A stretch of 64,000 nt of DNA from Psychromonas ingrahamii 37 (lineage in GTDB: Bacteria; Pseudomonadota; Gammaproteobacteria; Enterobacterales; Psychromonadaceae), in the NCBI RefSeq assembly GCF_000015285.1, contig NC_008709.1, positions 1,488,001 to 1,552,000 of the forward strand, given 5' to 3'. This document shows positions 1 to 64,000 of the stretch, one piece after another. Below the pieces are notes generated by a model. It saw only the letters and a list, made by a program, of their open reading frames with translations. It was not told where the DNA came from and did not search any database. How positions within the stretch are numbered: the stretch's first letter is position 1; each line of letters starts with the position of its first letter. A program made the position numbers and the translations under genes.

Positions 1-461
1 AGTTAATTGCAGCTTTTCTTTTTTTAACCGCTGGAATAACGGATTATTTAGATGGTTACCTCGCTAGAAAACTCGATCAGCAGACTGCTTTTGGTGCTTT
101 TTTGGATCCTGTGGCCGATAAAATAATGGTGGCGGTGGCATTAGTGATGATCGTGGAACACTACGCTGTTATCTGGATAACCATTCCTGCGATGGTTATG
201 ATCTGCCGAGAAATAATCATTTCTGCTCTTCGAGAGTGGATGGCAGAACTTGGGGAAAGATCCAGCGTTGCTGTTTCATGGATCGGCAAAGTAAAAACAG
301 TTGCTCAGATGACTGCACTTTTTTTACTGATTTGGCAGCATTCAATCGTCATGGAGTGGTTAGGTTTCATCGCTTTATATATAGCAACCGGATTAACACT
401 TTGGTCGATGGTTGTCTATTTGCGCGCGGCATGGCCAGCACTGAGTAAAAATTCACTATAA
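1..461 (+). CDS. pgsA: CDP-diacylglycerol--glycerol-3-phosphate 3-phosphatidyltransferase, 3' part
   Basis: Integral membrane enzyme that makes phosphatidylglycerol phosphate from CDP-diacylglycerol and glycerol 3-phosphate, the first committed step to phosphatidylglycerol and cardiolipin. The frame is open from base 3 at the window edge. The CDP-alcohol phosphatidyltransferase signature (DG-x2-AR-x8-G-x3-D-x3-D) is complete near bases 45-120, followed by several hydrophobic helices. About 152 residues are visible against roughly 182 in E. coli PgsA, so about 30 N-terminal residues lie outside the window. The tRNA Gly-Cys-Leu block downstream is the E. coli arrangement and supports the assignment. 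Confidence 0.95.
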
Positions 462-537
462 TTAGTCTATTAAGGCAGCGCTTCGTTTAAAAAAGAAGCT
501 AACAGTATAAAACTGATAAAAAAATTGTTAAAGTGTA

Positions 538-565
538 TTGACTCATTTCTAATAATCATTAGAAT
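538..565 (+). promoter_or_regulatory. Probable sigma-70 promoter for the tRNA block
   Basis: TTGACT at 538-543 and TAGAAT at 560-565 are separated by 16 bases, close to the sigma-70 consensus. They lie after pgsA and before the tRNA relic and the three tRNAs. Transcription would start near 572 and read through the block to the terminator at 993-1026. Confidence 0.55.
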
Positions 566-627
566 GCGCACACATCGAGAGGGGATTTAGTTTACTAACA
601 ACCTTAAGATAATAGTTTAAATGTGAT

Positions 628-716
628 GTGGTACTAGTTAAGTTTGTCGAGACCAACCTTGAAAAGAACTGACTGGAGTTACGAGTTTACTCGTAATGAT
701 AAAACCGCAAACAATG
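628..716 (+). pseudogene. Decayed tandem copy of tRNA-Gly
   Basis: The first 34 bases (628-661) match the 5' half of the intact tRNA-Gly at 721 at most positions, including GTGGTACTAG against GCGGTACTAG and the D-arm to CCTTG. The similarity also runs a few bases upstream of each copy (GATGYGG). The 3' half keeps only an ACGAGTTT-like T-arm trace, the acceptor pairing is lost and there is no CCA. This looks like a tandem duplicate of the Gly gene that has decayed. Confidence 0.6.
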
Positions 717-720
717 CGAT

Positions 721-796
<76 letters not shown>

Positions 797-811
797 AATT
801 TAAAGTATATT

Positions 812-885
812 GGCGGAATGGCAGAGTGGCCATGCAGTGGATTGCAAATCCATCCATCTCGGTTCGACTCCGGGTTCCGCCTCCA
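812..885 (+). tRNA. tRNA-Cys (anticodon GCA)
   Basis: A 74-base tRNA. The acceptor GGCGGAA (812-818) pairs with TTCCGCC (875-881), followed by T and an encoded CCA. The anticodon GCA is at 844-846, and the T-loop GGTTCGACTCC is standard. It lies 15 bases after tRNA-Gly and is presumably part of the same transcript. Confidence 0.97.
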
Positions 886-899
886 CATTTTAAAGTTTT

Positions 900-985
900 G
901 CCCGAATGGTGGAATCGGTAGACACAAGGGATTTAAAATCCCTCGCCTTATGGGTGTGCGAGTTCAAGTCTCGCTTCGGGCACCA
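900..985 (+). tRNA. tRNA-Leu (anticodon TAA)
   Basis: An 86-base class II tRNA with a long variable arm. The acceptor GCCCGAA (900-906) pairs with TTCGGGC (975-981), followed by discriminator A and an encoded CCA. The AGGGA/TCCCT anticodon stem encloses anticodon TAA at 934-936. It is the last gene before the terminator at 993. Confidence 0.97.
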
Positions 986-992
986 GTTTAAA

Positions 993-1026
993 AAAAGCTT
1001 CACGTTATCGTGAAGCTTTTTTTTTT
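993..1026 (+). terminator. Rho-independent terminator of the tRNA operon
   Basis: A 12-bp perfect stem, AAAAGCTTCACG paired with CGTGAAGCTTTT, has a 4-base loop (TTAT) and runs straight into a run of T. It starts 8 bases after tRNA-Leu. Confidence 0.9.
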
Positions 1027-1107
1027 GCCTGATGAAAAATAAAATAAAACAATTTATTTTATTTGCTATTAACAACCACTGTTTTATGGCTGTAATCGAT
1101 TTTAGGC

Positions 1108-1133
1108 AATAAAAAAGGCACTTAGTGTACCTT
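1108..1133 (-). terminator. Likely rho-independent terminator of arcA
   Basis: On the minus strand AAGGTAC and GTGCCTT pair (one G-T wobble) around a 5-base loop and are followed by a T-rich run. The hairpin lies about 32 bases after the arcA stop codon. Confidence 0.6.
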
Positions 1134-1164
1134 GATATATGTTTTGCTATAAAGTCTGCTGTTT

Positions 1165-1881
1165 TTATTCTACATCACCACAGAAGCGGTAACCTTCACC
1201 ATGAATGGTCGCAATAATTTCAGGTGCATCAGGAATACTCTCAAAATGTTTGCGGATACGGCGGATAGTAACGTCAACAGTACGATCCTGTGCTTTTAAT
1301 TCTCGTCCGGTCATTTTCATTAATAAATCTGCGCGTGTTTGAATTTTTCCCGGATTTTCAATGAAATGTAATATAGCTCTGAATTCACTGCGTGGTAATT
1401 TACAGATATTACCATCAGGGCTAATCAGTGAGCGACTTTCTATTTCAAGTGTCCAACCGTTAAATTTGTAATTTTCTACTTTTTTACCTGTTTCTTCAAA
1501 ATAAATATTATCTTGCATAGTACGTGTTAACAGGTTTCGTGTACGTATGGTTAATTCACGAGGATTAAAAGGTTTAGTGATGTAATCATCGGCACCAATT
1601 TCCAATCCCAGTATTTTATCAACTTCATTATCACGACCCGTTAAAAAAATAAGCGCAATATTTTCATGTTCACGTAACTCTCGCGCTAATAACAGACCAT
1701 TTTTACCAGGTAAATTAATATCCATAATAATCAAGTTAATATTATTTTCCTTGATGGCCTGGTGCATCTCATTACCATCATTCGCTTCCAAAACATTATA
1801 TCCTTCTGCTTCAAAAACACTTTTTAACATGTTACGTGTGACTAACTCATCTTCAACAATAAGTATGTTTGCGGTTGACAT
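1165..1881 (-). CDS. arcA: Aerobic respiration control response regulator ArcA
   Basis: OmpR/PhoB-family response regulator of the Arc system. Phosphorylated by ArcB under low oxygen, it represses aerobic respiratory genes and activates fermentative ones. The length of 238 residues equals E. coli ArcA. The receiver domain (about 5-118) has the acidic pair E10/D11, phosphoacceptor D54 in [11 protein letters not shown]83 and K104. The winged-helix domain (about 135-233) ends in [11 protein letters not shown]. Long stretches such as [12 protein letters not shown] and the [15 protein letters not shown] segment are characteristic of ArcA rather than of other OmpR-type regulators. The ATG at 1881 has a purine-rich AGAGAGGTACCT leader. 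The gene is monocistronic with its own terminator. No arcB is visible in the window. Confidence 0.97.
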
Positions 1882-2983
1882 TAGGTACCTCTCTATTTTC
1901 GAATCTTTATATCCCTTTGCCTTATTCGGCGTGAAGATGTTTTTTATATCTCATGTTTTTTGATTGTTCGTGGAAATATACATTTCCCGATTAAACTGCG
2001 CCAGTGCAAATAAATGTTAATATAAATGTTGCAGCTAACAAAGTTCTCTTAATAAATAATACTGTTCACTATAAATACTTAACATTTAGATAACAACTAG
2101 ATTGTCATTTAAAGGTAATAAATACAGATTATGATTGATATGAATCAACTGCTCAACATAACTGCTTATGAAATGATTGTAGCGTGATAGTTAAATGATA
2201 ACAATATGATGATTATGATCCTGCGTTGTATGAAGAGTTTATCTATTAAATTAAAATCACATAATAATCAATTGGTTGAATATTAAACGCGAATGATTTT
2301 ATGCTATTAAATATTGATTTTAAATTGAATGATAGGCTTGAATTTTTGCTGCGGAGACCTTTGGGTGTTATTAAAAGACTTTTTTAGAAAATTATTGTCT
2401 ATCCCTATAAATAAGCATAACTTATTGAAGATAAAAGTAATTAAAACAAAATTAGGGGTCAATCAACTTAACCTGATAACTGCCTATTATTAGCAATCAA
2501 CAGCCGAAAGAAAGGTTGTTCACTGATCAATTCAGTCAACGCAGGCGGAAATTACTGTTAATGAGTTGTTTCAGACACTATTTGATGATTTACCCCAATG
2601 CCCTTATTACCCCTCAGATTTTAAAAAATGGGTGGCAGCCGATAAATAAGATCTATAAGCGATTACTCACTTTAAAGATTTGGATTGATGGAAAAATACA
2701 AAGCGTTGTGACAAAGTATTTAACACATTATCTAACCTGGTTTAGGGATAATTTAGGGATAGTGACTAAAAGCTTAATTCTCAGAAAATTTACATATCTT
2801 CATATGAGAGCCATTTATTTGATGTTAGAAACCTTGTTTTTGTCATTCCTGTCCTAAAATTGCCCAGAACGTTGATACTTTGTATAATGCTTTAAACGCC
2901 AGCTGGGTAAGAAGTAATTTATTAAAATGGGTGTAAACTAGAAAATTCATACAAAACAATCTATACAAAACAAGGATAATATT
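1882..2983. other. Long AT-rich intergenic region with possible coding relics
   Basis: About 1.1 kb without a convincing gene. It presumably holds the arcA promoter on its left side. Between about 2545 and 2650 one plus-strand frame reads like real protein (NELFQTLFDDLPQ, then a short tract ending KKWVAADK and a stop). A second protein-like tract (SWVRSNLLKWV and the residues before it) lies near 2860-2937 between stops. These could be remnants of a decayed gene that I do not recognise. An uninterrupted 113-codon frame at 2516-2857 overlaps the first tract in another phase and has an unlikely composition. Two direct repeats of ATACAAAACAA lie just before the next gene. Confidence 0.4.
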
Positions 2984-3223
2984 GTGTCATTAATCGCATT
3001 TTTAATTATTGGATGTGTTGCCGGCTGGTTAGCGGGTCAACTAACAAAAGGCTCGGGTTTTGGTCTGATCGGGAATATCGCTATTGGTGTTGTTGGATCA
3101 TTTATTGGTGGCTTTACCTTTAGACTACTGGGTCTACATTCAGGGAGCTTTATTGGTTCAATCGTTACAGCGACGGTTGGGGCGGTCATTTTGCTTTACA
3201 TTGTCCGTTTGGCTAAGTCATAG
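2984..3223 (+). CDS. GlsB/YeaQ/YmgE family stress-response membrane protein
   Basis: Small (79-residue) inner-membrane protein of the transglycosylase-associated (Transgly_assoc) family, a class often induced by general stress. Its biochemical role is unknown. Three hydrophobic segments (about 3-16, 27-47, 55-75) are separated by glycine-rich turns (GWLAGQLTKGSGFG and GVVGSFIGGF), which is the family pattern and the usual length. It starts at GTG 2984 with AAGGA at 2972-2976 seven bases upstream. No operon partner is obvious. Confidence 0.9.
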   Translation: MSLIAFLIIGCVAGWLAGQLTKGSGFGLIGNIAIGVVGSFIGGFTFRLLGLHSGSFIGSIVTATVGAVILLYIVRLAKS

Positions 3224-3504
3224 TTTGCAAGACATTGAACTCAATTGCCAGCCGCGAGGGCTTGCTGGTCTGCCATATTTTAATACCCTTGCAGCTGAGG
3301 CATTAAAGCCAAATAAGCCGTATAAAAATCACCTGATGAATGACTGCTTTTTTCAAAAAACGTTACTCAGAAGTTGTTTATTGGTAAAAGACCAAAATTC
3401 ATATTGATATAGTAGGGGATGAGCATGAGTTAAATGTGATAACAAGGAGTCATTAATTTTTCCCTCTCAACACCTTAAGTATTTTACTAAGGTATCTTCA
3501 TTGG

Positions 3505-3924
3505 TTGAAACCGCAGATAAAAGGTTATTTTAAAAAACAAAAATCATGTCACTATTTGAATTTCAAGCAAGTAAAATCTCATGCCAAAGCCGCAACAAAA
3601 AAATTACGAAATAGAGTCAAAGAGATCTCGAAAAGACGGTTGGAATTAGTACGCCAGTCAGATATCGTCGCCCGTTTAGGGGGAAATGAATTTGTTTTAG
3701 TTCTGAATAACTCCAAAATAAAAGATGAAACTTTGCAGGTGGCAGAGCGAATTATAAGCGTGATTAATAAGCCTGTTGAACTGTCTGGTAGCACGCTTCA
3801 AATAGGCGCATCGGTTTGGATTTTAATGTTCCCCGATGATGGCATAAAGTCGATGGATTTAATTGAAAAAGCAGATTAAGCCATGTGTGTATCAAAATCC
3901 TCAGGCAGGAATTTGATTAAATAA
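3505..3924 (+). pseudogene. GGDEF-domain relic with GGNEF signature and nonsense mutation
   Basis: The C-terminal half of a diguanylate cyclase domain. The tract VRQSDIVARLGGNEF is followed by the usual VADRI/PFEL-like region and DLIEKAD. The codon after EKAD is TAA, but the same frame continues AMCVSKSSGRNLIK to a second stop at 3922-3924. This matches the normal EKADQAMYxSKxxGRN end of GGDEF domains, so a CAA to TAA change is inferred. The catalytic GGDEF has become GGNEF. No N-terminal half, sensor domain or good start is present upstream. It is best read as a non-functional fragment. Confidence 0.8.
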
Positions 3925-4095
3925 ATTAAGGCACAGCGTTACACTTGCCAGTTAAAGCTTAGTGCAAAAGATCAAGCCCCCCGTTTCTATAAAAACAGTC
4001 AAAATACCCAGATTAAAATGTAACAGAGCTGATTTTAATCAGGGTGATTATTTCATTTGTACAGATACGTCACATACAAAAAATTATAATTATAT

Positions 4096-4127
4096 TTGAT
4101 ATATTTGATTAAAATCATATATATCAA
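4096..4127. repeat. 32-bp near-perfect palindrome upstream of the LytS-like GGDEF-EAL gene
   Basis: TTGATATAT (4096-4104) mirrors ATATATCAA (4119-4127), and TTGATT mirrors the inner AATCA half. Apart from the central bases, only the pair 4105/4118 fails. It lies about 95 bases before the start at 4221 and could be an operator for a dimeric regulator. Confidence 0.5.
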
Positions 4128-4220
4128 ATTGTTGTGGGCTATTTTCCCACTTAATTGATATTATTGTGCACTTTGCCTTCGAAAATAAGAGAATAATCGA
4201 ACAATGAATAATAGATTGAA

Positions 4221-7200
4221 ATGTATATGAACTCTTTTGGGCTTCTCACGTTGACTCAGAATGCCGCCTTATTATTGGCTATGTTTTTCATCTATGATAT
4301 GGCAGCTTTTCGGAACCGTACCGTATTCGGCTTTTACTGGGCTATTTTTACCGGTATTGCGTTGGGATTGATAGGTATTATCATCATGCTAACACCCTGG
4401 GAGTATGCGCCGGGTATTATAGTTGATAGTCGCGCGGTGTTGCTTGGGATCTCCGGATTATTTTTTGGCACTATACCTACGTTAATTGCTATGGTGATAA
4501 CCGCTACATTGCGCCTGTTTCAGGGGGGCGGAGCTGCTGTGATCGGCGTTTTAGTGATTATAACGTCGGGCACTCTTGGCATCGCCTGGCGCTATTATCG
4601 TCCGCATCCTTTGTCAGAGTTATCGTTCCGCGAAATTTACCTGTTTGGGGTCATTATCCATGGGGTGATGTTAGCCCTAACCTTTATTTTTCCTTGGGAA
4701 ATGACACTGGCGGTACTCTCCAATATTAGCCTGCCGGTACTGCTACTTTACCCTTTAATAACAGCTTTACTGGGGATGTTGTTTGTCCAGCGACTGCGAC
4801 GTAACCAAAGTACAGATGCGCTAAAGGAAAGTGAATTTCTGTTTCGCTCCCAATTTGATTTAGGCAGTATTGGTATTGCCATTACCTATCCAGGCAAAGG
4901 CTGGTTAAGGGTAAACCCAAGGCTTTGTGAAATACTTGGTTACCGCGAAGAAGAACTGCTTCTGCTGAACTGGTCTGAGCTGACTCACCCTGATGATCGG
5001 CATCTTGATTTATACCAATATGACCAGATGCTGACGGGAGAAGAAGATGGTTATTCACTGGACAAACGTTTTATCCGTAAGGATGGGGAGAGCGTTTATG
5101 TCCATATGACTATTTCCTGCTATCGGGTTGATGGAGCCGTCCAATTTGTGATTGCCGGCATCTTAGATTCCTCTGAGAGGAAGCATGCCGAAGATAAAAT
5201 ACGGGGGAGAAAAGAGCAGCTTCTTTCCGTTTTGTCAGGCAGTGAGCTCGGGTTCTGGGACTGGAATATAGAAGCCAATACAGTGCATCGAAATGCTCGC
5301 TGGGCAGAAATGCTAGGGTACCGCTTTGAAGATATTCAGAACGACACAAGCATCAACCTTGATAGTGTTCATCCCAATGATTGTGGGAGAGTCTGGCAAT
5401 CAGTGACTGACCACTTGGAAGGGCGAACTGCGCAACACAAAATTGAATACCGTATGCGTACCAGACAGGGAGAGTACAAGTGGATCCTGGATTGCGCCAA
5501 AATAGTTAACTACGGCGAGGATCAGCAGCCATTACGTATGAGTGGGACGCATACCGATATCACCAAACGTAAACTCGCTGAGGAGTCGATGCAATTGGCC
5601 TCAATGGTTTATCAAAACAGCCGTGAGGCAATGACCGTTACCGACAGCAATGGCAATATCATTACCACCAACCCGGCGTTTACGGAAATGACGGGCTATA
5701 GTGCTGATGAGATAACCGGTAAGAGCCATACCTTCATTGTTTCCAAGCAGCAGGATAAGCGGGTTTATCAACGCATGGAGCTCGCCCTAAACAGTACCGG
5801 TCACTGGCGGGGGGAGGTCAGTTGCCGCCATAAAAATGGTGAAAACTATATGGCCTTGTTGGGGATCAATTCCATTTATAATGAGGATAGATCAGTTCAC
5901 CGCCGGGTTGCGCAGTTCTCTGATATTACCGAGAGGAAAAAATCTGAAAAAATCATCTGGAAACAAGCGAACTTCGATAATTTAACTGGGCTTTCCAATC
6001 GCCAGATGTTCCATGACCAGTTGCTTCATGAAAAGAATAAAGCACAGCGTAGAGGCCTCAACGTTGGCTTATTGTTTCTCGATCTTGATCGCTTTAAGGC
6101 AGTCAACGATACCCTAGGTCATAATATGGGCGATCAGCTTCTGATCGATGTTGCACAACGCCTGCGTAACTGTGTACGGAAAAGAGATCTAGTATCACGC
6201 TTTGGAGGGGACGAATTTACCGTAATTATTGGTGGGTTGAAAAACACACAAAGTGTTGAGCGTGTCGCACAAAAAATCCTGTGCGAATTAGCCGAGCCAT
6301 TCTTGCTGGGTGAGCAAAATGTTTATATTACACCAAGCATCGGCATAACTTTCTATCCGAAAGATGGGGAGGCAACCGAAATGCTGTTAAAAAATGCCGA
6401 TCAAGCTATGTATTCGGCCAAGGAAAAAGGGCGAAACTGTTACCACTATTTTACCAACTCTATGCAGGAACAGGTAGAACGTGGGGGGCAACTGGCAAAC
6501 GATCTACGCTATGCACTGAAAAAGAACCAGCTGGAGCTTTACTATCAGCCGATCGTGGCGTTAGGGACAGGTCAGATCCGTAAAGCTGAGGCTTTGATCC
6601 GCTGGCATCACCCTGAACTCGGTATGGTGAGCCCTGCAGAATTTATCCCCATTGCCGAAGAAACCGGCACGATTGTTGAAATAGGTGACTGGGTATTCCG
6701 CCAGGCAGCCGATCAGGTTGCCCACTGGCGTCGTGAGTATCAGAATGACTTTCAGGTAAGTATCAACAAATCCCCGGTACAGTTCCGTGAGGGGGGGAGT
6801 GACATTACCAGCTGGTTGGAACATCTGTTGGCACTCGGTCTGCCCGGGCAGGCGGTGGTTATTGAGATCACCGAAGGTCTTCTACTTGATGGCAGTAGTA
6901 GGATAGTGATCGACAAGCTGCTGGCGTTCCGTGATTCCGGTATTGAGGTGTCACTTGATGATTTTGGTACTGGCTATTCATCGATGTCCTATCTCAGAAA
7001 ATTTCATATCGACAACCTCAAAATAGATCAATCCTTCGTGCGCAATCTTAAAGTGGATTCCGATGACATGATACTCTGTGAAGCTATCATTATTATGGCA
7101 CACAAGCTGGGTATGCAAGTGATCGCTGAAGGGATCGAAAATGAGGAGCAGCGGCGTTTACTAAGTGCCGCCGGGTGTGATTACGGACAGGGTTATTTGT

Positions 7201-7265
7201 TTGCTAAACCGCTACCAGAAAAGGACTTCAGCTGCTTGTTGCTGCGTCATATTCATGTGGCGTGA
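4221..7265 (+). CDS. LytS-like 5TM-PAS-PAS-PAS-GGDEF-EAL protein
   Basis: Membrane-anchored c-di-GMP enzyme of 1014 residues. Residues about 8-195 form hydrophobic helices of the 5TM-5TMR_LYT receptor type (conserved VDSRAVLLGISGLFFG and the later LYPLITALLG). Three PAS domains follow (about 205-320, 330-450, 455-575), each ending in a DITERK-like PAC tail. The GGDEF domain has an intact GGDEF signature at 662-666 and an RxxD I-site (RKRD) five residues before it. The EAL domain (EAL 790-792) keeps the metal and catalytic landmarks: EALIRW, an Asn in SINKSP, EITEG, DDFGTGYSS, LKIDQSF, AEGIE and GQGYLFAKP. Both synthesis and hydrolysis are therefore possible. The ATG at 4221 has a weak RBS; ATG 4227 is an alternative. 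It stands alone. Confidence 0.93.
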   Translation: MYMNSFGLLTLTQNAALLLAMFFIYDMAAFRNRTVFGFYWAIFTGIALGLIGIIIMLTPWEYAPGIIVDSRAVLLGISGLFFGTIPTLIAMVITATLRLFQGGGAAVIGVLVIITSGTLGIAWRYYRPHPLSELSFREIYLFGVIIHGVMLALTFIFPWEMTLAVLSNISLPVLLLYPLITALLGMLFVQRLRRNQSTDALKESEFLFRSQFDLGSIGIAITYPGKGWLRVNPRLCEILGYREEELLLLNWSELTHPDDRHLDLYQYDQMLTGEEDGYSLDKRFIRKDGESVYVHMTISCYRVDGAVQFVIAGILDSSERKHAEDKIRGRKEQLLSVLSGSELGFWDWNIEANTVHRNARWAEMLGYRFEDIQNDTSINLDSVHPNDCGRVWQSVTDHLEGRTAQHKIEYRMRTRQGEYKWILDCAKIVNYGEDQQPLRMSGTHTDITKRKLAEESMQLASMVYQNSREAMTVTDSNGNIITTNPAFTEMTGYSADEITGKSHTFIVSKQQDKRVYQRMELALNSTGHWRGEVSCRHKNGENYMALLGINSIYNEDRSVHRRVAQFSDITERKKSEKIIWKQANFDNLTGLSNRQMFHDQLLHEKNKAQRRGLNVGLLFLDLDRFKAVNDTLGHNMGDQLLIDVAQRLRNCVRKRDLVSRFGGDEFTVIIGGLKNTQSVERVAQKILCELAEPFLLGEQNVYITPSIGITFYPKDGEATEMLLKNADQAMYSAKEKGRNCYHYFTNSMQEQVERGGQLANDLRYALKKNQLELYYQPIVALGTGQIRKAEALIRWHHPELGMVSPAEFIPIAEETGTIVEIGDWVFRQAADQVAHWRREYQNDFQVSINKSPVQFREGGSDITSWLEHLLALGLPGQAVVIEITEGLLLDGSSRIVIDKLLAFRDSGIEVSLDDFGTGYSSMSYLRKFHIDNLKIDQSFVRNLKVDSDDMILCEAIIIMAHKLGMQVIAEGIENEEQRRLLSAAGCDYGQGYLFAKPLPEKDFSCLLLRHIHVA

Positions 7266-7518
7266 GAGGTTAATTAATTGATTATAAAGAGCATTAAAAT
7301 ATTCCAAGAAAAATAGACGTAATATCAAAGACCAACAATGAAATGATGAATCTGATCGCCAGTTAAGGAGAATTTTAATTTATAATAATTTTGCCGTGGG
7401 AGTTGATGCGTAGAAAGCTAAATTTTTTGGTGCATTTCTAACCCCTAAATTAGATTTTACTCAGCTCCACAGATCAAAAAATGACTGTTCCTAACTGTTT
7501 GCTTGGAGAATTTTAAAA

Positions 7519-9378
7519 ATGGTACAAAATAAAAAATCAGCAGTAAGGAAGGTTGATGACTCAAGTCAAATCTATCGGATGCCAGATGGATTACTACCAG
7601 ATCCTATCGCTGATTTCATCAAGTTGTCTGCTGCCGAAGGTGATCTCCTGTTCTGGCAATGGGAACCAAATTTAGGGCGCGTCGACTTCTATACGCCAGA
7701 AAAAGCGGCGGAAAAACAAAATTTACGGCGTCTTGGCGAAAATATATCAAACTTGATCGCTTCTAGGGTTGATAGTTTTACACTTCGCAGTGAAAAATAT
7801 GAGATTAAAATTTGTGACCCTCAGGGCAATGCGACATGGAAAAAGATTTCCCTGCGATTTTTCTTGGGAGCGGATGGGGAAATTGAACGGGTGGTTGGTA
7901 CTGCGCAGGACATCACAGATTTGATAGCAATGCAATTGGGGCTTGAAAACCAACTCGATTTTATTAATACCCTTCTGGATAGCTTGAGCAGTCCGGTATT
8001 TTTCAAGGATGCTGAACTGGTGTATCGCCATTGCAACAAAGCCTTTGAAGAATATTTGGGCAAGCCAAAGAAGGATATCCTTGCAAAGACGGTATTTGAT
8101 TTGTGTCCCCCGCATTTGGCGGAAATTTATCACCGAGCAGATCGGGATCTTCTTGAGCAGCGCTTACCACAAGTGTATCAAACAAAAGTACATTCAGCCG
8201 ATGGGATGGAGCACAATGTGATTTTCAACAAATCGATGGTGTTCAACAAAAAGGGCGAGATAACTGGAATGATTGGTATCATCAATGACATTGATGATCG
8301 CGTCCAGATGGAAAATAGACTGCAAAGGATAATGGACATTAAAGACGCGATCATGGAGATAAACCGTGCAATCACTGATGCGAACACATCGGAACAGTTT
8401 TATGCGATTGTCCTTGACTGTATTCTTTCGGCCATGCAATCGGCTGAAACCTGCGGTTTCCTGATGCTTGATTCTGTAGGCAACTTAAAAATGGTGGCTG
8501 CCAGTGGATTATACAACGCATGGAAAAAACCAGTGCAGGTGGAATTGGAAAAATCCATGGCCTGGAATGCGATGGCAGAAAATAAAAAAAGCTGTTTTTA
8601 TATCGATGATATCCACAAATTTTCCAGGCAAAAAAGCATTGAATCGCATGCTTTATTGCAGCAACTGAAAATACGTTCCCTGCTCGGTGCTCCTATTCTT
8701 AACGAAGGAAAATTGATCGGATTCATTACTGTCGGCAGCCGCAATATTGACGCCTATGACGAAACTGACCTGTTTATTATGGAGTATGTGCGCAGTCAAA
8801 TAATCCAGGTTCTTAATCGACAATTTTTATATGATAAGAATGTTACTCTGGCGCGATATGATAGTTTGACGGGGTTGCTCAACCGCAGATATTTTGAAGA
8901 ATTATTTGAAAGACATCAGAATCGCGCAAAGCGTTATGATGAAAAATTTCATTTGGTCGTAATAGACCTTGATAATTTTAAAGAGATTAATGACCAATGT
9001 GGCCATCTTTGTGGGGATGCGGTACTTGTAGATTTCGCCAAAAAATTGACCGCCTTATTTCGTGAATCTGATATTATTTGCCGCTTTGGCGGTGATGAAT
9101 TCCTCCTTGTATTAATAGATATAAATATCAGCAAACTGGTGCAGAAGATTGAATTAATAAAAACAAAACTTCAAACTATCCCCTTTATTTACAATGAAAA
9201 CAGTCTGCCTTATAGTTTCAGTTATGGAATAGCGGAATGGCCTGCGGACGGTGCCAATCTGGATCTCCTGACTTGCCGTGCGGATAATGAGATGTACAAG
9301 AACAAGCGCGCGTCAAAAAAACAGCCGAATAAGATGCACCACGCCAGTCAAAAAACAGAATCTGCGGCATTTATTTGA
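7519..9378 (+). CDS. PAS-PAS-GAF-GGDEF diguanylate cyclase
   Basis: Soluble 619-residue sensor cyclase with no membrane segment. Two PAS folds lie at about 35-135 (ending GTAQDITDL) and 145-270 (ending GIINDIDDR). A GAF domain (about 290-430) contains the LLGAPILNEGKLIGFITVGS core. The C-terminal GGDEF domain (about 450-600) has GGDEF at 524-528 and an RESD I-site five residues upstream, so product inhibition is expected. The tail after 600 is basic. GGAG at 7505-7508 is spaced ten bases from ATG 7519. Its 3' end is followed by repeat copy A and then by the FIST array. Confidence 0.92.
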   Translation: MVQNKKSAVRKVDDSSQIYRMPDGLLPDPIADFIKLSAAEGDLLFWQWEPNLGRVDFYTPEKAAEKQNLRRLGENISNLIASRVDSFTLRSEKYEIKICDPQGNATWKKISLRFFLGADGEIERVVGTAQDITDLIAMQLGLENQLDFINTLLDSLSSPVFFKDAELVYRHCNKAFEEYLGKPKKDILAKTVFDLCPPHLAEIYHRADRDLLEQRLPQVYQTKVHSADGMEHNVIFNKSMVFNKKGEITGMIGIINDIDDRVQMENRLQRIMDIKDAIMEINRAITDANTSEQFYAIVLDCILSAMQSAETCGFLMLDSVGNLKMVAASGLYNAWKKPVQVELEKSMAWNAMAENKKSCFYIDDIHKFSRQKSIESHALLQQLKIRSLLGAPILNEGKLIGFITVGSRNIDAYDETDLFIMEYVRSQIIQVLNRQFLYDKNVTLARYDSLTGLLNRRYFEELFERHQNRAKRYDEKFHLVVIDLDNFKEINDQCGHLCGDAVLVDFAKKLTALFRESDIICRFGGDEFLLVLIDINISKLVQKIELIKTKLQTIPFIYNENSLPYSFSYGIAEWPADGANLDLLTCRADNEMYKNKRASKKQPNKMHHASQKTESAAFI

Positions 9379-9460
9379 GGTTTGGTGGTCATTAATAAGT
9401 GCTAAGAGAAAATTTTCCAGGGTCTTTAAAGCAGATCCTTTTTATGCAGATACCCAGGTG

Positions 9461-9603
9461 GTATTTTCCACGAAATAATCCCCTAATCAATATAATATCA
9501 GCACCCATAAATATCCCATTTGAAGCTTAATGCAGGTGTAGCATTACTTTTACAACCCGATTTTAGTGAAAACCTGTCCTGTATTTTTATGTAGAAAAAA
9601 CCG
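9461..9603. repeat. Intergenic repeat, copy A (partial)
   Basis: About 140 bases are clearly homologous to the right half of the longer repeats at 12917-13330 and 20125-20530. Shared landmarks in order are GTATTTTCCA, AATATAATATCAGC-like, CCATAAATAT, TGAAGC, AATG/CCAGST, ATTAC and CAATTTTAG-like. It lies between the PAS-GAF-GGDEF gene and the first FIST gene. The three copies bracket the FIST array, as expected if a segment of repeat plus gene was duplicated. Confidence 0.6.
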
Positions 9604-9680
9604 TAAATAATGAATTCAAGATCAGTTACGGAGCAAAATTATCCTCGGGCTATTATGAAACATTTTGTGATTTTTCAGCA

Positions 9681-9920
9681 TCAAACCCAATTTTTGGTGA
9701 TCGCGCTTCGTACCAAATGAACCAGAGAAATCATTGTGAAGCTATCTCCTATAAGATTAAAATTGCTGATAGATGATGGTAAAACCAGTCTTGGCTTATT
9801 TTGAGATAGTGAGAGAGCTATCAATGGGCAAAAAATGATGTCACGATGGAATAAGTGACAATCAAATTTAAGACGTGATAGATATCTGATTTTACTCATT
9901 GTGATCCATTTTTTAGGCAT
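9681..9920 (-). pseudogene. Possible IS21-type istA N-terminal relic
   Basis: The minus strand from ATG 9920 reads ITMSKIRYLSRLKFDC, resembling the start of IS21-family IstA transposases (basic residues, then SMRKIREVLRLKxxxGLSxRQIA). The match fades after about 30 residues and the frame ends at 79 residues with no transposase core. A shorter related tract (GACGTGATAGAT then ATTTTA) lies at 17124-17150. Alternatively this is chance similarity inside a decayed intergenic region. The rest of 9379-10111 holds repeat copy A and the leader repeats. Confidence 0.3.
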
Positions 9921-9970
9921 GAGATTCTCATTTCTGTACCTTTTAAATATATAAATGATAGTATTTAATT

Positions 9971-10006
9971 GATTTAAAAGATTTAAAAGATTTAAAAGAT
10001 TTAAAA
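9971..10006 (+). repeat. Four tandem copies of a 9-bp unit GATTTAAAA
   Basis: The unit GATTTAAAA is repeated four times without interruption, ending about 105 bases before the first FIST gene. Single copies in the same context (TTAATTGATTTAAAA or close) lie before the second (13579-13587) and third (17229-17237) FIST genes. It is a local expansion of a conserved upstream box. Confidence 0.8.
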
Positions 10007-10062
10007 GGTAAAATCACTCCACTTTAAACTGGAATCAATGATCGTATCAGACCGAAGCATGC

Positions 10063-10078
10063 AATGTTAAATAAATTT
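10063..10078 (+). promoter_or_regulatory. Conserved leader box of FIST gene 1
   Basis: AATGTTAAATAAATTT lies about 35 bases before the start codon. The same box occurs at the same distance before FIST genes 2 and 3. It could be a promoter -10 region or an operator; an AAGAAGG ribosome site follows at 10095-10101. Confidence 0.45.
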
Positions 10079-10111
10079 AATATAGCACTGCAATAAGAAG
10101 GCGTGTGCTAA

Positions 10112-12916
10112 ATGAAGTTAATAAACTGCCAGTTTAGAACAAAAAATGATTTAGAACTTTTTATAGATCAAAATATTAACGATGCTAATATTTCTATTTT
10201 AATTCAAGTTTTTAGTGGTGATTTGAATATTGCTCATGTTCAGCAAGTGTTAGATACTTTAAAGTTCAAACTTCCACATGCAACGATCATTGGTTGCTCA
10301 ACGGCTGGCGAGATAGCTTCTGGCGCCATGAAAAAGAATACTATTCAAATTTCTTTCTCTCTTTTTGAAAAAACCAATCTTCAACTCTTTTATTACCCTC
10401 AAACAAATTTTACAACGGGTGAGAAAGCTTCATGTGATGTTATTTCCCAAAATACAAAAGCCGTTATTGCTTTTAATGAGGCCTTTAAAGGGGATGCTGA
10501 ACTTTTTTTCGAAGGGTTTTCATCTAAAAAACAAAATGCCCCCATCTCCGGCGGAAACGCTGGCGATAATCTTTTATATGGGAAAACTTTTGTTATCTAT
10601 GACGATAAAATTTATTTTGAGGGCATCGTCCTTTGTGCGTTGAATAGCGATAGCTTACATGCACACACAAATCATTCCTTCAGCAGTGCTTCTATCGGCA
10701 CAGAAATGATTGTTACTAAGGCTGTGGATAATGTGATCTATGAAATAGATTACACGCCTGTCGATAAAATTTATAGATATTATCTGGGGGATAATATTCT
10801 ACAACATTTTCCAATGAGTGTTGTTGAATTTCCATTGGTAAAAATAGAGGGAGAAATGACTGTTGCCAGATCAGCCGCTAGAATAAATGAAGACGGTGGA
10901 TTTTTATATATAGGTCATTTTGAAAATGGCGATAAAGTGAAATTTGCAATAACAAACAGTGTAGAGACATTCTCAAAATCAGATGATTTATATACAAAAA
11001 TAATGTCTAATCCCGTTGAAGCTACCTATGTTTATTCCTGTGCAGGCAGAAAAAGATTCCCAACAAAATGTCTGAATTATGAACTTGGGCTGATTGAAAA
11101 AGTCGCCCCTTCGAGTGGTTTTTTCAGCTATGGAGAGTTTTTTTATTCAAAAACAAAAAATCACCTTTTAACGCTCACTACAACGACGCTGAGTTTGTCT
11201 GAAACAGACATTATTCAAAGCCCAGATGAAATTCCAAAAAGGATAAACGGCCATTCTATATTAAACCCACTGATACACTTAGTTAATGTCTCAGATACGA
11301 ACTTAAATCAGTATAAACAACTTTTAGATAAGAGTTCTATTGTCTCAAAAGCAGACATTCAAGGTGTTATCATTTATGTTAATGATAATTTTTGTAAAAT
11401 TTCAGGCTACTCTCGAGAAGAATTGATTGGAAAAAACCACAGTATAGTAAGGCATCCGGATAACAGTAATAGCATATTTAAAAATATGTGGACGACTATC
11501 ACTGCTAAAAAAGTCTGGAAAGGCACGCTAAAAAACCGTGCAAAAGACGGCTCCACCTACTATGTAAAGACCTTAATAATGCCTATTCTAGATGACCAGG
11601 GACATATTGTAAGTTATATAGCGGCAAGAACCGATGTGACAGAACTAATAAAAAAAGACGAAATTATTAAACAACAAAATGAAGATAAGCTAACCGGTTT
11701 AAAAAATAGAAGTGCACTGATAGACAAACTGAAAGACATTAAGAGAGAAGATGCGACGCTTATTCTTATGAATATAGATAGATTTTCTGATATTAATGAT
11801 TATTACGGTTATGAGAAAGGTGATAAAACCTTGGAACATTTTGCCTCTGTTCTTAAAGGTAAATATGTTGAATTTTCCAGAATAAGCAGTGACGTCTCTA
11901 GCGTCAGTTGTGATATTTTTAGAATAAGTGGTGATGAGTTTGCAATACTTTGCGAGCACTCATTAGATAAAAAAATAAAAGAGATGATAGCAGGGTTGAT
12001 TATGAGCCTGGAGAATGAAGTATATGAAATATTAGATGATAAAATCACCTTGCTTTTATCGTGTGGAGTGGCTAATGGTGCTAAAAATGAAATATATAAT
12101 CTTGCCCATATTGCTTTAAAAGAAAATAAAAAAGATAATAATACAGTTACTTTTTTTAATGATAATATGAATTTATACAACAAAATAGCAGAAAATATAA
12201 AAGTGATAGCAAGCATAAAAGAGGGAATACTTAACGATAAATTTGTGCCCTTTTATCAAGGTATAGTTAATAATAAAACCAAAAAAATAACTAAATATGA
12301 GTGTCTGATACGCTTAAAAGAAGAAAATGGTAAGGTGCTGACGCCGTATTTTTTTCTGGAACATGCTAAAAAAGCGAAGCTTTATTATAAACTTACGATG
12401 ATTATGATCAGGAAATCATTTGAAAAGTTTGCAGGCAATAACTCTGATTTTTCTATCAACTTTACACTTCAAGATATTCAATCCGAGACCGTTGTAAGCA
12501 TGTTGATGGATTATCTTGAGCGGTATCAATGTGGAAACAGATTAATTATAGAAATAGTCGAGTCTGAAGGAATTGAAAATTTTAATGAACTGTCAGATTT
12601 CATAAAACAGATTAAAAAATACGGTTGTAAAGTGGCAATAGATGATTTCGGATCAGGCTATTCTAACTTTCATTATTTATCAAAATTAGATGTGGACTAT
12701 ATAAAAATAGATGGCTCTTTAATAAAAAATATAGATAATGACCCCTCTCAACTTGCAACCGTTGAGAGTATTTTACTTTTTGCTAAAAAGATGAATATAA
12801 AAACGATTGCTGAATTTGTTGAGACAAAAAACATTTATGATATTTTAAATGATTTAGGCGTTGATTTTTCCCAAGGATACTATTTTTCTAAACCACAGGA
12901 AGAAATAGAAAAATAA
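10112..12916 (+). CDS. FIST-PAS-GGDEF-EAL protein, paralogue 1
   Basis: Cytosolic 934-residue c-di-GMP enzyme without membrane segments. FIST_N is at about 25-195 (IIGCSTAGEI, later ISGGNAGDN) and FIST_C at about 215-355; FIST domains bind small ligands, and some family members (NosP) are haem NO sensors. A PAS domain (about 405-515) resembles the FAD-binding PAS of Aer: SGYSREELIGKNHSIVRHPD, MWxTI, WKGTLKNRAKDG, RTDVTEL. The GGDEF domain has SGDEF at 606-610, preceded by two extra 7-residue repeats (11876-11917). The EAL domain has ECL at 730-732 (YECLIRL) and keeps EIVESEG, DDFGSGYSN, YIKIDGS, AEFVE and SQGYYFSKP. ATG 10112 is fixed by an in-frame TAA immediately upstream. Visibly more AT-rich than the genes outside the array. 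Confidence 0.92.
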   Translation: MKLINCQFRTKNDLELFIDQNINDANISILIQVFSGDLNIAHVQQVLDTLKFKLPHATIIGCSTAGEIASGAMKKNTIQISFSLFEKTNLQLFYYPQTNFTTGEKASCDVISQNTKAVIAFNEAFKGDAELFFEGFSSKKQNAPISGGNAGDNLLYGKTFVIYDDKIYFEGIVLCALNSDSLHAHTNHSFSSASIGTEMIVTKAVDNVIYEIDYTPVDKIYRYYLGDNILQHFPMSVVEFPLVKIEGEMTVARSAARINEDGGFLYIGHFENGDKVKFAITNSVETFSKSDDLYTKIMSNPVEATYVYSCAGRKRFPTKCLNYELGLIEKVAPSSGFFSYGEFFYSKTKNHLLTLTTTTLSLSETDIIQSPDEIPKRINGHSILNPLIHLVNVSDTNLNQYKQLLDKSSIVSKADIQGVIIYVNDNFCKISGYSREELIGKNHSIVRHPDNSNSIFKNMWTTITAKKVWKGTLKNRAKDGSTYYVKTLIMPILDDQGHIVSYIAARTDVTELIKKDEIIKQQNEDKLTGLKNRSALIDKLKDIKREDATLILMNIDRFSDINDYYGYEKGDKTLEHFASVLKGKYVEFSRISSDVSSVSCDIFRISGDEFAILCEHSLDKKIKEMIAGLIMSLENEVYEILDDKITLLLSCGVANGAKNEIYNLAHIALKENKKDNNTVTFFNDNMNLYNKIAENIKVIASIKEGILNDKFVPFYQGIVNNKTKKITKYECLIRLKEENGKVLTPYFFLEHAKKAKLYYKLTMIMIRKSFEKFAGNNSDFSINFTLQDIQSETVVSMLMDYLERYQCGNRLIIEIVESEGIENFNELSDFIKQIKKYGCKVAIDDFGSGYSNFHYLSKLDVDYIKIDGSLIKNIDNDPSQLATVESILLFAKKMNIKTIAEFVETKNIYDILNDLGVDFSQGYYFSKPQEEIEK

Positions 12917-13330
12917 AGACTCTTTCCCAATAAACATTGCTTTGAACGGTGCGAACTGCAGCTCTCTTGGTTACATTTTAATACGCTTATGCGCCTCCTA
13001 GAGAGTGATATTTCATAGGACAGCTCCACGCACAATGGAATGTCAATCGTGCTAATATTTTTTTGCGGCAAGACTGTGCGACGTTTTTCTGTTAGCGGGT
13101 TTCAATCGTGTTCTCCGTGAAATAGCCGCTGGATTAATACAATGTCAGCCCTATAAATCTTCTTTCTGAAGCCAAACGCAGCTGTATAATTACCGCTGCA
13201 GCCCAATTTTATCCAAAGATTGGCTGTCCTATCCTTCCGTCTATTTTTCCCTACCCGGAACAAAGTTGAATGGTCGCACCTAACCAAACACTTTCTTGTA
13301 TTTTTGTCTAAGAAAAAACGTATGATAAAA
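12917..13330. repeat. Intergenic repeat, copy B, downstream of FIST gene 1
   Basis: The region is homologous to 20125-20530 after FIST gene 3 and, in its right part, to 9461-9603. Shared tracts include GCGGCAAGACTGTGCGACG followed by TTTTTCTG, ATAGCCGCTGGATTAATACA followed by ATGTCAGC, and TTTCTGAAGC. On the minus strand both B and C can be read as peptides sharing ADIVLIQRLF and TEKRRTVLPQK, but each has stops or frame changes. It is either a decayed small gene or a non-coding repeat. The remainder to 13757 is the leader of FIST gene 2. Confidence 0.65.
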
Positions 13331-13708
13331 CTTGATTTATTGATGCGAAGGGCAGAGCTGGAAATCAGGTTTTTAATTTTTATGAACAGCAATAATGAAG
13401 GGCTGCATTAATTGCTGTTATAATGGCTACCTTTAGAATTGATCGCGCATTCCAGCTGTTAAAGCAGTTGTATTGAGTGACAATGAAATGAAAGAAATAA
13501 TAACTCTCTCATTTCCTATTTTTGTCATTACATTGTCTTTTCTGTATATTAAATAGACATAAAAAAGAGCATTTAATTGATTTAAAAGATAAAAATAAGT
13601 TATTCTGGTGTTAGGTTAAAAGCTATTGTATAAGAGTCAAATGGTTAATCAGTTTAAGCGGCGATTGGTTAAGCTGGGAATAGATATTTGAATAAGCCCT
13701 AAACATGC

Positions 13709-13724
13709 ATGTTAAATAAATTTT
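13709..13724 (+). promoter_or_regulatory. Conserved leader box of FIST gene 2
   Basis: ATGTTAAATAAATTTT lies 34 bases before the start codon, equivalent to the boxes before FIST genes 1 and 3. A single GATTTAAAA unit lies upstream at 13579-13587, and AAAAAGG at 13741-13747 is the ribosome site. Confidence 0.45.
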
Positions 13725-13757
13725 AATACAATAGAGTAATAAAAAGGTGTGTGCTCG

Positions 13758-16556
13758 ATGAAGTTAATAAACTACCAGTTTAAAACAAAAAATGATTTAG
13801 AACTTTTTATAGATGAAAATATCAAAAAGACTCATCTTTCTATTTTAATTCAAGTTTTTAGCGGTGATTTAAATATTGACAATATCCTGCAAGTTTTAGA
13901 TATTTTAAAGTCCAAACTCCCACATGCAGCCATCATTGGTTGCTCAACGGCTGGCGAGATTGTTTCTGGCGCCATGAAAAATAATACTCTTCAAATTTCT
14001 TTCTCTCTTTTTGAAAAAACCAATCTCCAACTTTTTTATTACCCTCAAACAAACTTTGAAGATGGAGAGAAAGCTTCAAGTGAAATAGTGTCTCAAAATA
14101 CAAAAGCTGTTATCGCTTTTAGTGAAGCATTTAAAGGTGATTCTGAACTTTTTTTAGAAGGGTTCTCATCTAAAAAACAACATATCCCTATCTCTGGCGG
14201 AAATGCCGGTGATAATCTTTTATATAAAAAAACCTTTATTATCTATGACAATAAGATTTATTTTGAGGGCATCGTCCTGTGTGCACTGAATAGCGACAGC
14301 TTATGTGTACACTCAAATTATTCCTTCAGCAGTGTGTCTATTGGTACAGAAATGATTGTCACTAAGGCTGTGGATAATGTGATCTATGAGATAGATCACA
14401 CGCCGGTCAAGAAAATTTACCAATACTATTTGGGAGAGCATATTCTAGAAAATTTTCCAGTCAGTGTTCTCGAATTTCCATTGGTAAAAATAGAGGAGGA
14501 AATGAGTGTTGCCAGAATAGCCATGAGCATGACGGAAGAGGGTGGATTTATCTATCTAGGTCATTTTAAAAATGGCGATAAGGTGAAATTTGCCATAACA
14601 AACAATGCAGAAATATCTTCAAAATCATATGATTTATATAAGAATATTATTTGTAATCCAGTTGAAGCTACTTATATTTATTCATGTTCTGCTAGGAAAC
14701 AATTCCCCAAAAAATGTTTGAATTATGAACTTCGATTGATTGAAAAAATAGCCCCTTCAGTTGGCTTTTTCAGCTATGGAGAGTTTTTTCATTCAAAAAT
14801 AAAAAATCAACTTTTAACTGTCACTACAACGACCCTGAGTTTGTCTGAAGCAGATATTATACAAAGCACAGATGAGGTGCTAGAAAGCATGCGCAGCACT
14901 AATATGCTGAGTTCATTGGTACACTTAGTTAATGTCTCAGATGAGAACTTAAATCAATATAAAGAGCTTTTAGATAAGAGTTCTATTGTGTCAAAAGCCG
15001 ATACTCGAGGGGACATCATTTATGTTAATGATGAGTTTTGTACTATTTCGGGCTACTCTCGAGAAGAATTGCTTGGCAATAATCACAGTATCGTTAGGCA
15101 TCCGGATAACAGTAATGCCATATTTAAAAACATGTGGACGACTATTACGGCTAAAAAAGTCTGGAAAGGCACGCTAAAAAATCGTGCAAAAGATGGCTCC
15201 ACCTACTATGTAAAGACCTTAATTATGCCTATTCTAGATGACTCGGGACAGATTATAAGTTATATAGCGGCAAGAACGGACGTAACAGAACTAATAGAAA
15301 AAGACAAAATTATTAGACAACAGTATAAAGATAAGTTGACCGGGTTACAAAATAGAAATGCACTGATAGATAAACTAAAAAAAATCAAGAATGAAGATGC
15401 GACGCTTATTCTTATTAATATAGATAGATTTTCTGATATTAATGATTATTACGGCTATGAAAAAGGTGATAAAACCTTGGGACTCTTTGCATCTGTTCTT
15501 AAAAATAAATATTCTGAATTCTTTAAAATAAACGGAGAAATCGTTAAAATAAGGGGCGAAATATTTAGAATAAGCGGTGATGAGTTTGCAATACTTTGCG
15601 AACATTCATTAGATAAAGAAACAAAAGAGATGATAGCAGGCTTGATTATTGATCTGGAGAATGAAGTCTATGAAATACTGGACGATAATATTACCTTGCT
15701 TTTATCTTGCGGAGTGGCCAGTGGCGCGAAAAATGAAATATATAATCTTGCCCATATTGCCTTAAAAGAAAATAAAAAAGATAATAATATAGTTACTTTT
15801 TTTAATGATAATATGAACTTATATAGAAAAATTGCAGATAATATAAAAATAATAGCAAGCATAAAAGAGGGAATACTTAACGATAAATTTGTGCCCTTTT
15901 ATCAAGGCATAGTTAATAATAAAACCAAAAAAATAACTAAATATGAGTGTCTGATACGCTTAAAAGAAGAAAATGGCAAGGTTCTGGCGCCGTACTTTTT
16001 TCTGGAACATGCTAAAAAAGCGAAGCTTTATTATAAGCTTACGATGATTATGATCAGGAAATCATTTGAAAAGTTTGCAGGCAATAACTATGATTTTTCT
16101 ATCAACTTTACACTTCAAGATATTCAATCCGTGACCGTTGTAAGCATGCTGATGGATTATCTTGAGCAATATCAATGCGGAAACAGATTAATTATAGAAA
16201 TAGTCGAGTCTGAAGGAATTGAAAATTTTAATGAACTGTCAGATTTTATAAAACAGATTAAAAAATACGGTTGTAAAGTGGCAATAGATGATTTTGGATC
16301 AGGCTATTCTAACTTTCATTATTTATCAAAATTAGATGTGGACTATATAAAAATAGATGGCTCTTTAATAAAAAATATAGATAATGACCCCTCTCAACTT
16401 GCAACCGTTGAGAGTATTTTACTTTTTGCTAAAAAGATGAATATAAAAACGATTGCCGAATTTGTAGAGACAGAAAATATTTATGATATTTTAAATGATT
16501 TAGGCGTTGATTTTTCCCAAGGGTACTATTTTTCTAAACCACAAGAAAGCATCTAG
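13758..16556 (+). CDS. FIST-PAS-GGDEF-EAL protein, paralogue 2
   Basis: 932-residue paralogue of the preceding gene, with the same order FIST_N, FIST_C, Aer-like PAS, GGDEF and EAL. The PAS keeps VRHPD and KDG. The cyclase signature is SGDEF and the phosphodiesterase signature is YECLIRL, with the downstream catalytic residues intact. Just before SGDEF stand three 7-residue units, FKINGEI, VKIRGEI and FRISGDE (15522-15584), two more than in paralogue 3. A GTG at 13749 would add three residues, but ATG 13758 aligns with the fixed starts of paralogues 1 and 3 and sits about 10 bases after AAAAAGG. The EAL halves of paralogues 1 and 2 are nearly identical while the FIST halves differ more, so recent duplication or gene conversion is likely. 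Confidence 0.92.
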   Translation: MKLINYQFKTKNDLELFIDENIKKTHLSILIQVFSGDLNIDNILQVLDILKSKLPHAAIIGCSTAGEIVSGAMKNNTLQISFSLFEKTNLQLFYYPQTNFEDGEKASSEIVSQNTKAVIAFSEAFKGDSELFLEGFSSKKQHIPISGGNAGDNLLYKKTFIIYDNKIYFEGIVLCALNSDSLCVHSNYSFSSVSIGTEMIVTKAVDNVIYEIDHTPVKKIYQYYLGEHILENFPVSVLEFPLVKIEEEMSVARIAMSMTEEGGFIYLGHFKNGDKVKFAITNNAEISSKSYDLYKNIICNPVEATYIYSCSARKQFPKKCLNYELRLIEKIAPSVGFFSYGEFFHSKIKNQLLTVTTTTLSLSEADIIQSTDEVLESMRSTNMLSSLVHLVNVSDENLNQYKELLDKSSIVSKADTRGDIIYVNDEFCTISGYSREELLGNNHSIVRHPDNSNAIFKNMWTTITAKKVWKGTLKNRAKDGSTYYVKTLIMPILDDSGQIISYIAARTDVTELIEKDKIIRQQYKDKLTGLQNRNALIDKLKKIKNEDATLILINIDRFSDINDYYGYEKGDKTLGLFASVLKNKYSEFFKINGEIVKIRGEIFRISGDEFAILCEHSLDKETKEMIAGLIIDLENEVYEILDDNITLLLSCGVASGAKNEIYNLAHIALKENKKDNNIVTFFNDNMNLYRKIADNIKIIASIKEGILNDKFVPFYQGIVNNKTKKITKYECLIRLKEENGKVLAPYFFLEHAKKAKLYYKLTMIMIRKSFEKFAGNNYDFSINFTLQDIQSVTVVSMLMDYLEQYQCGNRLIIEIVESEGIENFNELSDFIKQIKKYGCKVAIDDFGSGYSNFHYLSKLDVDYIKIDGSLIKNIDNDPSQLATVESILLFAKKMNIKTIAEFVETENIYDILNDLGVDFSQGYYFSKPQESI

Positions 16557-17360
16557 GAAGAATAAACAAACCTTATACAGCAGTCTGCAATCCAGTCGCT
16601 CAATACCCATGACGGTGCGAATCTTTCAGAAATAGGGTCTCAATGGCGCTGCATTAAGCTATATTTTCTAACTATAAGGGATAAATTCTTTAGAATTTAG
16701 GGAGAGCAACCGGATAAAATTATATAATAAACTCTCTGCAAAAAACACAATTCCCCTGACTACCTGAACAGTTTTAACACTCAGCTCTCTGTGAAAGCAT
16801 CAAAAAACGTATTACTTTCAAGGAAGGGGGATTTTCTTAATTCACTAAAATCTTGACCTATTTTTACAATCATTAAAAAGTGACTTCACATTATCGGGGA
16901 GCATTTTTAGCCCTCTCTCTCTCATGCTTGTAATGCTTATCAAGCCAGCGCTTATTTTTGACCCTTCATTTATCCATGTTGTTAATAAATTTATCATTGA
17001 TCAGTTGCCCCAAAATATCAGTAAATCAACGGGCTCTTTTTACCGCAGTGATAAAACCACCTGTTGAACTTATTGAAGAATTAGCTCGTCATACAGGCAG
17101 TGTTATTAATGACAAAAATTAAAATAAAGACGTGATAGATCTCTTATTTTATGTCATAAAGACCCTTTTGTTCGTAATGAAATAGCCTCTTCTGTATTTT
17201 AAAGGGTCAGAAATGATACTATTAAATTGATTTAAAATAGATAATCTCGTGGTTAGGTCAAAAGTGATTGTATAAGAGCGAAACAGGTGTTCGAATAAGT
17301 CCGCAACATCCAATGTTAAATAAATTTGAATACAATACGGTTATAGAAGGCCTGTGCTAA
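16557..17360. other. Intergenic region between FIST genes 2 and 3
   Basis: About 800 bases without an intact gene. Repeat B/C is absent here, unlike after genes 1 and 3. A short plus-strand protein-like tract (VELIEELARHTGSVINDKN, near 17063-17121) ends in a stop and may be a relic. From 17124 on, the sequence resembles the flank upstream of FIST gene 1 (GACGTGATAGAT), followed by the GATTTAAAA unit at 17229-17237 and the leader box of gene 3. Confidence 0.5.
17313..17327 (+). promoter_or_regulatory. Conserved leader box of FIST gene 3
   Basis: ATGTTAAATAAATTT lies 33 bases before the start codon, as in FIST genes 1 and 2, and AGAAGG at 17345-17350 serves as ribosome site. Confidence 0.45.
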
Positions 17361-20156
17361 ATGAAGTTAATAAACTACCAATTTAGAACTAAAGATGATT
17401 TAGAACTTTTTATAGATGAAAATATTAAAGAGCCTGATTTCTCTATTTTAATTCAAATTTTTAGTGGTGATTTGAATATTGAACATGTCCAGCAAGTTTT
17501 AGATAGTTTAACGTCCAAACTCCCACATGCAGCGATCATTGGTTGTTCAACGGCTGGCGAGATTGTTTCTGGTGCTGTGAAAGAAAACACTATCCAAATT
17601 TCTTTCTCAATTTTTAAAAAAACAGCTCTCCAACTCTTTTATTACCCTAAAACAAACTTTAAAGCCGGTGAGAAAGCTTCAGATGAAGTGGTTTCTCAAA
17701 ATACAAAAGCTGTTATCGCTTTTAGTGAGCCATTCAAAGGTAATTCTGAACTTTTTTTAGAAGGGTTTTCATCTAAAAAACCAAACATTCCCATAGCTGG
17801 CGGAAACGGAGGCGATAATTATTTATTTGAGAAAACCTTTATTATCCGTGGTGATAAAATTTATTTTGAAGGCATCGTCCTGTGTTCGCTGAACAGTGAT
17901 AGCTTATATGCTCATACAAATTATTCTTTAAGCAATGTTTCTATTGGTACAGAAATGATTATCACCAAGGCCGTGGATAATGTGATCTATGAGATAGATC
18001 ACACACCTGTGAAAAACATTTACCAATACTATCTGGGAGAGACTATTTCAAACAATTTCCCAGCCAGTGCCATGGAATTTCCATTGCAAAAAATAGAAGA
18101 GGAAATGAGTGTTGCCATGACATCTGTTGGCATGACGGAAGAGGGGGGATTTATCTATGTAGGTCATTTTAAAAATGGCGATAAAGTCAAATTTTCTATA
18201 ACAAACACCGGAAAAATATTCTCAAAAGCATATGAATTATATAACAGTATGATTTGTCATCCAGTTGAAGCTACTTATGTTTATTCTGGTGCGACAAGAA
18301 AAACATTTCCAAAAAAATGTTTGGATTATGAACTTGGATTGATTGAAAAAGTGGCCCCTTCGAGTGGTTTTTTTTGCTATGGAGAGTTTTTTCATTCAAA
18401 AATAAAAAGTCAACTTTTAACAGCCGCTGCAACGACGCTGAGTTTGTCTGAAACAGGCATTATGCAAAGCCTCAATGAGATTCCAAAAACAATAAATAAC
18501 AGCACTAAGCTAAACTCATTGATACACTTAGTTAATGTCTCAGATAAGAACTTAAATCAATATAAACAACTTTTAGATAAGAGTTCTATTGTGTCAAAAA
18601 CAGACATTCGAGGGGTTATAATTTACGTTAATGATAAATTTTGTGAAGTTTCAGGCTACGCTAGAGAAGAATTGATTGGAAAGAAACACAGTATAGTGAG
18701 GGACCCCGATAGTAGTCGGGCTATATTTAAAAATATGTGGAAGACTATTGCCGCTAAAAAAGTCTGGAAAGGCACGCTAAAAAACCGTGCAAAAGACCGC
18801 TCCACTTACTATGTAAAGACCTTTATTATGCCTATTCTAGATGACGATGGACAGATTATAAGTTATATAGCGTCAAGAACCGACGTAACAGAACTAATAG
18901 AAAAAGACAAAATTATTAAACAACAATATAAAGACAGGTTAACCGGATTACAAAATAGAAATGCACTGATAGATAAAATAAAAAAAATAAAGAGTGAACA
19001 TGCGACGCTTATTCTCATTAATATAGATAGATTTTCTGATATTAATGATTATTATGGCTATGAAAAAGGTGATAAAACCTTGGAACATTTCGCCTCTGTT
19101 CTTAAAAGTAAATGCTTTGAGGTCTTTAGAATAAGTGGTGATGAGTTTGCTCTACTTTGCGAATATCCATTAGATCAAAAGAAAAAAAATACGATAGCAG
19201 AGTTTATTACTGGGCTTGAGAATGAAGTGTATAATATATTGGCCGATAAAATCACCTTACTTTTATCTTGCGGAGTGGCTCATGGCGCGAAAAATGAAAT
19301 ATATAATCTTGCCCATGTTGCTTTAAAAGAAAATAAAAAAGATAACAATATAGTTACTTTTTTCAATGATAATATATATTTACACAATAAAATAGCCGAA
19401 AATATAAAAGTGATAGCAGGGATAAAAGAGGGAATACTCAATGATAAATTTGTACCTTTTTATCAAGGCATCGTCGATAATAAAACGCTAAAAATAACTA
19501 AATATGAGTGTCTTATTCGCTTAAAAGAAGACAATGGTAAGGTCTTAGCGCCGTATCTTTTTTTGGAACATGCTAAAAAAGCGAAGCTTTATTATAAGCT
19601 TACGATGATTATGATCAGAAAATCATTTGAAAAATTTGCAGATAATAATTATGATTTTTCTATCAATTTCACACTTCAAGATATTCAGTCAGTGAAAGTT
19701 GTAAGCATGTTGATGGATTATCTTGAACTATATCAATGCGGTAGTCGATTAATTATAGAAATAGTAGAGTCTGAAGGAATAGAAAATTTTGATGAAGTGT
19801 TGGTTTTTATAAAAAAAATTAAAAAACAGGGTTGTAAAGTGGCAATAGATGATTTTGGTTCAGGCTATTCTAACTTTAATTATTTATCAAAATTAGATGT
19901 GGACTATATAAAGATAGATGGCTCTTTAATCCAAAATATAGACAATGACCCCGCGCAACTTGCAACCGTTGAAAGTATTTTACACTTTGCTAAAAAGGTG
20001 AATATAAAAACGATTGCCGAATTTGTGGAGACAGAAAATATTTATGATATTTTAAATGATTTAGGCGTTGACTATTCTCAAGGGTATTATTTTTCTAAAC
20101 CACAAAAAGGATTGGAGGAGAATAAAACTCCTTTGCCAAAAAAAATGTTGGTTTGA
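17361..20156 (+). CDS. FIST-PAS-GGDEF-EAL protein, paralogue 3
   Basis: 931-residue third paralogue and the most diverged. FIST_N/FIST_C, Aer-like PAS, GGDEF (SGDEF, no preceding repeat expansion; FRISGDE at 19125-19145) and EAL (YECLIRL, DDFGSGYSN, SQGYYFSKP) are all present. Two changes fall in the PAS motif positions shared with Aer: VRHPD has become VRDPD (Asp at residue 448) and KDG has become KDR. These may alter flavin binding. The C-terminus runs about 12 residues further than in paralogues 1 and 2, into sequence homologous to the 3' flank of gene 1. ATG 17361 is fixed by a TAA directly upstream. Confidence 0.92.
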   Translation: MKLINYQFRTKDDLELFIDENIKEPDFSILIQIFSGDLNIEHVQQVLDSLTSKLPHAAIIGCSTAGEIVSGAVKENTIQISFSIFKKTALQLFYYPKTNFKAGEKASDEVVSQNTKAVIAFSEPFKGNSELFLEGFSSKKPNIPIAGGNGGDNYLFEKTFIIRGDKIYFEGIVLCSLNSDSLYAHTNYSLSNVSIGTEMIITKAVDNVIYEIDHTPVKNIYQYYLGETISNNFPASAMEFPLQKIEEEMSVAMTSVGMTEEGGFIYVGHFKNGDKVKFSITNTGKIFSKAYELYNSMICHPVEATYVYSGATRKTFPKKCLDYELGLIEKVAPSSGFFCYGEFFHSKIKSQLLTAAATTLSLSETGIMQSLNEIPKTINNSTKLNSLIHLVNVSDKNLNQYKQLLDKSSIVSKTDIRGVIIYVNDKFCEVSGYAREELIGKKHSIVRDPDSSRAIFKNMWKTIAAKKVWKGTLKNRAKDRSTYYVKTFIMPILDDDGQIISYIASRTDVTELIEKDKIIKQQYKDRLTGLQNRNALIDKIKKIKSEHATLILINIDRFSDINDYYGYEKGDKTLEHFASVLKSKCFEVFRISGDEFALLCEYPLDQKKKNTIAEFITGLENEVYNILADKITLLLSCGVAHGAKNEIYNLAHVALKENKKDNNIVTFFNDNIYLHNKIAENIKVIAGIKEGILNDKFVPFYQGIVDNKTLKITKYECLIRLKEDNGKVLAPYLFLEHAKKAKLYYKLTMIMIRKSFEKFADNNYDFSINFTLQDIQSVKVVSMLMDYLELYQCGSRLIIEIVESEGIENFDEVLVFIKKIKKQGCKVAIDDFGSGYSNFNYLSKLDVDYIKIDGSLIQNIDNDPAQLATVESILHFAKKVNIKTIAEFVETENIYDILNDLGVDYSQGYYFSKPQKGLEENKTPLPKKMLV

Positions 20157-20530
20157 ACGGATGCGAGCTGCCCAGCTCTCTTGGCTACATTTTGATGCGT
20201 TTATGCGACCCCTAGAGAGTGAAATAATCTCGACTTTGGCTTTTGCGTGATAGTTGAGAACGGATACGCTCGTTCATCACTTCGATTGAGCAGAGCGACC
20301 TTTTATAGGATAGGTCCCCGCAACCTGGGATATTATTCGCACTGATATTTTTTGCGGCAAGACTGTGCGACGTTTTTCTGTGAACAGGTTCCAATAGTAT
20401 TTTCCATAAAATAGCCGCTGGATTAATACAATGTCAGCATCCATAAATATTCTTTCTGAAGCGTAATCCAGCTCTACAATTACTGTTGCAGCTACCAATT
20501 TTAGCCAAAGATTAGCTGTTCTATTTTTTC
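20125..20530. repeat. Intergenic repeat, copy C, downstream of FIST gene 3
   Basis: Homologous to copy B (12917-13330) over most of its length, with small insertions, and to copy A over its right half. It begins inside the last codons of FIST gene 3. It fills the gap to the convergent PAS-GGEEF gene. No terminator-like T-run hairpin is obvious. Confidence 0.65.
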
Positions 20531-20553
20531 GACTGTTTTTTTATCTAAACATT

Positions 20554-21477
20554 TCAGGTTCTACATAACGCGACAGATAGACATGAAACCTGATTGCGGC
20601 CTTTGTGCTTTGCATGATACATCGCATGATCCGCATCTCGTTGAATATCCACGATCGCTTTGTGATGTATCAATTTTGATGCAACCCCAATGCTGGCTGT
20701 AATACCTATATTTTTATCTGTGCCGACTGGGTGGAGCAACTGCTCGATATTGGAACGCAATTTTTCCGCAAAAATCATCGCGCCTGACATGCCTGTTTCT
20801 GGTAGAAAGAGAGAAAACTCTTCACCACCAACTCTACCGATAAGGTCACTGTCTCTGCAAGTTTCTAATATGCAGGCTGAGACCGCCTTGAGAAGGAGAT
20901 CGCCGACATGGTGTCCGTGTGTGTCATTAATTTTTTTAAAGTGGTCAAGATCAACAAAAAGAACCGAGAATGGTTTATTGTGGCGAAGTGCGATGCTCAT
21001 CATTCGCTCACAGACTTCATAATAAGCGCGGGCATTTAATAAATTGGTTAAGGAGTCATGATCTGCCAACAATTTTAATTGTTTGTTAGCTTCGGCAAGC
21101 TGTCGTTCAATCTTTTTTTGTTTAGTGATATCGGTCAAAGCAGCCATTACACCAACAGCTAATCCATCATTGTCACGAACGGGTTTAACTGATGTGTAGC
21201 ATATTTTGTCCCCTATTTTTAATTCTCGATTAGGCACATCTAATCCTGCATCGAACATACGAAACTCATATTTTATATTCTCTGCGGCTTCTTTACTTAC
21301 CTCTTCAACTTTGCGTCCAATGAGGTCACTTAGATTCTGTCCACTTAGCAATGCCATTTTATGGTTGACCAGGAGCAAACGGCCTTCTCTGTCGGTTAAA
21401 GCCATTGCAACAGGCATAGATTCGAAAAGGGTTTCCATATCGATATTACCTTGCAGTAGGTCCAGTTTTTTAATCAT
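20554..21477 (-). CDS. PAS-GGEEF diguanylate cyclase
   Basis: Soluble 307-residue diguanylate cyclase. An N-terminal PAS (about 15-118) ends in ALTDITKQKK and is joined by a short coiled linker to a GGDEF domain (about 135-300). The A-site is GGEEF at 217-221, the other active variant of the signature, and RDSD five residues upstream is a consensus I-site. The VDLDHFKKINDTHGHHVGD tract and the ADHAMYHAKHKGRN end are complete. It starts at ATG 21477 and is convergent with the FIST array. The protein carries no membrane segment, so its signal is probably cytosolic. Confidence 0.92.
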   Translation of the reverse strand: MIKKLDLLQGNIDMETLFESMPVAMALTDREGRLLLVNHKMALLSGQNLSDLIGRKVEEVSKEAAENIKYEFRMFDAGLDVPNRELKIGDKICYTSVKPVRDNDGLAVGVMAALTDITKQKKIERQLAEANKQLKLLADHDSLTNLLNARAYYEVCERMMSIALRHNKPFSVLFVDLDHFKKINDTHGHHVGDLLLKAVSACILETCRDSDLIGRVGGEEFSLFLPETGMSGAMIFAEKLRSNIEQLLHPVGTDKNIGITASIGVASKLIHHKAIVDIQRDADHAMYHAKHKGRNQVSCLSVALCRT

Positions 21478-21902
21478 ACATTACCCTTAAGAATCATCTT
21501 TATATACAGCTTTAGTCTCCTTGTTTCTTTTCAAATTTATCAGTTTAAGATTTGCTCTCCTGATTTTATTTATTTGAATTAAAGCAAGGAGATTAATTAT
21601 AACAGAACCGGCTACTGTAGAGCTTTCTTGATCCTGCACTTGGGATGCTCGTCATGATTATTTCCTGATATATCATATAAAAATCATTATGAAATCAATT
21701 GTTTGTATTCAAAGGTTAACTGCTAGCTAATGGCAAGGGGGTTTTCGCGAAGGTTGGCTGTAGGGAATACACTTCCGCTTAGCCGATTAGGCTTGATTTT
21801 TATATAACCACTCCGGGTACAGTGGGATGCCATACTCAAAGGACGCTCAGTATTTTAAATATTTTTTAGTCAAAACCGCAATGCATCCAGCGTGTTGACT
21901 TG
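21478..21902. other. Intergenic region without visible gene
   Basis: About 425 bases between two minus-strand genes. It presumably holds the promoter of the PAS-GGEEF gene on its left side. I see no credible ORF, RNA or repeat. Confidence 0.5.
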
Positions 21903-22391
21903 TCAGCTCTCTTTATTCAATTCTAGTTGTAGCAGATGGACTTGATGCTGGCTGTAAACTTGTACATTATGTTCCTTAAGCAGTGAAGTAGTAACGCCAT
22001 TGCCCACTTTTTTCTTAGCAGAAAAATGACCATTATAAATGCTGTTACTGCCACATGAAGGACTGTATTCAGTTAATACCGCAAACGCTATGTTCTCCCG
22101 CTGACATTTTTCGAGAGCCAATTGTGCCCCAAGCACAAATTGACTGGTCAAATCTGAACCATCATTACCCAGTACCTTGGCGTTACCCGACAATACATTT
22201 TGTCCAACCCCGCATTGAATTTCTGCTGGAACTCTTGGAATGGGTAAACCTGCAGAGACTTCAGGACAAAATGAAATTATTTGATGATGTTTGATGAGCC
22301 AGTCAAAGTCGTTATTTGAAGGTTTTAAATCACTGCCGTTATAGCGTACTTTGCATCCAAGCAAGCATGCACTCACCAAAATTTTCGCCAT
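21903..22391 (-). CDS. DUF523 family protein
   Basis: 162-residue protein of the DUF523 family, whose function is not established. The family marks are a start MAKILVSACLLGCKVRYNG, then CPEVSAGLPIPRVPAEI, and SPSCGSNSIYNG. Conserved cysteines (C9, C13, C42 and the SPSCG Cys) suggest a metal or Fe-S site. The length is usual for stand-alone members without the DUF1722 domain. ATG 22391 is preceded by AAAGGACG. It is downstream of the hyp genes but separated from hypD by about 395 bases, so a link to the hydrogenase is not shown. Confidence 0.88.
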   Translation of the reverse strand: MAKILVSACLLGCKVRYNGSDLKPSNNDFDWLIKHHQIISFCPEVSAGLPIPRVPAEIQCGVGQNVLSGNAKVLGNDGSDLTSQFVLGAQLALEKCQRENIAFAVLTEYSPSCGSNSIYNGHFSAKKKVGNGVTTSLLKEHNVQVYSQHQVHLLQLELNKES

Positions 22392-22786
22392 ATACTTCGT
22401 CCTTTACTTTATAGAAATAGCCAACTGTATTTTGTCCTATTGAGGTGCTTATTACAGCTTTTTTTAAAAGCAGTTGATTTGCAATATTTTCTAACTCATT
22501 ACAAATACAATCGAATTTGGGGACATTCAAAGTTTTGATAAATAAACCTGCCAATTAGGCTCGGTACTGTGAGTTATGCGGCTGCGTGTGACGAAAAAAA
22601 CGCTATTTACCTTATTTTTTTGCTTTTGATAAGAATATCTTCTTATTGACCAGAACAGTACTGCGAAATTGTGTTTTGGTTGCTTATCATTACCTGTCGA
22701 CAGAGTGAAATTATCCTCAAATAAACTTATAATAAAAGTCTGCAAACAAGCCCGATAGATTATGCGAAGTTTAAAAATCAGCGCTG
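22392..22786. other. Intergenic region between DUF523 gene and hypD
   Basis: About 395 bases. Two minus-strand frames (22339-22554 from TTG, 22527-22745) are open but overlap each other or the DUF523 start and match no family I know. I do not call them. No strong terminator hairpin follows hypD. Confidence 0.4.
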
Positions 22787-23935
22787 TTACAGAGAGTCTA
22801 TTTTGATTTCAGAATAGCTATAGCGTACATGGCAGGTACCTTCGGGGGAAACCATGCACGGACCGAAGGGTTTGCTCGGGGTGCAGGCTTTTTTAAATAA
22901 TTTACAATCCTGAGGCTCTACCTCGCCGAGCATTACTCTATGACAGAGACAGCTCGGATGATGGGCTTGCGGCGAATAGGGCGGTTTACAGGCAAGCTGT
23001 TTCCTGGCGTCAAGAAAGGCGTATTTATCTTTAAGCACGTAGGCAGAATCTTCCACTTTGTCTATTCCGCGCCACACGCCGGGTATAAGATCAAACACTT
23101 CCTTAAGACATTGTTGCGCTTTCAGATTGCCCTCATTTTTAATCACTCTGCTGTAGCAGTTAATCACTTGATGCTGATCGTTTTTGATAAGTGTTAACAG
23201 TTCGCGAATCGCCAGCAGGATATCAACGGGTTCAAAACCTGCCGTGGCACAAGGCAGCTTAAACTCGTCGCGCATAAAATCATAAACCCCCAAGCCGGTA
23301 ATGGCGGTTGCATGGCCTGCCAGTAGAAATCCCTGCAGGCTGTCATCATGGACCTCCATCAATAATTTCAATACTGGCGGCATATAACGATTGGCTATCA
23401 GAAAAAAGAGGTTTTTGGGGACACCCGAGTGGATCAGTCCAGCAATGCCCGCTGCGGTTGTTTCAAAACCGACAGAGAAAAAAACAAAGGTCTGCTGCGG
23501 CGAATCTTGGGCAAATTTGATCGCATCAAGGGGGCTATAGACGACTTTTACACTGCCGCCATTGACGCGGGCTTCCTCTAAGGAGCTGTTAGTTGCGGGC
23601 ACCCGCAGAATATCGCCGAAAGTGAGCAGGGTAACTTTGGGCAGCAGGGCAAGGGTGATTGCTTCATCGATTGACTCTACCGGGCAAACGCAGACCGGGC
23701 AACCTGGACCTGCGATAACCTTAATATGTGCGGGTAAAAATTGGCGGATGGCATAGCGGACAATGGCATTTTCATGGCCGCCGCAAATATGCATTATTTT
23801 TAGCGGGGCCATTTGCGCAGCGATTAATTTTATCTCCTGCGCCAGTTTATTAACTATCTCCCGATCTTTAAAGGCATCCGGATTGAATTTTTTACTTATT
23901 GTCATCTTGTTCTTATTTGTTGTCATCCTGGTCAT
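22787..23935 (-). CDS. hypD: Hydrogenase maturation factor HypD
   Basis: [4Fe-4S] scaffold protein which, with HypC, holds the Fe(CN)2CO unit while it is built for the [NiFe] site. The 382 residues include all HypD landmarks: MHICGGHE, AGPGCPVCVCP, FFSVGFETTAAG, LLAGHATAITG and FEPVDIL. The C-terminal cysteine region (SCLCHRVMLGEVEPQDC ... FGPCMVSPEGTC) carries the cluster ligands. The start at 23935 overlaps the end of the preceding hypX gene by 23 bases. ATG 23926 or ATG 23905 (372 residues, nearer the usual length) are equally plausible, and none has a strong RBS. Last gene of the hox-hyp operon. Confidence 0.95.
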   Translation of the reverse strand: MTRMTTNKNKMTISKKFNPDAFKDREIVNKLAQEIKLIAAQMAPLKIMHICGGHENAIVRYAIRQFLPAHIKVIAGPGCPVCVCPVESIDEAITLALLPKVTLLTFGDILRVPATNSSLEEARVNGGSVKVVYSPLDAIKFAQDSPQQTFVFFSVGFETTAAGIAGLIHSGVPKNLFFLIANRYMPPVLKLLMEVHDDSLQGFLLAGHATAITGLGVYDFMRDEFKLPCATAGFEPVDILLAIRELLTLIKNDQHQVINCYSRVIKNEGNLKAQQCLKEVFDLIPGVWRGIDKVEDSAYVLKDKYAFLDARKQLACKPPYSPQAHHPSCLCHRVMLGEVEPQDCKLFKKACTPSKPFGPCMVSPEGTCHVRYSYSEIKIDSL

Positions 23936-24773
23936 CCGGTTGCTTGTTATCTCGTTGGTGGTTCTGCCTGATATTGCCTGCAGCGGCGTTTAGAAATAGT
24001 GGCTGCGGGTGGCCGTTCTTTTCTACAAAATGGGCTCTTGCCAATTCAAATTCCGGATGATTACAGCAGTCTTTCATCTTTTCTAATTCCAGTTTTACCT
24101 GCGTTTCCATCTGTGCAAGTAAGTGATGATTTAGCACGCTTTTAGCTGCCAGCCGGGCATTAATATTAGTTGAGGCTAAATATTCTGCTTTGGCGGTTAT
24201 ATTATCTTGAAAAGCATCTGGTTCACCGCCAATAAGCTGATGAATTAATCCCAGGCGTAAGGCGTCAGTAGCTGAGATTGGGCTGGCCTCATAGAGCAGT
24301 TTTTGGGTAAAGCCAACGCCTATAATAGCGGGTAAAAGTACCGACCAATACTCAGAGCCGCACAGCCCTAAATTAGCATAAGATGGATTGAGTACTATGT
24401 TTTGCCGGGCATAGCGCAAGTCTGCTGCAATCGCCAGCATCACGCCGCCAGCAGAAGCTGATCCCTGCAGGGCGCTAATCACCAATTTAGTGTCGGCAGT
24501 TAAAACAGCATGCACTATTTTGTTTAATGCTTTGAGGTTTTTATAAGTAAGAATAGAGGCATTGTATTGCAGGTGAACGGCATTTAAGTCAATCCCGTTG
24601 GAAAAAAAGTCAGGCCCTCCCCAGAGGATAATGACTTTGCAGGCATCATCTTCTTTGGCAAATTCAATGGTCTGTAAAAGCTGCCGGCAATGGCTTAAAT
24701 CCATCGCGCCGTTATGGATAGGAAATCTAATATGTCCTACTTTATTGTCTGCCTGATAGCTGATTTCCTGCAT
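23913..24773 (-). CDS. hypX: HypX C-terminal half (crotonase-like CO-forming domain) as a separate gene
   Basis: In full-length HypX (HoxX) the C-terminal enoyl-CoA hydratase-like domain breaks formyl-CoA down to CO for the [NiFe] site. This 286-residue protein is that domain alone: VGHIRFPIHNGAMDLSHC at the start, GGPDFFSNGIDLN, ALQGSASAGGVMLAIAADLR (oxyanion-hole region), then LNPSYANLGLCGSEYW, which is specific to HypX rather than to ordinary crotonases. It starts at ATG 24773, one base after the TAA of the N-terminal-domain gene, and overlaps hypD. The acidic tail after 270 (QPDDQDDNK) lies in the overlap. Confidence 0.88.
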   Translation of the reverse strand: MQEISYQADNKVGHIRFPIHNGAMDLSHCRQLLQTIEFAKEDDACKVIILWGGPDFFSNGIDLNAVHLQYNASILTYKNLKALNKIVHAVLTADTKLVISALQGSASAGGVMLAIAADLRYARQNIVLNPSYANLGLCGSEYWSVLLPAIIGVGFTQKLLYEASPISATDALRLGLIHQLIGGEPDAFQDNITAKAEYLASTNINARLAAKSVLNHHLLAQMETQVKLELEKMKDCCNHPEFELARAHFVEKNGHPQPLFLNAAAGNIRQNHQRDNKQPDDQDDNK

Positions 24774-24774
24774 A

Positions 24775-25629
24775 TTATTTGACTATTACCCTGGTGATTG
24801 TGCTAGCTGATTGTGCCAGCAGATCCGCCGGCCTGATTTTAATATTTTCAGTGATGTCAGCCATGCGCGAAATCCACACACAGCCATCCGATGTCCTGAC
24901 ACAGATTTGACCATCCTGCTGAGTGATGATTTCTCCTGGTCGGAAGGCACTTAAATGCGGCGTTGATTCGCCGGTTTGTGCACCGAAAAGTAGGTAGTCA
25001 TTGTCTTCTATCATTGCGGGGGCGCCGGGCTTACTGTCTCCTGCATGAATTTTTTTAATGATTTCAGCGCTTGGTCGATCCCAGATTATGCGCAGTTGCT
25101 GCTGTGTTATTCTTATTCTATAAACGGGCGGGGCAGTTAACAGTGGTTTTTTTTCTGAATAATAACGGCTTAATGCCTGGGGAAGCAGTTGCAGCGCAGT
25201 GTCCGATACTTGTTGGCGATAGATACTAGATAAGGAGGCCACCGGCAGTTTGAATTTGGCCTGCGCCCAAACGGGACCTGCATCCCACTGCGCATCGGCT
25301 TGAATAATAGTGACTGACCAATGGGTTTTGCCTTCTAAAATAGCCCAGTTTAATACGCTTGGGCCAGCTTCGTCCGCAGGGCCAGGATGAACAATAAAAC
25401 AAGGGATTGCAGACCAGATTTGATCGGGAATAAAGTCCTCTAAAAAAGGGCAAATTATCAGGTGCGGCTGAAATGCTTTAATAGCGGCTGGATTAATTCT
25501 CAGCATTAAATGGCTTTCTTTAAATAAAGAGGAGAAATTAACCCAAAATTTTTGACTTAATCCATTAAAAGTAGAACACAGGAAAAGACATTTTTTATTG
25601 GCCAATTTAACTGATAACCCATCCTCCAT
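24775..25629 (-). CDS. hypX: HypX N-terminal half (formyl-THF transferase-like) as a separate gene
   Basis: 284-residue protein matching the N-terminal part of HypX, which moves the formyl group of 10-formyl-tetrahydrofolate to coenzyme A. The hydrolase/transferase core has FIVHPGPADEAGPSVLNWAI and WSVTIIQADAQWDAGPVWA, and a C-terminal oligonucleotide-binding-like part ends near residue 275. HypX is normally one chain of about 560-600 residues; here it stops with TAA, one base before the ATG of the second half, in a different frame. The start overlaps hypE by one base (TAATG), so coupled translation is likely. It could be a genuine split or a frameshift in a fused gene. Confidence 0.87.
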   Translation of the reverse strand: MEDGLSVKLANKKCLFLCSTFNGLSQKFWVNFSSLFKESHLMLRINPAAIKAFQPHLIICPFLEDFIPDQIWSAIPCFIVHPGPADEAGPSVLNWAILEGKTHWSVTIIQADAQWDAGPVWAQAKFKLPVASLSSIYRQQVSDTALQLLPQALSRYYSEKKPLLTAPPVYRIRITQQQLRIIWDRPSAEIIKKIHAGDSKPGAPAMIEDNDYLLFGAQTGESTPHLSAFRPGEIITQQDGQICVRTSDGCVWISRMADITENIKIRPADLLAQSASTITRVIVK

Positions 25630-26639
25630 TAACAGATCCTCGGTAATTGCTCGCCCAGCGGCATATCGACTACTCTTAAACTGCCGATACTGGTTTCAAG
25701 GGTCACCTTGCCGATATGTTGATTTAATACTCGACCGATAATGGCACTCTCTCTGCCAAGCGGGTGCTGCTGCATTGCTTTTAATACTTTACCACTGTCA
25801 GCTAAGGGCACAATGGTGATCAGTTTACCTTCATTGGCGACAATCAAAGGATCCAGTCCTAAAAGATCGCAGGCGGCGCGCACTGAATCACGCATTGGAA
25901 TCGCATACTCCTCAAGACGAATTTCCACTTGGCTGGCCTGGGCTATTTCATTCAGGGTGCCGGCAATGCCGCCTCTGGTGGGGTCGCGTAGTACATGAAT
26001 ATTGGCAGAAGCCGCTAATATGCTGGCGACCAGGGTATGCAGAGCGGCCGTGTCGGATTCAATAGTGGTTTCGAACGATAAACCTTCGCGTTGTGACAAA
26101 ATGGCAATGCCATGGTCACCGATATAACCATTCGTAATAACAACATCGCCAGCCTGTGCGTTTTGCGGCGCTATCTGCTGCTGGTGTTGAATAATTCCTA
26201 TTCCTGAGGTATTAATAAAAATGCCATCAGCAGCGCCGCGCTCAACTACTTTAGTATCGCCGGTCACTATCTGCACTTGTGCCGCCCGTGCAGCATCAGC
26301 CATACTGTTAACTATTTTTTTTAGATGCTTAATAGGCAAGCCTTCTTCGAGAATAAAGGCTGCGGAGAGAAACCGTGGTACTGCACCGCACATGGCAATG
26401 TCATTCACCGTGCCGTTAATGGCAAGATCGCCAATACTGCCTCCGGGGAAGAAATACGGATTAACCACAAAGGAATCCGTGGAGAAAGCCAAGCGCTTAC
26501 TGTCCATTGTTAATAAAGCCCCGTCGTTGGCCTGCTTTAAAATAGGATTGTCAAAGGCCCGAAAAAACAGCTCATTAATAAGTTCATTGGAAAGGCGGCC
26601 GCCGCTGCCATGCGCCATTTTAATGCTTGCTGATGCCAT
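25629..26639 (-). CDS. hypE: Hydrogenase maturation protein HypE
   Basis: PurM-like ATPase that dehydrates the carbamoyl group donated by HypF to a thiocyanate on its C-terminal cysteine, the source of the CN ligands. The 336 residues begin IKMAHGSGGRLSNELI and contain TDSFVVNPYFFPGG, DIAMCGAVPRFLS, VTGDTKVVERGAADG and DPTRGGIAGTLNEIA. The chain ends PRIC, the essential terminal cysteine. ATG 26639 is followed directly by hypX. Length and motifs are canonical. Confidence 0.97.
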   Translation of the reverse strand: MASASIKMAHGSGGRLSNELINELFFRAFDNPILKQANDGALLTMDSKRLAFSTDSFVVNPYFFPGGSIGDLAINGTVNDIAMCGAVPRFLSAAFILEEGLPIKHLKKIVNSMADAARAAQVQIVTGDTKVVERGAADGIFINTSGIGIIQHQQQIAPQNAQAGDVVITNGYIGDHGIAILSQREGLSFETTIESDTAALHTLVASILAASANIHVLRDPTRGGIAGTLNEIAQASQVEIRLEEYAIPMRDSVRAACDLLGLDPLIVANEGKLITIVPLADSGKVLKAMQQHPLGRESAIIGRVLNQHIGKVTLETSIGSLRVVDMPLGEQLPRIC

Positions 26640-26676
26640 AACTGATCCTTATTTTTGTTTTTTATGCCGGCAGGAT

Positions 26677-26910
26677 TTATTCCTGCTGCTGTTCAAATTG
26701 TTCAAAAAGCTGCAGGGTTTCTAAGGCCGCCTGTTGATCCAGTTTGCTGATGGCAAATCCGGCATGAACAATCACGTAGTCGTTCACTGCAACTTGATCA
26801 ATCCATTCAACAACGACCTCTCTTATGATCCCGCTGAAATTAACTTTTGCTGTGATCGGCGAAGCTGATTGATTAATTGAAATAACTTGTCCAGGGATTG
26901 CTAGGCACAT
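26677..26910 (-). CDS. hypC: Hydrogenase maturation chaperone HypC
   Basis: 77-residue HypC/HypG-family chaperone that carries the Fe(CN)2CO unit with HypD and delivers it to the HoxH precursor. The start MCLAIPGQV is invariant because Cys2 is the ligand exposed after removal of Met. I therefore place the start at ATG 26910 and not at the upstream in-frame codon 26976. GGIIRE-like and VGDYVIVHAGFAI-like tracts (here NDYVIVHAGFAI) follow. It lies 26 bases after hypB and 37 before hypE. Confidence 0.95.
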   Translation of the reverse strand: MCLAIPGQVISINQSASPITAKVNFSGIIREVVVEWIDQVAVNDYVIVHAGFAISKLDQQAALETLQLFEQFEQQQE

Positions 26911-26936
26911 AGTCTGCTCTCTTATTATCATTTTCT

Positions 26937-27731
26937 TTAACCTGATTGAAGCTCCGCTTTTCCGGCAATCAACCAATCCTTCAATTGTTCCATATTCTCA
27001 CCGGAAGTAGCGGAAAGGGGGATGATTTTAATCTCAGGATTAATCTGTTTTGCATAAGCACTGCACTGCTGCAGATCAAAATTAACGTAGGGCAGCAGAT
27101 CGATTTTGTTAATCACCATCAGATCGGCAGCATGGAAAATTTCCGGGTATTTTAAGGGTTTATCCTCACCTTCGGTGACCGATAAGATAACCACCTTATG
27201 CGCTTCTCCTAAATCAAAACCCGCCGGACAAATCAGGTTGCCGACGTTTTCGATAAACAAAAATGCGTTTTTCTGCATACCCAGATGCACTGCCGCATGA
27301 CCTACCATATGCGCGTCCAAGTGACAGCCTTTGCCAGTATTAACCTGCAGCGCTTGAACCCCGGTTTCTCTGATTCTTGTGGCATCAAGCGAAGTTTGCT
27401 GATCCCCCTCAATCACATAAATGCAGTGCTGCTCTTTGATACGTTTAATAATGTCAATTAATAACGTGGTTTTACCTGATCCGGGACTGGAGATAAGATT
27501 GATTGAGAAAATCTTATTGGCCAGCCATTGCTCGCGATTAAGCTTGGCGTAATAATTATTTTTAGATAAAATATTTTGTTCAATTTCAATCATCCTGGGA
27601 GTACTTGCTGCAGAGGTTAAAATATCTGACGAATGTTGTTCAATATCTTGATGCTGATGGTTATGATGATGGTGATCATGTGGGCCTTCTATAGTCACTT
27701 CAGCTTGATTACAACCGCAAACTTTACACAT
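26937..27731 (-). CDS. hypB: Hydrogenase nickel-insertion GTPase HypB
   Basis: Nickel-binding GTPase which, with HypA, inserts nickel into the HoxH precursor. The 264 residues open with the N-terminal nickel motif MCKVCGC, then a histidine-rich nickel storage stretch (about 18-29, HDHHHHNHQHQ). The GTPase domain has P-loop SPGSGKTTLL, the GDQQTSLDA region, CHLDAHMVG (metal site at the dimer interface), ENVGNLICPAGFDLG and NKIDLLPY. ATG 27731 abuts the hypA stop, so the two are probably translationally coupled. Confidence 0.97.
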   Translation of the reverse strand: MCKVCGCNQAEVTIEGPHDHHHHNHQHQDIEQHSSDILTSAASTPRMIEIEQNILSKNNYYAKLNREQWLANKIFSINLISSPGSGKTTLLIDIIKRIKEQHCIYVIEGDQQTSLDATRIRETGVQALQVNTGKGCHLDAHMVGHAAVHLGMQKNAFLFIENVGNLICPAGFDLGEAHKVVILSVTEGEDKPLKYPEIFHAADLMVINKIDLLPYVNFDLQQCSAYAKQINPEIKIIPLSATSGENMEQLKDWLIAGKAELQSG

Positions 27732-28076
27732 TTAATTCTCCACTTCTAAAGATTTAATCTTCATCTGCTCACCTTCAGTTATGTTAATAAGCAGTTGACC
27801 GCAATAGGGGCAGGGTTCATACCAACCTGTGGTCGTTACCTGCAGATGGCAATTTTGGCAAACTCCTTGAGCAAGTTTATCCTCAATCAAGAGTTCTGCG
27901 CCTTCAGCCAGGCTGTTTTGCGCAGCCACATCAAAACAAAAAAACAATGCCGATTTCTCTATTCCGGCCAACACACCGATTTCTAATATAATTTTAGTCA
28001 CCTTTTTAAATTTATGCGTAACGGCATGTTCTTCGAGCAGTTCAATAATGCTTTCTGCAATGGATAATTCATGCAT
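27732..28076 (-). CDS. hypA: Hydrogenase nickel metallochaperone HypA
   Basis: 114-residue zinc protein that passes nickel to HypB and HoxH. The MHEL start gives the nickel-binding His2. The zinc site is two CxxC pairs (CQNC and CPYC) separated by 14 residues, in the C-terminal half. The start at 28076 overlaps the end of hoxW by 8 bases. The tail KIKSLEVEN is typical of the family. Confidence 0.96.
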   Translation of the reverse strand: MHELSIAESIIELLEEHAVTHKFKKVTKIILEIGVLAGIEKSALFFCFDVAAQNSLAEGAELLIEDKLAQGVCQNCHLQVTTTGWYEPCPYCGQLLINITEGEQMKIKSLEVEN

Positions 28077-28605
28077 TTTCTTTATCTTTCAGGTTGTGAA
28101 CTGTTTGCTGCACTAGTTGCTGAAGTAGCAGCTGCGGATTTTGACAGGACAACAGCTTCTTTAAAAATTGCGTGGCGAGTGTGATATTTTCTTGCGCCTG
28201 TTTTGATAAGGGGGCGCCGAGTTCAAAAGAGTAGCCGCGAACAGAGAATAGAAAAGCCGGCGGACAGGGTTTATTTTGTGTTTGTGCATAGATTGCCATT
28301 AATGCGGCCGGGCTTAATGCATGTGTGGTATAACCGAGCTCATTTTTAGCGCTGACAGGTTGAATCTGAAAGGGGCTTTCTCCTTGATAACTGGCATCAA
28401 TAAAAACAACGCAGGCATTATCGGTAATATCGCAGACATGCTCTGGCTGCAGCTGAAAATCTTCGACCAGTTGAATATGGCCAAGGTCAAAGCGGCAGAT
28501 AAACTGCTTAATAAATTCATGCAGCACGGGGCCGATAGCATCATCTCCTCGACTGGGATTACCCCAGGTAAATAAGTTTAAAGCTTGCTGAGCGGTTTTT
28601 TCCAT
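28069..28605 (-). CDS. hoxW: HoxW-type hydrogenase maturation endopeptidase
   Basis: Nickel-dependent protease of the HyaD/HybD/HoxW class that removes the C-terminal peptide of HoxH after nickel insertion. GNPSRGDDAIGP near the N-terminus and the nickel-binding Asp/Glu and His positions (EDFQLQPEH, FIDASYQG, TTHALSP) fit HoxW. 178 residues. A TTG at 28620 would lengthen it, but ATG 28605 has GAAAGAGG about 3-11 bases upstream. The 5' end is partly copied in the spacer before it (28690-28732). Confidence 0.92.
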   Translation of the reverse strand: MEKTAQQALNLFTWGNPSRGDDAIGPVLHEFIKQFICRFDLGHIQLVEDFQLQPEHVCDITDNACVVFIDASYQGESPFQIQPVSAKNELGYTTHALSPAALMAIYAQTQNKPCPPAFLFSVRGYSFELGAPLSKQAQENITLATQFLKKLLSCQNPQLLLQQLVQQTVHNLKDKENA

Positions 28606-28616
28606 TATGTCCTCTT

Positions 28617-28735
28617 TCAAATAACAGGGTTATCTGTTTTTATTTTAGCTGCATTCTGCTGATTGCATTTATTACACTGGATAAACAGATTTAAAGCTTG
28701 CTGACCGAGTTTTTCTATCACGACCTCTTTTCAAT
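28617..28735 (-). repeat. Duplication scar: hoxW 5' copy joined to hoxH 3' copy
   Basis: The spacer between hoxH and hoxW is built of two degenerate copies. Bases 28690-28732 resemble the hoxW start (28577-28619), and 28643-28688 resemble the hoxH segment coding LSCATHAIGRMPL (28843-28888, same 46-base length). The order hoxW-start then hoxH-end is what a tandem duplication across the junction would leave, followed by a deletion of about 90 bases. A 34-codon GTG frame (28721 to 28617) with AAAAGAGG upstream runs through it, and its start (IEKLGQQALNLF) copies HoxW. It is probably not functional. Confidence 0.75.
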
Positions 28736-28763
28736 AATAAGGGGTCTGTTTTTTATATCACGC

Positions 28764-30263
28764 TTAGCGGTGTAGAGTGCCATCGATATCCTTAATCAGT
28801 TGGCTGATAAGCTCTCCGCTTTGCTGGTGGCGCATTTCAACTTTTAGCGGCATTCTGCCGATCGCGTGCGTTGCACAGGATAAACAGGGATCATAAGCAC
28901 GAATGGCAACTTCTATATTATTTAACACCTTTTCGCTGATTTCCCGGCCGTTAATTTGCTGAGTGCAAACGATGCGGATAGATTCATTTAATGCGGTATT
29001 GTTATGGGTCGTCGCGACGATAAGATTGGCTTTAGTGATCAGATCATCTTCACCCACCTGGTAATGATGAATCAGTGTTCCCCGTGGTGCCTCAACCACG
29101 CCTATCCCTTCGCTCTGGCGCTTGCCCTGAACAATAAGATCTTTTCCGGTAATCATGGGATCGAAGAGTAACTGCTTGATTTTTTCGGCAGAAAAAAGCA
29201 CTTCTATCATGCGCGCCCAATGGTAGGCTAATGTTGAATGCACCGGCTCTTTACCGCCATAGGCGACAAATTCTTGACGCGCCATTTCAGCCAGGGGTGT
29301 CGGTATATAATCACAATTATTGACTCGTGCTAATGGGCCTGTACGGTACCAACCTGATTCTTTGCCCATTGTTTTAATAAAAGGAAATTTCATATAGGTC
29401 CATGATTTAACTTCTTCCTGAATCAGATTTTGATAATCGCAATAATCCTGTTTATCAAAGAGTAGATTACCGCTGGCATCTTTTAATCTTAATTTACCGT
29501 GATAAAGATTAAGCTCACCCTTATCGCCGACTAAGCTTAAATAATTGGACCTTAAACCGGCGAAATTTTTGTGGAAAGGCTCATTAGCGAGATAACAATC
29601 TCGGGCTGTTTTAACCGCGCACTCTGCCCATGCGATGATCTGCTCAGTGTCACCAAGAAGATAGTGCTTATCCTCCCGGCTTAAAGGTTTATTCATGCCG
29701 CCCGGAATACAACCCGTGCCATGGATGCGCTTACCGCAAATAACCCGGATCACCTCCTGACCATACTTTCTGAGTTTCACTCCCTGAAGCGCGAGCTCCG
29801 GGTGTTTTTGAATTACGCCGACGATATTTCTGCCGGCAAGTTCACTTTCAAAACCAAACAGGAAGTCCGGTGAGCAGAGATGAAAAAAGTGCAGCGCATG
29901 GGACTGTAAAGTTTGCCCGTAATGCAGTAATAATCTTAATTTATAGGCGGATTCGGTAAGCTCTGTGACGCCACTAATCATATCAATCGCCTTGCCGGCG
30001 GCAATATGATGGCTAACCGGGCAGATGCCACAAAGTCGCTGAACCAAAATAGGAATTTCCCAATAAGGACGCCCTTGAATAAAACGTTCAAATCCCCGAA
30101 ATTCGGCAATATGCAGACGACACTGCTGAATCTGATTATTATCATCAACGAGCAGCGTCACTTTACCGTGTCCCTCTACTCTTGATACAGGTTCAATCAC
30201 AAATCTTTTCAGGTTTTCGCTGTTTTCTGCTGTGTCTAATGAATGATCCATAGGGTTGTCCAT
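28764..30263 (-). CDS. hoxH: NAD-reducing hydrogenase large subunit HoxH
   Basis: Catalytic [NiFe] subunit of a group 3 bidirectional, NAD(P)-linked hydrogenase. 499 residues. The L1 motif RLCGICPVSH gives C78 and C81, and the L2 motif DPCLSCATH gives C460 and C463 with H466, all four nickel-iron cysteines. Thirty-three residues follow H466 and would be cleaved off by HoxW. The N-terminal VIEPVSRVEGHGKV is the usual glutamate-containing start. ATG 30263 lies 13 bases after hoxUY. No signal peptide or membrane anchor is present, consistent with a cytoplasmic enzyme. Confidence 0.96.
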   Translation of the reverse strand: MDNPMDHSLDTAENSENLKRFVIEPVSRVEGHGKVTLLVDDNNQIQQCRLHIAEFRGFERFIQGRPYWEIPILVQRLCGICPVSHHIAAGKAIDMISGVTELTESAYKLRLLLHYGQTLQSHALHFFHLCSPDFLFGFESELAGRNIVGVIQKHPELALQGVKLRKYGQEVIRVICGKRIHGTGCIPGGMNKPLSREDKHYLLGDTEQIIAWAECAVKTARDCYLANEPFHKNFAGLRSNYLSLVGDKGELNLYHGKLRLKDASGNLLFDKQDYCDYQNLIQEEVKSWTYMKFPFIKTMGKESGWYRTGPLARVNNCDYIPTPLAEMARQEFVAYGGKEPVHSTLAYHWARMIEVLFSAEKIKQLLFDPMITGKDLIVQGKRQSEGIGVVEAPRGTLIHHYQVGEDDLITKANLIVATTHNNTALNESIRIVCTQQINGREISEKVLNNIEVAIRAYDPCLSCATHAIGRMPLKVEMRHQQSGELISQLIKDIDGTLHR

Positions 30264-30276
30264 TAATCATTGTCCA

Positions 30277-31578
30277 TCAATCAAAGTGTAATAGGTCATA
30301 GGGTAATTCTGGCTCTTTCCCGTCCAGCAAATCATTGAGTATTTTCCAAAAAGCATCAGCAGGAGGCGGGCAACCGGGTAGAAAATAATCAACTTTAATG
30401 ACTTCATGAATGGGGTAAACTTTTTCAAGCAGATAGGGGAGCTCTTTATCAATAGGGACTTTCGGGTTCACCAGACCAATGCCATTAAGATAAGCTTCAT
30501 CTAAACAGTCCTTAACATCAATATTATTACGCAGTGAAGGGACGCCACCGTTAATCGCACAAGACCCCACGGCAATAATAATTTTACAGCTTTCTCGAAA
30601 ATGTCTCAGTACCGCAATATTTTCTGTATTACAGACGGCCCCTTCAATTAACCCCAGATCACAATCCGGCGCGCAGGTTTTTATATCGTTCAAGGGGGAG
30701 CGGCTTAGTTCAACCCGCTCAAGCAGCTCGATAAGGCGTTCATCCATATCAAGAAAGGACATATGACAGCCAAAACATCCGGCTAAAGAGCAGGTCGCCA
30801 GTTTTAGTTTTTTCTTAGGCTTAACGTCTGGCTGCACTATACTTTTTGCTTTGATCGCACTTTCTGGGCGAAGATTGCCCAGATCCCGAATTGAGTGCTG
30901 GTCATAAAGTCGCTGACCAATCGGGGTTTTAAAACCTTCCCCTTTAATGATAATGCAGCCGACCGGACAGATATGAGCTGATTTATCGGTGACCTTCATT
31001 GCAGTGTCTTTTAAAAGTCCACTTTTTGAATTAATGGCCAGTCTTTTATTAATGCTGCGCCCGGCAATGGTAAAGATATCTTTGTGATCAACTTCTGTAC
31101 TGGATCGAATGCACAGCTCACAAAATATACAGCGGTTCAGATCGAGCATCAGATCCGGGTGACTGGCATCGACATTTCTTTGCGCGTTAAACTGCGGAAA
31201 ATGCAAATCGGTCACCCCTAAATCATAGGCGATGGCCTGTAATTGACAGTTACCACTGCGTTCGCAAAAAGGGCAGTAGTGATTACCTTCGACAAACAGC
31301 ATTTGTACTAGAGTACGCCTCATGACAGTGAGCTCATGGGTTTCATTGTTGACCTGCATATCCTGCTTTGCCTCTGTGCAGCAGGATGATTTTTTACGGC
31401 CGTTAATGTCGCAGGTACAGAGTTTACAACTGCCATTAGGGGGGAATTCCGGATTAAAACATAAATGTGGAATATAAATATTGGCTTTAAGCGCGGCCTG
31501 CATAACGGTCTCTCCCGCTATAAAAGGGATCTCCCGGCCATCTATGCTGAAGGTGTTGCTGTGATTGCTCATAACCAT
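30277..31578 (-). CDS. hoxU-hoxY: HoxU-HoxY fusion: diaphorase Fe-S subunit joined to hydrogenase small subunit
   Basis: 433 residues in one chain. Residues 1 to about 240 match HoxU/NuoG-N: [2Fe-2S] ligands C40, C51, C54, C67; a His-Cys3 site H100, C102, C105, C111; and a ferredoxin-like [4Fe-4S] set C150, C153, C156 with C204PVGC208. A basic, proline-containing linker (about 240-258) leads into HoxY: C268 and C271 in LAGCFGC, C340 in AVGSC and C403 in LPGCPPPAD, the four ligands of the proximal [4Fe-4S] cluster. HoxU and HoxY are usually separate genes. The fusion joins the electron-transfer arm to the hydrogenase small subunit. ATG 31578 follows AGGG by six bases. Confidence 0.93.
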   Translation of the reverse strand: MVMSNHSNTFSIDGREIPFIAGETVMQAALKANIYIPHLCFNPEFPPNGSCKLCTCDINGRKKSSCCTEAKQDMQVNNETHELTVMRRTLVQMLFVEGNHYCPFCERSGNCQLQAIAYDLGVTDLHFPQFNAQRNVDASHPDLMLDLNRCIFCELCIRSSTEVDHKDIFTIAGRSINKRLAINSKSGLLKDTAMKVTDKSAHICPVGCIIIKGEGFKTPIGQRLYDQHSIRDLGNLRPESAIKAKSIVQPDVKPKKKLKLATCSLAGCFGCHMSFLDMDERLIELLERVELSRSPLNDIKTCAPDCDLGLIEGAVCNTENIAVLRHFRESCKIIIAVGSCAINGGVPSLRNNIDVKDCLDEAYLNGIGLVNPKVPIDKELPYLLEKVYPIHEVIKVDYFLPGCPPPADAFWKILNDLLDGKEPELPYDLLHFD

Positions 31579-31586
31579 TAATAACC

Positions 31587-33353
31587 CTATGAATTACTCT
31601 CTATGGTGACGATATCAATCGCCCGCTGAATTGATTTTTCCACATCAAAGGAAGGCTGATACTCAATATCTGTCATGCGTTTAACAAAATACTCGGGAAA
31701 TTTTTCTAATGTTTCTAATAGGGGCTCTGCCGCTCTTTGTCCTAATCCGCAATGGCTCATTCCATTCATCACATGGTTAAGCTGCTTGATGCTGTCCAGA
31801 TCCAGTCTGGCGCCTTGCCCGGTGGCAACTTTATCGGCCAAATCATAGATTAGCTTAGTGCCTACGCGGCAGGGCGTACAGAAGCCGCAGCTTTCCTGCA
31901 TAAAAAAATGGGTAAAGTTAAGCGCATTTTCAAGGATATCGCGGCTTTGGTTAAACACCATAAAAGAGCCGCCGGTATGGAGATCATCAAATGAAATTAC
32001 GCGGCTAAATTCAGCTGGGGTAATCAAAGTACCGGAAGGGCCGCCAACCTGCACCGCTTGAACAGATTGTGCGCCGCATAAATTGAGCACATTTTTCACT
32101 GGCAGTCCCAAGGGGATCTCGTAAATCCCCGTTTTTTCCACGTCGCCGCTGATGCTTAAAATTTTACAACCAGTAAAGCCGGCAAGCCCTTGAGCAGAAA
32201 AATTTTCAGCGCCTTTTTCTATAATAAGCGCGGCATAACAAAAGGTTTCTACATTGTTGACCACTGTTGGTTTATCTAAGTAACCATGCGTCACGGGAAA
32301 AGGGGGGCGGATGCGTGGAATGGCACGACGGCCTTCAAGGGATTCGAGCAAAGCCGATTCTTCACCGCAGACATAGGAGCCGGCACCCATAAATATTTCA
32401 ATATCAAAACTCAGCTCACTGTTTAAAATATGCGCGCCTAATAGGTTGGCAGCGCGGCGTCTCTGTAATGTTTCCAGAAGCTTTTTATAGAGGTGCTGAT
32501 ATTCATAACGCAGATAAATAAACCCTTTTTGAGCGCCAATAACATAGGCACAAAGGGTCATTCCTTCAATTAACAGATCGGCATAACTGTTCAGTAAAAC
32601 GCGATCTTTAAAAGTACCGGGTTCACCTTCATCGGCATTACATACCACATAACGTTGATTATCGTCGCTTAACAGACAGGACTTCCATTTTTCAGCAGTT
32701 TTAAAACCGGCACCACCGCAGCCGCGCAGCCCGGACTTGTCAATTTCGGCAAGGCTGTCGTGAGGCGCTGTTGCCAGTGCTTTTTTAATCGCCTCCCCGG
32801 GTCTGCTTTCCGAATTTAATAACACGCCTTTACTTTGGATATTATCAGTTACCTCAAACCATGCCTTTGGCCACCTATCAATGGCAATCTTTCCTTCAAT
32901 TTTCGTAACAATCTGATCGACTTTTTTCCGGGTCAGGCGGGTCAATGCTAGACCATTAATCAATGCAGCAGGTCCCTGATCACTCATGCCTGTACAGGAA
33001 GTGTTAGAGACAGTTACCCGTCCGTCCGCTCTGGGCTGATTTAATTTAACATTGAGTTTTTCACAGAGATAGTTGCTGATTTCATTTTTACCCGACATAT
33101 GGTCGATGATGCTATCGCTGATGTAGATATCATAATCGCCTCGAGGGTGATAATGGAGAAAGTGATAAAACTCGATAAGCGCCCTGATTTTAGGGATTGA
33201 TATGCTCAATGTAGTGGCAAGTTGCTGGATCGCCTGCTGGGGAATATGTGAGCAGGAAAATTGAATATGCCGCAGTATTTGTAATATATAAGTAGGGTCG
33301 CCCCGATAGACTTTAACTTGTGCCTGAATCAGTGTGGCAAGAGCTTTATTCAT
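31587..33353 (-). CDS. hoxF: NAD-reducing hydrogenase diaphorase subunit HoxF
   Basis: 588-residue flavoprotein that exchanges electrons with NAD(H). A NuoE-like domain (about 1-165) is followed by a NuoF-like domain with the FMN/NADH signatures RGCGGAGFKTAEKW (from 210) and GAGSYVCGEESALLESLEG. The [4Fe-4S] ligands are ESCGFCTPCRVG with the later SHCGLGQ. In the NuoE-like part the [2Fe-2S] cysteines are incomplete: C34 and C120 are visible, but the CTGMxDQG motif has Ser124 where I expected a second Cys. First gene of the minus-strand hox-hyp operon; no hoxE or hoxI is seen. Confidence 0.94.
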   Translation of the reverse strand: MNKALATLIQAQVKVYRGDPTYILQILRHIQFSCSHIPQQAIQQLATTLSISIPKIRALIEFYHFLHYHPRGDYDIYISDSIIDHMSGKNEISNYLCEKLNVKLNQPRADGRVTVSNTSCTGMSDQGPAALINGLALTRLTRKKVDQIVTKIEGKIAIDRWPKAWFEVTDNIQSKGVLLNSESRPGEAIKKALATAPHDSLAEIDKSGLRGCGGAGFKTAEKWKSCLLSDDNQRYVVCNADEGEPGTFKDRVLLNSYADLLIEGMTLCAYVIGAQKGFIYLRYEYQHLYKKLLETLQRRRAANLLGAHILNSELSFDIEIFMGAGSYVCGEESALLESLEGRRAIPRIRPPFPVTHGYLDKPTVVNNVETFCYAALIIEKGAENFSAQGLAGFTGCKILSISGDVEKTGIYEIPLGLPVKNVLNLCGAQSVQAVQVGGPSGTLITPAEFSRVISFDDLHTGGSFMVFNQSRDILENALNFTHFFMQESCGFCTPCRVGTKLIYDLADKVATGQGARLDLDSIKQLNHVMNGMSHCGLGQRAAEPLLETLEKFPEYFVKRMTDIEYQPSFDVEKSIQRAIDIVTIESNS

Positions 33354-33624
33354 TATTAAATGCTCCTAATGAGTGCTCAGCACAGCATGCTTGATTTAAC
33401 TATTAAGACCTTTTATTGCGGCTTAATGGCGCAGATAATTAACAAGTGTCATTCACTTAAAGATAGACTAAATCCGTTATTTAACTTAATTAAACTGCGC
33501 TACAATCATAAGAACAGAATTAAATAATGTTAAGAGCCGCATTAATTAGTCGATAAGTGAATAACTTCCGCTGCTCATTATTTTATTTTCCTCAATATTC
33601 TCTAAAATTCAGCAAGGTGTGCCT
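33354..33624. promoter_or_regulatory. Divergent promoter region between hoxF and hypF
   Basis: A 271-base AT-rich region between the minus-strand hox-hyp operon and plus-strand hypF. It must hold both promoters, but I could not fix a clear -35/-10 pair or a known operator. Confidence 0.5.
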
Positions 33625-35913
33625 GTGCAACAGCGATATCAGATAAGTGTTCAGGGCCGGGTGCAAGGGGTCGGTTTCAGGCCTTTTGTAGCAGTGACTG
33701 CTGCTAATCTTAATCTGACTGGTTGGGTGCGTAATATCAGGCAGTCGGTATTAATTGAGATACAGGGTGAACCTTTCGAAACACAAAAATTTTTGCAGCA
33801 ACTGCAGTCAAAAGCGCCGGCACTGGCAAAGATTGAGCAGCTTAATCACCAACAAATAGACAACAACGATCAGACTGGCTTCCATATTTTAGAAAGCAGC
33901 GGAAAAAATGAGGGGGTGGTGAGTATTTCGCCGGACATCGGAATTTGTGAACACTGTCAAAAAGAGCTTTTTTACGAGGAGAATAGACGCTATCGCTACC
34001 CCTTTATCAGTTGCACCCAATGCGGTCCACGCTACAGTATTCTCCAAAAGTTACCTTTTGATCGCTGTCATACCACCTTAAATGCTTTTCCAATGTGCGA
34101 GGATTGTTTAGCCGAGTATAAAAATCTAAAGGACAGGCGTTTTCATGCTCAGGGAATTAACTGCGCAAAATGTGGTCCGCAGGTCAGTTTTATTAATCAT
34201 AAAGGGGAAAGAATTGCTGAAAAAGAAGCGGCATTAACCCTTGCTATTAATGCTCTGCAGGCGGGTAAAATACTTGCGGTAAAAGGATTAACTGGCTTTC
34301 ATATTATGGTTGATGCCTGCAATCACCAAGCCGTTTTACGGCTGCGGGCGAGAAAGCAACGTCCTGAAAAACCTTTTGCGCTTATGTACCCACAATTATC
34401 TATGGTCAAGTCCGATTGTCTCCTAGGGGAGCAGGAAAAGTTACTGCTCTGCAGTGCGATTGCACCTATTGTACTGCTGGAAAATAAACACAGTAATCTC
34501 TCGCTCAGCCCTGCTATTGCGCCGAATAATCCTTATCTTGGTGTTATGTTAGCTTATACCCCATTGCATCAGCTTATCTGCCGGGCGATTAATAAACCGC
34601 TGGTGGTGACCAGTGCCAATCGCAGTGGCGAGCCAGTTTGTTGCGATAATGAGCAGGCATTAGAGCAGCTAAGCCAGCTGGTGGATGGATTTGTAATGCA
34701 CGATCGGGAAATCTACCAGGGATTAGATGATTCCATTGTGAAATTTGTTAACCATGAGCCGATGCTGTTAAGGCGTGCACGGGGATATGTACCTGATTAT
34801 TTGACCTTGGATACTGAGTACCCCTCGATAGTGGCGCTGGGCGGGCAATTAAAAAACAGCATCGCCATAAGCAAAGGTAAACGGCTTTATTTAAGCCAGT
34901 ATATTGGCTCACTTGATAATATCGCGTCGGTCAATCGCCATCAAAGAACCCAAAAAATAATGAGCCGTTTAATGGGCGTGACGGCCGATTGTGTTGCCTG
35001 TGATCTGCATCCTGATTACGTGACCACGCAATTGGCCAAAAAACAGCATCTGCCTATTATTAGCACGCAGCATCATTTGGCACATCTTTATGCGGCGATG
35101 CTCGAGCATCAGATAATTGATCAGGCATTTGCTGTAGTTTGGGATGGCAACGGTTATGGCGAAGATGGCACCTTATGGGGAGGTGAATTTATAGCTGTCA
35201 CGGCCGATAAGCCGCAAAGAGTGGCTACTTTTTTACCTTTTAAATTGCCCGGTGGGGCGGCTGCGATTAAAGAGCCAAGGCGGGTGGCTGTGGCACTTTT
35301 ATATGAAGTTTATGGTAAAAAGATTGCCTCGAACGAAGTGCTTAAGTCATTATCCCCCTTTGAATTATCAACCATCAAGCAGCTTTTAAAAATGATCTCT
35401 AATAATATCAACAGCCCGTTAACCAGCAGTGCAGGGCGCTTATTTGATGGTATTTCCAGCTTATTGAATTTAGGTCAGATCAGCAGTTTTGAAGGGGAAG
35501 CTGCAATGCGCCTGGAATTTGCGGCAAAAACCTCAAAGGACAAGGGCAGCTATCCAGTGCCCGTTGATTTTGCCGTGACCCCTAATATTATCGACTGGCG
35601 GCCTATGCTTGCAGCGATCATTACTGATATCGGTAACCATGTTTCATCCGCTATTATTGCCAGGCGTTTTCACAACAGCGCCGCCATTATTATTTTGAAA
35701 ATAGCACAGCATTATGGCGTTACACAAATATTATTAACCGGGGGATGTTTTCAAAATTCTCTGCTTATTGAAATAACCTTCGCGCTTTTGCAGGAACAGG
35801 GAATAGCGGTTTTGTGGCATAAAAAGTTACCTGCTAATGATGCCAGCCTCTGTGTGGGGCAGATAATGGGAGCTTATAAAGCTCGGCATAGCTATTTAAA
35901 CAAAAAACAGTAG
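33625..35913 (+). CDS. hypF: Carbamoyltransferase HypF
   Basis: Converts carbamoyl phosphate and ATP to carbamoyl-adenylate and moves the carbamoyl group to the C-terminal Cys of HypE, the first step to the cyanide ligands. 762 residues. Acylphosphatase domain (about 1-90, GRVQGVGFRPFV). Two zinc-finger pairs CEHC...CTQC and CEDC...CAKC (about 105-190). YrdC-like domain (about 200-380, VKGLTGFHIM, RKQRPEKPFALM). Kae1-like domain with HHLAHLYAAMLEH and VWDGNGYGEDGTLWGGEF. GTG 33619 is only one base after AAGG, whereas GTG 33625 has a seven-base spacing, so I choose it. Confidence 0.95.
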   Translation: MQQRYQISVQGRVQGVGFRPFVAVTAANLNLTGWVRNIRQSVLIEIQGEPFETQKFLQQLQSKAPALAKIEQLNHQQIDNNDQTGFHILESSGKNEGVVSISPDIGICEHCQKELFYEENRRYRYPFISCTQCGPRYSILQKLPFDRCHTTLNAFPMCEDCLAEYKNLKDRRFHAQGINCAKCGPQVSFINHKGERIAEKEAALTLAINALQAGKILAVKGLTGFHIMVDACNHQAVLRLRARKQRPEKPFALMYPQLSMVKSDCLLGEQEKLLLCSAIAPIVLLENKHSNLSLSPAIAPNNPYLGVMLAYTPLHQLICRAINKPLVVTSANRSGEPVCCDNEQALEQLSQLVDGFVMHDREIYQGLDDSIVKFVNHEPMLLRRARGYVPDYLTLDTEYPSIVALGGQLKNSIAISKGKRLYLSQYIGSLDNIASVNRHQRTQKIMSRLMGVTADCVACDLHPDYVTTQLAKKQHLPIISTQHHLAHLYAAMLEHQIIDQAFAVVWDGNGYGEDGTLWGGEFIAVTADKPQRVATFLPFKLPGGAAAIKEPRRVAVALLYEVYGKKIASNEVLKSLSPFELSTIKQLLKMISNNINSPLTSSAGRLFDGISSLLNLGQISSFEGEAAMRLEFAAKTSKDKGSYPVPVDFAVTPNIIDWRPMLAAIITDIGNHVSSAIIARRFHNSAAIIILKIAQHYGVTQILLTGGCFQNSLLIEITFALLQEQGIAVLWHKKLPANDASLCVGQIMGAYKARHSYLNKKQ

Positions 35914-36125
35914 CACTGTTATTACACCTGAAAATGCCATTCAATCGCTTAATTAACCAGGCTAAATATCTGTGTACTGGCGGGAGATATACGACACTTT
36001 GAGTCAATGAAATTATTATTCAATGCGTATCTCATAAGGGAAAATGACAGATTGAATCAAAATCTATAAAAGAGGCAGACGTATTAGTAAAATGAGTTGA
36101 ACTAAGCGCTACAAGGAGTAAAACC

Positions 36126-36586
36126 ATGGCGATGGCAGAAACGGTAAAATCTTATCTATTAAAACATCAAATTGATTATAAGCTGGTGGCGCATCCAGTC
36201 GTGAGAGTGCTGAGGCACTGCATATTCCCGAAGATCATATTGCCAAAGCGGTCATTGTCAAAGATACGCAGGGTTATGCCATGATCGTTATTCCAGAGCA
36301 CCATTGGCTCAAACTAAAGGTAATGAAAGAGGATCTCGACCGGGAATTAGAACTGGCAGAAGAAACTGAAATTAATAAATTATTTAGCGACTGTCAATCC
36401 GGTGCAATTCCGCCACTGGGCCCGGCCTATAAACTGGAAACCTTTATGGATCAGCGTCTGTTGGCGCTGGCTAATGTCTTTTTTGAAGCCGGAGATCATG
36501 AACATATGGTACATATTGATGGTAAAGCATTGCACACTTCATTAAAGGGGGTGAGACAGGGTTATTTTAGCCATAATAATGATTAA
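36126..36586 (+). pseudogene. YbaK/prolyl-tRNA-deacylase family gene broken by a one-base frameshift
   Basis: YbaK/EbsC-family proteins hydrolyse mischarged aminoacyl-tRNAs. From ATG 36126 (AAGGAG at 36113-36118, ideal spacing) the frame reads MAMAETVKSYLLKHQIDYK then LVAHPV. It then loses the family at 36200. The next frame at once continues ESAEALHIPEDHIAKAVIVK and runs on to the stop at 36586. Adding one A between 36200 and 36201 restores HPVSESAEAL. The gene is otherwise full length (about 153 residues) with the AIPPLGPAYKLETFMD core. It could be a recent mutation or an assembly error. Confidence 0.85.
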
Positions 36587-36905
36587 ATGCAGTCGCTTGG
36601 CCTGCTGTGACAAGCTCGATGATTATGCCCTGTAATATGTGCTTAGCGGTGATTAGGTTGTCCATTTACCACTGCATAAAGCGCCTTATGATATCCACAT
36701 GACAGGGCGTCATAATGACTTTTAACTTAGTTTTTAATGACTTTTTTATTTAATTTTATGATTTACAAGAATATAACATACTGATCTCCCATCTTTGAGA
36801 AATCAGTTAAATATCTCATTTTTATAAAAAAAAAGAGATAGTAGTGGACGTAACTTTAAACTTTAAGCAACCTAAGAGCAGGGAAATATTCTAAAGGGAG
36901 AAGCC
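36587..36905. other. Intergenic region upstream of the DUF1538 operon
   Basis: About 320 bases with no gene, very AT-rich in its right half. It presumably carries the promoter of the umpAB-like operon. AAAGGGAG at 36893-36900 is the ribosome site of the first gene. Confidence 0.5.
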
Positions 36906-37640
36906 ATGAAAGCAATGATTGCGTTATTTAAAGCAATGTTGGGAAGCTTTCGTGATCTTCTGCCTATCATCTGCGTGATAGCTTTCTTTCAATTTGCGGT
37001 ATTACAAGAACCCCTTCCAAATATATTATCCATTCTTTTTGGCCTGCTTTTTGTCATTCTAGGGCTGACCTTTTTCATTTTTGGCTTGAATATGGGGTTA
37101 TTTCCCATTGGTGAAAGCATGGCGCAATCTTTCGCCCGAAAAGGAAGTCTCTTCTGGTTGATTTTATTTGCATTTTGTTTAGGTTTTGGAACAACTATTG
37201 CCGAGCCGGCATTAACCGCAGTGGCTAATGAGGCTGCAAAAGTGGCTGCAGAAGGTGGGGTGATCCCGCAAACTATTGAAAAAATGGACGACTACGCCAA
37301 TGGATTGAGAGTGACGGTGGCGTTTTCAGTGGGGCTCGCTATTGTGCTGGGTGTGGTGCGCATACTTAAAGGCTGGCCTATCCATATTATGATTATTGGC
37401 GGTTATATTGGGGTTGTCGTATTGACCTGGTTTGCCCCCGAAACTATTATTGGTATTGCTTACGATTCCGGGGGCGTTACCACCTCGACGATCACAGTCC
37501 CTCTGGTCACCGCTTTGGGCATCGGCCTGGCATCATCCATTAAAGGTCGAAATCCTATGGTGGACGGGTTTGGTTTGATTGCATTTGCTTCGCTGTTACC
37601 AATGATTTTTGTGATGCTCTATGGAATGTTTTTATCATGA
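36906..37640 (+). CDS. umpA: DUF1538 membrane protein, UmpA-like antiporter subunit
   Basis: 244-residue multi-spanning inner-membrane protein of the DUF1538 family. A two-gene pair of this family (UmpAB of Halomonas) has been reported to act as a Na+(Li+,K+)/H+ antiporter; transfer of that role is by homology. About seven hydrophobic segments are visible. Family motifs are [30 protein letters not shown] and [22 protein letters not shown], the last two forming a likely ion path. The last motif is repeated in the next gene. ATGA overlap (37637-37640) with umpB shows coupling. Confidence 0.85.
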
Positions 37641-38431
37641 TAAGTCTGGCGCAATTCTTTAATACTTTTATTGACACAGTTGTTGACGTTATTCCTATTG
37701 CGACCATCATTTTCGGGTTCCAAATTGTGGTGTTAAGAAAGCCTATAGCAAATTTGCACCGGGTTATATTGGGTTTTTTCTACGTAATTTTAGGATTGAC
37801 GCTGTTTTTGTTGGGGTTGGAGTTAGCACTTTTTCCCTTGGGTGAAACCATGGCGAAGCAGCTGACCGCACCAGAATTTCTTTACTCTCTTAAAGATGAT
37901 ATTACAGAGTCTCTGAGCTGGATTGACTATTATTGGGTTTATCTATTCGCATTTGCTATCGGATTTAGCACCACCATTGCAGAGCCTTCGTTAATTGCCG
38001 TTGCGATAAAAGCCAATCAGGTTTCAGGTGGGGCGATTAGGGTTAATGGTTTGCGTATTGCCGTAGCGTTAGGTGTCGCGATTGGAATTTCGTTAGGGAG
38101 TTACAGGATTGTGGTGGGTGACCCTATTCATTATTACATTATGGCTGGTTATACAGTGGTTATTATACAAACAAATTTTGCGCCAAAACAGATAATAGCA
38201 CTCGCCTATGATTCTGGTGGTGTTACAACATCTACGGTGACAGTGCCGTTGGTCACCGCATTAGGTTTAGGCTTAGCTTCCCAAGTGCCGGGAAGAAACC
38301 CTGTTATTGATGGTTTTGGATTGGTCGCATTTGCCAGTCTGTTTCCCATTATTTCAGTAATGGCATATGCTCAAATTACTCAATGGCTAAATTCAAGAGC
38401 ATCTTCTAAGGAGAATGATAATGCGCTTTAA
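37637..38431 (+). CDS. umpB: DUF1538 membrane protein, UmpB-like antiporter subunit
   Basis: 264-residue paralogue of the preceding gene with the same fold: [30 protein letters not shown] and [22 protein letters not shown]. Both chains begin with an amphipathic segment and have parallel motif spacing, so they probably form a heteromeric carrier. Start ATG 37637 overlaps umpA by four bases. The 3' end overlaps the PII-like gene by 11 bases. The C-terminus is hydrophilic ([10 protein letters not shown]). Confidence 0.85.
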
Positions 38432-38771
38432 ACTAATAATTGCCTTTGTAGAAGATACAAGGACAGATGCTGTCTTAGATGCGGCGCGCAAAGCAGGAGC
38501 GACCGGCGCAACCGTCATTAATAACGCGAGAGGGGAAGGGGTCATTCAAAAAACGACTTTTTTTGGTCTGACGTTAGATGTTCAAAAAGATGTTTTATTA
38601 TTTGTAGTCGAAGAGCACTTATCGCGGGAAATATTAGAAACAATTAACCGGGTTGGTGAGTTTGATCTGCAGTCGGGGCAGGGCATTGCTATTCAAATAG
38701 ATATTGAAGATGCAGTCGGTGTTGCCCATCAGATAGATACATTAACTAAGGCAGTAGAGGACGAGCTATGA
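38421..38771 (+). CDS. PII-like signalling protein of the DUF1538 operon
   Basis: 116-residue GlnB/PII-like trimer-forming protein. The N-terminus ([20 protein letters not shown], then GATGATVINNARG) and the C-terminal GIAIQIDIEDAVGVAHQI fit the PII fold. The canonical T-loop with its uridylylated Tyr is not evident, so this is not a normal nitrogen-signalling GlnB. PII-like proteins next to transporters usually bind a nucleotide or ion and gate the transporter. ATG 38421 is preferred over ATG 38415 because AAGGAG at 38408-38413 is spaced seven bases from it. ATGA overlap with the CBS gene. Confidence 0.8.
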   Translation: MRFKLIIAFVEDTRTDAVLDAARKAGATGATVINNARGEGVIQKTTFFGLTLDVQKDVLLFVVEEHLSREILETINRVGEFDLQSGQGIAIQIDIEDAVGVAHQIDTLTKAVEDEL

Positions 38772-39172
38772 ACCAGAAAAAGGTTATCAGAGTGAGAGAC
38801 GTGATGGTCAATGCCTATGTGATGATTGATGGTATTGCAACCGTGAAAGAAGGTATTCGACTGGCACGGGAACATGTTGTAAAAGTGTTAGTGGTGAATA
38901 AACGTTACGATGATGATGAATATGGTATTGTTTTGATGAATGATATTGCTAAGAAAATTCTGGCACAGAATCGTTCTGTTGAGCGCAGTAATATTTATGA
39001 AATCATGACCAAACCTGCGCTATCTGTTGCACCTGATATGAATGTTAAATACTGTGCGCGTTTATTTGAGCGATTTGGTATCAGTCGCGCACCCGTCATT
39101 GAAGATGGCAAAATTATTGGTATCGTCAGTTACAACAATATTGTACTTAACGGTATGGCGTTGGAGGGCTAA
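38768..39172 (+). CDS. CBS-domain protein of the DUF1538 operon
   Basis: 134-residue protein made of two CBS motifs (about 5-60 and 72-130): VRDVMVNAYVMIDG with VLVVNKRY, then IMTKPALSVAPDMNV and APVIEDGKIIGIVS. CBS pairs bind adenosine nucleotides and often regulate channels and carriers. As the fourth gene of a tightly coupled operon (ATGA overlap) after two carrier genes and a PII-like gene, it is probably a second regulatory input to the transporter. No membrane segment. Confidence 0.85.
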   Translation: MNQKKVIRVRDVMVNAYVMIDGIATVKEGIRLAREHVVKVLVVNKRYDDDEYGIVLMNDIAKKILAQNRSVERSNIYEIMTKPALSVAPDMNVKYCARLFERFGISRAPVIEDGKIIGIVSYNNIVLNGMALEG

Positions 39173-39461
39173 AACAGTAAAAAAAATAAAATCTCGAGAC
39201 TAAATTCAGTATCCCAACAAGATAGTTGAATTTTTCCTACAACACTGTCCTTTAATAAATGCTCTTTAATCAAGTTCAATAATGAGCGCCTGACGGTTGC
39301 TAAATTTCTTGCGCCGTCTTCTGCCAACGCTTTATCTCAGTATTTTTTATTTTTGCTGGTTTTTGATTTGTCTTTATTTCTCTGGGTAAGGCAACGCTAC
39401 TCTGCTACCCAATAGCGTCTATACTGAAGATGGGCGTGTTGAATCATAAAGGAGAGAGATT

Positions 39462-39914
39462 ATGTCAAAGACGTTGGTAATGGTAACAAATGCAAGTGCT
39501 GCACGGGTTTTTAGCTACCAAGCGCACGAAGAGTTTAGTTTGCTTAAAGAGTTTAGCCATCCAGAAAGTCGTCAGAAAGGAAGTGATCTGGTCAGTGACC
39601 GTCCCGGGCACTACAATGCAAAAGGTGGGGGGCACGGTGCCTTTGTTTCGCCTAATAACCCCAAGGAAATTGAAGTCGAACGTTTTGCGCATGAACTGGC
39701 AAGCTGGTTAGACGATCAACGCAAGCAAAATCGTTGTGCTCAGATAATGTTGGTCGCCGACCCAAGTTTTTTAGGGATTCTTAATAAATCGCTTAATAAT
39801 CAAACTGCACAGTTAGTTTTCAAATCTCTGAACAAAGACTACTCACATGTGGTTCCACGCTCTCTTCCTGAAATATTGGGGCTTATCGCACCGAAAAAAG
39901 ATCCACTTAGTTAG
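39462..39914 (+). CDS. Host-attachment (Host_attach / baeRF-like) family protein
   Basis: 150-residue protein of the family annotated as protein required for attachment to host cells, which is related to archaeal/bacterial release-factor-1-like folds. Family marks: TLVMVTNASAARVF at the N-terminus, LVSDRPGHYNAKGGG, ERFAHELASWLDD and MLVADPSFLGILNKSL. ATG 39462 follows AAGGAGAGAG at optimal spacing. The real biological role is not established, and the name should not be taken to mean symbiosis here. Flanked by 289 bases without genes on the left. Confidence 0.85.
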   Translation: MSKTLVMVTNASAARVFSYQAHEEFSLLKEFSHPESRQKGSDLVSDRPGHYNAKGGGHGAFVSPNNPKEIEVERFAHELASWLDDQRKQNRCAQIMLVADPSFLGILNKSLNNQTAQLVFKSLNKDYSHVVPRSLPEILGLIAPKKDPLS

Positions 39915-40044
39915 TTTAATCCTGTGCTGATACTCTTGGCATAGTAGCCCTGAAGCTGGTTTCCGTTATTAGCTTTGGGGCAAACATAACTCAATTTAAA
40001 TAATGGCTGTCATTATAGTATTTTTTTTTGTGATGATTTTTTGG

Positions 40045-40270
40045 TCACAATATTATTATCTTCCGAGTAGATACTTCTAATACAGTTTTTCCGGCTGCTT
40101 TAGCCAAATAGACTCCTCGGTCGGCAACCTTAATTAATTCATCGATGTCGCGTATATTATCCTCTTTACTGGCAACACCAATACTGATACTCCCAAGCCA
40201 AGTTCCCTTACCAATTTTCACTTGCATCTGCGCCACAGCATTACACAATAACTGTGTGGCGTATTACGAT
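40045..40270 (-). pseudogene. C-terminal relic of a GGDEF domain
   Basis: The minus strand reads AVAQMQVKIGKGTWLGSISI, then GVASKEDNIRDIDELI and KVADRGVYLAKAAGK. These are the last 60 or so residues of a diguanylate cyclase domain, from after the GGDEF loop to the terminal helix. The catalytic signature and everything before it are missing, and a stop lies upstream in frame. It is unrelated in detail to the relic at 3505-3924, so it is a second independent loss. Confidence 0.8.
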
Positions 40271-40347
40271 TGATTGATGATCTGAACTTTTGTAAGGCCC
40301 GATTACAAATTAATCATGCTGTACTATGAAGGGGAGTGATTAAAATG

Positions 40348-40881
40348 CTATTTAGAACAGTTGTCCCGTTGTCCGGTGATCATTTGCTTAATTAAATTTA
40401 CAGGACCAAATTTGCTTAACAAGAAAACTGCCGACACATGAATAACCACTAAGGTCATGGTTGTGCTTGCTAAGAACTCATGTATCTCCTCAAGCCAATC
40501 ACCTACCCAGAATACATCTAACTCCGTCATCCAACCGGAGAGACCGGTGCTTAACAGGCAAAATAATAATGCGAAGACCATTAAGCCACCAAGAGGAGTA
40601 TGACCCTCTGAGACTTCGAACCGTCCTGATATAAGTAAATTTAAATGCTGCTTAATGCCACTAGACGTTGGTAAAAAGTCTTTAAAACGCGCATTTTTAG
40701 AGCCAATAAACCCCCATAGTATACGAATTGCCAAGGCGGCTAAAATATAATAACCAGCCCAGCGATGGTTTGTTTCACCTTCTTCAAAAATCAGGAAGTT
40801 GAGCAGAAACGAGGCTGCCACTGTCCAATGAAAAAAACGAACGAGTGGATCCCAAATCATTGATTGTGCTTTCATAGTCAT
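40348..40881 (-). CDS. Cytochrome b561 family protein
   Basis: 177-residue di-haem cytochrome b (Ni-dependent-hydrogenase-type/b561 fold) with four hydrophobic helices. Likely haem ligands are H18 (VRFFHWTVA), H39 (NHRWAGYY), a histidine in the EGHTPLGGLM segment and those in EIHEFLAST and VVIHVSAVF. It probably moves electrons from the quinone pool to a periplasmic partner. It is encoded next to a PepSY-type secreted protein and divergent from a two-component system, a common set. ATG 40881 is very close to AGG, and ATG 40875 gives better spacing. Confidence 0.9.
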   Translation of the reverse strand: MTMKAQSMIWDPLVRFFHWTVAASFLLNFLIFEEGETNHRWAGYYILAALAIRILWGFIGSKNARFKDFLPTSSGIKQHLNLLISGRFEVSEGHTPLGGLMVFALLFCLLSTGLSGWMTELDVFWVGDWLEEIHEFLASTTMTLVVIHVSAVFLLSKFGPVNLIKQMITGQRDNCSK

Positions 40882-40898
40882 TACCTGTTATTAGTCGT

Positions 40899-41117
40899 CT
40901 ATTTCTTGTTTGAGAATTTCAGCGCTTTCGGGTGGAAATATATTTCTACTCTTTGTTTTTTGGTTATAACCCTAAAGTTCATAACACACACCGGATGATG
41001 CTTTGAATTTTTTATTTGATAACCCTGATCAAGCTGGTTTTGTCCGAATTGATCTTTTGGAATCAAGTTATATGACCATTTTGGGCCTGCTATTGCGGCC
41101 GCTGAGGCAACTATCAT
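40899..41117 (-). CDS. PepSY-type periplasmic protein with a probable lost start codon
   Basis: Small secreted partner of the cytochrome. The body (IPKDQFGQNQLDQGYQIK ... KKQRVEIYFHP) matches the PepSY-like proteins found beside cytochrome b561 and QseBC-type regulators. The available ATG at 41117 gives MIVASAAAIAGP, a signal peptide with no basic N-region. The same frame extends upstream as KKFLLATV preceded by AGG at 41144-41142, where related proteins have ATG. A TAA closes the frame a few codons further up. Either the original start has mutated or expression uses ATG 41117 inefficiently. Confidence 0.65.
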   Translation of the reverse strand: MIVASAAAIAGPKWSYNLIPKDQFGQNQLDQGYQIKNSKHHPVCVMNFRVITKKQRVEIYFHPKALKFSNKK

Positions 41118-41370
41118 GACAGTTGCAAGTAAAAATTTTTTCCTGTTTTTATTTAGTATTTAAGTTTAATCGAATTGTGCTTTGTTCGGATTTTTACTTT
41201 ACAAGATAAACCTTATGAATGACTTAAGAGGAAATAAATTAAGGGAGAGAGTATCGAGCATTGAATGATTTCCCGCTCAAGGGGGAAATTGTAATATACT
41301 TAAGCATTCTAAATACGGGGTGGTTTGCTTAATCGCTTGCAGCAAATGGAATTAAAGGAATAGATGATTA

Positions 41371-42027
41371 ATGCGTATTTTATTAGTTGAAGATGATGTT
41401 ATGTTAGGCGAATCCATGGTGGTTTCATTAATTCGTCATGGATACACAGTCGATTGGCTGCAATTGGGCGCTGCGGTAGAGATGACTTTAAGAACTGAAA
41501 ATTTTACGGCGATAATCTTAGATTTAACACTGCCGGATGCCGACGGTTTAGATATCCTGAGTCAAGTCAGGAAAGCGGGACATAAACTGCCAATCTTAAT
41601 TTTAACTGCGCGAGATGATATTGATGACAGAGTTAAAGGTCTTGATGGTGGGGCAGATGATTATTTGCTGAAACCTTTTGCTTTACAAGAACTGCTGGCG
41701 CGTTTACGGGTTATTGTCAGACGGGTATCGGGTTATGCTGAATCAAAGATTGAACTGCATGGCTTGGTTATCTCTTTGGCAAAAAACACCGTTGAGTATC
41801 ATGGTGCTGCTATAAAATTAACCAATACTGAATTTAAATTACTGACAACCTTAGTGACCAAAGCAGGTCGAGTATTAAGTAAAGAATATTTACAGCAAAC
41901 TTTATATGGCTGGGATGAGATGGCGAGCGATAACGCGATTGAAGTCTATATACATAATTTACGTAAGAAGATTAACAACCAATTAATTAAAAATATCAGA
42001 GGGGTTGGGTACATCATTGAAAAATAA
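41371..42027 (+). CDS. OmpR-family response regulator (QseB/PmrA type)
   Basis: 218-residue response regulator. Receiver domain 1-112 with D8/D9, phosphoacceptor D51 (LDLTLPDADG), T79 in LTARDD and K101 in LLKPFALQEL. Winged-helix DNA-binding domain about 125-217 (NTEFKLLTTLV, ending RGVGYIIEK). It starts at ATG 41371 after AAAGGAATAG, overlaps the kinase gene, and is divergent from the PepSY/cytochrome b561 pair, which are its likely targets. Confidence 0.93.
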   Translation: MRILLVEDDVMLGESMVVSLIRHGYTVDWLQLGAAVEMTLRTENFTAIILDLTLPDADGLDILSQVRKAGHKLPILILTARDDIDDRVKGLDGGADDYLLKPFALQELLARLRVIVRRVSGYAESKIELHGLVISLAKNTVEYHGAAIKLTNTEFKLLTTLVTKAGRVLSKEYLQQTLYGWDEMASDNAIEVYIHNLRKKINNQLIKNIRGVGYIIEK

Positions 42028-43450
42028 TATAACCACAGTAATCTCTATTCAAAAACGATTAATAGTATCAACGGTCAGCGTTGCAACCCTGTTAATTTTT
42101 ACTTCATGGATTTTTGTCTTTCATGAAACTAAAAATGAAGTCGATGAGGTTTATGATGCGCGCTTGGGACAACTGGCTAAAATTCTGGCGCTTAGTATGC
42201 CGAGTGTGATGGATTTGGCGCCTTCTGTTCGAGATGAAATCTATGCTGATTGGTCGAGCGTCATTAGTGATGTTGATAAAGATAAAATTGATTCATTTCC
42301 GAGCGTGGGTCATCCGGATGACCAAAATTTATTTTTTCAATTTTATACCAATGGTAATCTGGTATTTAAATCACCCGGTGCGCCCGAACCCCTCAATACG
42401 GGAGACCTGTATTCTGGTACCGTTAACCTAAATAATGAACAGTGGCACTATTTTCAATTAAAAATTCCTTCTCGGGTCAATCCTAACGCCTATGTGGTGG
42501 TTGCTGAAAAACAGTCAATCAGAGATGAGGTTGTTGATGAAATTGCCTTATCAACCAGTTTACCGCAACTTTTATTAATTCCTACTCTGGCACTTATATT
42601 GTTCTTTTTAATTAAAAAGTTTTTACGGCCCGTTAATGAATTACGCTTAGCCGTATCGCAGTGTGATGTTAATAAATTAGAATCGATAAAAATAGATCAC
42701 CCGGCAGTTGAACTCGAACCACTGGTACAGCAACTTAACTACCTGTTAAGTGAATTAGATAATGCCCGGGAGAGAGAACGCCGCTTTACCCGCACTGCGG
42801 CACATGAATTAAAAACACCGCTGGCGGTGTTAAGATTAAATATTGAAAATGCATTGGCAAGTGAGGATCAAGCATCACAGGCTTATGCGCTTAACAACAT
42901 AGTGCGAGGCGTTGATAGAACCGACCGGTTAATTCAACAATTGTTGATGCACTCTCGCATTGAAGCTAAACAACGAAATATTTTCAAAAATATAAATATC
43001 GCCGCACTAATTCGGGAGGTTATTGCTTTATTGGCGCCTTTGGCGTTAAAGAATAATCAAGAAATCTCTTTTTCTGGTCCTGATGAATGTATTATTCAGG
43101 GAGAGGGGATGTTTATCTCTATTTTATTTAGTAATTTAATCGATAATGCAATTCGTTATTCCGGTGAAAATAGTGAGATAAAAATAAGCCTAACCATTAA
43201 TCAGTCTGAATCCCATCACAATATAGTCGAAGTACTTGTTCAGGATAATGGTCCACCAATACCGACGGCTGTAAGAGATAAAATATTTGAAAAATTCTTT
43301 CGGGCGCACAGTGAAAAAGGCGATGGTGCAGGACTTGGAATGGCTATCGCGGCCGAGGCTGCTAAGTTACACGGGGCTTCAATAAGTTTGTTACCCTATG
43401 ATAAAACGTTACTTAATACTTTTCTTTTCACCATGGATTGTGGCAAATAA
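42005..43450 (+). CDS. Membrane sensor histidine kinase (QseC/PmrB type)
   Basis: 481-residue kinase partner of the preceding regulator. TM1 (about 19-40), a periplasmic domain (about 41-183) and TM2 (about 184-203) are followed by a HAMP-like linker. HisKA has H267 in TAAHELKTPLAVLR, and HATPase_c has NLIDNAIRYS (N box), DNGPPIP (G1) and GAGLGMAIAAEAAKLHG (G2). There is no ATG near the 5' end. TTG 42005 or TTG 42017, both inside the regulator gene after AGAGGGG (41998-42004), are the available starts, so translation is coupled by a 23- or 11-base overlap. Confidence 0.9.
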   Translation: MGTSLKNNITTVISIQKRLIVSTVSVATLLIFTSWIFVFHETKNEVDEVYDARLGQLAKILALSMPSVMDLAPSVRDEIYADWSSVISDVDKDKIDSFPSVGHPDDQNLFFQFYTNGNLVFKSPGAPEPLNTGDLYSGTVNLNNEQWHYFQLKIPSRVNPNAYVVVAEKQSIRDEVVDEIALSTSLPQLLLIPTLALILFFLIKKFLRPVNELRLAVSQCDVNKLESIKIDHPAVELEPLVQQLNYLLSELDNARERERRFTRTAAHELKTPLAVLRLNIENALASEDQASQAYALNNIVRGVDRTDRLIQQLLMHSRIEAKQRNIFKNINIAALIREVIALLAPLALKNNQEISFSGPDECIIQGEGMFISILFSNLIDNAIRYSGENSEIKISLTINQSESHHNIVEVLVQDNGPPIPTAVRDKIFEKFFRAHSEKGDGAGLGMAIAAEAAKLHGASISLLPYDKTLLNTFLFTMDCGK

Positions 43451-43540
43451 AAATTATTTTTTATTGAAGTTTACAAAAGCAGAACAGATCTTTTACGGTC
43501 TTTTATTTGAATCACTACTACTGTCACTTTAATTTTTTTT

Positions 43541-44488
43541 ATGGAGATCGAATTGTCTAATCAACGTACTTTCTGGCTAGCCTTTTTAGGGTTAGTGCTC
43601 ACCAATCTGTTTTGGGCGATCAATGTAACCTTAGCCCGAGGTTATATTGATCAAGTCGCACCTATTGCGCTGAATCTATTTCGCTGGCTGGGGGCTTTTA
43701 TACTGCTTACTCCCTTTGCACTGCGAGGCACAATAAAAAGTTGGCCGATAATTCGCCCTAAGCTGCTGCCTTTGACGGGACTTGCGATATTAAGCATTAG
43801 TTGCTATAACAGCCTACTCTATCTTGCTGCTAATTTTACCACTGCCGTCAATATAACGCTGATTAATACCTTAATACCTGTGGTGACCTTATTAATTGCC
43901 TGGCGAGTACTAGGCAATCGCCCTCGATTAATGCAACTGCTAGGCATAACAATATCGATAATCGGTGTTCTACTGATTCTAACCCAGGGACAACTGTTGC
44001 GATTACTGAGCCTTAGTCTCAGTCAGGGTGATTTATTGATGTTAGCAGCGGTAACTTGTTGGGCATTATTTACTGTCTTATTAAAAAAACTGTCCATTAA
44101 ACTCTCTCCCATTATCGTTCTTTACGTGTTAATCATGCTGGGTTTGCCCTTTTTGCTTTTTGCCTACGGGATTGAAGCGCTGTTTTTTAGATCCTATTGG
44201 CCCCCTTTGTCTCATTTGGGGTTGTTCGCTTATTTGTGGGTTTTCCCGTCGATTTTTGCTTATATTTTTTGGACCTATGGGGTGCAACATATTGGCGCTG
44301 AAGCGGCTTCATTATCAATCACCTTAATGCCTCTGTTTGGTGCCACATTGGCCATTACATTTTTAGGCGAATCAATATATTGGTTTCATATCGCAGGCGG
44401 CATATGCTCTCTTTTTGGCATGATATTGGCCCTAGTTTCACCCGAGAGATTCACCAGAAAAACTCGCCAGAAAAGTTCAGCTTGTTAA
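43541..44488 (+). CDS. EamA/DMT family transporter
   Basis: 315-residue inner-membrane carrier with ten hydrophobic helices and two EamA repeats (about 15-140 and 160-300). The first helix has LTNLFWAINVTLARGY and the fifth NITLINTLIPVVTLL. The substrate cannot be told from sequence; family members export amino acids or metabolites. ATG 43541 has no clear RBS, while the GGAG inside it (43543-43546) fits a TTG start at 43553, giving MSNQRTFWLAF. Monocistronic, with an inverted repeat after the stop. Confidence 0.9.
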   Translation: MEIELSNQRTFWLAFLGLVLTNLFWAINVTLARGYIDQVAPIALNLFRWLGAFILLTPFALRGTIKSWPIIRPKLLPLTGLAILSISCYNSLLYLAANFTTAVNITLINTLIPVVTLLIAWRVLGNRPRLMQLLGITISIIGVLLILTQGQLLRLLSLSLSQGDLLMLAAVTCWALFTVLLKKLSIKLSPIIVLYVLIMLGLPFLLFAYGIEALFFRSYWPPLSHLGLFAYLWVFPSIFAYIFWTYGVQHIGAEAASLSITLMPLFGATLAITFLGESIYWFHIAGGICSLFGMILALVSPERFTRKTRQKSSAC

Positions 44489-44503
44489 AGATTCAAACGA
44501 GTT

Positions 44504-44549
44504 ATACGAAAAGAAATACTTAAGATCACCCTTCAATTTCTTTTCGTAT
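44504..44549. terminator. 14-bp perfect inverted repeat after the EamA gene
   Basis: ATACGAAAAGAAAT (44504-44517) and ATTTCTTTTCGTAT (44536-44549) are exact complements with an 18-base loop. They lie 16 bases after the stop. No long T-run follows, so it may act as a hairpin terminator or RNA stabiliser rather than a classical terminator. Confidence 0.5.
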
Positions 44550-44690
44550 TAGCGAATGTATGTTTAATTTTTCCTAGCAAAGGAGTGGACGTTCGCTGAA
44601 ATTGTCCTTTGCACAGTCGGCAATTAATGGACTGTTTATTATTGACAGTTAAAAGCAATACCTTAAGTGAAGATCAAAGATGAAGGGAAA

Positions 44691-44981
44691 ATGAATCTAT
44701 TAATTGAATCTGAGACAATCATCAGGTCGGGCATATTTTTGGGCCTGCTTATCTTACTTGCAGGTTCCGAATTTTTATTTCCATTGGTGCAAAGAAAATG
44801 CGCCCGTGCGCACCAATAGATGATTAATTTAAGCTTTGTATTGATTGATCCTCTCACCTTAAAGCTTATTTTTGCTCTTTTGGTCGTGGGTCTTGCGCAG
44901 TATGCAACTCATCATTCGGAAATTGTAAAAGAAACAAAGAGTAAAACGTTTTTAGCCGAACCCTTCGGGCAGCATTTGTAA
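44691..44981 (+). pseudogene. Truncated sterol desaturase family gene with an internal TAG
   Basis: From ATG 44691 (GAAGGG at 44682-44687) 42 codons encode the first helix of a fatty-acid-hydroxylase/sterol-desaturase family membrane protein (IIRSGIFLGLLILLAGSEFL, PLVQRK). TAG follows at 44817-44819, and the same frame continues INLSFVLIDPLTLKLIF and ALLVVGLAQYA to a stop at 44981. Relatives carry a Trp before the Asn-Leu segment, so TGG to TAG is inferred. The histidine-rich catalytic part is absent. It is a decayed fragment. Confidence 0.65.
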
Positions 44982-45368
44982 CTCCTTTCTACGGCGTTAT
45001 CGCTTATTTATGTAGAATAACTACACTGCATAAGCTCTGCCTTGTATAAAGAACCTACAAACTGCTGAAAAAAATTTCGAAAGATAAACAGGCCCCCATA
45101 TTACCTTTCAAAAAAATGAAATAATAACGCCACGTATCTCTGCAATTATTTTTGCCGTGATATCTTCAATATTCAATTTTTAATAGATGTCGTGCTAAAA
45201 TGTAGGAAAAATTCAATTGCTTGATTTAGCGTTGTTTTTTTGCTCTTAGATCCACATAATGAATTTTGATTACGATCAACACCAAATACTATGGTTGACC
45301 CTGTTTTATAACCATGGACTTTATATTATTTGAGCAATAGCTCATGTGACCTTACTAGGAAAGTAAAA
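44982..45368. other. Intergenic region before the DUF2760 operon
   Basis: About 390 bases with no gene. It probably contains the promoter of the DUF2760-Hsp70 operon. AGGAAAG at 45357-45363 is the ribosome site. No heat-shock promoter could be assigned with confidence. Confidence 0.45.
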
Positions 45369-45968
45369 ATGAATATAGATTTATCTGCATTCCCCACGAC
45401 TATCGACACGCTTCACTTAGGCTTAGGCATCTCAGCGGTATTATTTTTAGTTTTATTTTTAACTAAAAATAAATCATCAACTGACCAGGAGATCCTGGAA
45501 AATAATATTGAAGCGAGTGTCGCTGACATTGAGCAACCAGTTGAAAAAACCATTCCAGAAGTCACTAAGGCAGCAGCATTAAAAGAATCAACGCCGGAGG
45601 CTGCATTACAACTGCTGACTTTACTGCAGCAGGAGGCGCGTTTTATTGATTTTACCCAGGAGGATCTAAGCACTTATTCTGATGCTGATATTGGTGCTGT
45701 TGCGCGTGTTGTCCATGAGGGCAGCAAAAAAATATTGAATGATTATTTTACCCTTGAAGCGATTCGCAGTGAAGAGGAAGAAACATCTATTAGCATATCT
45801 GAAGGTTTTAATGCATCGGAAGTGCGTCTTACGGGCAATGTTGTTGGTCATGCTCCCTTTAATGGCACGTTGATCCATAAAGGTTGGAAAGTGAGTGAGG
45901 TTAAGTTACCTAAATTAGCGGCGGGACACGATGCTTCAATCATTGCACCTGCGGAGGTGGAATTATGA
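45369..45968 (+). CDS. DUF2760 domain protein
   Basis: 199-residue protein. One N-terminal membrane helix (about 15-32, LGLGISAVLFLVLFL) is followed by an acidic Ala/Glu-rich linker (about 35-75). The DUF2760 domain (about 76-199) has ALQLLTLLQQEARFIDFTQED, SDADIGAVARVVHEG and PFNGTLIHKGWKVSEVKLPK. Function unknown. It is consistently found next to two Hsp70-like genes, and here overlaps the next gene by four bases. A TTG further upstream (45330) is open, but ATG 45369 has the RBS. It may anchor the Hsp70-like proteins at the membrane. Confidence 0.85.
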   Translation: MNIDLSAFPTTIDTLHLGLGISAVLFLVLFLTKNKSSTDQEILENNIEASVADIEQPVEKTIPEVTKAAALKESTPEAALQLLTLLQQEARFIDFTQEDLSTYSDADIGAVARVVHEGSKKILNDYFTLEAIRSEEEETSISISEGFNASEVRLTGNVVGHAPFNGTLIHKGWKVSEVKLPKLAAGHDASIIAPAEVEL

Positions 45969-47896
45969 ACGAAACTATGCCAAACAACACACAATCTCGT
46001 TATTCCATTGGAATCGACTTAGGCACAACACACTGCGTATTATCTTATATGGATCTCTCGAAGATAGCGGAAGATCCTGCATTAGTGCCGGAATTGATTA
46101 TTATGCCTATTCCACAATTAACGCAGGCAGGTATTATTGAAGAAAAAAAACAATTACCCTCTTTTATCTACATGGCCCATGAATCAGAGTTAAATGATGC
46201 TGATATTGCCTTGCCTTGGAACGCTCAGCCGAATGCTATTGTTGGTAGTATTGCGCGTGAACTGGGCAGTAAAACAGCTATTCGTTTAGTGTCAAGTGCA
46301 AAAAGCTGGTTGTGCCACAGTGGTGTTGATCGCCATGCGGCATTTTTACCTGCTGCCAGCCCCGAAGAGGTCCGCAAAATATCACCCTTAGATGCCACCT
46401 TTGAATATTTAAATCATATGCGTGCTGCTTGGGATGATAAATTTCCCGATTTTCCATTAGCGAAACAAGATGTGACTATCACTATTCCGGCTTCATTTGA
46501 TCCCGCGGCAAGAGAGCTGACCGCAGAAGCTGCCAAGCGAGTTGGTTTTGATAACCTGACCTTGTTAGAAGAGCCGCAGGCGGCTGTTTACAACTGGATC
46601 CACGCCTGTGGAGAAGCTTGGCGTGAGCAGGTTCAGGTGGGTGATATTATTTTAGTGGTTGACGTTGGTGGTGGTACAACTGATCTATCATTAATTGCGG
46701 TAACCGAAGAAGAGGGTAACTTAACACTGAATCGTATTGCTGTCGGGGAACATATATTACTCGGTGGCGATAATATGGATTTAGCCCTGGCTTACCGGGT
46801 TAAAGCTAAATTAAGCGCAGAGGGAAAAGAGTTACAGGCATGGCAAATTCAAGCGATTAGTCAAGCCTGTCGGGATGCAAAAGAGCAACTTTTACTGGAT
46901 AACGATATCAGCAGTGTGCCTATTACGGTACCGAGTCGTGGCTCAAAACTACTGGGTAAAACCCTGCGCACGGAGTTAACCCGCAATGAAGTTCGTGAGA
47001 CATTACTGGAAGGTTTCTTCCCCGTTGTTAATATCAATGATCATCCCAAAGCAGCTCGCCGCAGTGGTTTAACACAAAAAGGCTTGCCTTATGCGCAAGA
47101 CCCGGCTGTTTCGCGTCATCTGGCGGCTTTTTTAAGCAAGCAGGTGAGTGCCGCTGATGATGTTTTAGGCAGTACAAGTTTGCAAAGTAATAATGAGGAT
47201 TTTGCAGATCCATTAGCAGGTAATTTTGATAAGGCTGATAGCGTCGATTTTATTAAACCCTCGGCTATTTTATTTAATGGTGGTGTACTGAAATCGCCTC
47301 TGTTAGCAGAGCGGACTATGGCGACTATCAATCAGTGGCTGGAGGATGCGGGTGCTGAAAAAGCGCGATTATTAGCTGACTCTGACCTGGATCTTGCTGT
47401 TGCCAGTGGTGCAAGTTATTACGGTTATGTTAAACGCGGGCAGGGTGTACGAATTCGCGGAGGCTTAGCTAATACTTATTATGTCGGCATTGAAAGCTCG
47501 ATGCCCGCTATTCCAGGTATGGAGCCTCCATTAGAAGCCTTGTGTATTGCACCTTTTGGGATGGAAGAAGGCACTGAAACAGTGCCAAGTGAAGCTGAAT
47601 TTGGGTTGGTTGTCGGCGAACCCGTGCGCTTCCGTTTTTTTGGATCAAACATCCGTCGTCATGATCAAGCAGGTCTGCAGCTCGAGCATTGGATCGATGA
47701 TGAGTTACAAGAGCTGCCCGAATTACAAGCAACCTTATCGGTGGAAGGGCGCCGAGTGGGTGATGTTGTTCCGGTTCGTTTGCAGGCGAAAGTCACCGAA
47801 GTCGGGACACTTCAACTTGAAGCTATCGCGGTTAACAGTCGCGAGACTAACGGCTCCCCAGAGCGCTGGCATATTGAACTGGATGTACGAGATTAA
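45965..47896 (+). CDS. Hsp70-family (DnaK-like) protein 1
   Basis: 643-residue protein with an actin-fold ATPase: phosphate-1 loop SIGIDLGTTHCVLSY, ITIPASFDPAARELTAEAAKR, LLEEPQAAVYNW, phosphate-2 loop VDVGGGTTDLSLIAV, the GEHILLGGDNMDLAL segment and FNGGVLKSPLLAERT. The C-terminal part (about 500-643) is a beta-rich region related to, but shorter than, the DnaK substrate domain, and there is no EEVD or DnaJ/GrpE gene nearby. Probably a specialised chaperone acting with the next gene. ATG 45965 overlaps the DUF2760 stop, and the stop overlaps the next ATG by one base. Confidence 0.9.
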   Translation: MNETMPNNTQSRYSIGIDLGTTHCVLSYMDLSKIAEDPALVPELIIMPIPQLTQAGIIEEKKQLPSFIYMAHESELNDADIALPWNAQPNAIVGSIARELGSKTAIRLVSSAKSWLCHSGVDRHAAFLPAASPEEVRKISPLDATFEYLNHMRAAWDDKFPDFPLAKQDVTITIPASFDPAARELTAEAAKRVGFDNLTLLEEPQAAVYNWIHACGEAWREQVQVGDIILVVDVGGGTTDLSLIAVTEEEGNLTLNRIAVGEHILLGGDNMDLALAYRVKAKLSAEGKELQAWQIQAISQACRDAKEQLLLDNDISSVPITVPSRGSKLLGKTLRTELTRNEVRETLLEGFFPVVNINDHPKAARRSGLTQKGLPYAQDPAVSRHLAAFLSKQVSAADDVLGSTSLQSNNEDFADPLAGNFDKADSVDFIKPSAILFNGGVLKSPLLAERTMATINQWLEDAGAEKARLLADSDLDLAVASGASYYGYVKRGQGVRIRGGLANTYYVGIESSMPAIPGMEPPLEALCIAPFGMEEGTETVPSEAEFGLVVGEPVRFRFFGSNIRRHDQAGLQLEHWIDDELQELPELQATLSVEGRRVGDVVPVRLQAKVTEVGTLQLEAIAVNSRETNGSPERWHIELDVRD

Positions 47897-50715
47897 TGAA
47901 TAATCTTGTTGTTAAATATCTGATTGGTATCGATTTAGGCACCACCAATACCGTGGTTGCCTATACTGATATGCTTAAGCCGTTAACCTCAGATAACTGC
48001 CATATATTTGAAATTGAACAGTTAGTTGCTCCAGGCGAAGTGGCTAAACGGCCTTTATTACCTTCATTTCGTTATCATCCGGCCGGCGGCGAAATCAACC
48101 CTATTGATTTACAACTACCTTGGTCTGATGTTGCCGTCGATAAACTCGAGGGGGAGTTGCCCCTGGTCGTTATCGGGGAATGGGCAAGAGAGTTGGGTGC
48201 AAAGGTTGATGGCCGTCAGGTCGTTAGTGCTAAAAGTTGGCTCTCTCATCCCCATGTTGATCGTAATGCGGATATTCTCCCCTGGGCGGGTGCAGAAGGG
48301 GTTGCCAAAGTATCTCCGGTATTGGCTTCTGCGAGTTATTTATTGCATGTACGCCATGCCTGGAATTTTGCCCATCCCGATGCGCTGATGGAAGATCAGG
48401 AAGTGGTTATTACTATCCCCGCTTCATTTGATGAGGGAGCAAGGGCGCTTACCGTCGAGGCCGCAAGTCGGGCTGGTCTGGTTAATATTTTATTGCTTGA
48501 GGAGCCCCAAGCCGTTTGTTATGACTGGTATGCAAGGCAGGGTGCGAGAGTACAAAGAGAACTGGCTAAAATAAAGTTATTAATGGTTTGTGATGTGGGT
48601 GGTGGTACGACGGATCTCAGTCTGATTAAAGTGGCTCAGGGTAAAGATAATTCTCTGGCACTGACACGTATTGGTGTGGGTAATCATCTTATGCTTGGTG
48701 GGGATAATGTTGATTTGGCACTGGCACATATTGCAGAGGGGCTTATTAATGGTGGAACATCAGCCAATAAAAAACTCAGTGCAGCAAATTTATCGCAATT
48801 AATACAGCAAACACGAAAAGCAAAAGAGTTACTGATGGGAGACGATGCTCCGGGCAGCGCCAGAGTAACTGTCTTAGGCAGTGGAGCAAAACTAATAGGC
48901 GGCGCTAAAAGCTGTGAACTGACTAAGCAGGCCGTGAGAGATATTGCGCTTGATGGTTTTTTCCCCAATATCAGCTTCGATCAGCGGCCACTTAAAAGGC
49001 GTAGTGCTGTTGTCGAATTTGGACTTCCTTATGCTGCCGATCCTGCAGTCAGCAAGCATGTTGCAGAATTTATCGCCGATCACCAAATAGCCTGCAAAGA
49101 TGCACTAGGCATCGATTCCACTCAATCGGGGCATGCTATTCCCGATGCGGTATTATTTAATGGGGGGGTTTTTAATAGCGCAGTACTCAGTGAGCGCACC
49201 ATTGAGCTGTTAAGTGAATGGCGTGGCAGTGCGGTAAATAGATTGGAAAACCATCATCCTAACCTGGCTGTTGCACAGGGAGCGGTGGCCTATGCGAGGG
49301 CGCGTCGCGGTGCCCAACTTAAAATTGGAGGCGGTTCGGCGCGGACAGTCTTTCTTGTACTTGAGCAGCAAGATGCGGGTAAACAAGCCATTTGTTTAAT
49401 GCCTAAAGGCACGGAAGAAGAGCAAGAGCTTACGCTTAGCGAAAGAAAATTTTCACTACAGTTAGGTTTACCTGTTCAGTTTCATCTCTTTTCAACGACT
49501 GCCGATCAGGGGTATAAAATCGGTGAAATTATTACCCTTGATGAACAGACTCTGGCCAGCGGGCGTTTTATTTCACTGCCGCCGCTGGTTGTTGTATTAG
49601 AAAAAACCACCTTAGACTCGGTTATTGTGTCCTTGGCAACCAGGTTTACCGAAGTTGGCACGCTGAAAATAGATTGCGTGGCGGAAAACCAGCAACGTTG
49701 GCATCTCGAATTTCAAATCCGACAGCCACTATCACAGCGAACAGCAACGGATAAAACAGATGCACTGCCCGACTGTTTTGACCAGGTCAGGGAGAAAGTT
49801 GATCTGGTCTTTGGTGAGAGTAAAAAACAAATCACCCCCAAGGCGGTTAAAAGTTTACGTGCTGATATTGAAAAACTATTGGGCAAGCGTGAACACTGGG
49901 AGCTTCCCTTGCTGCGAGCCTTGTTTGATCAGTTATTGGAAGGTAAAAATCATCGCCGTCGCTCAGCGGCCCATGAGCGGATCTGGTTTAATCTGGCTGG
50001 TTATTGTTTACGTCCTGGTTTCGGCTACCTTATCGATGATTGGCGTGTTGAGCAAATTTGGGGGTTATATGAGCAGGGGTTACAGCATCATCAGGAAACC
50101 CAAGTGTGGATCGATTGGTGGACATTCTGGCGACGCGCGTCAGGCGGACTCAGTGCGCTGCAGCAGGCGCGAGTGTTTGAGGATATCGAAAAATTCATCA
50201 ACCCGGCCGCATTAACTAATCGAAAATTAAAGGAGGAAGCGAAACAAAAATCCTATCAAGATATGGTGAAATTGGTTGCAACCTTAGAACTTTTGCCTAT
50301 TGAACATAAAACCAAGATTAGCGAATGGTTATTAAAACGTTTACAGAAATCATCGGAAACCAGTAGTAGCTGGTGGGCTCTTGGCCGGCTCGCATCACGG
50401 ATCCCTTTCCATGGCAGTGCACATAATGTTATTGATAAAAAAGAGATACAAAGCTGGCTGCCCCAATTACTGTCGATTGACTGGAAAAAAAATCCACAGG
50501 CCGCTTTTGCGGTTGTCTTAATGTCTCGTATGAGTGGCGATCGCAGTCGTGATCTTGACGCCGATTGGCGAGCTAAAATTATCCAGCAGTTAACACTGGT
50601 TAAAGCGGCTGAGAGTTGGATTGAGATGGTTGACAGCATTAAAGAGCTAAATGAAGCAGAAACCAAACGCGTATTTGGTGAGGGTTTACCCATCGGATTG
50701 AAATTGATTCAGTGA
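47896..50715 (+). CDS. Hsp70-family protein 2 with C-terminal DUF3731
   Basis: 939-residue protein. The N-terminal 600 residues form a second Hsp70-like ATPase (LIGIDLGTTNTVVAYTD, ITIPASFDEGARALTVEAASR, CDVGGGTTDLSLIKV, GNHLMLGGDNVDLAL, FNGGVFNSAVLSERT). The last 300 or so form a helical DUF3731-type domain (KKQITPKAVKSLRADIEKLL, LRPGFGYLIDDWRVEQIW, WWTFWRRASGGL). It is homologous to the preceding gene over the ATPase half, so the pair arose by duplication plus domain gain. The extra domain may bind the partner or a client protein. ATG 47896 shares a base with the previous stop codon. Confidence 0.9.
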   Translation: MNNLVVKYLIGIDLGTTNTVVAYTDMLKPLTSDNCHIFEIEQLVAPGEVAKRPLLPSFRYHPAGGEINPIDLQLPWSDVAVDKLEGELPLVVIGEWARELGAKVDGRQVVSAKSWLSHPHVDRNADILPWAGAEGVAKVSPVLASASYLLHVRHAWNFAHPDALMEDQEVVITIPASFDEGARALTVEAASRAGLVNILLLEEPQAVCYDWYARQGARVQRELAKIKLLMVCDVGGGTTDLSLIKVAQGKDNSLALTRIGVGNHLMLGGDNVDLALAHIAEGLINGGTSANKKLSAANLSQLIQQTRKAKELLMGDDAPGSARVTVLGSGAKLIGGAKSCELTKQAVRDIALDGFFPNISFDQRPLKRRSAVVEFGLPYAADPAVSKHVAEFIADHQIACKDALGIDSTQSGHAIPDAVLFNGGVFNSAVLSERTIELLSEWRGSAVNRLENHHPNLAVAQGAVAYARARRGAQLKIGGGSARTVFLVLEQQDAGKQAICLMPKGTEEEQELTLSERKFSLQLGLPVQFHLFSTTADQGYKIGEIITLDEQTLASGRFISLPPLVVVLEKTTLDSVIVSLATRFTEVGTLKIDCVAENQQRWHLEFQIRQPLSQRTATDKTDALPDCFDQVREKVDLVFGESKKQITPKAVKSLRADIEKLLGKREHWELPLLRALFDQLLEGKNHRRRSAAHERIWFNLAGYCLRPGFGYLIDDWRVEQIWGLYEQGLQHHQETQVWIDWWTFWRRASGGLSALQQARVFEDIEKFINPAALTNRKLKEEAKQKSYQDMVKLVATLELLPIEHKTKISEWLLKRLQKSSETSSSWWALGRLASRIPFHGSAHNVIDKKEIQSWLPQLLSIDWKKNPQAAFAVVLMSRMSGDRSRDLDADWRAKIIQQLTLVKAAESWIEMVDSIKELNEAETKRVFGEGLPIGLKLIQ

Positions 50716-51196
50716 TCACCTGAAAGGGCTTAACCATTGTGCTGATTGGTAATAAGCCTTTATCAATAATCAACTTGGGTCTTGTTTTTTGTATTAAAAT
50801 ACAAAACTCAAGACTCGCTTCATTGCTACTTTTAAAATCTTCTCTACTGTGTTTTTATTCTATATCTATTCTTCTACACCGCTTTACAGCAACTCCATTT
50901 AAGAGTTTATCTCTTCAGCAGATTTGCTATGACGATGATATTTTTAAACTAAAATTTGGTCATTGGGCATTTATTTTTATAACAGTTTTTACTTAACGCC
51001 CTTATTTTAAATCATTATTTTATTGAAAATATTGCCGGATTTCAGCCCTTTTTATAACCGTAAAAAATATGCATTTTCGGTGGAGTGCTATACTTTGGAC
51101 AAAAATAAGAGAATAAAATCATCATAAGGAGACGATAAATATTATTGTTCACAATCACTGATTTTATTGTTAATAAACAGAGTTTGGAGAAATAAA
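50716..51196. other. Intergenic region after the Hsp70 pair
   Basis: About 480 bases. A hairpin at 50723-50761 (AAAGGGCTTA against TAAGCCTTT, with inner ACCA/TGGT pairing) may end the Hsp70 operon. The rest is AT-rich without a credible gene and should hold the uspA promoter. Confidence 0.4.
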
Positions 51197-51613
51197 ATGA
51201 GTTATAAACATGTATTGGTTGCCATTGATTTGACTGAAGCTAGCGATATAGTCATAAGCAAAGCGGTATCCTTAGCTAAAAATTTAGATGCAAAACTTTC
51301 TTTTATCTCTATTGATATTTCACATCCAGATCCGGACAGGATTTACGATCCGCTTGAGGTTAAATTAATTGAGCAAAACCGCGAAAAATTAACCGCTAAG
51401 TTGAAGGAACTCGCTGAGTTAACCAATTATCCGATTACTACTACTAAGGTGGTAGGGGGGGATGTGGAGGAAACATTAATGCGGGAAATTACCAAGATTA
51501 AGGCCGATTTATTAGTTTGTGGGCATCACCATGGCTTTTGGAATCGTTGGTGGTCTTCTGCACGTAAATTGGTCAATATAACAATCGTTGATTTATTACT
51601 TATTCATCTTTAA
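51197..51613 (+). CDS. Universal stress protein (UspA family)
   Basis: 138-residue UspA-fold cytosolic protein. The N-terminus YKHVLVAIDLTEASDIVISKA is typical. The C-terminal region has ADLLVCGHHHGFWNRWWSS in place of the ATP-binding GxxG-x9-GS motif, so this resembles the non-nucleotide-binding UspA/UspC type. ATG 51197 has TTGGAGA eight bases upstream; an upstream in-frame start at 51167 is less likely. Stands alone, with a weak hairpin (AGTGGC/GCCACT) after the stop. Confidence 0.9.
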   Translation: MSYKHVLVAIDLTEASDIVISKAVSLAKNLDAKLSFISIDISHPDPDRIYDPLEVKLIEQNREKLTAKLKELAELTNYPITTTKVVGGDVEETLMREITKIKADLLVCGHHHGFWNRWWSSARKLVNITIVDLLLIHL

Positions 51614-51854
51614 GTTCGGTCTCAGTGGCTAATGGATATTGGCCACTAGATTGATGGGTGCTATAAGTTTTTATTTATAATGGATAAAAACCTTAAACTA
51701 GGGGGCCTTGACACTAAGGTTAACCCCTTTTAATTCCTTAATATACTTAGTCCTATTGAACTTGAGCTAAGGCTTTAAAATGGTGTCAATTTATATTGCC
51801 AATGCAAATTGACTTATTTATATTTTTTGTTAATACCTGATATAGGCTAAAATT

Positions 51855-53744
51855 TTGAATTATAAATCCCCTTCTGTATTTGGTACGTTACTCGGTTATG
51901 CGCCAGGTGGTGTTGCTGCCTACTCCTCTGATTATGATACAGCCAGCGATATAAAATACCCCAAACGAAGCGCCTTTCGCAGTTATTTTAATGGTATTTA
52001 TATGGGCTATAAATGGCAGTGTGTTGAATTTGCCCGGCGTTGGATGTATATCAATAAGGGGACTCTTTTTGATGATGTGGCCATGGCCTATGAGATATTT
52101 GACTTACGTACGGTGAGAAATCTTGCAACTAATAGCCTGCTGCCCTTACAGGCATTTTGTAATGGCAGTAAAAGCTTGCCGCAGCCGGGCAGTTTGTTAA
52201 TTTGGGATCAGGGGGGAGAGTTCGCAGAAACCGGTCATGTTGCCATTGTTACCGAGGTATTTCCCGATAAATTACGTATTGTGGAGCAAAATTTAGATCA
52301 CCAAATTTGGCCTGAGGGGCACTCTTTTAGCCGAGAACTTCCCGCGACGACTACCGAAGAAGGTGAGTATTGGTTAAAATGCTCCTTTAATGATGCCACT
52401 ATTTTAGGCTGGATGACACAAACCGAGGATGATCGCGATGCCGAGCCGACTCTAGAAACCAATAAGCAGTTATTTAATTTAATCAGCCGCCGGGCAAAAG
52501 AGCAGCCCAACCCGCAAAAATCTTGGCTTAATGTTGCTAATGAGGATGAGGCCGCTTATGTGAAGGCGATGCATGGCCATAAACTTAGCGCGGTTACAGC
52601 GGATCAATATCGTTATTATGTTTTGTCGGAAACCGCACAGCATGCATTACAGCGAGCTGCCAATGAGTTGCATGCTTTATTTATGCATGCCACGGATTAT
52701 GTGTTGGAAAACCAAGCGCTATTAAATAAATTTAATTTACCTGTCGCGATTTTACCCAAAATACGTCAGTCATGGGATAACCGTTTAAATGAACTAATTA
52801 CCAGTCGTTTTGACTTTGCCATGACCCCACAAGGGTTAAAGGTCTATGAGTACAATTGTGATTCAGCCTCCTGTTATATGGAAAGTGCCAAAATTCAGGG
52901 TAAATGGGCTCGCCATTATGGTGTTCAGGAAGGACAGGACAGTGGCAAAGATCTTTTTAATCATCTGGTTAACGCATGGCGTAAAAGTCAGGCAAAAGGA
53001 CTGGTGCATATTTTGCATGATAATGACCCAGAAGAAAAATACCATGCGTTATTTATACAGCAAACATTAAAATCGGCAGGGCTCGAGAGTAAGCTTATCT
53101 CTGCTATAAGCAGTCTGCGATGGAATAGTTCGGGTGATATCTTAGATGAGGAAGGGCAATTAATTCACTGGGTGTGGAAAACCTGGTCCTGGGAAACGGC
53201 TCTGGGTCAAATTCGTGCACAATGTGAAGTGGATCAAGCGCTTGCGGAAAAATATCAACCTCTGTGGCAACAGGTTAGTCCCCCGCGTCTGGCGGATGTA
53301 TTACTGCATAAAAATATTATGATTTTTGAGCCGTTATGGACCCTCATCCCCAGTAATAAAGCAATTCTTCCTGTGCTTTGGTCACTCTTCCCAAATCATC
53401 CTCTGTTATTGCATACTAATTTTGTTTTAAATGCTGATTTACAGGCGAGCGGTTATGTCAGTAAGCCAATTGTTGGGCGCTGCGGGGCCAACATTCAGGT
53501 GGTAAATCATCACGAAGATATTCTTGAGGAGACGGGAGGGCAATTTTCGGCACAGGATCAAATCTATCAGGCATTATTTCCACTGCCACTGGTGGATGGT
53601 TATTATGTACAGGTCTGCGCCTTTACGGCCGCTGGTAAATATGCGGGCAGTTGTCTGCGTGTTGACTCCTCGATGATCATCAGTAAAGACAGTGATTGTA
53701 TGGCATTACGTTTTGTAAATGATGATCATATTCTAAGTCAATAA
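51855..53744 (+). CDS. gss: Bifunctional glutathionylspermidine synthetase/amidase
   Basis: 629 residues, about the length of E. coli Gss (619). N-terminal CHAP-type amidase (about 1-195) with catalytic Cys56 in YKWQCVEFARRW and a His in ETGHVAIVTEV hydrolyses glutathionylspermidine. The C-terminal ATP-grasp-like synthetase (about 205-625) joins glutathione and spermidine: RFDFAMTPQGLKVYEYNCDS, WKTWSWETALGQIR, KPIVGRCGANIQV and VDGYYVQVCAFT are family marks. It begins at TTG 51855, with a weak AGG upstream and no better start. The enzyme links thiol redox state and polyamines, notable given the NspS/MbaA pair nearby. Confidence 0.93.
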   Translation: MNYKSPSVFGTLLGYAPGGVAAYSSDYDTASDIKYPKRSAFRSYFNGIYMGYKWQCVEFARRWMYINKGTLFDDVAMAYEIFDLRTVRNLATNSLLPLQAFCNGSKSLPQPGSLLIWDQGGEFAETGHVAIVTEVFPDKLRIVEQNLDHQIWPEGHSFSRELPATTTEEGEYWLKCSFNDATILGWMTQTEDDRDAEPTLETNKQLFNLISRRAKEQPNPQKSWLNVANEDEAAYVKAMHGHKLSAVTADQYRYYVLSETAQHALQRAANELHALFMHATDYVLENQALLNKFNLPVAILPKIRQSWDNRLNELITSRFDFAMTPQGLKVYEYNCDSASCYMESAKIQGKWARHYGVQEGQDSGKDLFNHLVNAWRKSQAKGLVHILHDNDPEEKYHALFIQQTLKSAGLESKLISAISSLRWNSSGDILDEEGQLIHWVWKTWSWETALGQIRAQCEVDQALAEKYQPLWQQVSPPRLADVLLHKNIMIFEPLWTLIPSNKAILPVLWSLFPNHPLLLHTNFVLNADLQASGYVSKPIVGRCGANIQVVNHHEDILEETGGQFSAQDQIYQALFPLPLVDGYYVQVCAFTAAGKYAGSCLRVDSSMIISKDSDCMALRFVNDDHILSQ

Positions 53745-53906
53745 TAGGGTATTGATGACATTTTTTACAATACTTCCAGGGTGATTATGGGCTTAGCACT
53801 GGGTATTGCCAACAAAAATTCCATTAGTTTATAGCGAATAATCTTTACTGATAAAGATCATCACTTACAATCAGCGCTTTGATTTTATGTTAATAAGGAT
53901 TTAATC

Positions 53907-54767
53907 ATGGCCTATCTGCTCACAGTGACCCTATTATGAGCTTTTTCGTTTAGTTTAATTGGTGTTTATTTGGCGGGAGAAGTGGATCCATGGTTTTCTG
54001 TATTGCTGCGTATCCTGCTTGCGACCTTAGTGTTTTTACCTTTTTTACGCCCCCGTGAAATTACTTTGCCAGTTGCACTAAAACTAATGGCCATCGGCGC
54101 CGTTCAACTCGGCTTAATGTATGTTTTCTATTATCAATCGTTCCTCTTTTTGACGGTCGCAGAAGTGTTGTTATTTACTGTGATGACGCCTATTTATGTC
54201 ACCTTGATCAATGATGCCTTTGATCGTCGGTTTAACCGCAATTTTATGTTACCTACTGTTATCGCGACAGCTGGCGCGGTTGCAATTCGCTATAACGGCG
54301 TTGATAGTAATTTTTTACTGGGATTTGTGATGGTGCAGGGGGCGAATCTTTGTTTTGCTGCGGGGCAGGTGGGTTATAAACGTTTATTGGCCAGGCACGA
54401 ACTTGAGCAGAAAACAATTTTCGGATGGTTTTTTATTGGCGCATTGCTGGTGGCAAGTATCTGTTATCTGATTTTTGGTAACAGTGAAAAATTACCAACC
54501 ACGAATCTACAATGGGGAATACTTATCTATCTCGGCACGATTGCCTCGGGTTTGGGATATTTTGCATGGAATAAAGGCGCAACCTTAGTCAATGTCGGCG
54601 TTCTGGCGGTGATGAATAATTTGCTTATTCCTACGGGTATATTGGTCAATGTTCTTATTTGGAATCGTGATGCAGATATTTTAAGGTTAAACATTGGCGG
54701 GGCGACTATATTATTTGCCTTAGTGCTTAATCAGTGGCTAAGTAAAAGGGCTAAGTTAGCAACTTAA
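53907..54767 (+). pseudogene. EamA (CAAT-type) transporter gene with in-frame TGA at codon 11
   Basis: From ATG 53907 (AAGGA at 53894-53898) the frame reads MAYLLTVTLL, then TGA (53937-53939), then AFSFSLIGVYLAGE and a complete DMT-type carrier to 54767. The first helix of this family has LLWAFSFSLIG, so TGG to TGA is inferred. The remainder (LGLMYVFYYQSFLFL, VAEVLLFTVMTPIYVTLIND, GTIASGLGYFAWNKGA) is intact, with about nine helices. A TTG at 53970 could start a shortened protein lacking helix 1. Either a very recent pseudogene, a sequencing error, or low-level readthrough. Confidence 0.8.
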
Positions 54768-54792
54768 CTGGCTTTGGCCTTGTAGATTATTA

Positions 54793-55117
54793 TATACCCA
54801 TGATACTTCAAGATGCAAAGTCAGCAAAGAAAATTGTGCCGAGATGCTAGGCATAAAATTAAATTATAGTTATTCTATATAGAGATTTTATAACAAAGCA
54901 GATTGGTACAATTTTCCTTGCCCTACGGGGCGCTAGCTCGAAAACCAGCGCTGCGTTGCACCCATCGAAAAGGGAATAACCATTTAAGATGTAAATGCTT
55001 GCATTTGCATCTACCGCTAGAGGATTAACACAGTTAATCGCTCGAAAGGTCATGTTGCGTCTTGCTCTGCTCTCCGAGCTTGCGCCTGACAAAGCATCTT
55101 GAAGTAACATGGGTATA
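54793..55117. mobile_element. MITE-like element with 24-bp terminal inverted repeats
   Basis: A 325-base element bounded by inverted repeats: left 54793-54816 (TATACCCATGATACTTCAAG then ATGC) and right 55094-55117, complementary at 23 of 24 positions. It carries no transposase. An internal palindrome lies at 54989-55014 (AGATG..AAATGC / GCATTT..CATCT). Ends of this kind (CATCTTGAAGT then ATGGGTATA) are common in genomes of marine gammaproteobacteria. No clear target-site duplication is visible. Confidence 0.75.
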
Positions 55118-55679
55118 GGTATCCATGCATTTTAAAATAAATACCAGCCAGGCATAAAACGATGTTTTAGTCTTTGTTATTGATTTGATGAATAACCTCC
55201 TATGATTCATCACTGCTTGGCCAACTAAAGCTATTCAAAATAGTGTCATAGGATTTTGTGAAATCAGAGCAAGCTCTCAATAAACGGGAAGTAGAGTGGT
55301 CTCATTATTTGATTATGGACTTACCCGATACAGGCGCTAATTTGTTACCCAAAATTATTATAGTTACCATTTTTTGACCTCTTTTTTACTTTAGAATACA
55401 GTTACTAAGGTGTTACAATAAGCGTGGATAAAAGGTTTGAATCAAGCAGACGTTTTAATACGCTGTTATGGGATTATTAAAATGGTTTAATCTATAAGAT
55501 GATTTTTAGGTGCGATTTAATGAACCGCTCAACAGCTGCGTGATGCCTGATAACCTACCGAAAAAACTGCCTATCTCTTTTGAACATGCGTTAACGCATT
55601 GTTTGATAACATTACCTTGCTATAAAATGTTTTTTATTTATTAAGCAGATAAAGTTGTAAATTGTTAGCCGGGAGTTAA
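55118..55679. other. Intergenic region upstream of the HD-GYP gene
   Basis: About 560 bases between the MITE-like element and the HD-GYP gene. I see no gene, RNA or strong repeat. The GCCGGGAG tract at 55668-55675 serves as ribosome site for the next gene. Confidence 0.45.
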
Positions 55680-56540
55680 ATGAACTTAAAACCACACTAT
55701 CAAATCGTCTTGGTGTATCTGATCGTCGGAATATTATGGATATCTTTATCTGACTGGGCCGTAGCCTTATTATTTCAAGATAGTGATAATATTATTGTTG
55801 CACAGAACATTAAAGGATGGAGTTTTATTGCCATCACTGCGTTGCTTTTGTTTTTTCTTATCAGAAAAAAAATGAATGCAGTCACAGAAATAAACACCCA
55901 ATTAGTTGAAAGTTATGAACACACCATGAGTGGCTGGGTTCATCTTATCGATCTTCGTCATCGGGAGACAAAAAATCATACTGAACGGGTGACCAAAATG
56001 ACCCTTAAGCTGACAAAACTGTTTGGCATTACTGATCCGGTTGAACTTAATCACATTAAGTGGGGAGCCATGCTTCATGATCTAGGAAAAATTGCTCTGA
56101 GTGATAATGTTTTAACTAAACCGGGGAAACTCGATTCAGCAGAGTGGGCGGAAATGAAAATGCACCCGCAAATAGCCCATGATATTTTATCTACCATTGA
56201 TTATCTTATTCCCTGCAGAGACATTCCCTATTGCCACCATGAAAAGTGGGATGGTAGCGGTTACCCTCAAGGTATAAAAGGAGATGCAATACCAATAACA
56301 GCCAGAATTTTCGCTGTTATTGATGTATGGGATGCCCTTATTCATTCTCGGGTATATAAATCTGGCTGGCCGGAAGAAAAAGTGCTGCAGCATATTAAAG
56401 AGCAGTCAGGCAGTCATTTTGATCCGGATATAGTTAAATTATTTTTAGAAAACTATAGTGAGATAAAAGAAAGTTTGAGGGTTACTGATGCTCCGACGTC
56501 ACAAAATAGCATTACAACCGATAGCATACAGGCCTGTTAA
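55680..56540 (+). CDS. Membrane HD-GYP c-di-GMP phosphodiesterase
   Basis: 286-residue protein with two N-terminal helices (about 9-28 and 46-62), a short coiled linker, then an HD-GYP domain (about 80-260). Metal and catalytic landmarks are complete: an N-terminal ETKNHTERV, H133-D134 in MLHDLGKIAL, the HHEKWDGSGYPQGIKG signature with GYP at 194-196, and ARIFAVIDVWDAL. It should hydrolyse c-di-GMP to pGpG/GMP at the membrane. The loop between helices is only about 17 residues, so no periplasmic sensor domain is present. The last 30 residues are polar and untypical. Seventy-odd bases before the nspS-like gene. Confidence 0.93.
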   Translation: MNLKPHYQIVLVYLIVGILWISLSDWAVALLFQDSDNIIVAQNIKGWSFIAITALLLFFLIRKKMNAVTEINTQLVESYEHTMSGWVHLIDLRHRETKNHTERVTKMTLKLTKLFGITDPVELNHIKWGAMLHDLGKIALSDNVLTKPGKLDSAEWAEMKMHPQIAHDILSTIDYLIPCRDIPYCHHEKWDGSGYPQGIKGDAIPITARIFAVIDVWDALIHSRVYKSGWPEEKVLQHIKEQSGSHFDPDIVKLFLENYSEIKESLRVTDAPTSQNSITTDSIQAC

Positions 56541-56630
56541 AACCATTTTTAATTAAGCTAGTTGGTTAGATTTTGGCATTGTTAGGTGTGTATTAGCACG
56601 TCTAATTAACCTTTTGGTGTGATCCTTATA

Positions 56631-57725
56631 ATGATAAAAAAATTAATAGAGAGGTCTTACCTTAAACAGCCTGTTTTTAACAGTTTGTTATCTGTTAAAA
56701 ACAGGCTGGTGGTTTTATGTTTATGTTTTTTTGTTGTGCCCCTTTATGGGCAGGAGATAAAAATATTAACCTGGGGAGACTACCTTTCAGAATCCGTCGT
56801 TAAGACGTTTACAAAAAAAACGGGTCATACTGTTAAGCTTTATTATTATGATAGCGGGCCTGAGCTTAGTGCCATGTTAACTAATGGTCAGGGCAGTCAA
56901 TTTGATCTGGTACTGGCGGATAATGAAGTAACTGGACACTACGGAAAAGAGGGACTATTTCAATCTCTAACGTCTATTTCCATCGATAACGTGCAATATA
57001 ATAATTTGCAATCGCAACAAGCCTGCAGTCAATACGGTATTCCCTATGCACAGGGCACAATGGGTATTATTTATCGTAGCTCAATATCTAAAACAGTTAT
57101 CGATTCCTGGCAAAATCTTTTATCGCCTCCAAAGGAACATGTGGGGACCACAATGATGTTTAAGGATGATATTGATACTATTGCCATTGCTTTGCTTGCT
57201 CAGGGATTAGATCCCTTCTCTGTCGATGAAGATGAATTAAAATCTGCTTATTTATTACTGAGTGCACAAACAAAAGATCTGTTGCGCTATGGTTATTCTG
57301 TTAGTTATGTTTTACGGCAAGGAAAATCGTCACAACTCACTCTTGCGCCAAGCTATTCAGATGATTTAAAAACGATAAAAAGGGCTTCCAGTCAAAATGA
57401 TTGGAAATATGTTGTTCCAAAAGAGGGAACACTTTTTTTTGTAGATTGTTTTACGGCCCCATCGGATGCTGTTGTAAAAGAAGGGACGAAAGCATTTTTG
57501 GCGTTTATTAATGATCCAGTCATGGCCTCTAAAAACGCGCAGGATATCGGGTTTTATACCACTAATGAAGCCGCTCTGTTAATCTCAAGTGATGAGTATA
57601 AAAATGACCGGGAAATTTCACCGAGTGCAGAGATTCTAAAGCGTAGTTATAAATATAAACGCCTCCCTGAAAGCGATGTTATTATCCGTAACAAAATGGT
57701 CACATTATTACAGACTCAAGAGTAG
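56631..57725 (+). CDS. nspS: NspS-like periplasmic polyamine-binding protein
   Basis: 364-residue PotD/NspS-type solute-binding protein with a signal segment (about 25-42, RLVVLCLCFFVVPLYG). The mature start EIKILTWGDYLSESVVKTF is typical of PotD-related proteins. Other marks are YYYDSGPELSAML, YGIPYAQGTMGIIYR and EGTLFFVDCFTAPSDA. No ABC transporter genes accompany it; instead a membrane GGDEF-EAL gene follows after 7 bases, the same arrangement as Vibrio cholerae nspS-mbaA, where NspS signals (nor)spermidine to MbaA. A GTG at 56619 would add four residues. Ligand specificity is inferred. Confidence 0.82.
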   Translation: MIKKLIERSYLKQPVFNSLLSVKNRLVVLCLCFFVVPLYGQEIKILTWGDYLSESVVKTFTKKTGHTVKLYYYDSGPELSAMLTNGQGSQFDLVLADNEVTGHYGKEGLFQSLTSISIDNVQYNNLQSQQACSQYGIPYAQGTMGIIYRSSISKTVIDSWQNLLSPPKEHVGTTMMFKDDIDTIAIALLAQGLDPFSVDEDELKSAYLLLSAQTKDLLRYGYSVSYVLRQGKSSQLTLAPSYSDDLKTIKRASSQNDWKYVVPKEGTLFFVDCFTAPSDAVVKEGTKAFLAFINDPVMASKNAQDIGFYTTNEAALLISSDEYKNDREISPSAEILKRSYKYKRLPESDVIIRNKMVTLLQTQE

Positions 57726-57732
57726 CTGAATT

Positions 57733-60165
57733 ATGACGCTTAGAAAAAAAATAAGGTATATTATATTGCCGGTGATCATCGCTCTTTCTGCCATGATTTC
57801 TTTGCTTTATTATCATCTTTATAAGAATCAAATTATAGAGAATAAAATCACCCTGCTTAACGGTCGTCTTGAAAATCAATTATTGCACGCAGAATACCAG
57901 CTTGATTATGTTAAAAGCTATTTAAGACAAAAAATTGAGAGCAAAGAAGCTTCTCTTATTTTTAATGCCAAACAAGGTGACAATAATCTGTCTGCCCCGG
58001 ATATCACCGCGTTTCTTAATCTGTTTGTTAATCGAAAAAATAGCGCCAATAAAAGTAATCATGTGATTAATGACTTTGTTATTTTTGATTCTTATAAAAA
58101 ATTAATTGTTCATATTAATACGCGCGATCCCTTCGCCAAGCCAATGTTAAAAACAACCACTAAAGCGGTGTTGGATCAGATCTTCGATCAAGCTGATCCG
58201 AACAAAAAAATCTCTCAATATCACTATTTTCTTGATGACCCCTATATTAATAAAATGCCATCGTTATATATTATTCAGGCTTTTTCGCGCTATCAGCTAT
58301 CTTCTAAATTATTCTATGAAAGTAACGAAGATACCTATTTAGCGCAAGCACAACTGGATCTCAATTTCTTTACAGAAGAAATTAGGGTGCTTATTGACGA
58401 AAATAATGGATATTTTAACTATCGGTTTATAAATAAAAATACCAATGCTGATAACTTTTCCTTCACTAGCACCCCATTTCAAGTGAATGATAACGGCGCT
58501 TATGAGGGCAGATTTGGAAGCTCATTATTTGATATTATATTAACACTGGATAAAAACTATTTTGCAGAGCAGTTAAATAATCTTATTGCTACATTTTTAC
58601 TCCTCAATTTTATTGTCATTATATTAAGTTATTTGCTGCTTATTTGGCTCATTGACCAACAAATTATACTGCCTATCACCAAACTGGCTAAAAGTATAAA
58701 GGAAGTTGAAGCTTCACTTGTTGTCGAGCTTAAGCCATTGACAACTAAGGACGAAGTTGCTGATTTAAATGAAAGCTATATTTCACTTATTAATAAAATA
58801 AATACTCTGGCAAACAATGACTCACTGACGGGTCTTGCAAACAGGGGGAGCTTTAACGAAAAGTTGTCCGCTATCATGGACGCCAGGCAAAAAAATAAAA
58901 CCTACGTCGCACTTTTTTTTATCGATTTGGATAATTTTAAATATGTAAATGATACTTTTGGTCACGATACAGGAGATCGTTTACTGGTCGTTTTTAGCCA
59001 GAGGTTACAGCAGTTACTAAGGGCTGAGGATAACTTCATTTCTGGCAATATGATTGATAGTATTGCCAGACTTGGTGGGGATGAGTTTGTTATTTTAATG
59101 AATGGATTACCCTCAATAGAGACGATCGAGAGTATCGGAAAACGCATTTGTGATTTATTTCATAATGGCTTTAGGATTGGTGAAGAGCAATTTGATGTAC
59201 ATGCCAGTATCGGCATTGCTTATTCAAATGACCATCAAATCAATGGTGAGGGACTATTAACTCAAGCCGATGACGCCATGTATTTGGCCAAAAGAGCGGG
59301 TAAAAATAACTTTAAGCTTTTTTCTGATGAGATTAAAGAGAAAATGCTTTTTGAAAAAAATATCGAAAATGAGCTAATTGATGCGCACCGTGATAATAAA
59401 TTACACTTGGTTTTTATGCCCGCCTACTGTGCTGAAACACGCATACTAAGGGGGTATGAAATATTATTACGCTGCCCGAGTCTGCTGAATGTAGGTATTG
59501 GGCCCGATGTTTTTATTCCGATTGCAGAAAATACAGATCTTATTTTAGCGATTGATTTATGGGTTGCACAACAAACTGTTATTAGGCTTAAAGAAGTCAT
59601 CCATAAAAATAGATTTACAGGTTTCTTCTCGTTTAATGTCTCCTCTAAATCACTAAGAAATGATCGATTTTATACTACGCTAAAAGAATTTATCAATACT
59701 AGTGATATAAATCCTAAGCAGCTGGAACTTGAAATAACAGAAACTTGCTTGATGCCGGATGATCATCAGGCGGTTGCCAGCCTTGACCAGCTTAAATCCT
59801 TAGGTGTGCGCATTGCGCTTGATGACTTTGGCACTGGATATACCTCATTTGGACAGATACTTAATTATCCTTTAGATACATTAAAAATTGATCGTTCCTT
59901 TGTGACTGATTTGCGCAATACCCCGGTTGGTCAAAAGCCCACTTTGGATATTATATTTGAGCTTGCAAAAGCGTATCAGCTTAGTGTGATTGTTGAGGGC
60001 ATTGAAACGCAAGCTGATTTTGAGCATGTTAAAACGTTGGGTTGTGATATTGTGCAGGGTTTCTATTTTTCCAACCCGCGAACATGGACAGAGGTGCTGA
60101 AGCATTGTGGTAAATTACATCAAATAGATAAAAGGCCCGATCAACAGAAAAATATTGCATGTTAG
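57733..60165 (+). CDS. mbaA: MbaA-like membrane GGDEF-EAL protein
   Basis: 810-residue c-di-GMP enzyme, similar in size and context to MbaA. TM1 (about 8-28), a large periplasmic sensor region (about 29-285) and TM2 (about 286-310, LLNFIVIILSYLLLIWLI) are followed by HAMP-like, GGDEF and EAL domains. GGDEF is intact at 448-452, but the I-site Arg is replaced (NMID), so product inhibition is doubtful. The phosphodiesterase signature is EIL at 576-578 (YEILLR) with FNVSSKSL, EITETCL, DDFGTGYTS, LKIDRSF, VEGIE and VQGFYFSNP intact, so hydrolysis is likely. It probably reads the NspS-like protein through its periplasmic domain. Confidence 0.88.
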   Translation: MTLRKKIRYIILPVIIALSAMISLLYYHLYKNQIIENKITLLNGRLENQLLHAEYQLDYVKSYLRQKIESKEASLIFNAKQGDNNLSAPDITAFLNLFVNRKNSANKSNHVINDFVIFDSYKKLIVHINTRDPFAKPMLKTTTKAVLDQIFDQADPNKKISQYHYFLDDPYINKMPSLYIIQAFSRYQLSSKLFYESNEDTYLAQAQLDLNFFTEEIRVLIDENNGYFNYRFINKNTNADNFSFTSTPFQVNDNGAYEGRFGSSLFDIILTLDKNYFAEQLNNLIATFLLLNFIVIILSYLLLIWLIDQQIILPITKLAKSIKEVEASLVVELKPLTTKDEVADLNESYISLINKINTLANNDSLTGLANRGSFNEKLSAIMDARQKNKTYVALFFIDLDNFKYVNDTFGHDTGDRLLVVFSQRLQQLLRAEDNFISGNMIDSIARLGGDEFVILMNGLPSIETIESIGKRICDLFHNGFRIGEEQFDVHASIGIAYSNDHQINGEGLLTQADDAMYLAKRAGKNNFKLFSDEIKEKMLFEKNIENELIDAHRDNKLHLVFMPAYCAETRILRGYEILLRCPSLLNVGIGPDVFIPIAENTDLILAIDLWVAQQTVIRLKEVIHKNRFTGFFSFNVSSKSLRNDRFYTTLKEFINTSDINPKQLELEITETCLMPDDHQAVASLDQLKSLGVRIALDDFGTGYTSFGQILNYPLDTLKIDRSFVTDLRNTPVGQKPTLDIIFELAKAYQLSVIVEGIETQADFEHVKTLGCDIVQGFYFSNPRTWTEVLKHCGKLHQIDKRPDQQKNIAC

Positions 60166-60391
60166 GTTAATATTATTCGCGTATAAACTCAGCCTTGGGT
60201 TTGTGATGTCTTTTTGACTTTAAACTGCCCTGGTGAATGGTATTCGGGATTAATACAAAGGCGGGGATATTAAATGCTGCTAAAGCATTAGATACAGCAA
60301 AAAGAAGGGAAGAAATACAGCTTAAAGCTACACTATAAAAATGAATCAGAATTTCAGATACAAATAGCCTAATAAAGTCAAAAGGGTTTCT

Positions 60392-62224
60392 ATGCCGTTA
60401 GTCACGTCTGTCAATAGCCATTCGATTGCAGTGATGCTTTTAACTCTTTTAGCACTCTTTCTTTTTAGCAGAGAAAAAATTCCTTTAGAAACGTCCAGTC
60501 TTTTTATTATTGTGGCTTTGACAGTTGGTTTTACCATTTTCCCCTATCAATATCAAAACACCGCCATCCATGCGATCGACTTTTTTTCTGGATTTGGGCA
60601 CGAGGCTTTAATCGCTGTTTGTGCGCTGATGGTTGCCGGGCAAGGATTAGTTAGAACCGGGGCTTTAGAGCCTGTTGGCAGATTATTGTCGAGGTTATGG
60701 AGTGTCTATCCAAAATTATCCCTTCTTCTTACTCTGATCCTAGGAGCAACGTTAAGCGCCTTTGTTAATAATGTACCCATTGTTATTTTACTTTTACCTA
60801 TTTTGACAACGGTATCAATACGGACAAATACTTCAGCTTCAAAGGTATTGATGCCGATGGGATTTGCCACCCTAATAGGGGGAATGAGTACAACAATTGG
60901 CACATCGACCAATCTATTGGTTGTTTCAGTTGCTGTTGATATGGGATTAAAAAGTTTTGCTATGTTTGATTTTTTCTTACCGGTCGCTGTTGCCGGGGCT
61001 TTTGCTATCGCCTATTTATGGTTAGTGGTTCCCTATTTTATTAAAGAGCGGAAACCGCCTTTTTCTGATACTTCACCGAGAATATTTACGGCAAAACTCA
61101 TGATTCCTGCCGATTCAGTTTCTGAAAATCAAGCGCTGGAGCAGCTGGTAGCTAAAACAGATGGCATGATGAGGGTGTTAAGAATTCACCGAAATAGCAG
61201 CGATATCTATTTATTACCAAATTCAAAAACAATTATAAAAGCCGATGATATGTTAGTGGTAGAGGATACGCCTGAAAATTTAAAGAGTTTTGAAACAATA
61301 TTGGGCGCTGTTTTATATACCAGTTTAGGGGCAGTGGATGAAGCTCATCCCTTGATGGAAAAAGAGCAACAAATCGCCGAGGTTATTATTTCTCAGGGAT
61401 CACGATTAAACAATACAATGCTTTCTCAAACACGATTTTTAGAAAGACATAACCTGGTTGCCCTAGCACTGCATCGTCCCGGGAAAAAAACAGAAACCCT
61501 TTTTAAGGGAATGGCTGATATTTATTTAAAAGTGGGTGATGTTTTACTGATTCAAGGGAAAAGTGAGCATATCGTTGAATTGAAAAAAAACAGAGAATTA
61601 TTGGTGTTAGATGCAACGTCTGATTTAACACACTCAAAACAGGCCCCTTGGGCATTTTTTATTATGTTTACTATTATTGCCATTTCGGCATTGGGTATTT
61701 TACCGATAGCAATCAGTGCCACATTAGGCGTGTTTTTGATGTTTGTTACCAGCTGTATTAATTGGAAAGATGCTTCAAATGCGCTCAACACTCAAGTTAT
61801 TTTAATCGTGGTTGCTTCTTTGGCCTTAGGCCAGGCTTTACTGAAAACGGGAGCAGCTTCTTATTTAGCACATCTGTTTATATTAGCAACAGAGGGTAGC
61901 TCTACGACTTTTATGTTAAGTGGTTTAATGTTGCTGATGGCAATTATGACCAATATAGTTTCAAATAATGCCGCAGCGGTGATCGGAACACCGATTGCGA
62001 TAGGCATTGCACAACAGCTAAATTTACCTGCAGAACCTTTTGTTTTAGCCGTTCTTTTTGGTGCAAACATGAGTTACGCCACACCCATGGCTTATAAAAC
62101 AAATCTTTTAGTCATGACCGCGGGTGGATATACCTTTAATGATTTCTTAAAAATAGGGATACCATTAATCATTATCATGTGGGTGGTGCTCAGTTGGACA
62201 TTAACCATACTATATGACTTATAA
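60392..62224 (+). CDS. SLC13-family permease with two TrkA-C domains
   Basis: 610-residue inner-membrane carrier of the divalent anion:Na+ symporter/ArsB-like group. N-terminal helices contain the paired signature FVNNVPIVILLLPIL and GGMSTTIGTSTNLLVVSVAVDMGL. Two RCK_C/TrkA-C domains (about 225-312 and 323-405) interrupt the helices, and the C-terminal half repeats the motif (TNIVSNNAAAVIGTPIAIGI, ANMSYATPMAYKTNLLV). The split arrangement with regulatory TrkA-C pairs is common in this family. Substrate (sulfate, dicarboxylate or other anion) cannot be told. ATG 60392, preceded by AAAGGG. Monocistronic. Confidence 0.9.
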   Translation: MPLVTSVNSHSIAVMLLTLLALFLFSREKIPLETSSLFIIVALTVGFTIFPYQYQNTAIHAIDFFSGFGHEALIAVCALMVAGQGLVRTGALEPVGRLLSRLWSVYPKLSLLLTLILGATLSAFVNNVPIVILLLPILTTVSIRTNTSASKVLMPMGFATLIGGMSTTIGTSTNLLVVSVAVDMGLKSFAMFDFFLPVAVAGAFAIAYLWLVVPYFIKERKPPFSDTSPRIFTAKLMIPADSVSENQALEQLVAKTDGMMRVLRIHRNSSDIYLLPNSKTIIKADDMLVVEDTPENLKSFETILGAVLYTSLGAVDEAHPLMEKEQQIAEVIISQGSRLNNTMLSQTRFLERHNLVALALHRPGKKTETLFKGMADIYLKVGDVLLIQGKSEHIVELKKNRELLVLDATSDLTHSKQAPWAFFIMFTIIAISALGILPIAISATLGVFLMFVTSCINWKDASNALNTQVILIVVASLALGQALLKTGAASYLAHLFILATEGSSTTFMLSGLMLLMAIMTNIVSNNAAAVIGTPIAIGIAQQLNLPAEPFVLAVLFGANMSYATPMAYKTNLLVMTAGGYTFNDFLKIGIPLIIIMWVVLSWTLTILYDL

Positions 62225-62480
62225 GTGGGCATATTGCTAAGCGAAATAGTTAACAGCAAGCAACCTCTTTGATCTATAGTAGTCTCGGCGAGTGACTCGC
62301 TTTACCAGCATGATTTTTTTCATTTGAAAATGGATTAGGTCAACTTATTGAAATTCCAAGTATCAGGCTGTAATAATAACGTTAAGCAATATTATCATCA
62401 GTATCGTGCGTTTAAAGTGGTCTTTAAATGGATAGAAAAATAGATCCATTGGTTTCTCAGATTATCAGACTGGAAATCAT

Positions 62481-62515
62481 AAAAAAAGGGCTAACACCTA
62501 TCGATAATTAGCCCT
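62481..62515 (-). terminator. Rho-independent terminator of the coiled-coil gene
   Basis: On the minus strand AGGGCTAA pairs with TTAGCCCT over a 13-base loop and is followed by seven T. It ends the minus-strand gene at 62530-62820, 15 bases after its stop, and A-richness on the other side may also stop plus-strand transcription. The 256 bases 62225-62480 hold nothing else I can name, except a short GCGAGT/ACTCGC hairpin near 62288. Confidence 0.85.
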
Positions 62516-62529
62516 GAAAAAGTAATCCG

Positions 62530-62820
62530 TTATTTTTTAGGTAAATGTTGTTTTGCTTTTTCATACAATTCTTTTATTTTATCCATGGAAGAATGCACTC
62601 CTTTTTCTAATTTATGCTCGGTACTTTCGGCAGAAGATTTAAGTTTTTCCAATTTTCGGTGCGCATGCCAGAGCTCGTTATCAAGTGTTTTTAAATGCGG
62701 TTCTAATGTGGTCTGTATTTCTTTCCCGGCTAAATTCATCTGTATTCTGGCTTCATCTACTTTGCTCTGCAATTCTTCCAGTTCTTTTTTTAATGTTGTT
62801 AACATTGATTGTTTACCCAT
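62530..62820 (-). CDS. Small coiled-coil protein of unknown function
   Basis: 96 residues, almost entirely charged heptad-like helix (LKKELEELQSKVDEARIQMN, LDNELWHAHRKLEKLKSSAE), ending in a basic tail KAKQHLPKK. No signal peptide, membrane helix or cysteine. ATG 62820 has AAAGGAA nine bases upstream, and the gene has its own terminator, so expression is credible. I do not recognise a family. The composition resembles small apolipoprotein-like or phasin-like stress proteins, but that is only a resemblance. It is divergent from azoR. Confidence 0.75.
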   Translation of the reverse strand: MGKQSMLTTLKKELEELQSKVDEARIQMNLAGKEIQTTLEPHLKTLDNELWHAHRKLEKLKSSAESTEHKLEKGVHSSMDKIKELYEKAKQHLPKK

Positions 62821-63163
62821 GACAAATTCCTTTTAGTGAACATTTATTTTTTGGCTCTATACCTATAGTCTGCAACCTAACTAAACATCTTTTTATCCGG
62901 CTTAGTTAGCTGTTATCGCTATCAATGAAAGTATAGGAAAAACCATTTTTTTTGCCAGAGATAACGGATTTAAAAAAGCTGATTTTAATAGTAGAAATCT
63001 ATCCTATTCGGCAGTGTTAAGCCGAATTGAATACTGGTTGCCCGTCTTTAAATATCAAACCCAAAAACAAGTCAAAAAAACTGAACAAACAGCTCTGTAT
63101 AATAGGATTTATTTATATCTTTCTGCGCGTATGATTCGATTTAACCAAAAAAAGGATGAATTT
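62821..63163. other. Divergent region between the coiled-coil gene and azoR
   Basis: About 340 bases with promoters for both neighbours. The azoR frame is open back to 63014, but the upstream residues do not resemble the family, so I treat this part as untranslated leader. Confidence 0.5.
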
Positions 63164-63784
63164 ATGATTAATTTTTTAGCATTAAAATCAAGTATATTAG
63201 GCGATTACTCCAGTTCATCGAAATTAATTGATGAACTGTTAGCAAAATATACACCGCAACAGGCAATAATTACTGAACACGACCTTGCCGAGCAGCCCTT
63301 ACCTGTTCTAGATGGTGAGATAGCCATGGCAATGAGATCGCCAGAGCAGCTCAATGATAAACAGCGTGATGCCTTAGCACTTTCCGATAAACTCATTTCT
63401 GAGCTGGTAGCATCCGATCTATTAGTGATTGCTGCACCTATGTATAACTTTATGATCCCGACACAATTAAAGAATTGGATTGATCTGGTCGCGCGCGCGG
63501 GTAAAACATTTTCCTATACGGAACAGGGACCGCAAGGCTTAATCTCAGGTACTCGTGCCATTATTGTGACAACCCGCGGTGGTATGCATAAAGAGCAAGG
63601 GACTGATCAGCAAGTTCCTTACTTAAAAACCGTACTGAATTTTATGGGTATTAGTGATATTGAAGTCGTTTACGCTGAATCATTAGCGATGGGACCCGAA
63701 ACAGCAGAGCTTAACCTCGAGCAGGCGCGTAAGCAACTCAGTGTTTTTACTAATGATATAAGTACGCTTAACAGCCAAAGTTAA
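63164..63784 (+). CDS. azoR: FMN-dependent NADH-azoreductase AzoR
   Basis: 206-residue flavodoxin-fold quinone/azo reductase that reduces quinones and azo dyes with two electrons from NADH. Family marks: LALKSSILGDYSSSSKLIDELL (phosphate-binding region of FMN), APMYNFMIPTQLKNWIDLVARAGKTF (FMN and dimer contacts) and TTRGGMHK. ATG 63164 follows AAAGGA (63151-63156) at good spacing and matches the family start. An upstream in-frame start at 63014 would add 50 unrelated residues and is rejected. An inverted repeat follows the stop. Confidence 0.94.
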   Translation: MINFLALKSSILGDYSSSSKLIDELLAKYTPQQAIITEHDLAEQPLPVLDGEIAMAMRSPEQLNDKQRDALALSDKLISELVASDLLVIAAPMYNFMIPTQLKNWIDLVARAGKTFSYTEQGPQGLISGTRAIIVTTRGGMHKEQGTDQQVPYLKTVLNFMGISDIEVVYAESLAMGPETAELNLEQARKQLSVFTNDISTLNSQS

Positions 63785-63805
63785 TACCTGGATAATAAAT
63801 TTAAT

Positions 63806-63849
63806 ACGGTTTATCAGTATTTAATTATTAATTAATATTGATAAACCGT
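63806..63849. terminator. Inverted repeat downstream of azoR
   Basis: ACGGTTTATCA (63806-63816) is exactly complementary to TGATAAACCGT (63839-63849). The AT-rich middle also pairs in part (TATT/AATA). It lies 22 bases after azoR and facing the end of the next minus-strand gene, so it could act as a two-way terminator although no long T-run follows. Confidence 0.5.
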
Positions 63850-63924
63850 CCGCTTAGCTGCTCTAACGCGTATCCATTTAAGCAGCTGCCATCGGGGAAT
63901 TAACAAGCAGGGTAGTTAAGGTTT

Positions 63925-64000
63925 TTAGCTCTTTTGCACTGATTTAATTAAATCAGTGAGGGCGTCAATGACCATCTGATGATCTTCCCGTTGCGGAAGG
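63925..64000 (-). CDS. 3' end of an unidentified minus-strand gene
   Basis: The minus-strand frame from the window edge reads about 24 residues (ending DHQMVIDALTDLIKSVQKS) to TAA at 63925. The composition is that of a helical C-terminus of a real protein. Too little is present to name a family; regulators often neighbour azoR, but nothing here proves one. Confidence 0.45.
   Translation of the reverse strand, partial: LPQREDHQMVIDALTDLIKSVQKS

Follow-up and report, generated by a model that had tools for sequence, protein, structure and literature searches.

The 64,000-nucleotide stretch of DNA analysed here, referred to as the window (positions 1488001–1552000 of the Psychromonas ingrahamii 37 genome, which is one contig of 4,559,598 bases), encodes three tandem FIST-FIST_C-PAS-GGDEF-EAL proteins. 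We favour, with moderate confidence, the reading that these are soluble one-component c-di-GMP phosphodiesterases in which a FIST ligand and a flavin redox signal are relayed through the GGDEF domain to the EAL domain, and that their array formed by unequal exchange and then diverged in its sensors. The FIST-FIST_C module would bind a small ligand, the PAS domain, which resembles those of Aer, NifL, and MmoS, probably holds FAD and reports redox state, and both inputs would act through GGDEF on an intact EAL domain to lower c-di-GMP. The proteins would work like the CdpA/VF_0087 type (FIST, altered GGDEF, EAL) with a redox input added. The array is a modified, locally multiplied variant of a CdpA-type enzyme; it is neither a NosP nor a new class. 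An initial annotation of this DNA described three paralogues with a flavin-type PAS domain, kept for a division of labour, and proposed NosP-like sensing within an undescribed signalling module. The paralogues, the flavin-type PAS, and the retention of the copies stand; the NosP and novelty proposals do not. The features discussed below are collected in Table 1.

Table 1. Features of the three-gene array, in window coordinates.
Feature	Position	Strand	Basis
Copy 1, FIST-FIST_C-PAS-GGDEF-EAL, 934 aa	10112..12916	+	ORF list, Pfam, alignment
Copy 2, FIST-FIST_C-PAS-GGDEF-EAL, 932 aa from ATG	13758..16556	+	ORF list, Pfam, alignment
Copy 3, FIST-FIST_C-PAS-GGDEF-EAL, 931 aa; FIST C310G and R253M, PAS H448D	17361..20156	+	ORFs, Pfam, alignments
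Leader of copy 1, common to copies 2 and 3	9911..10111	+	Sequence alignment
Leader of copy 2	13519..13757	+	Sequence alignment
Leader of copy 3	17169..17360	+	Sequence alignment
14-residue insertion in copy 1 made of two additional 21-bp units, immediately preceding the GGDEF hairpin	11873..11914	+	Protein alignment, ± about one codon
14-residue insertion in copy 2, counterpart of that in copy 1	15519..15560	+	Protein alignment
3′ flank repeat after copy 1, matching the copy 3 flank; possible unequal crossing-over substrate	12959..13202	+	Repeat search, comparison with MB-3u-54 (L005)
3′ flank repeat after copy 3	20173..20492	+	Repeat and genome search
Incomplete flank repeat of this kind, upstream of copy 1	9464..9571	+	Repeat search, comparison with MB-3u-54 (L005)

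Retention and history of the array

The three genes are intact, full-length paralogues on the same strand, and FIST, FIST_C, one PAS region, GGDEF, and EAL all score above the Pfam cut-offs in each. The mechanically called ORF of copy 2 begins at a GTG at 13749 (935 aa); its length in Table 1 is counted from the ATG nine bases downstream. Protein identity is 84.2% between copies 1 and 2, 79.0% between copies 1 and 3, and 80.9% between copies 2 and 3. Because the copies differ at 16–21% of residues and the genome is one contig, an assembly duplication, which the initial annotation had named as a finding that would refute its proposal, is ruled out. The dS values among the copies are 0.33–0.44 and, judged from their sequences, the three are long diverged. 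Pairwise dN/dS is 0.24–0.26 (0.22–0.28 when the single copy of Psychromonas sp. MB-3u-54 is added); among the three copies it is 0.10–0.12 in the EAL domain and 0.57–0.74 in the linker between FIST and PAS. These values, which are pairwise and not per-copy tests, point to retention of the copies under purifying selection, as had been supposed, and none appears decayed. The P. ingrahamii genome paper reports 61 c-di-GMP regulators (PMC2405808). No relatives of the array proteins were found in viral contigs.

Spacers of 841 and 804 bases separate the copies, and 733 bases lie upstream of copy 1. The last ∼190–240 bases of the leader can be aligned across all three copies and the single copy of MB-3u-54, so the conserved leader and ∼800-base spacers noticed at the outset are real. 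GATTTAAAA is found in all four of these leaders and is doubled before copy 1 only, and ATGTTAAATAAATTT is the same in the three window leaders, has one mismatch in the MB-3u-54 leader, and is not retained in a 51%-identical relative (G003). Common descent of the duplicated unit would by itself account for much of this similarity. Over positions 9379–20600, promoter-like sites number 51, where shuffles give 47.4 (sd 7.3), and terminator-like sites number 7, where shuffles give 5.4 (sd 2.0); neither count is above chance. An RNA element in the leader was also considered and rejected, as Rfam at gathering level returns three tRNAs alone in the window.

The flanks bear on the origin of the array. 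The nearest named relative found, MB-3u-54 (L005; G021 carries the same ORFs), has one copy of 920 aa lying between matches to the 5′ flank of copy 1 and the 3′ flank of copy 3, and flank repeats are present on both sides of this single copy as well. The window gene at 7519–9378 has no match in the MB-3u-54 region, where a 242-aa ORF on the opposite strand takes its place. Searched against the whole genome, the 3′ flank repeat of copy 3 gives matches (three rows) at its own position and downstream of copy 1 and nowhere else; given this local distribution, a mobile repeat was rejected as the cause of the array. We propose that the array was born by unequal exchange between direct repeats flanking the unit, at about the time MB-3u-54 split off or earlier, and that MB-3u-54 was probably reduced to one copy by loss. 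Duplication before the split is suggested by the basal position of copy 3 relative to copies 1, 2, and MB-3u-54 both in the EAL tree (support 95/83; 39 rows selected by hand from 82 EAL ORFs) and in the FIST tree (support 97; 69 of 95 FIST ORFs after duplicates, fragments, and near-copies were left out, built by a quick method with a midpoint root and some long branches), an order blurred by exchange between the copies.

Such exchange would have continued since the array arose. Of the 119 informative two-versus-two sites, 43 group copy 1 with copy 2, 46 group it with MB-3u-54, and 30 group it with copy 3. These patterns are clustered along the gene, forming 60 runs against a shuffled mean of 79.1, with 2 of 10,000 shuffles as low. 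The clustering suggests gene conversion or unequal exchange among the copies, in one of several possible orders of events. Likewise, copies 1 and 2 share 94–99% nucleotide identity from about column 691 onward, which covers most of the EAL part.

The same observations fit neutral or dosage amplification, in which the array is a redundant product of recombination without any division of labour. We give this alternative appreciable weight, though clearly less than an even chance. The local flank repeats, the clustered site patterns, and the near-identity of copies 1 and 2 in the EAL part all agree with it, and one copy is enough in MB-3u-54; the pairwise dN/dS values and the copy-specific changes at conserved sensor positions argue against it. 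The division of labour put forward in the initial annotation accordingly finds some sign and no more: copy 3 has diverged in sensor residues (C310 and H448), and copies 1 and 2 in a loop beside GGDEF, where both carry a repeat.

The EAL output and the altered GGDEF domain

The preferred phosphodiesterase reading begins with the EAL domain. Each of the three copies retains the expected residue at all nine EAL positions examined (E716, N769, E803, D830, D831, K851, E887, E890, and Q907, numbered as in copy 3); the roles of these positions we take from EAL enzymology. The motif itself reads ECLIR. In VF_0087 of V. fischeri, an AxLxR mutant is reported to attenuate the effect of the protein, so the ECLxR variant works (PMC11575326). 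The published mutagenic primer for VF_0087, decoded by hand, reads AST-A-CLMR and fits the ASTECLMR of a FIST-FIST_C-GGDEF-EAL gene (Pfam) among our loci (L090). Since the catalytic EAL positions are intact and the ECLxR variant works in VF_0087, the window proteins are probably soluble c-di-GMP phosphodiesterases.

The GGDEF domain is altered in several places. Its motif is SGDEF in all three copies, with Ser for the first Gly; the I-site RxxD is absent from all three, and GRN is replaced in the alignment by a gap and NN, with loss of the Arg. The metal Asp, Asn, guanine Asp, second Gly, D, E, and Lys are kept. The metal Asp and the motif, kept here as SGDEF, are lost in six aligned Vibrio-like rows. 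Within the P. ingrahamii genome, the window GGDEFs rank 47–49 of 57 GGDEF matches. Published accounts of this substitution describe both outcomes: ECA3270, and probably VF_A0057, work with SGDEF, CdgG does not, and VCA0965 was inactivated by a Ser at this position (PMC3974145; PMC11575326). A partly disabled GGDEF would act as a structural or GTP-binding relay from the inputs to EAL. The activity of CdpA is reported to require its degenerate GGDEF (PMC3974145).

Copies 1 and 2 also carry the insertion listed in Table 1, which is missing from copy 3, MB-3u-54, and G003. The 21-bp units at the insertion are identical to one another at 12–16 of 21 bases. Counting the insertion repeat itself, 4 of 913 in-frame positions in copy 1 and 5 of 911 in copy 2 score as high; for the same place in copy 3 the count is 260 of 910. 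A low-confidence AlphaFold2 model of copy 2 still shows two paired strands at the motif, downstream of the insertion.

An alternative that we consider unlikely is that these proteins are bifunctional, or mainly diguanylate cyclases, with PAS and FIST switching between c-di-GMP synthesis and breakdown. Cyclase activity is conceivable because of the residues kept in the window GGDEFs, and the active SGDEF of ECA3270, like the probably active one of VF_A0057, agrees with it. Against this stand the Ser at the first Gly, the replaced GRN, the missing RxxD, the low rank among the GGDEF matches of the genome, the 14-residue insertion beside the motif in two copies, and the EAL relatives G038 and G029, which have PAS, lack FIST, and have fully lost the GGDEF motif. 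The idea that the proteins combine cyclase and phosphodiesterase activities, both of which the initial annotation suggested measuring, is weakened by the altered GGDEF, though it stays conceivable.

The FIST and PAS domains

The assignment of the PAS domain to the Aer flavin type is borne out by sequence comparison. The best distinct PDB proteins for the copy 1 PAS are 3ewk (3.8e-37), Aer 8dik (3.2e-25), and 2gj3 (2.2e-18). We take 3ewk to be MmoS and 2gj3 to be NifL, and all of MmoS, Aer, and NifL to be FAD proteins. None of the copies has lost W460, W469, or N475. The RHPD motif reads RHPD in copies 1 and 2, RDPD in copy 3, RHPG in MB-3u-54, and RHPT in G003; H448 is Asp in copy 3. The changes in the last three weigh against our reading. 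By this likeness to the Aer/NifL/MmoS type, the PAS domain probably holds FAD and reports redox state.

Copy-specific and array-specific changes are also found in the FIST domain, for which we aligned 79 of 95 domains, leaving out 16 duplicate or cut ORFs. Position 310 is Cys in 70 of the 78 other FISTs and in every one of the 28 other EAL-fused FISTs; it is Gly in copy 3 and in 2 of 13 GGDEF-fused ones. Position 253 is Arg in 54 of the 79 FISTs and Met in copy 3, a change that weighs less than C310G because Arg stands there in only 5 of the 28 other EAL-fused FISTs. All window copies and MB-3u-54 have lost W192, which 68 of 78 others possess. His at 282, 354, and 355, each found in 23 of the 28 other EAL-fused FISTs, occurs in none of the window copies. 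A phmmer search with copy 3 found no solved FIST relative at E up to 1. An AlphaFold2 model of copy 2, made from a shallow alignment of 10 sequences, has a mean pLDDT of 53.6; PAS, GGDEF, and EAL are partly confident, and FIST is not folded (<50 over residues 49–405).

FIST domains include those of NosP, and the initial annotation raised NO or haem sensing of that type. A NosP-like haem/NO sensor fused to a c-di-GMP enzyme is, on our analysis, improbable, even with a FIST domain present and with CdpA, also a FIST-EAL protein, reported to be inhibited by haem, as stated in a 2022 review (PMC8846402). Against the NosP equivalog (NCBIfam NF041558), whose cut-off is 450, copy 1 reaches 51.1 bits and copy 2 46.3, and copy 3 falls outside the best 25 matches (the 25th has 44.6 bits). 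The single NosP of this genome scores 552.4 bits and adjoins an 865-aa hybrid histidine kinase (L102); no H-NOX was found in the genome. Of the columns in which a His or Cys is shared by five NosP sequences, the array proteins match only C62 (in all three copies) and C310 (in copies 1 and 2), and each of these two occurs widely among other FISTs. The NosP His columns, like the His residues of CdpA-like proteins at 282, 354, and 355, are not kept, which is indirect evidence against haem binding; near one NosP-agreed column, copy 1 does carry His, at a distance of one position or more. The FIST tree separates 32 FISTs without GGDEF or EAL from 37 output-fused rows (one a gene fragment) and places the window with the latter, apart from NosP; outside its own group, the nearest FIST is that of L017, where another Psychromonas encodes a FIST-GGDEF protein. 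The window FIST shares with NosP the FIST-FIST_C family and a common core (G61, G147, G148, R313, G336, G341, and E342), and differs in being fused to output domains, whereas NosP stands solo beside a histidine kinase.

Relatives and known systems

FIST occurs in 15 of 24 genomes of the genus. Searches with the FIST alignment matched 47 of 394 genomes of the order (E 1e-20), 42 of 369 of the class (1e-15), and 12 of 398 of the phylum (1e-40), in samples that overlap and include the P. ingrahamii genome itself. When the whole copy 3 protein was compared with 60 relatives, full-length relatives among the matches listed were in G021 and G003. Among the loci whose architecture was read (95 FIST ORFs, duplicates included, and seven more loci), only three Psychromonas genomes (that of the window, G021, and G003) combine FIST with a single PAS, GGDEF, and EAL, and no other triple FIST-EAL array was seen. 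One genome (G841) has a FIST-PAS-PAS-HD_5 protein.

Tandem arrays elsewhere, the search for which the initial annotation had recommended, were found as PAS-less pairs. In family f21, 10 of the 20 genomes with a match have pairs of FIST matches 2.6–3.1 kb apart (G043, G131, G271, G279, G288, G297, G315, G333, G360, and G369). Seven of these ten were read; all have two FIST-EAL ORFs without PAS, the second of them broken in G315. Their neighbours, judged by first residues, are presumably dapF, xerC, and a HAD hydrolase, and we regard the family as Vibrio-like because of this gene order and its two large contigs.

A bolder extension of our phosphodiesterase reading, for which we see only a slim chance, is an evolving sensor array: three two-input phosphodiesterases whose sensor pockets grow apart even as gene conversion passes sequence between them, with the 21-bp triplication of a GGDEF strand as a new allosteric element in two copies. 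If so, one bacterium would read different ligands or redox thresholds through a single output, and the Vibrio-like tandem FIST-EAL genes would show the same tendency, arisen independently or at an earlier time. The array consists of three natural variants of one scaffold with few differences (C310G, R253M, H448D, and the GGDEF-side repeat), a set that would open FIST-to-EAL signalling to direct comparison.

Our searches of the open-access literature turned up no account of proteins with the FIST-PAS-GGDEF-EAL architecture, nor of this array. To call it an undescribed signalling module is nevertheless too strong. A 2022 review lists FIST-FIST_C with GGDEF, EAL, or HD-GYP, treats CdpA as a characterised FIST-FIST_C/EAL phosphodiesterase, and describes FIST ligands and signalling from FIST to c-di-GMP enzymes as little known (PMC8846402). 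CdpA is VC0130 (PMC4624772), and a survey of V. alginolyticus names one or two c-di-GMP proteins that contain FIST (PMC10552763). We also considered V. parahaemolyticus VP2979 (PMC8215210) as a comparator and set it aside, no FIST link having been established.

The closest known system is the CdpA/VF_0087 type, with V. cholerae CdpA compared through Vibrio-like relatives standing in for it. Both have an N-terminal FIST-FIST_C, an altered GGDEF, and an EAL with ECLxR, and tandem pairs occur in the Vibrio-like genomes too. Their EALs lie in a common branch, starred in our tree (98/86, 21 rows), which contains the window EALs, the CdpA-like EALs, and three FIST-less rows. The window proteins differ in adding a flavin-type PAS, in a less degenerate GGDEF, in lacking the CdpA-type His residues, in their neighbours, and in being three recent copies, and their FIST is not sister to the CdpA-like FIST. 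The rows nearest the window EALs are FIST-less (L020, L028, and L144; branch 88/82). Because FIST-less rows are nearer in the EAL tree and the FISTs are not joined in the FIST tree, the FIST-EAL fusion may have formed twice.

DibA is the best NCBIfam match of all three copies (217.1, 215.2, and 215.5 bits for copies 1, 2, and 3) and shares their PAS-GGDEF-EAL order; it has no FIST, and the window scores are far below its equivalog cut-off of 980. Finally, three proteins of family f104 (L132–L134) also bring FIST, PAS, GGDEF, and EAL together (by Pfam for L133 and L134). They differ from the window proteins in having two PAS domains, a canonical GGDEF, and an EAL in another part of the tree, and are an independent assembly.

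Gene neighbourhood of the FIST array

ORFs and Pfam domains place six c-di-GMP genes in a 17-kb part of the window (4221–21477). Between the second and third FIST genes, the spacer begins with a stretch (16557–17117) that aligns poorly to the other spacers of the array and contains no copy of the local flank repeat. At 3619–3912 (NC_008709.1 positions 1491619–1491912), an in-frame stop interrupts a GGDEF remnant.

Features of the window
Feature	Window position	Strand	c-di-GMP genes (of six)
5TM-PAS-GGDEF-EAL gene	within 4221–21477		one
PAS-GAF-GGDEF gene	within 4221–21477		one
Three FIST genes	within 4221–21477		three
PAS-GGDEF gene	within 4221–21477	opposite to FIST genes	one
NAD-linked [NiFe] hydrogenase and hyp genes	22787–35913		

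FIST proteins outside the window

In Vibrio-like genomes (loci L083–L089), genes encoding FIST and EAL domains with an altered GGDEF (FIST-GGDEF*-EAL) are paired in tandem, with a broken second gene in the L089 pair. FIST also occurs in other architectures, including a FIST-PAS-PAS-HD_5 protein from another class (L145), whose first PAS is similar to the window PAS, and a protein from a genome of the window's own genus (L100) that joins FIST to a chemoreceptor signalling domain. The genome that holds the window also has a genuine NosP (L102, 1251–4920). It adjoins a hybrid histidine kinase that contains PAS and receiver domains, and the mechanically called ORFs of the two overlap.

The hydrogenase region

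A single ORF (30280–31578) combines Fer2_4/NADH-G with Oxidored_q6 domains, the make-up that a fusion of HoxU and HoxY would show. Two adjacent ORFs, resembling parts of HypX, separately carry the enoyl-CoA hydratase and formyl transferase C domains. In the sister species Psychromonas sp. MB-3u-54 (L005, 19300–19436), window segment 24749–24810 is matched three times, close to both HypX-like halves.
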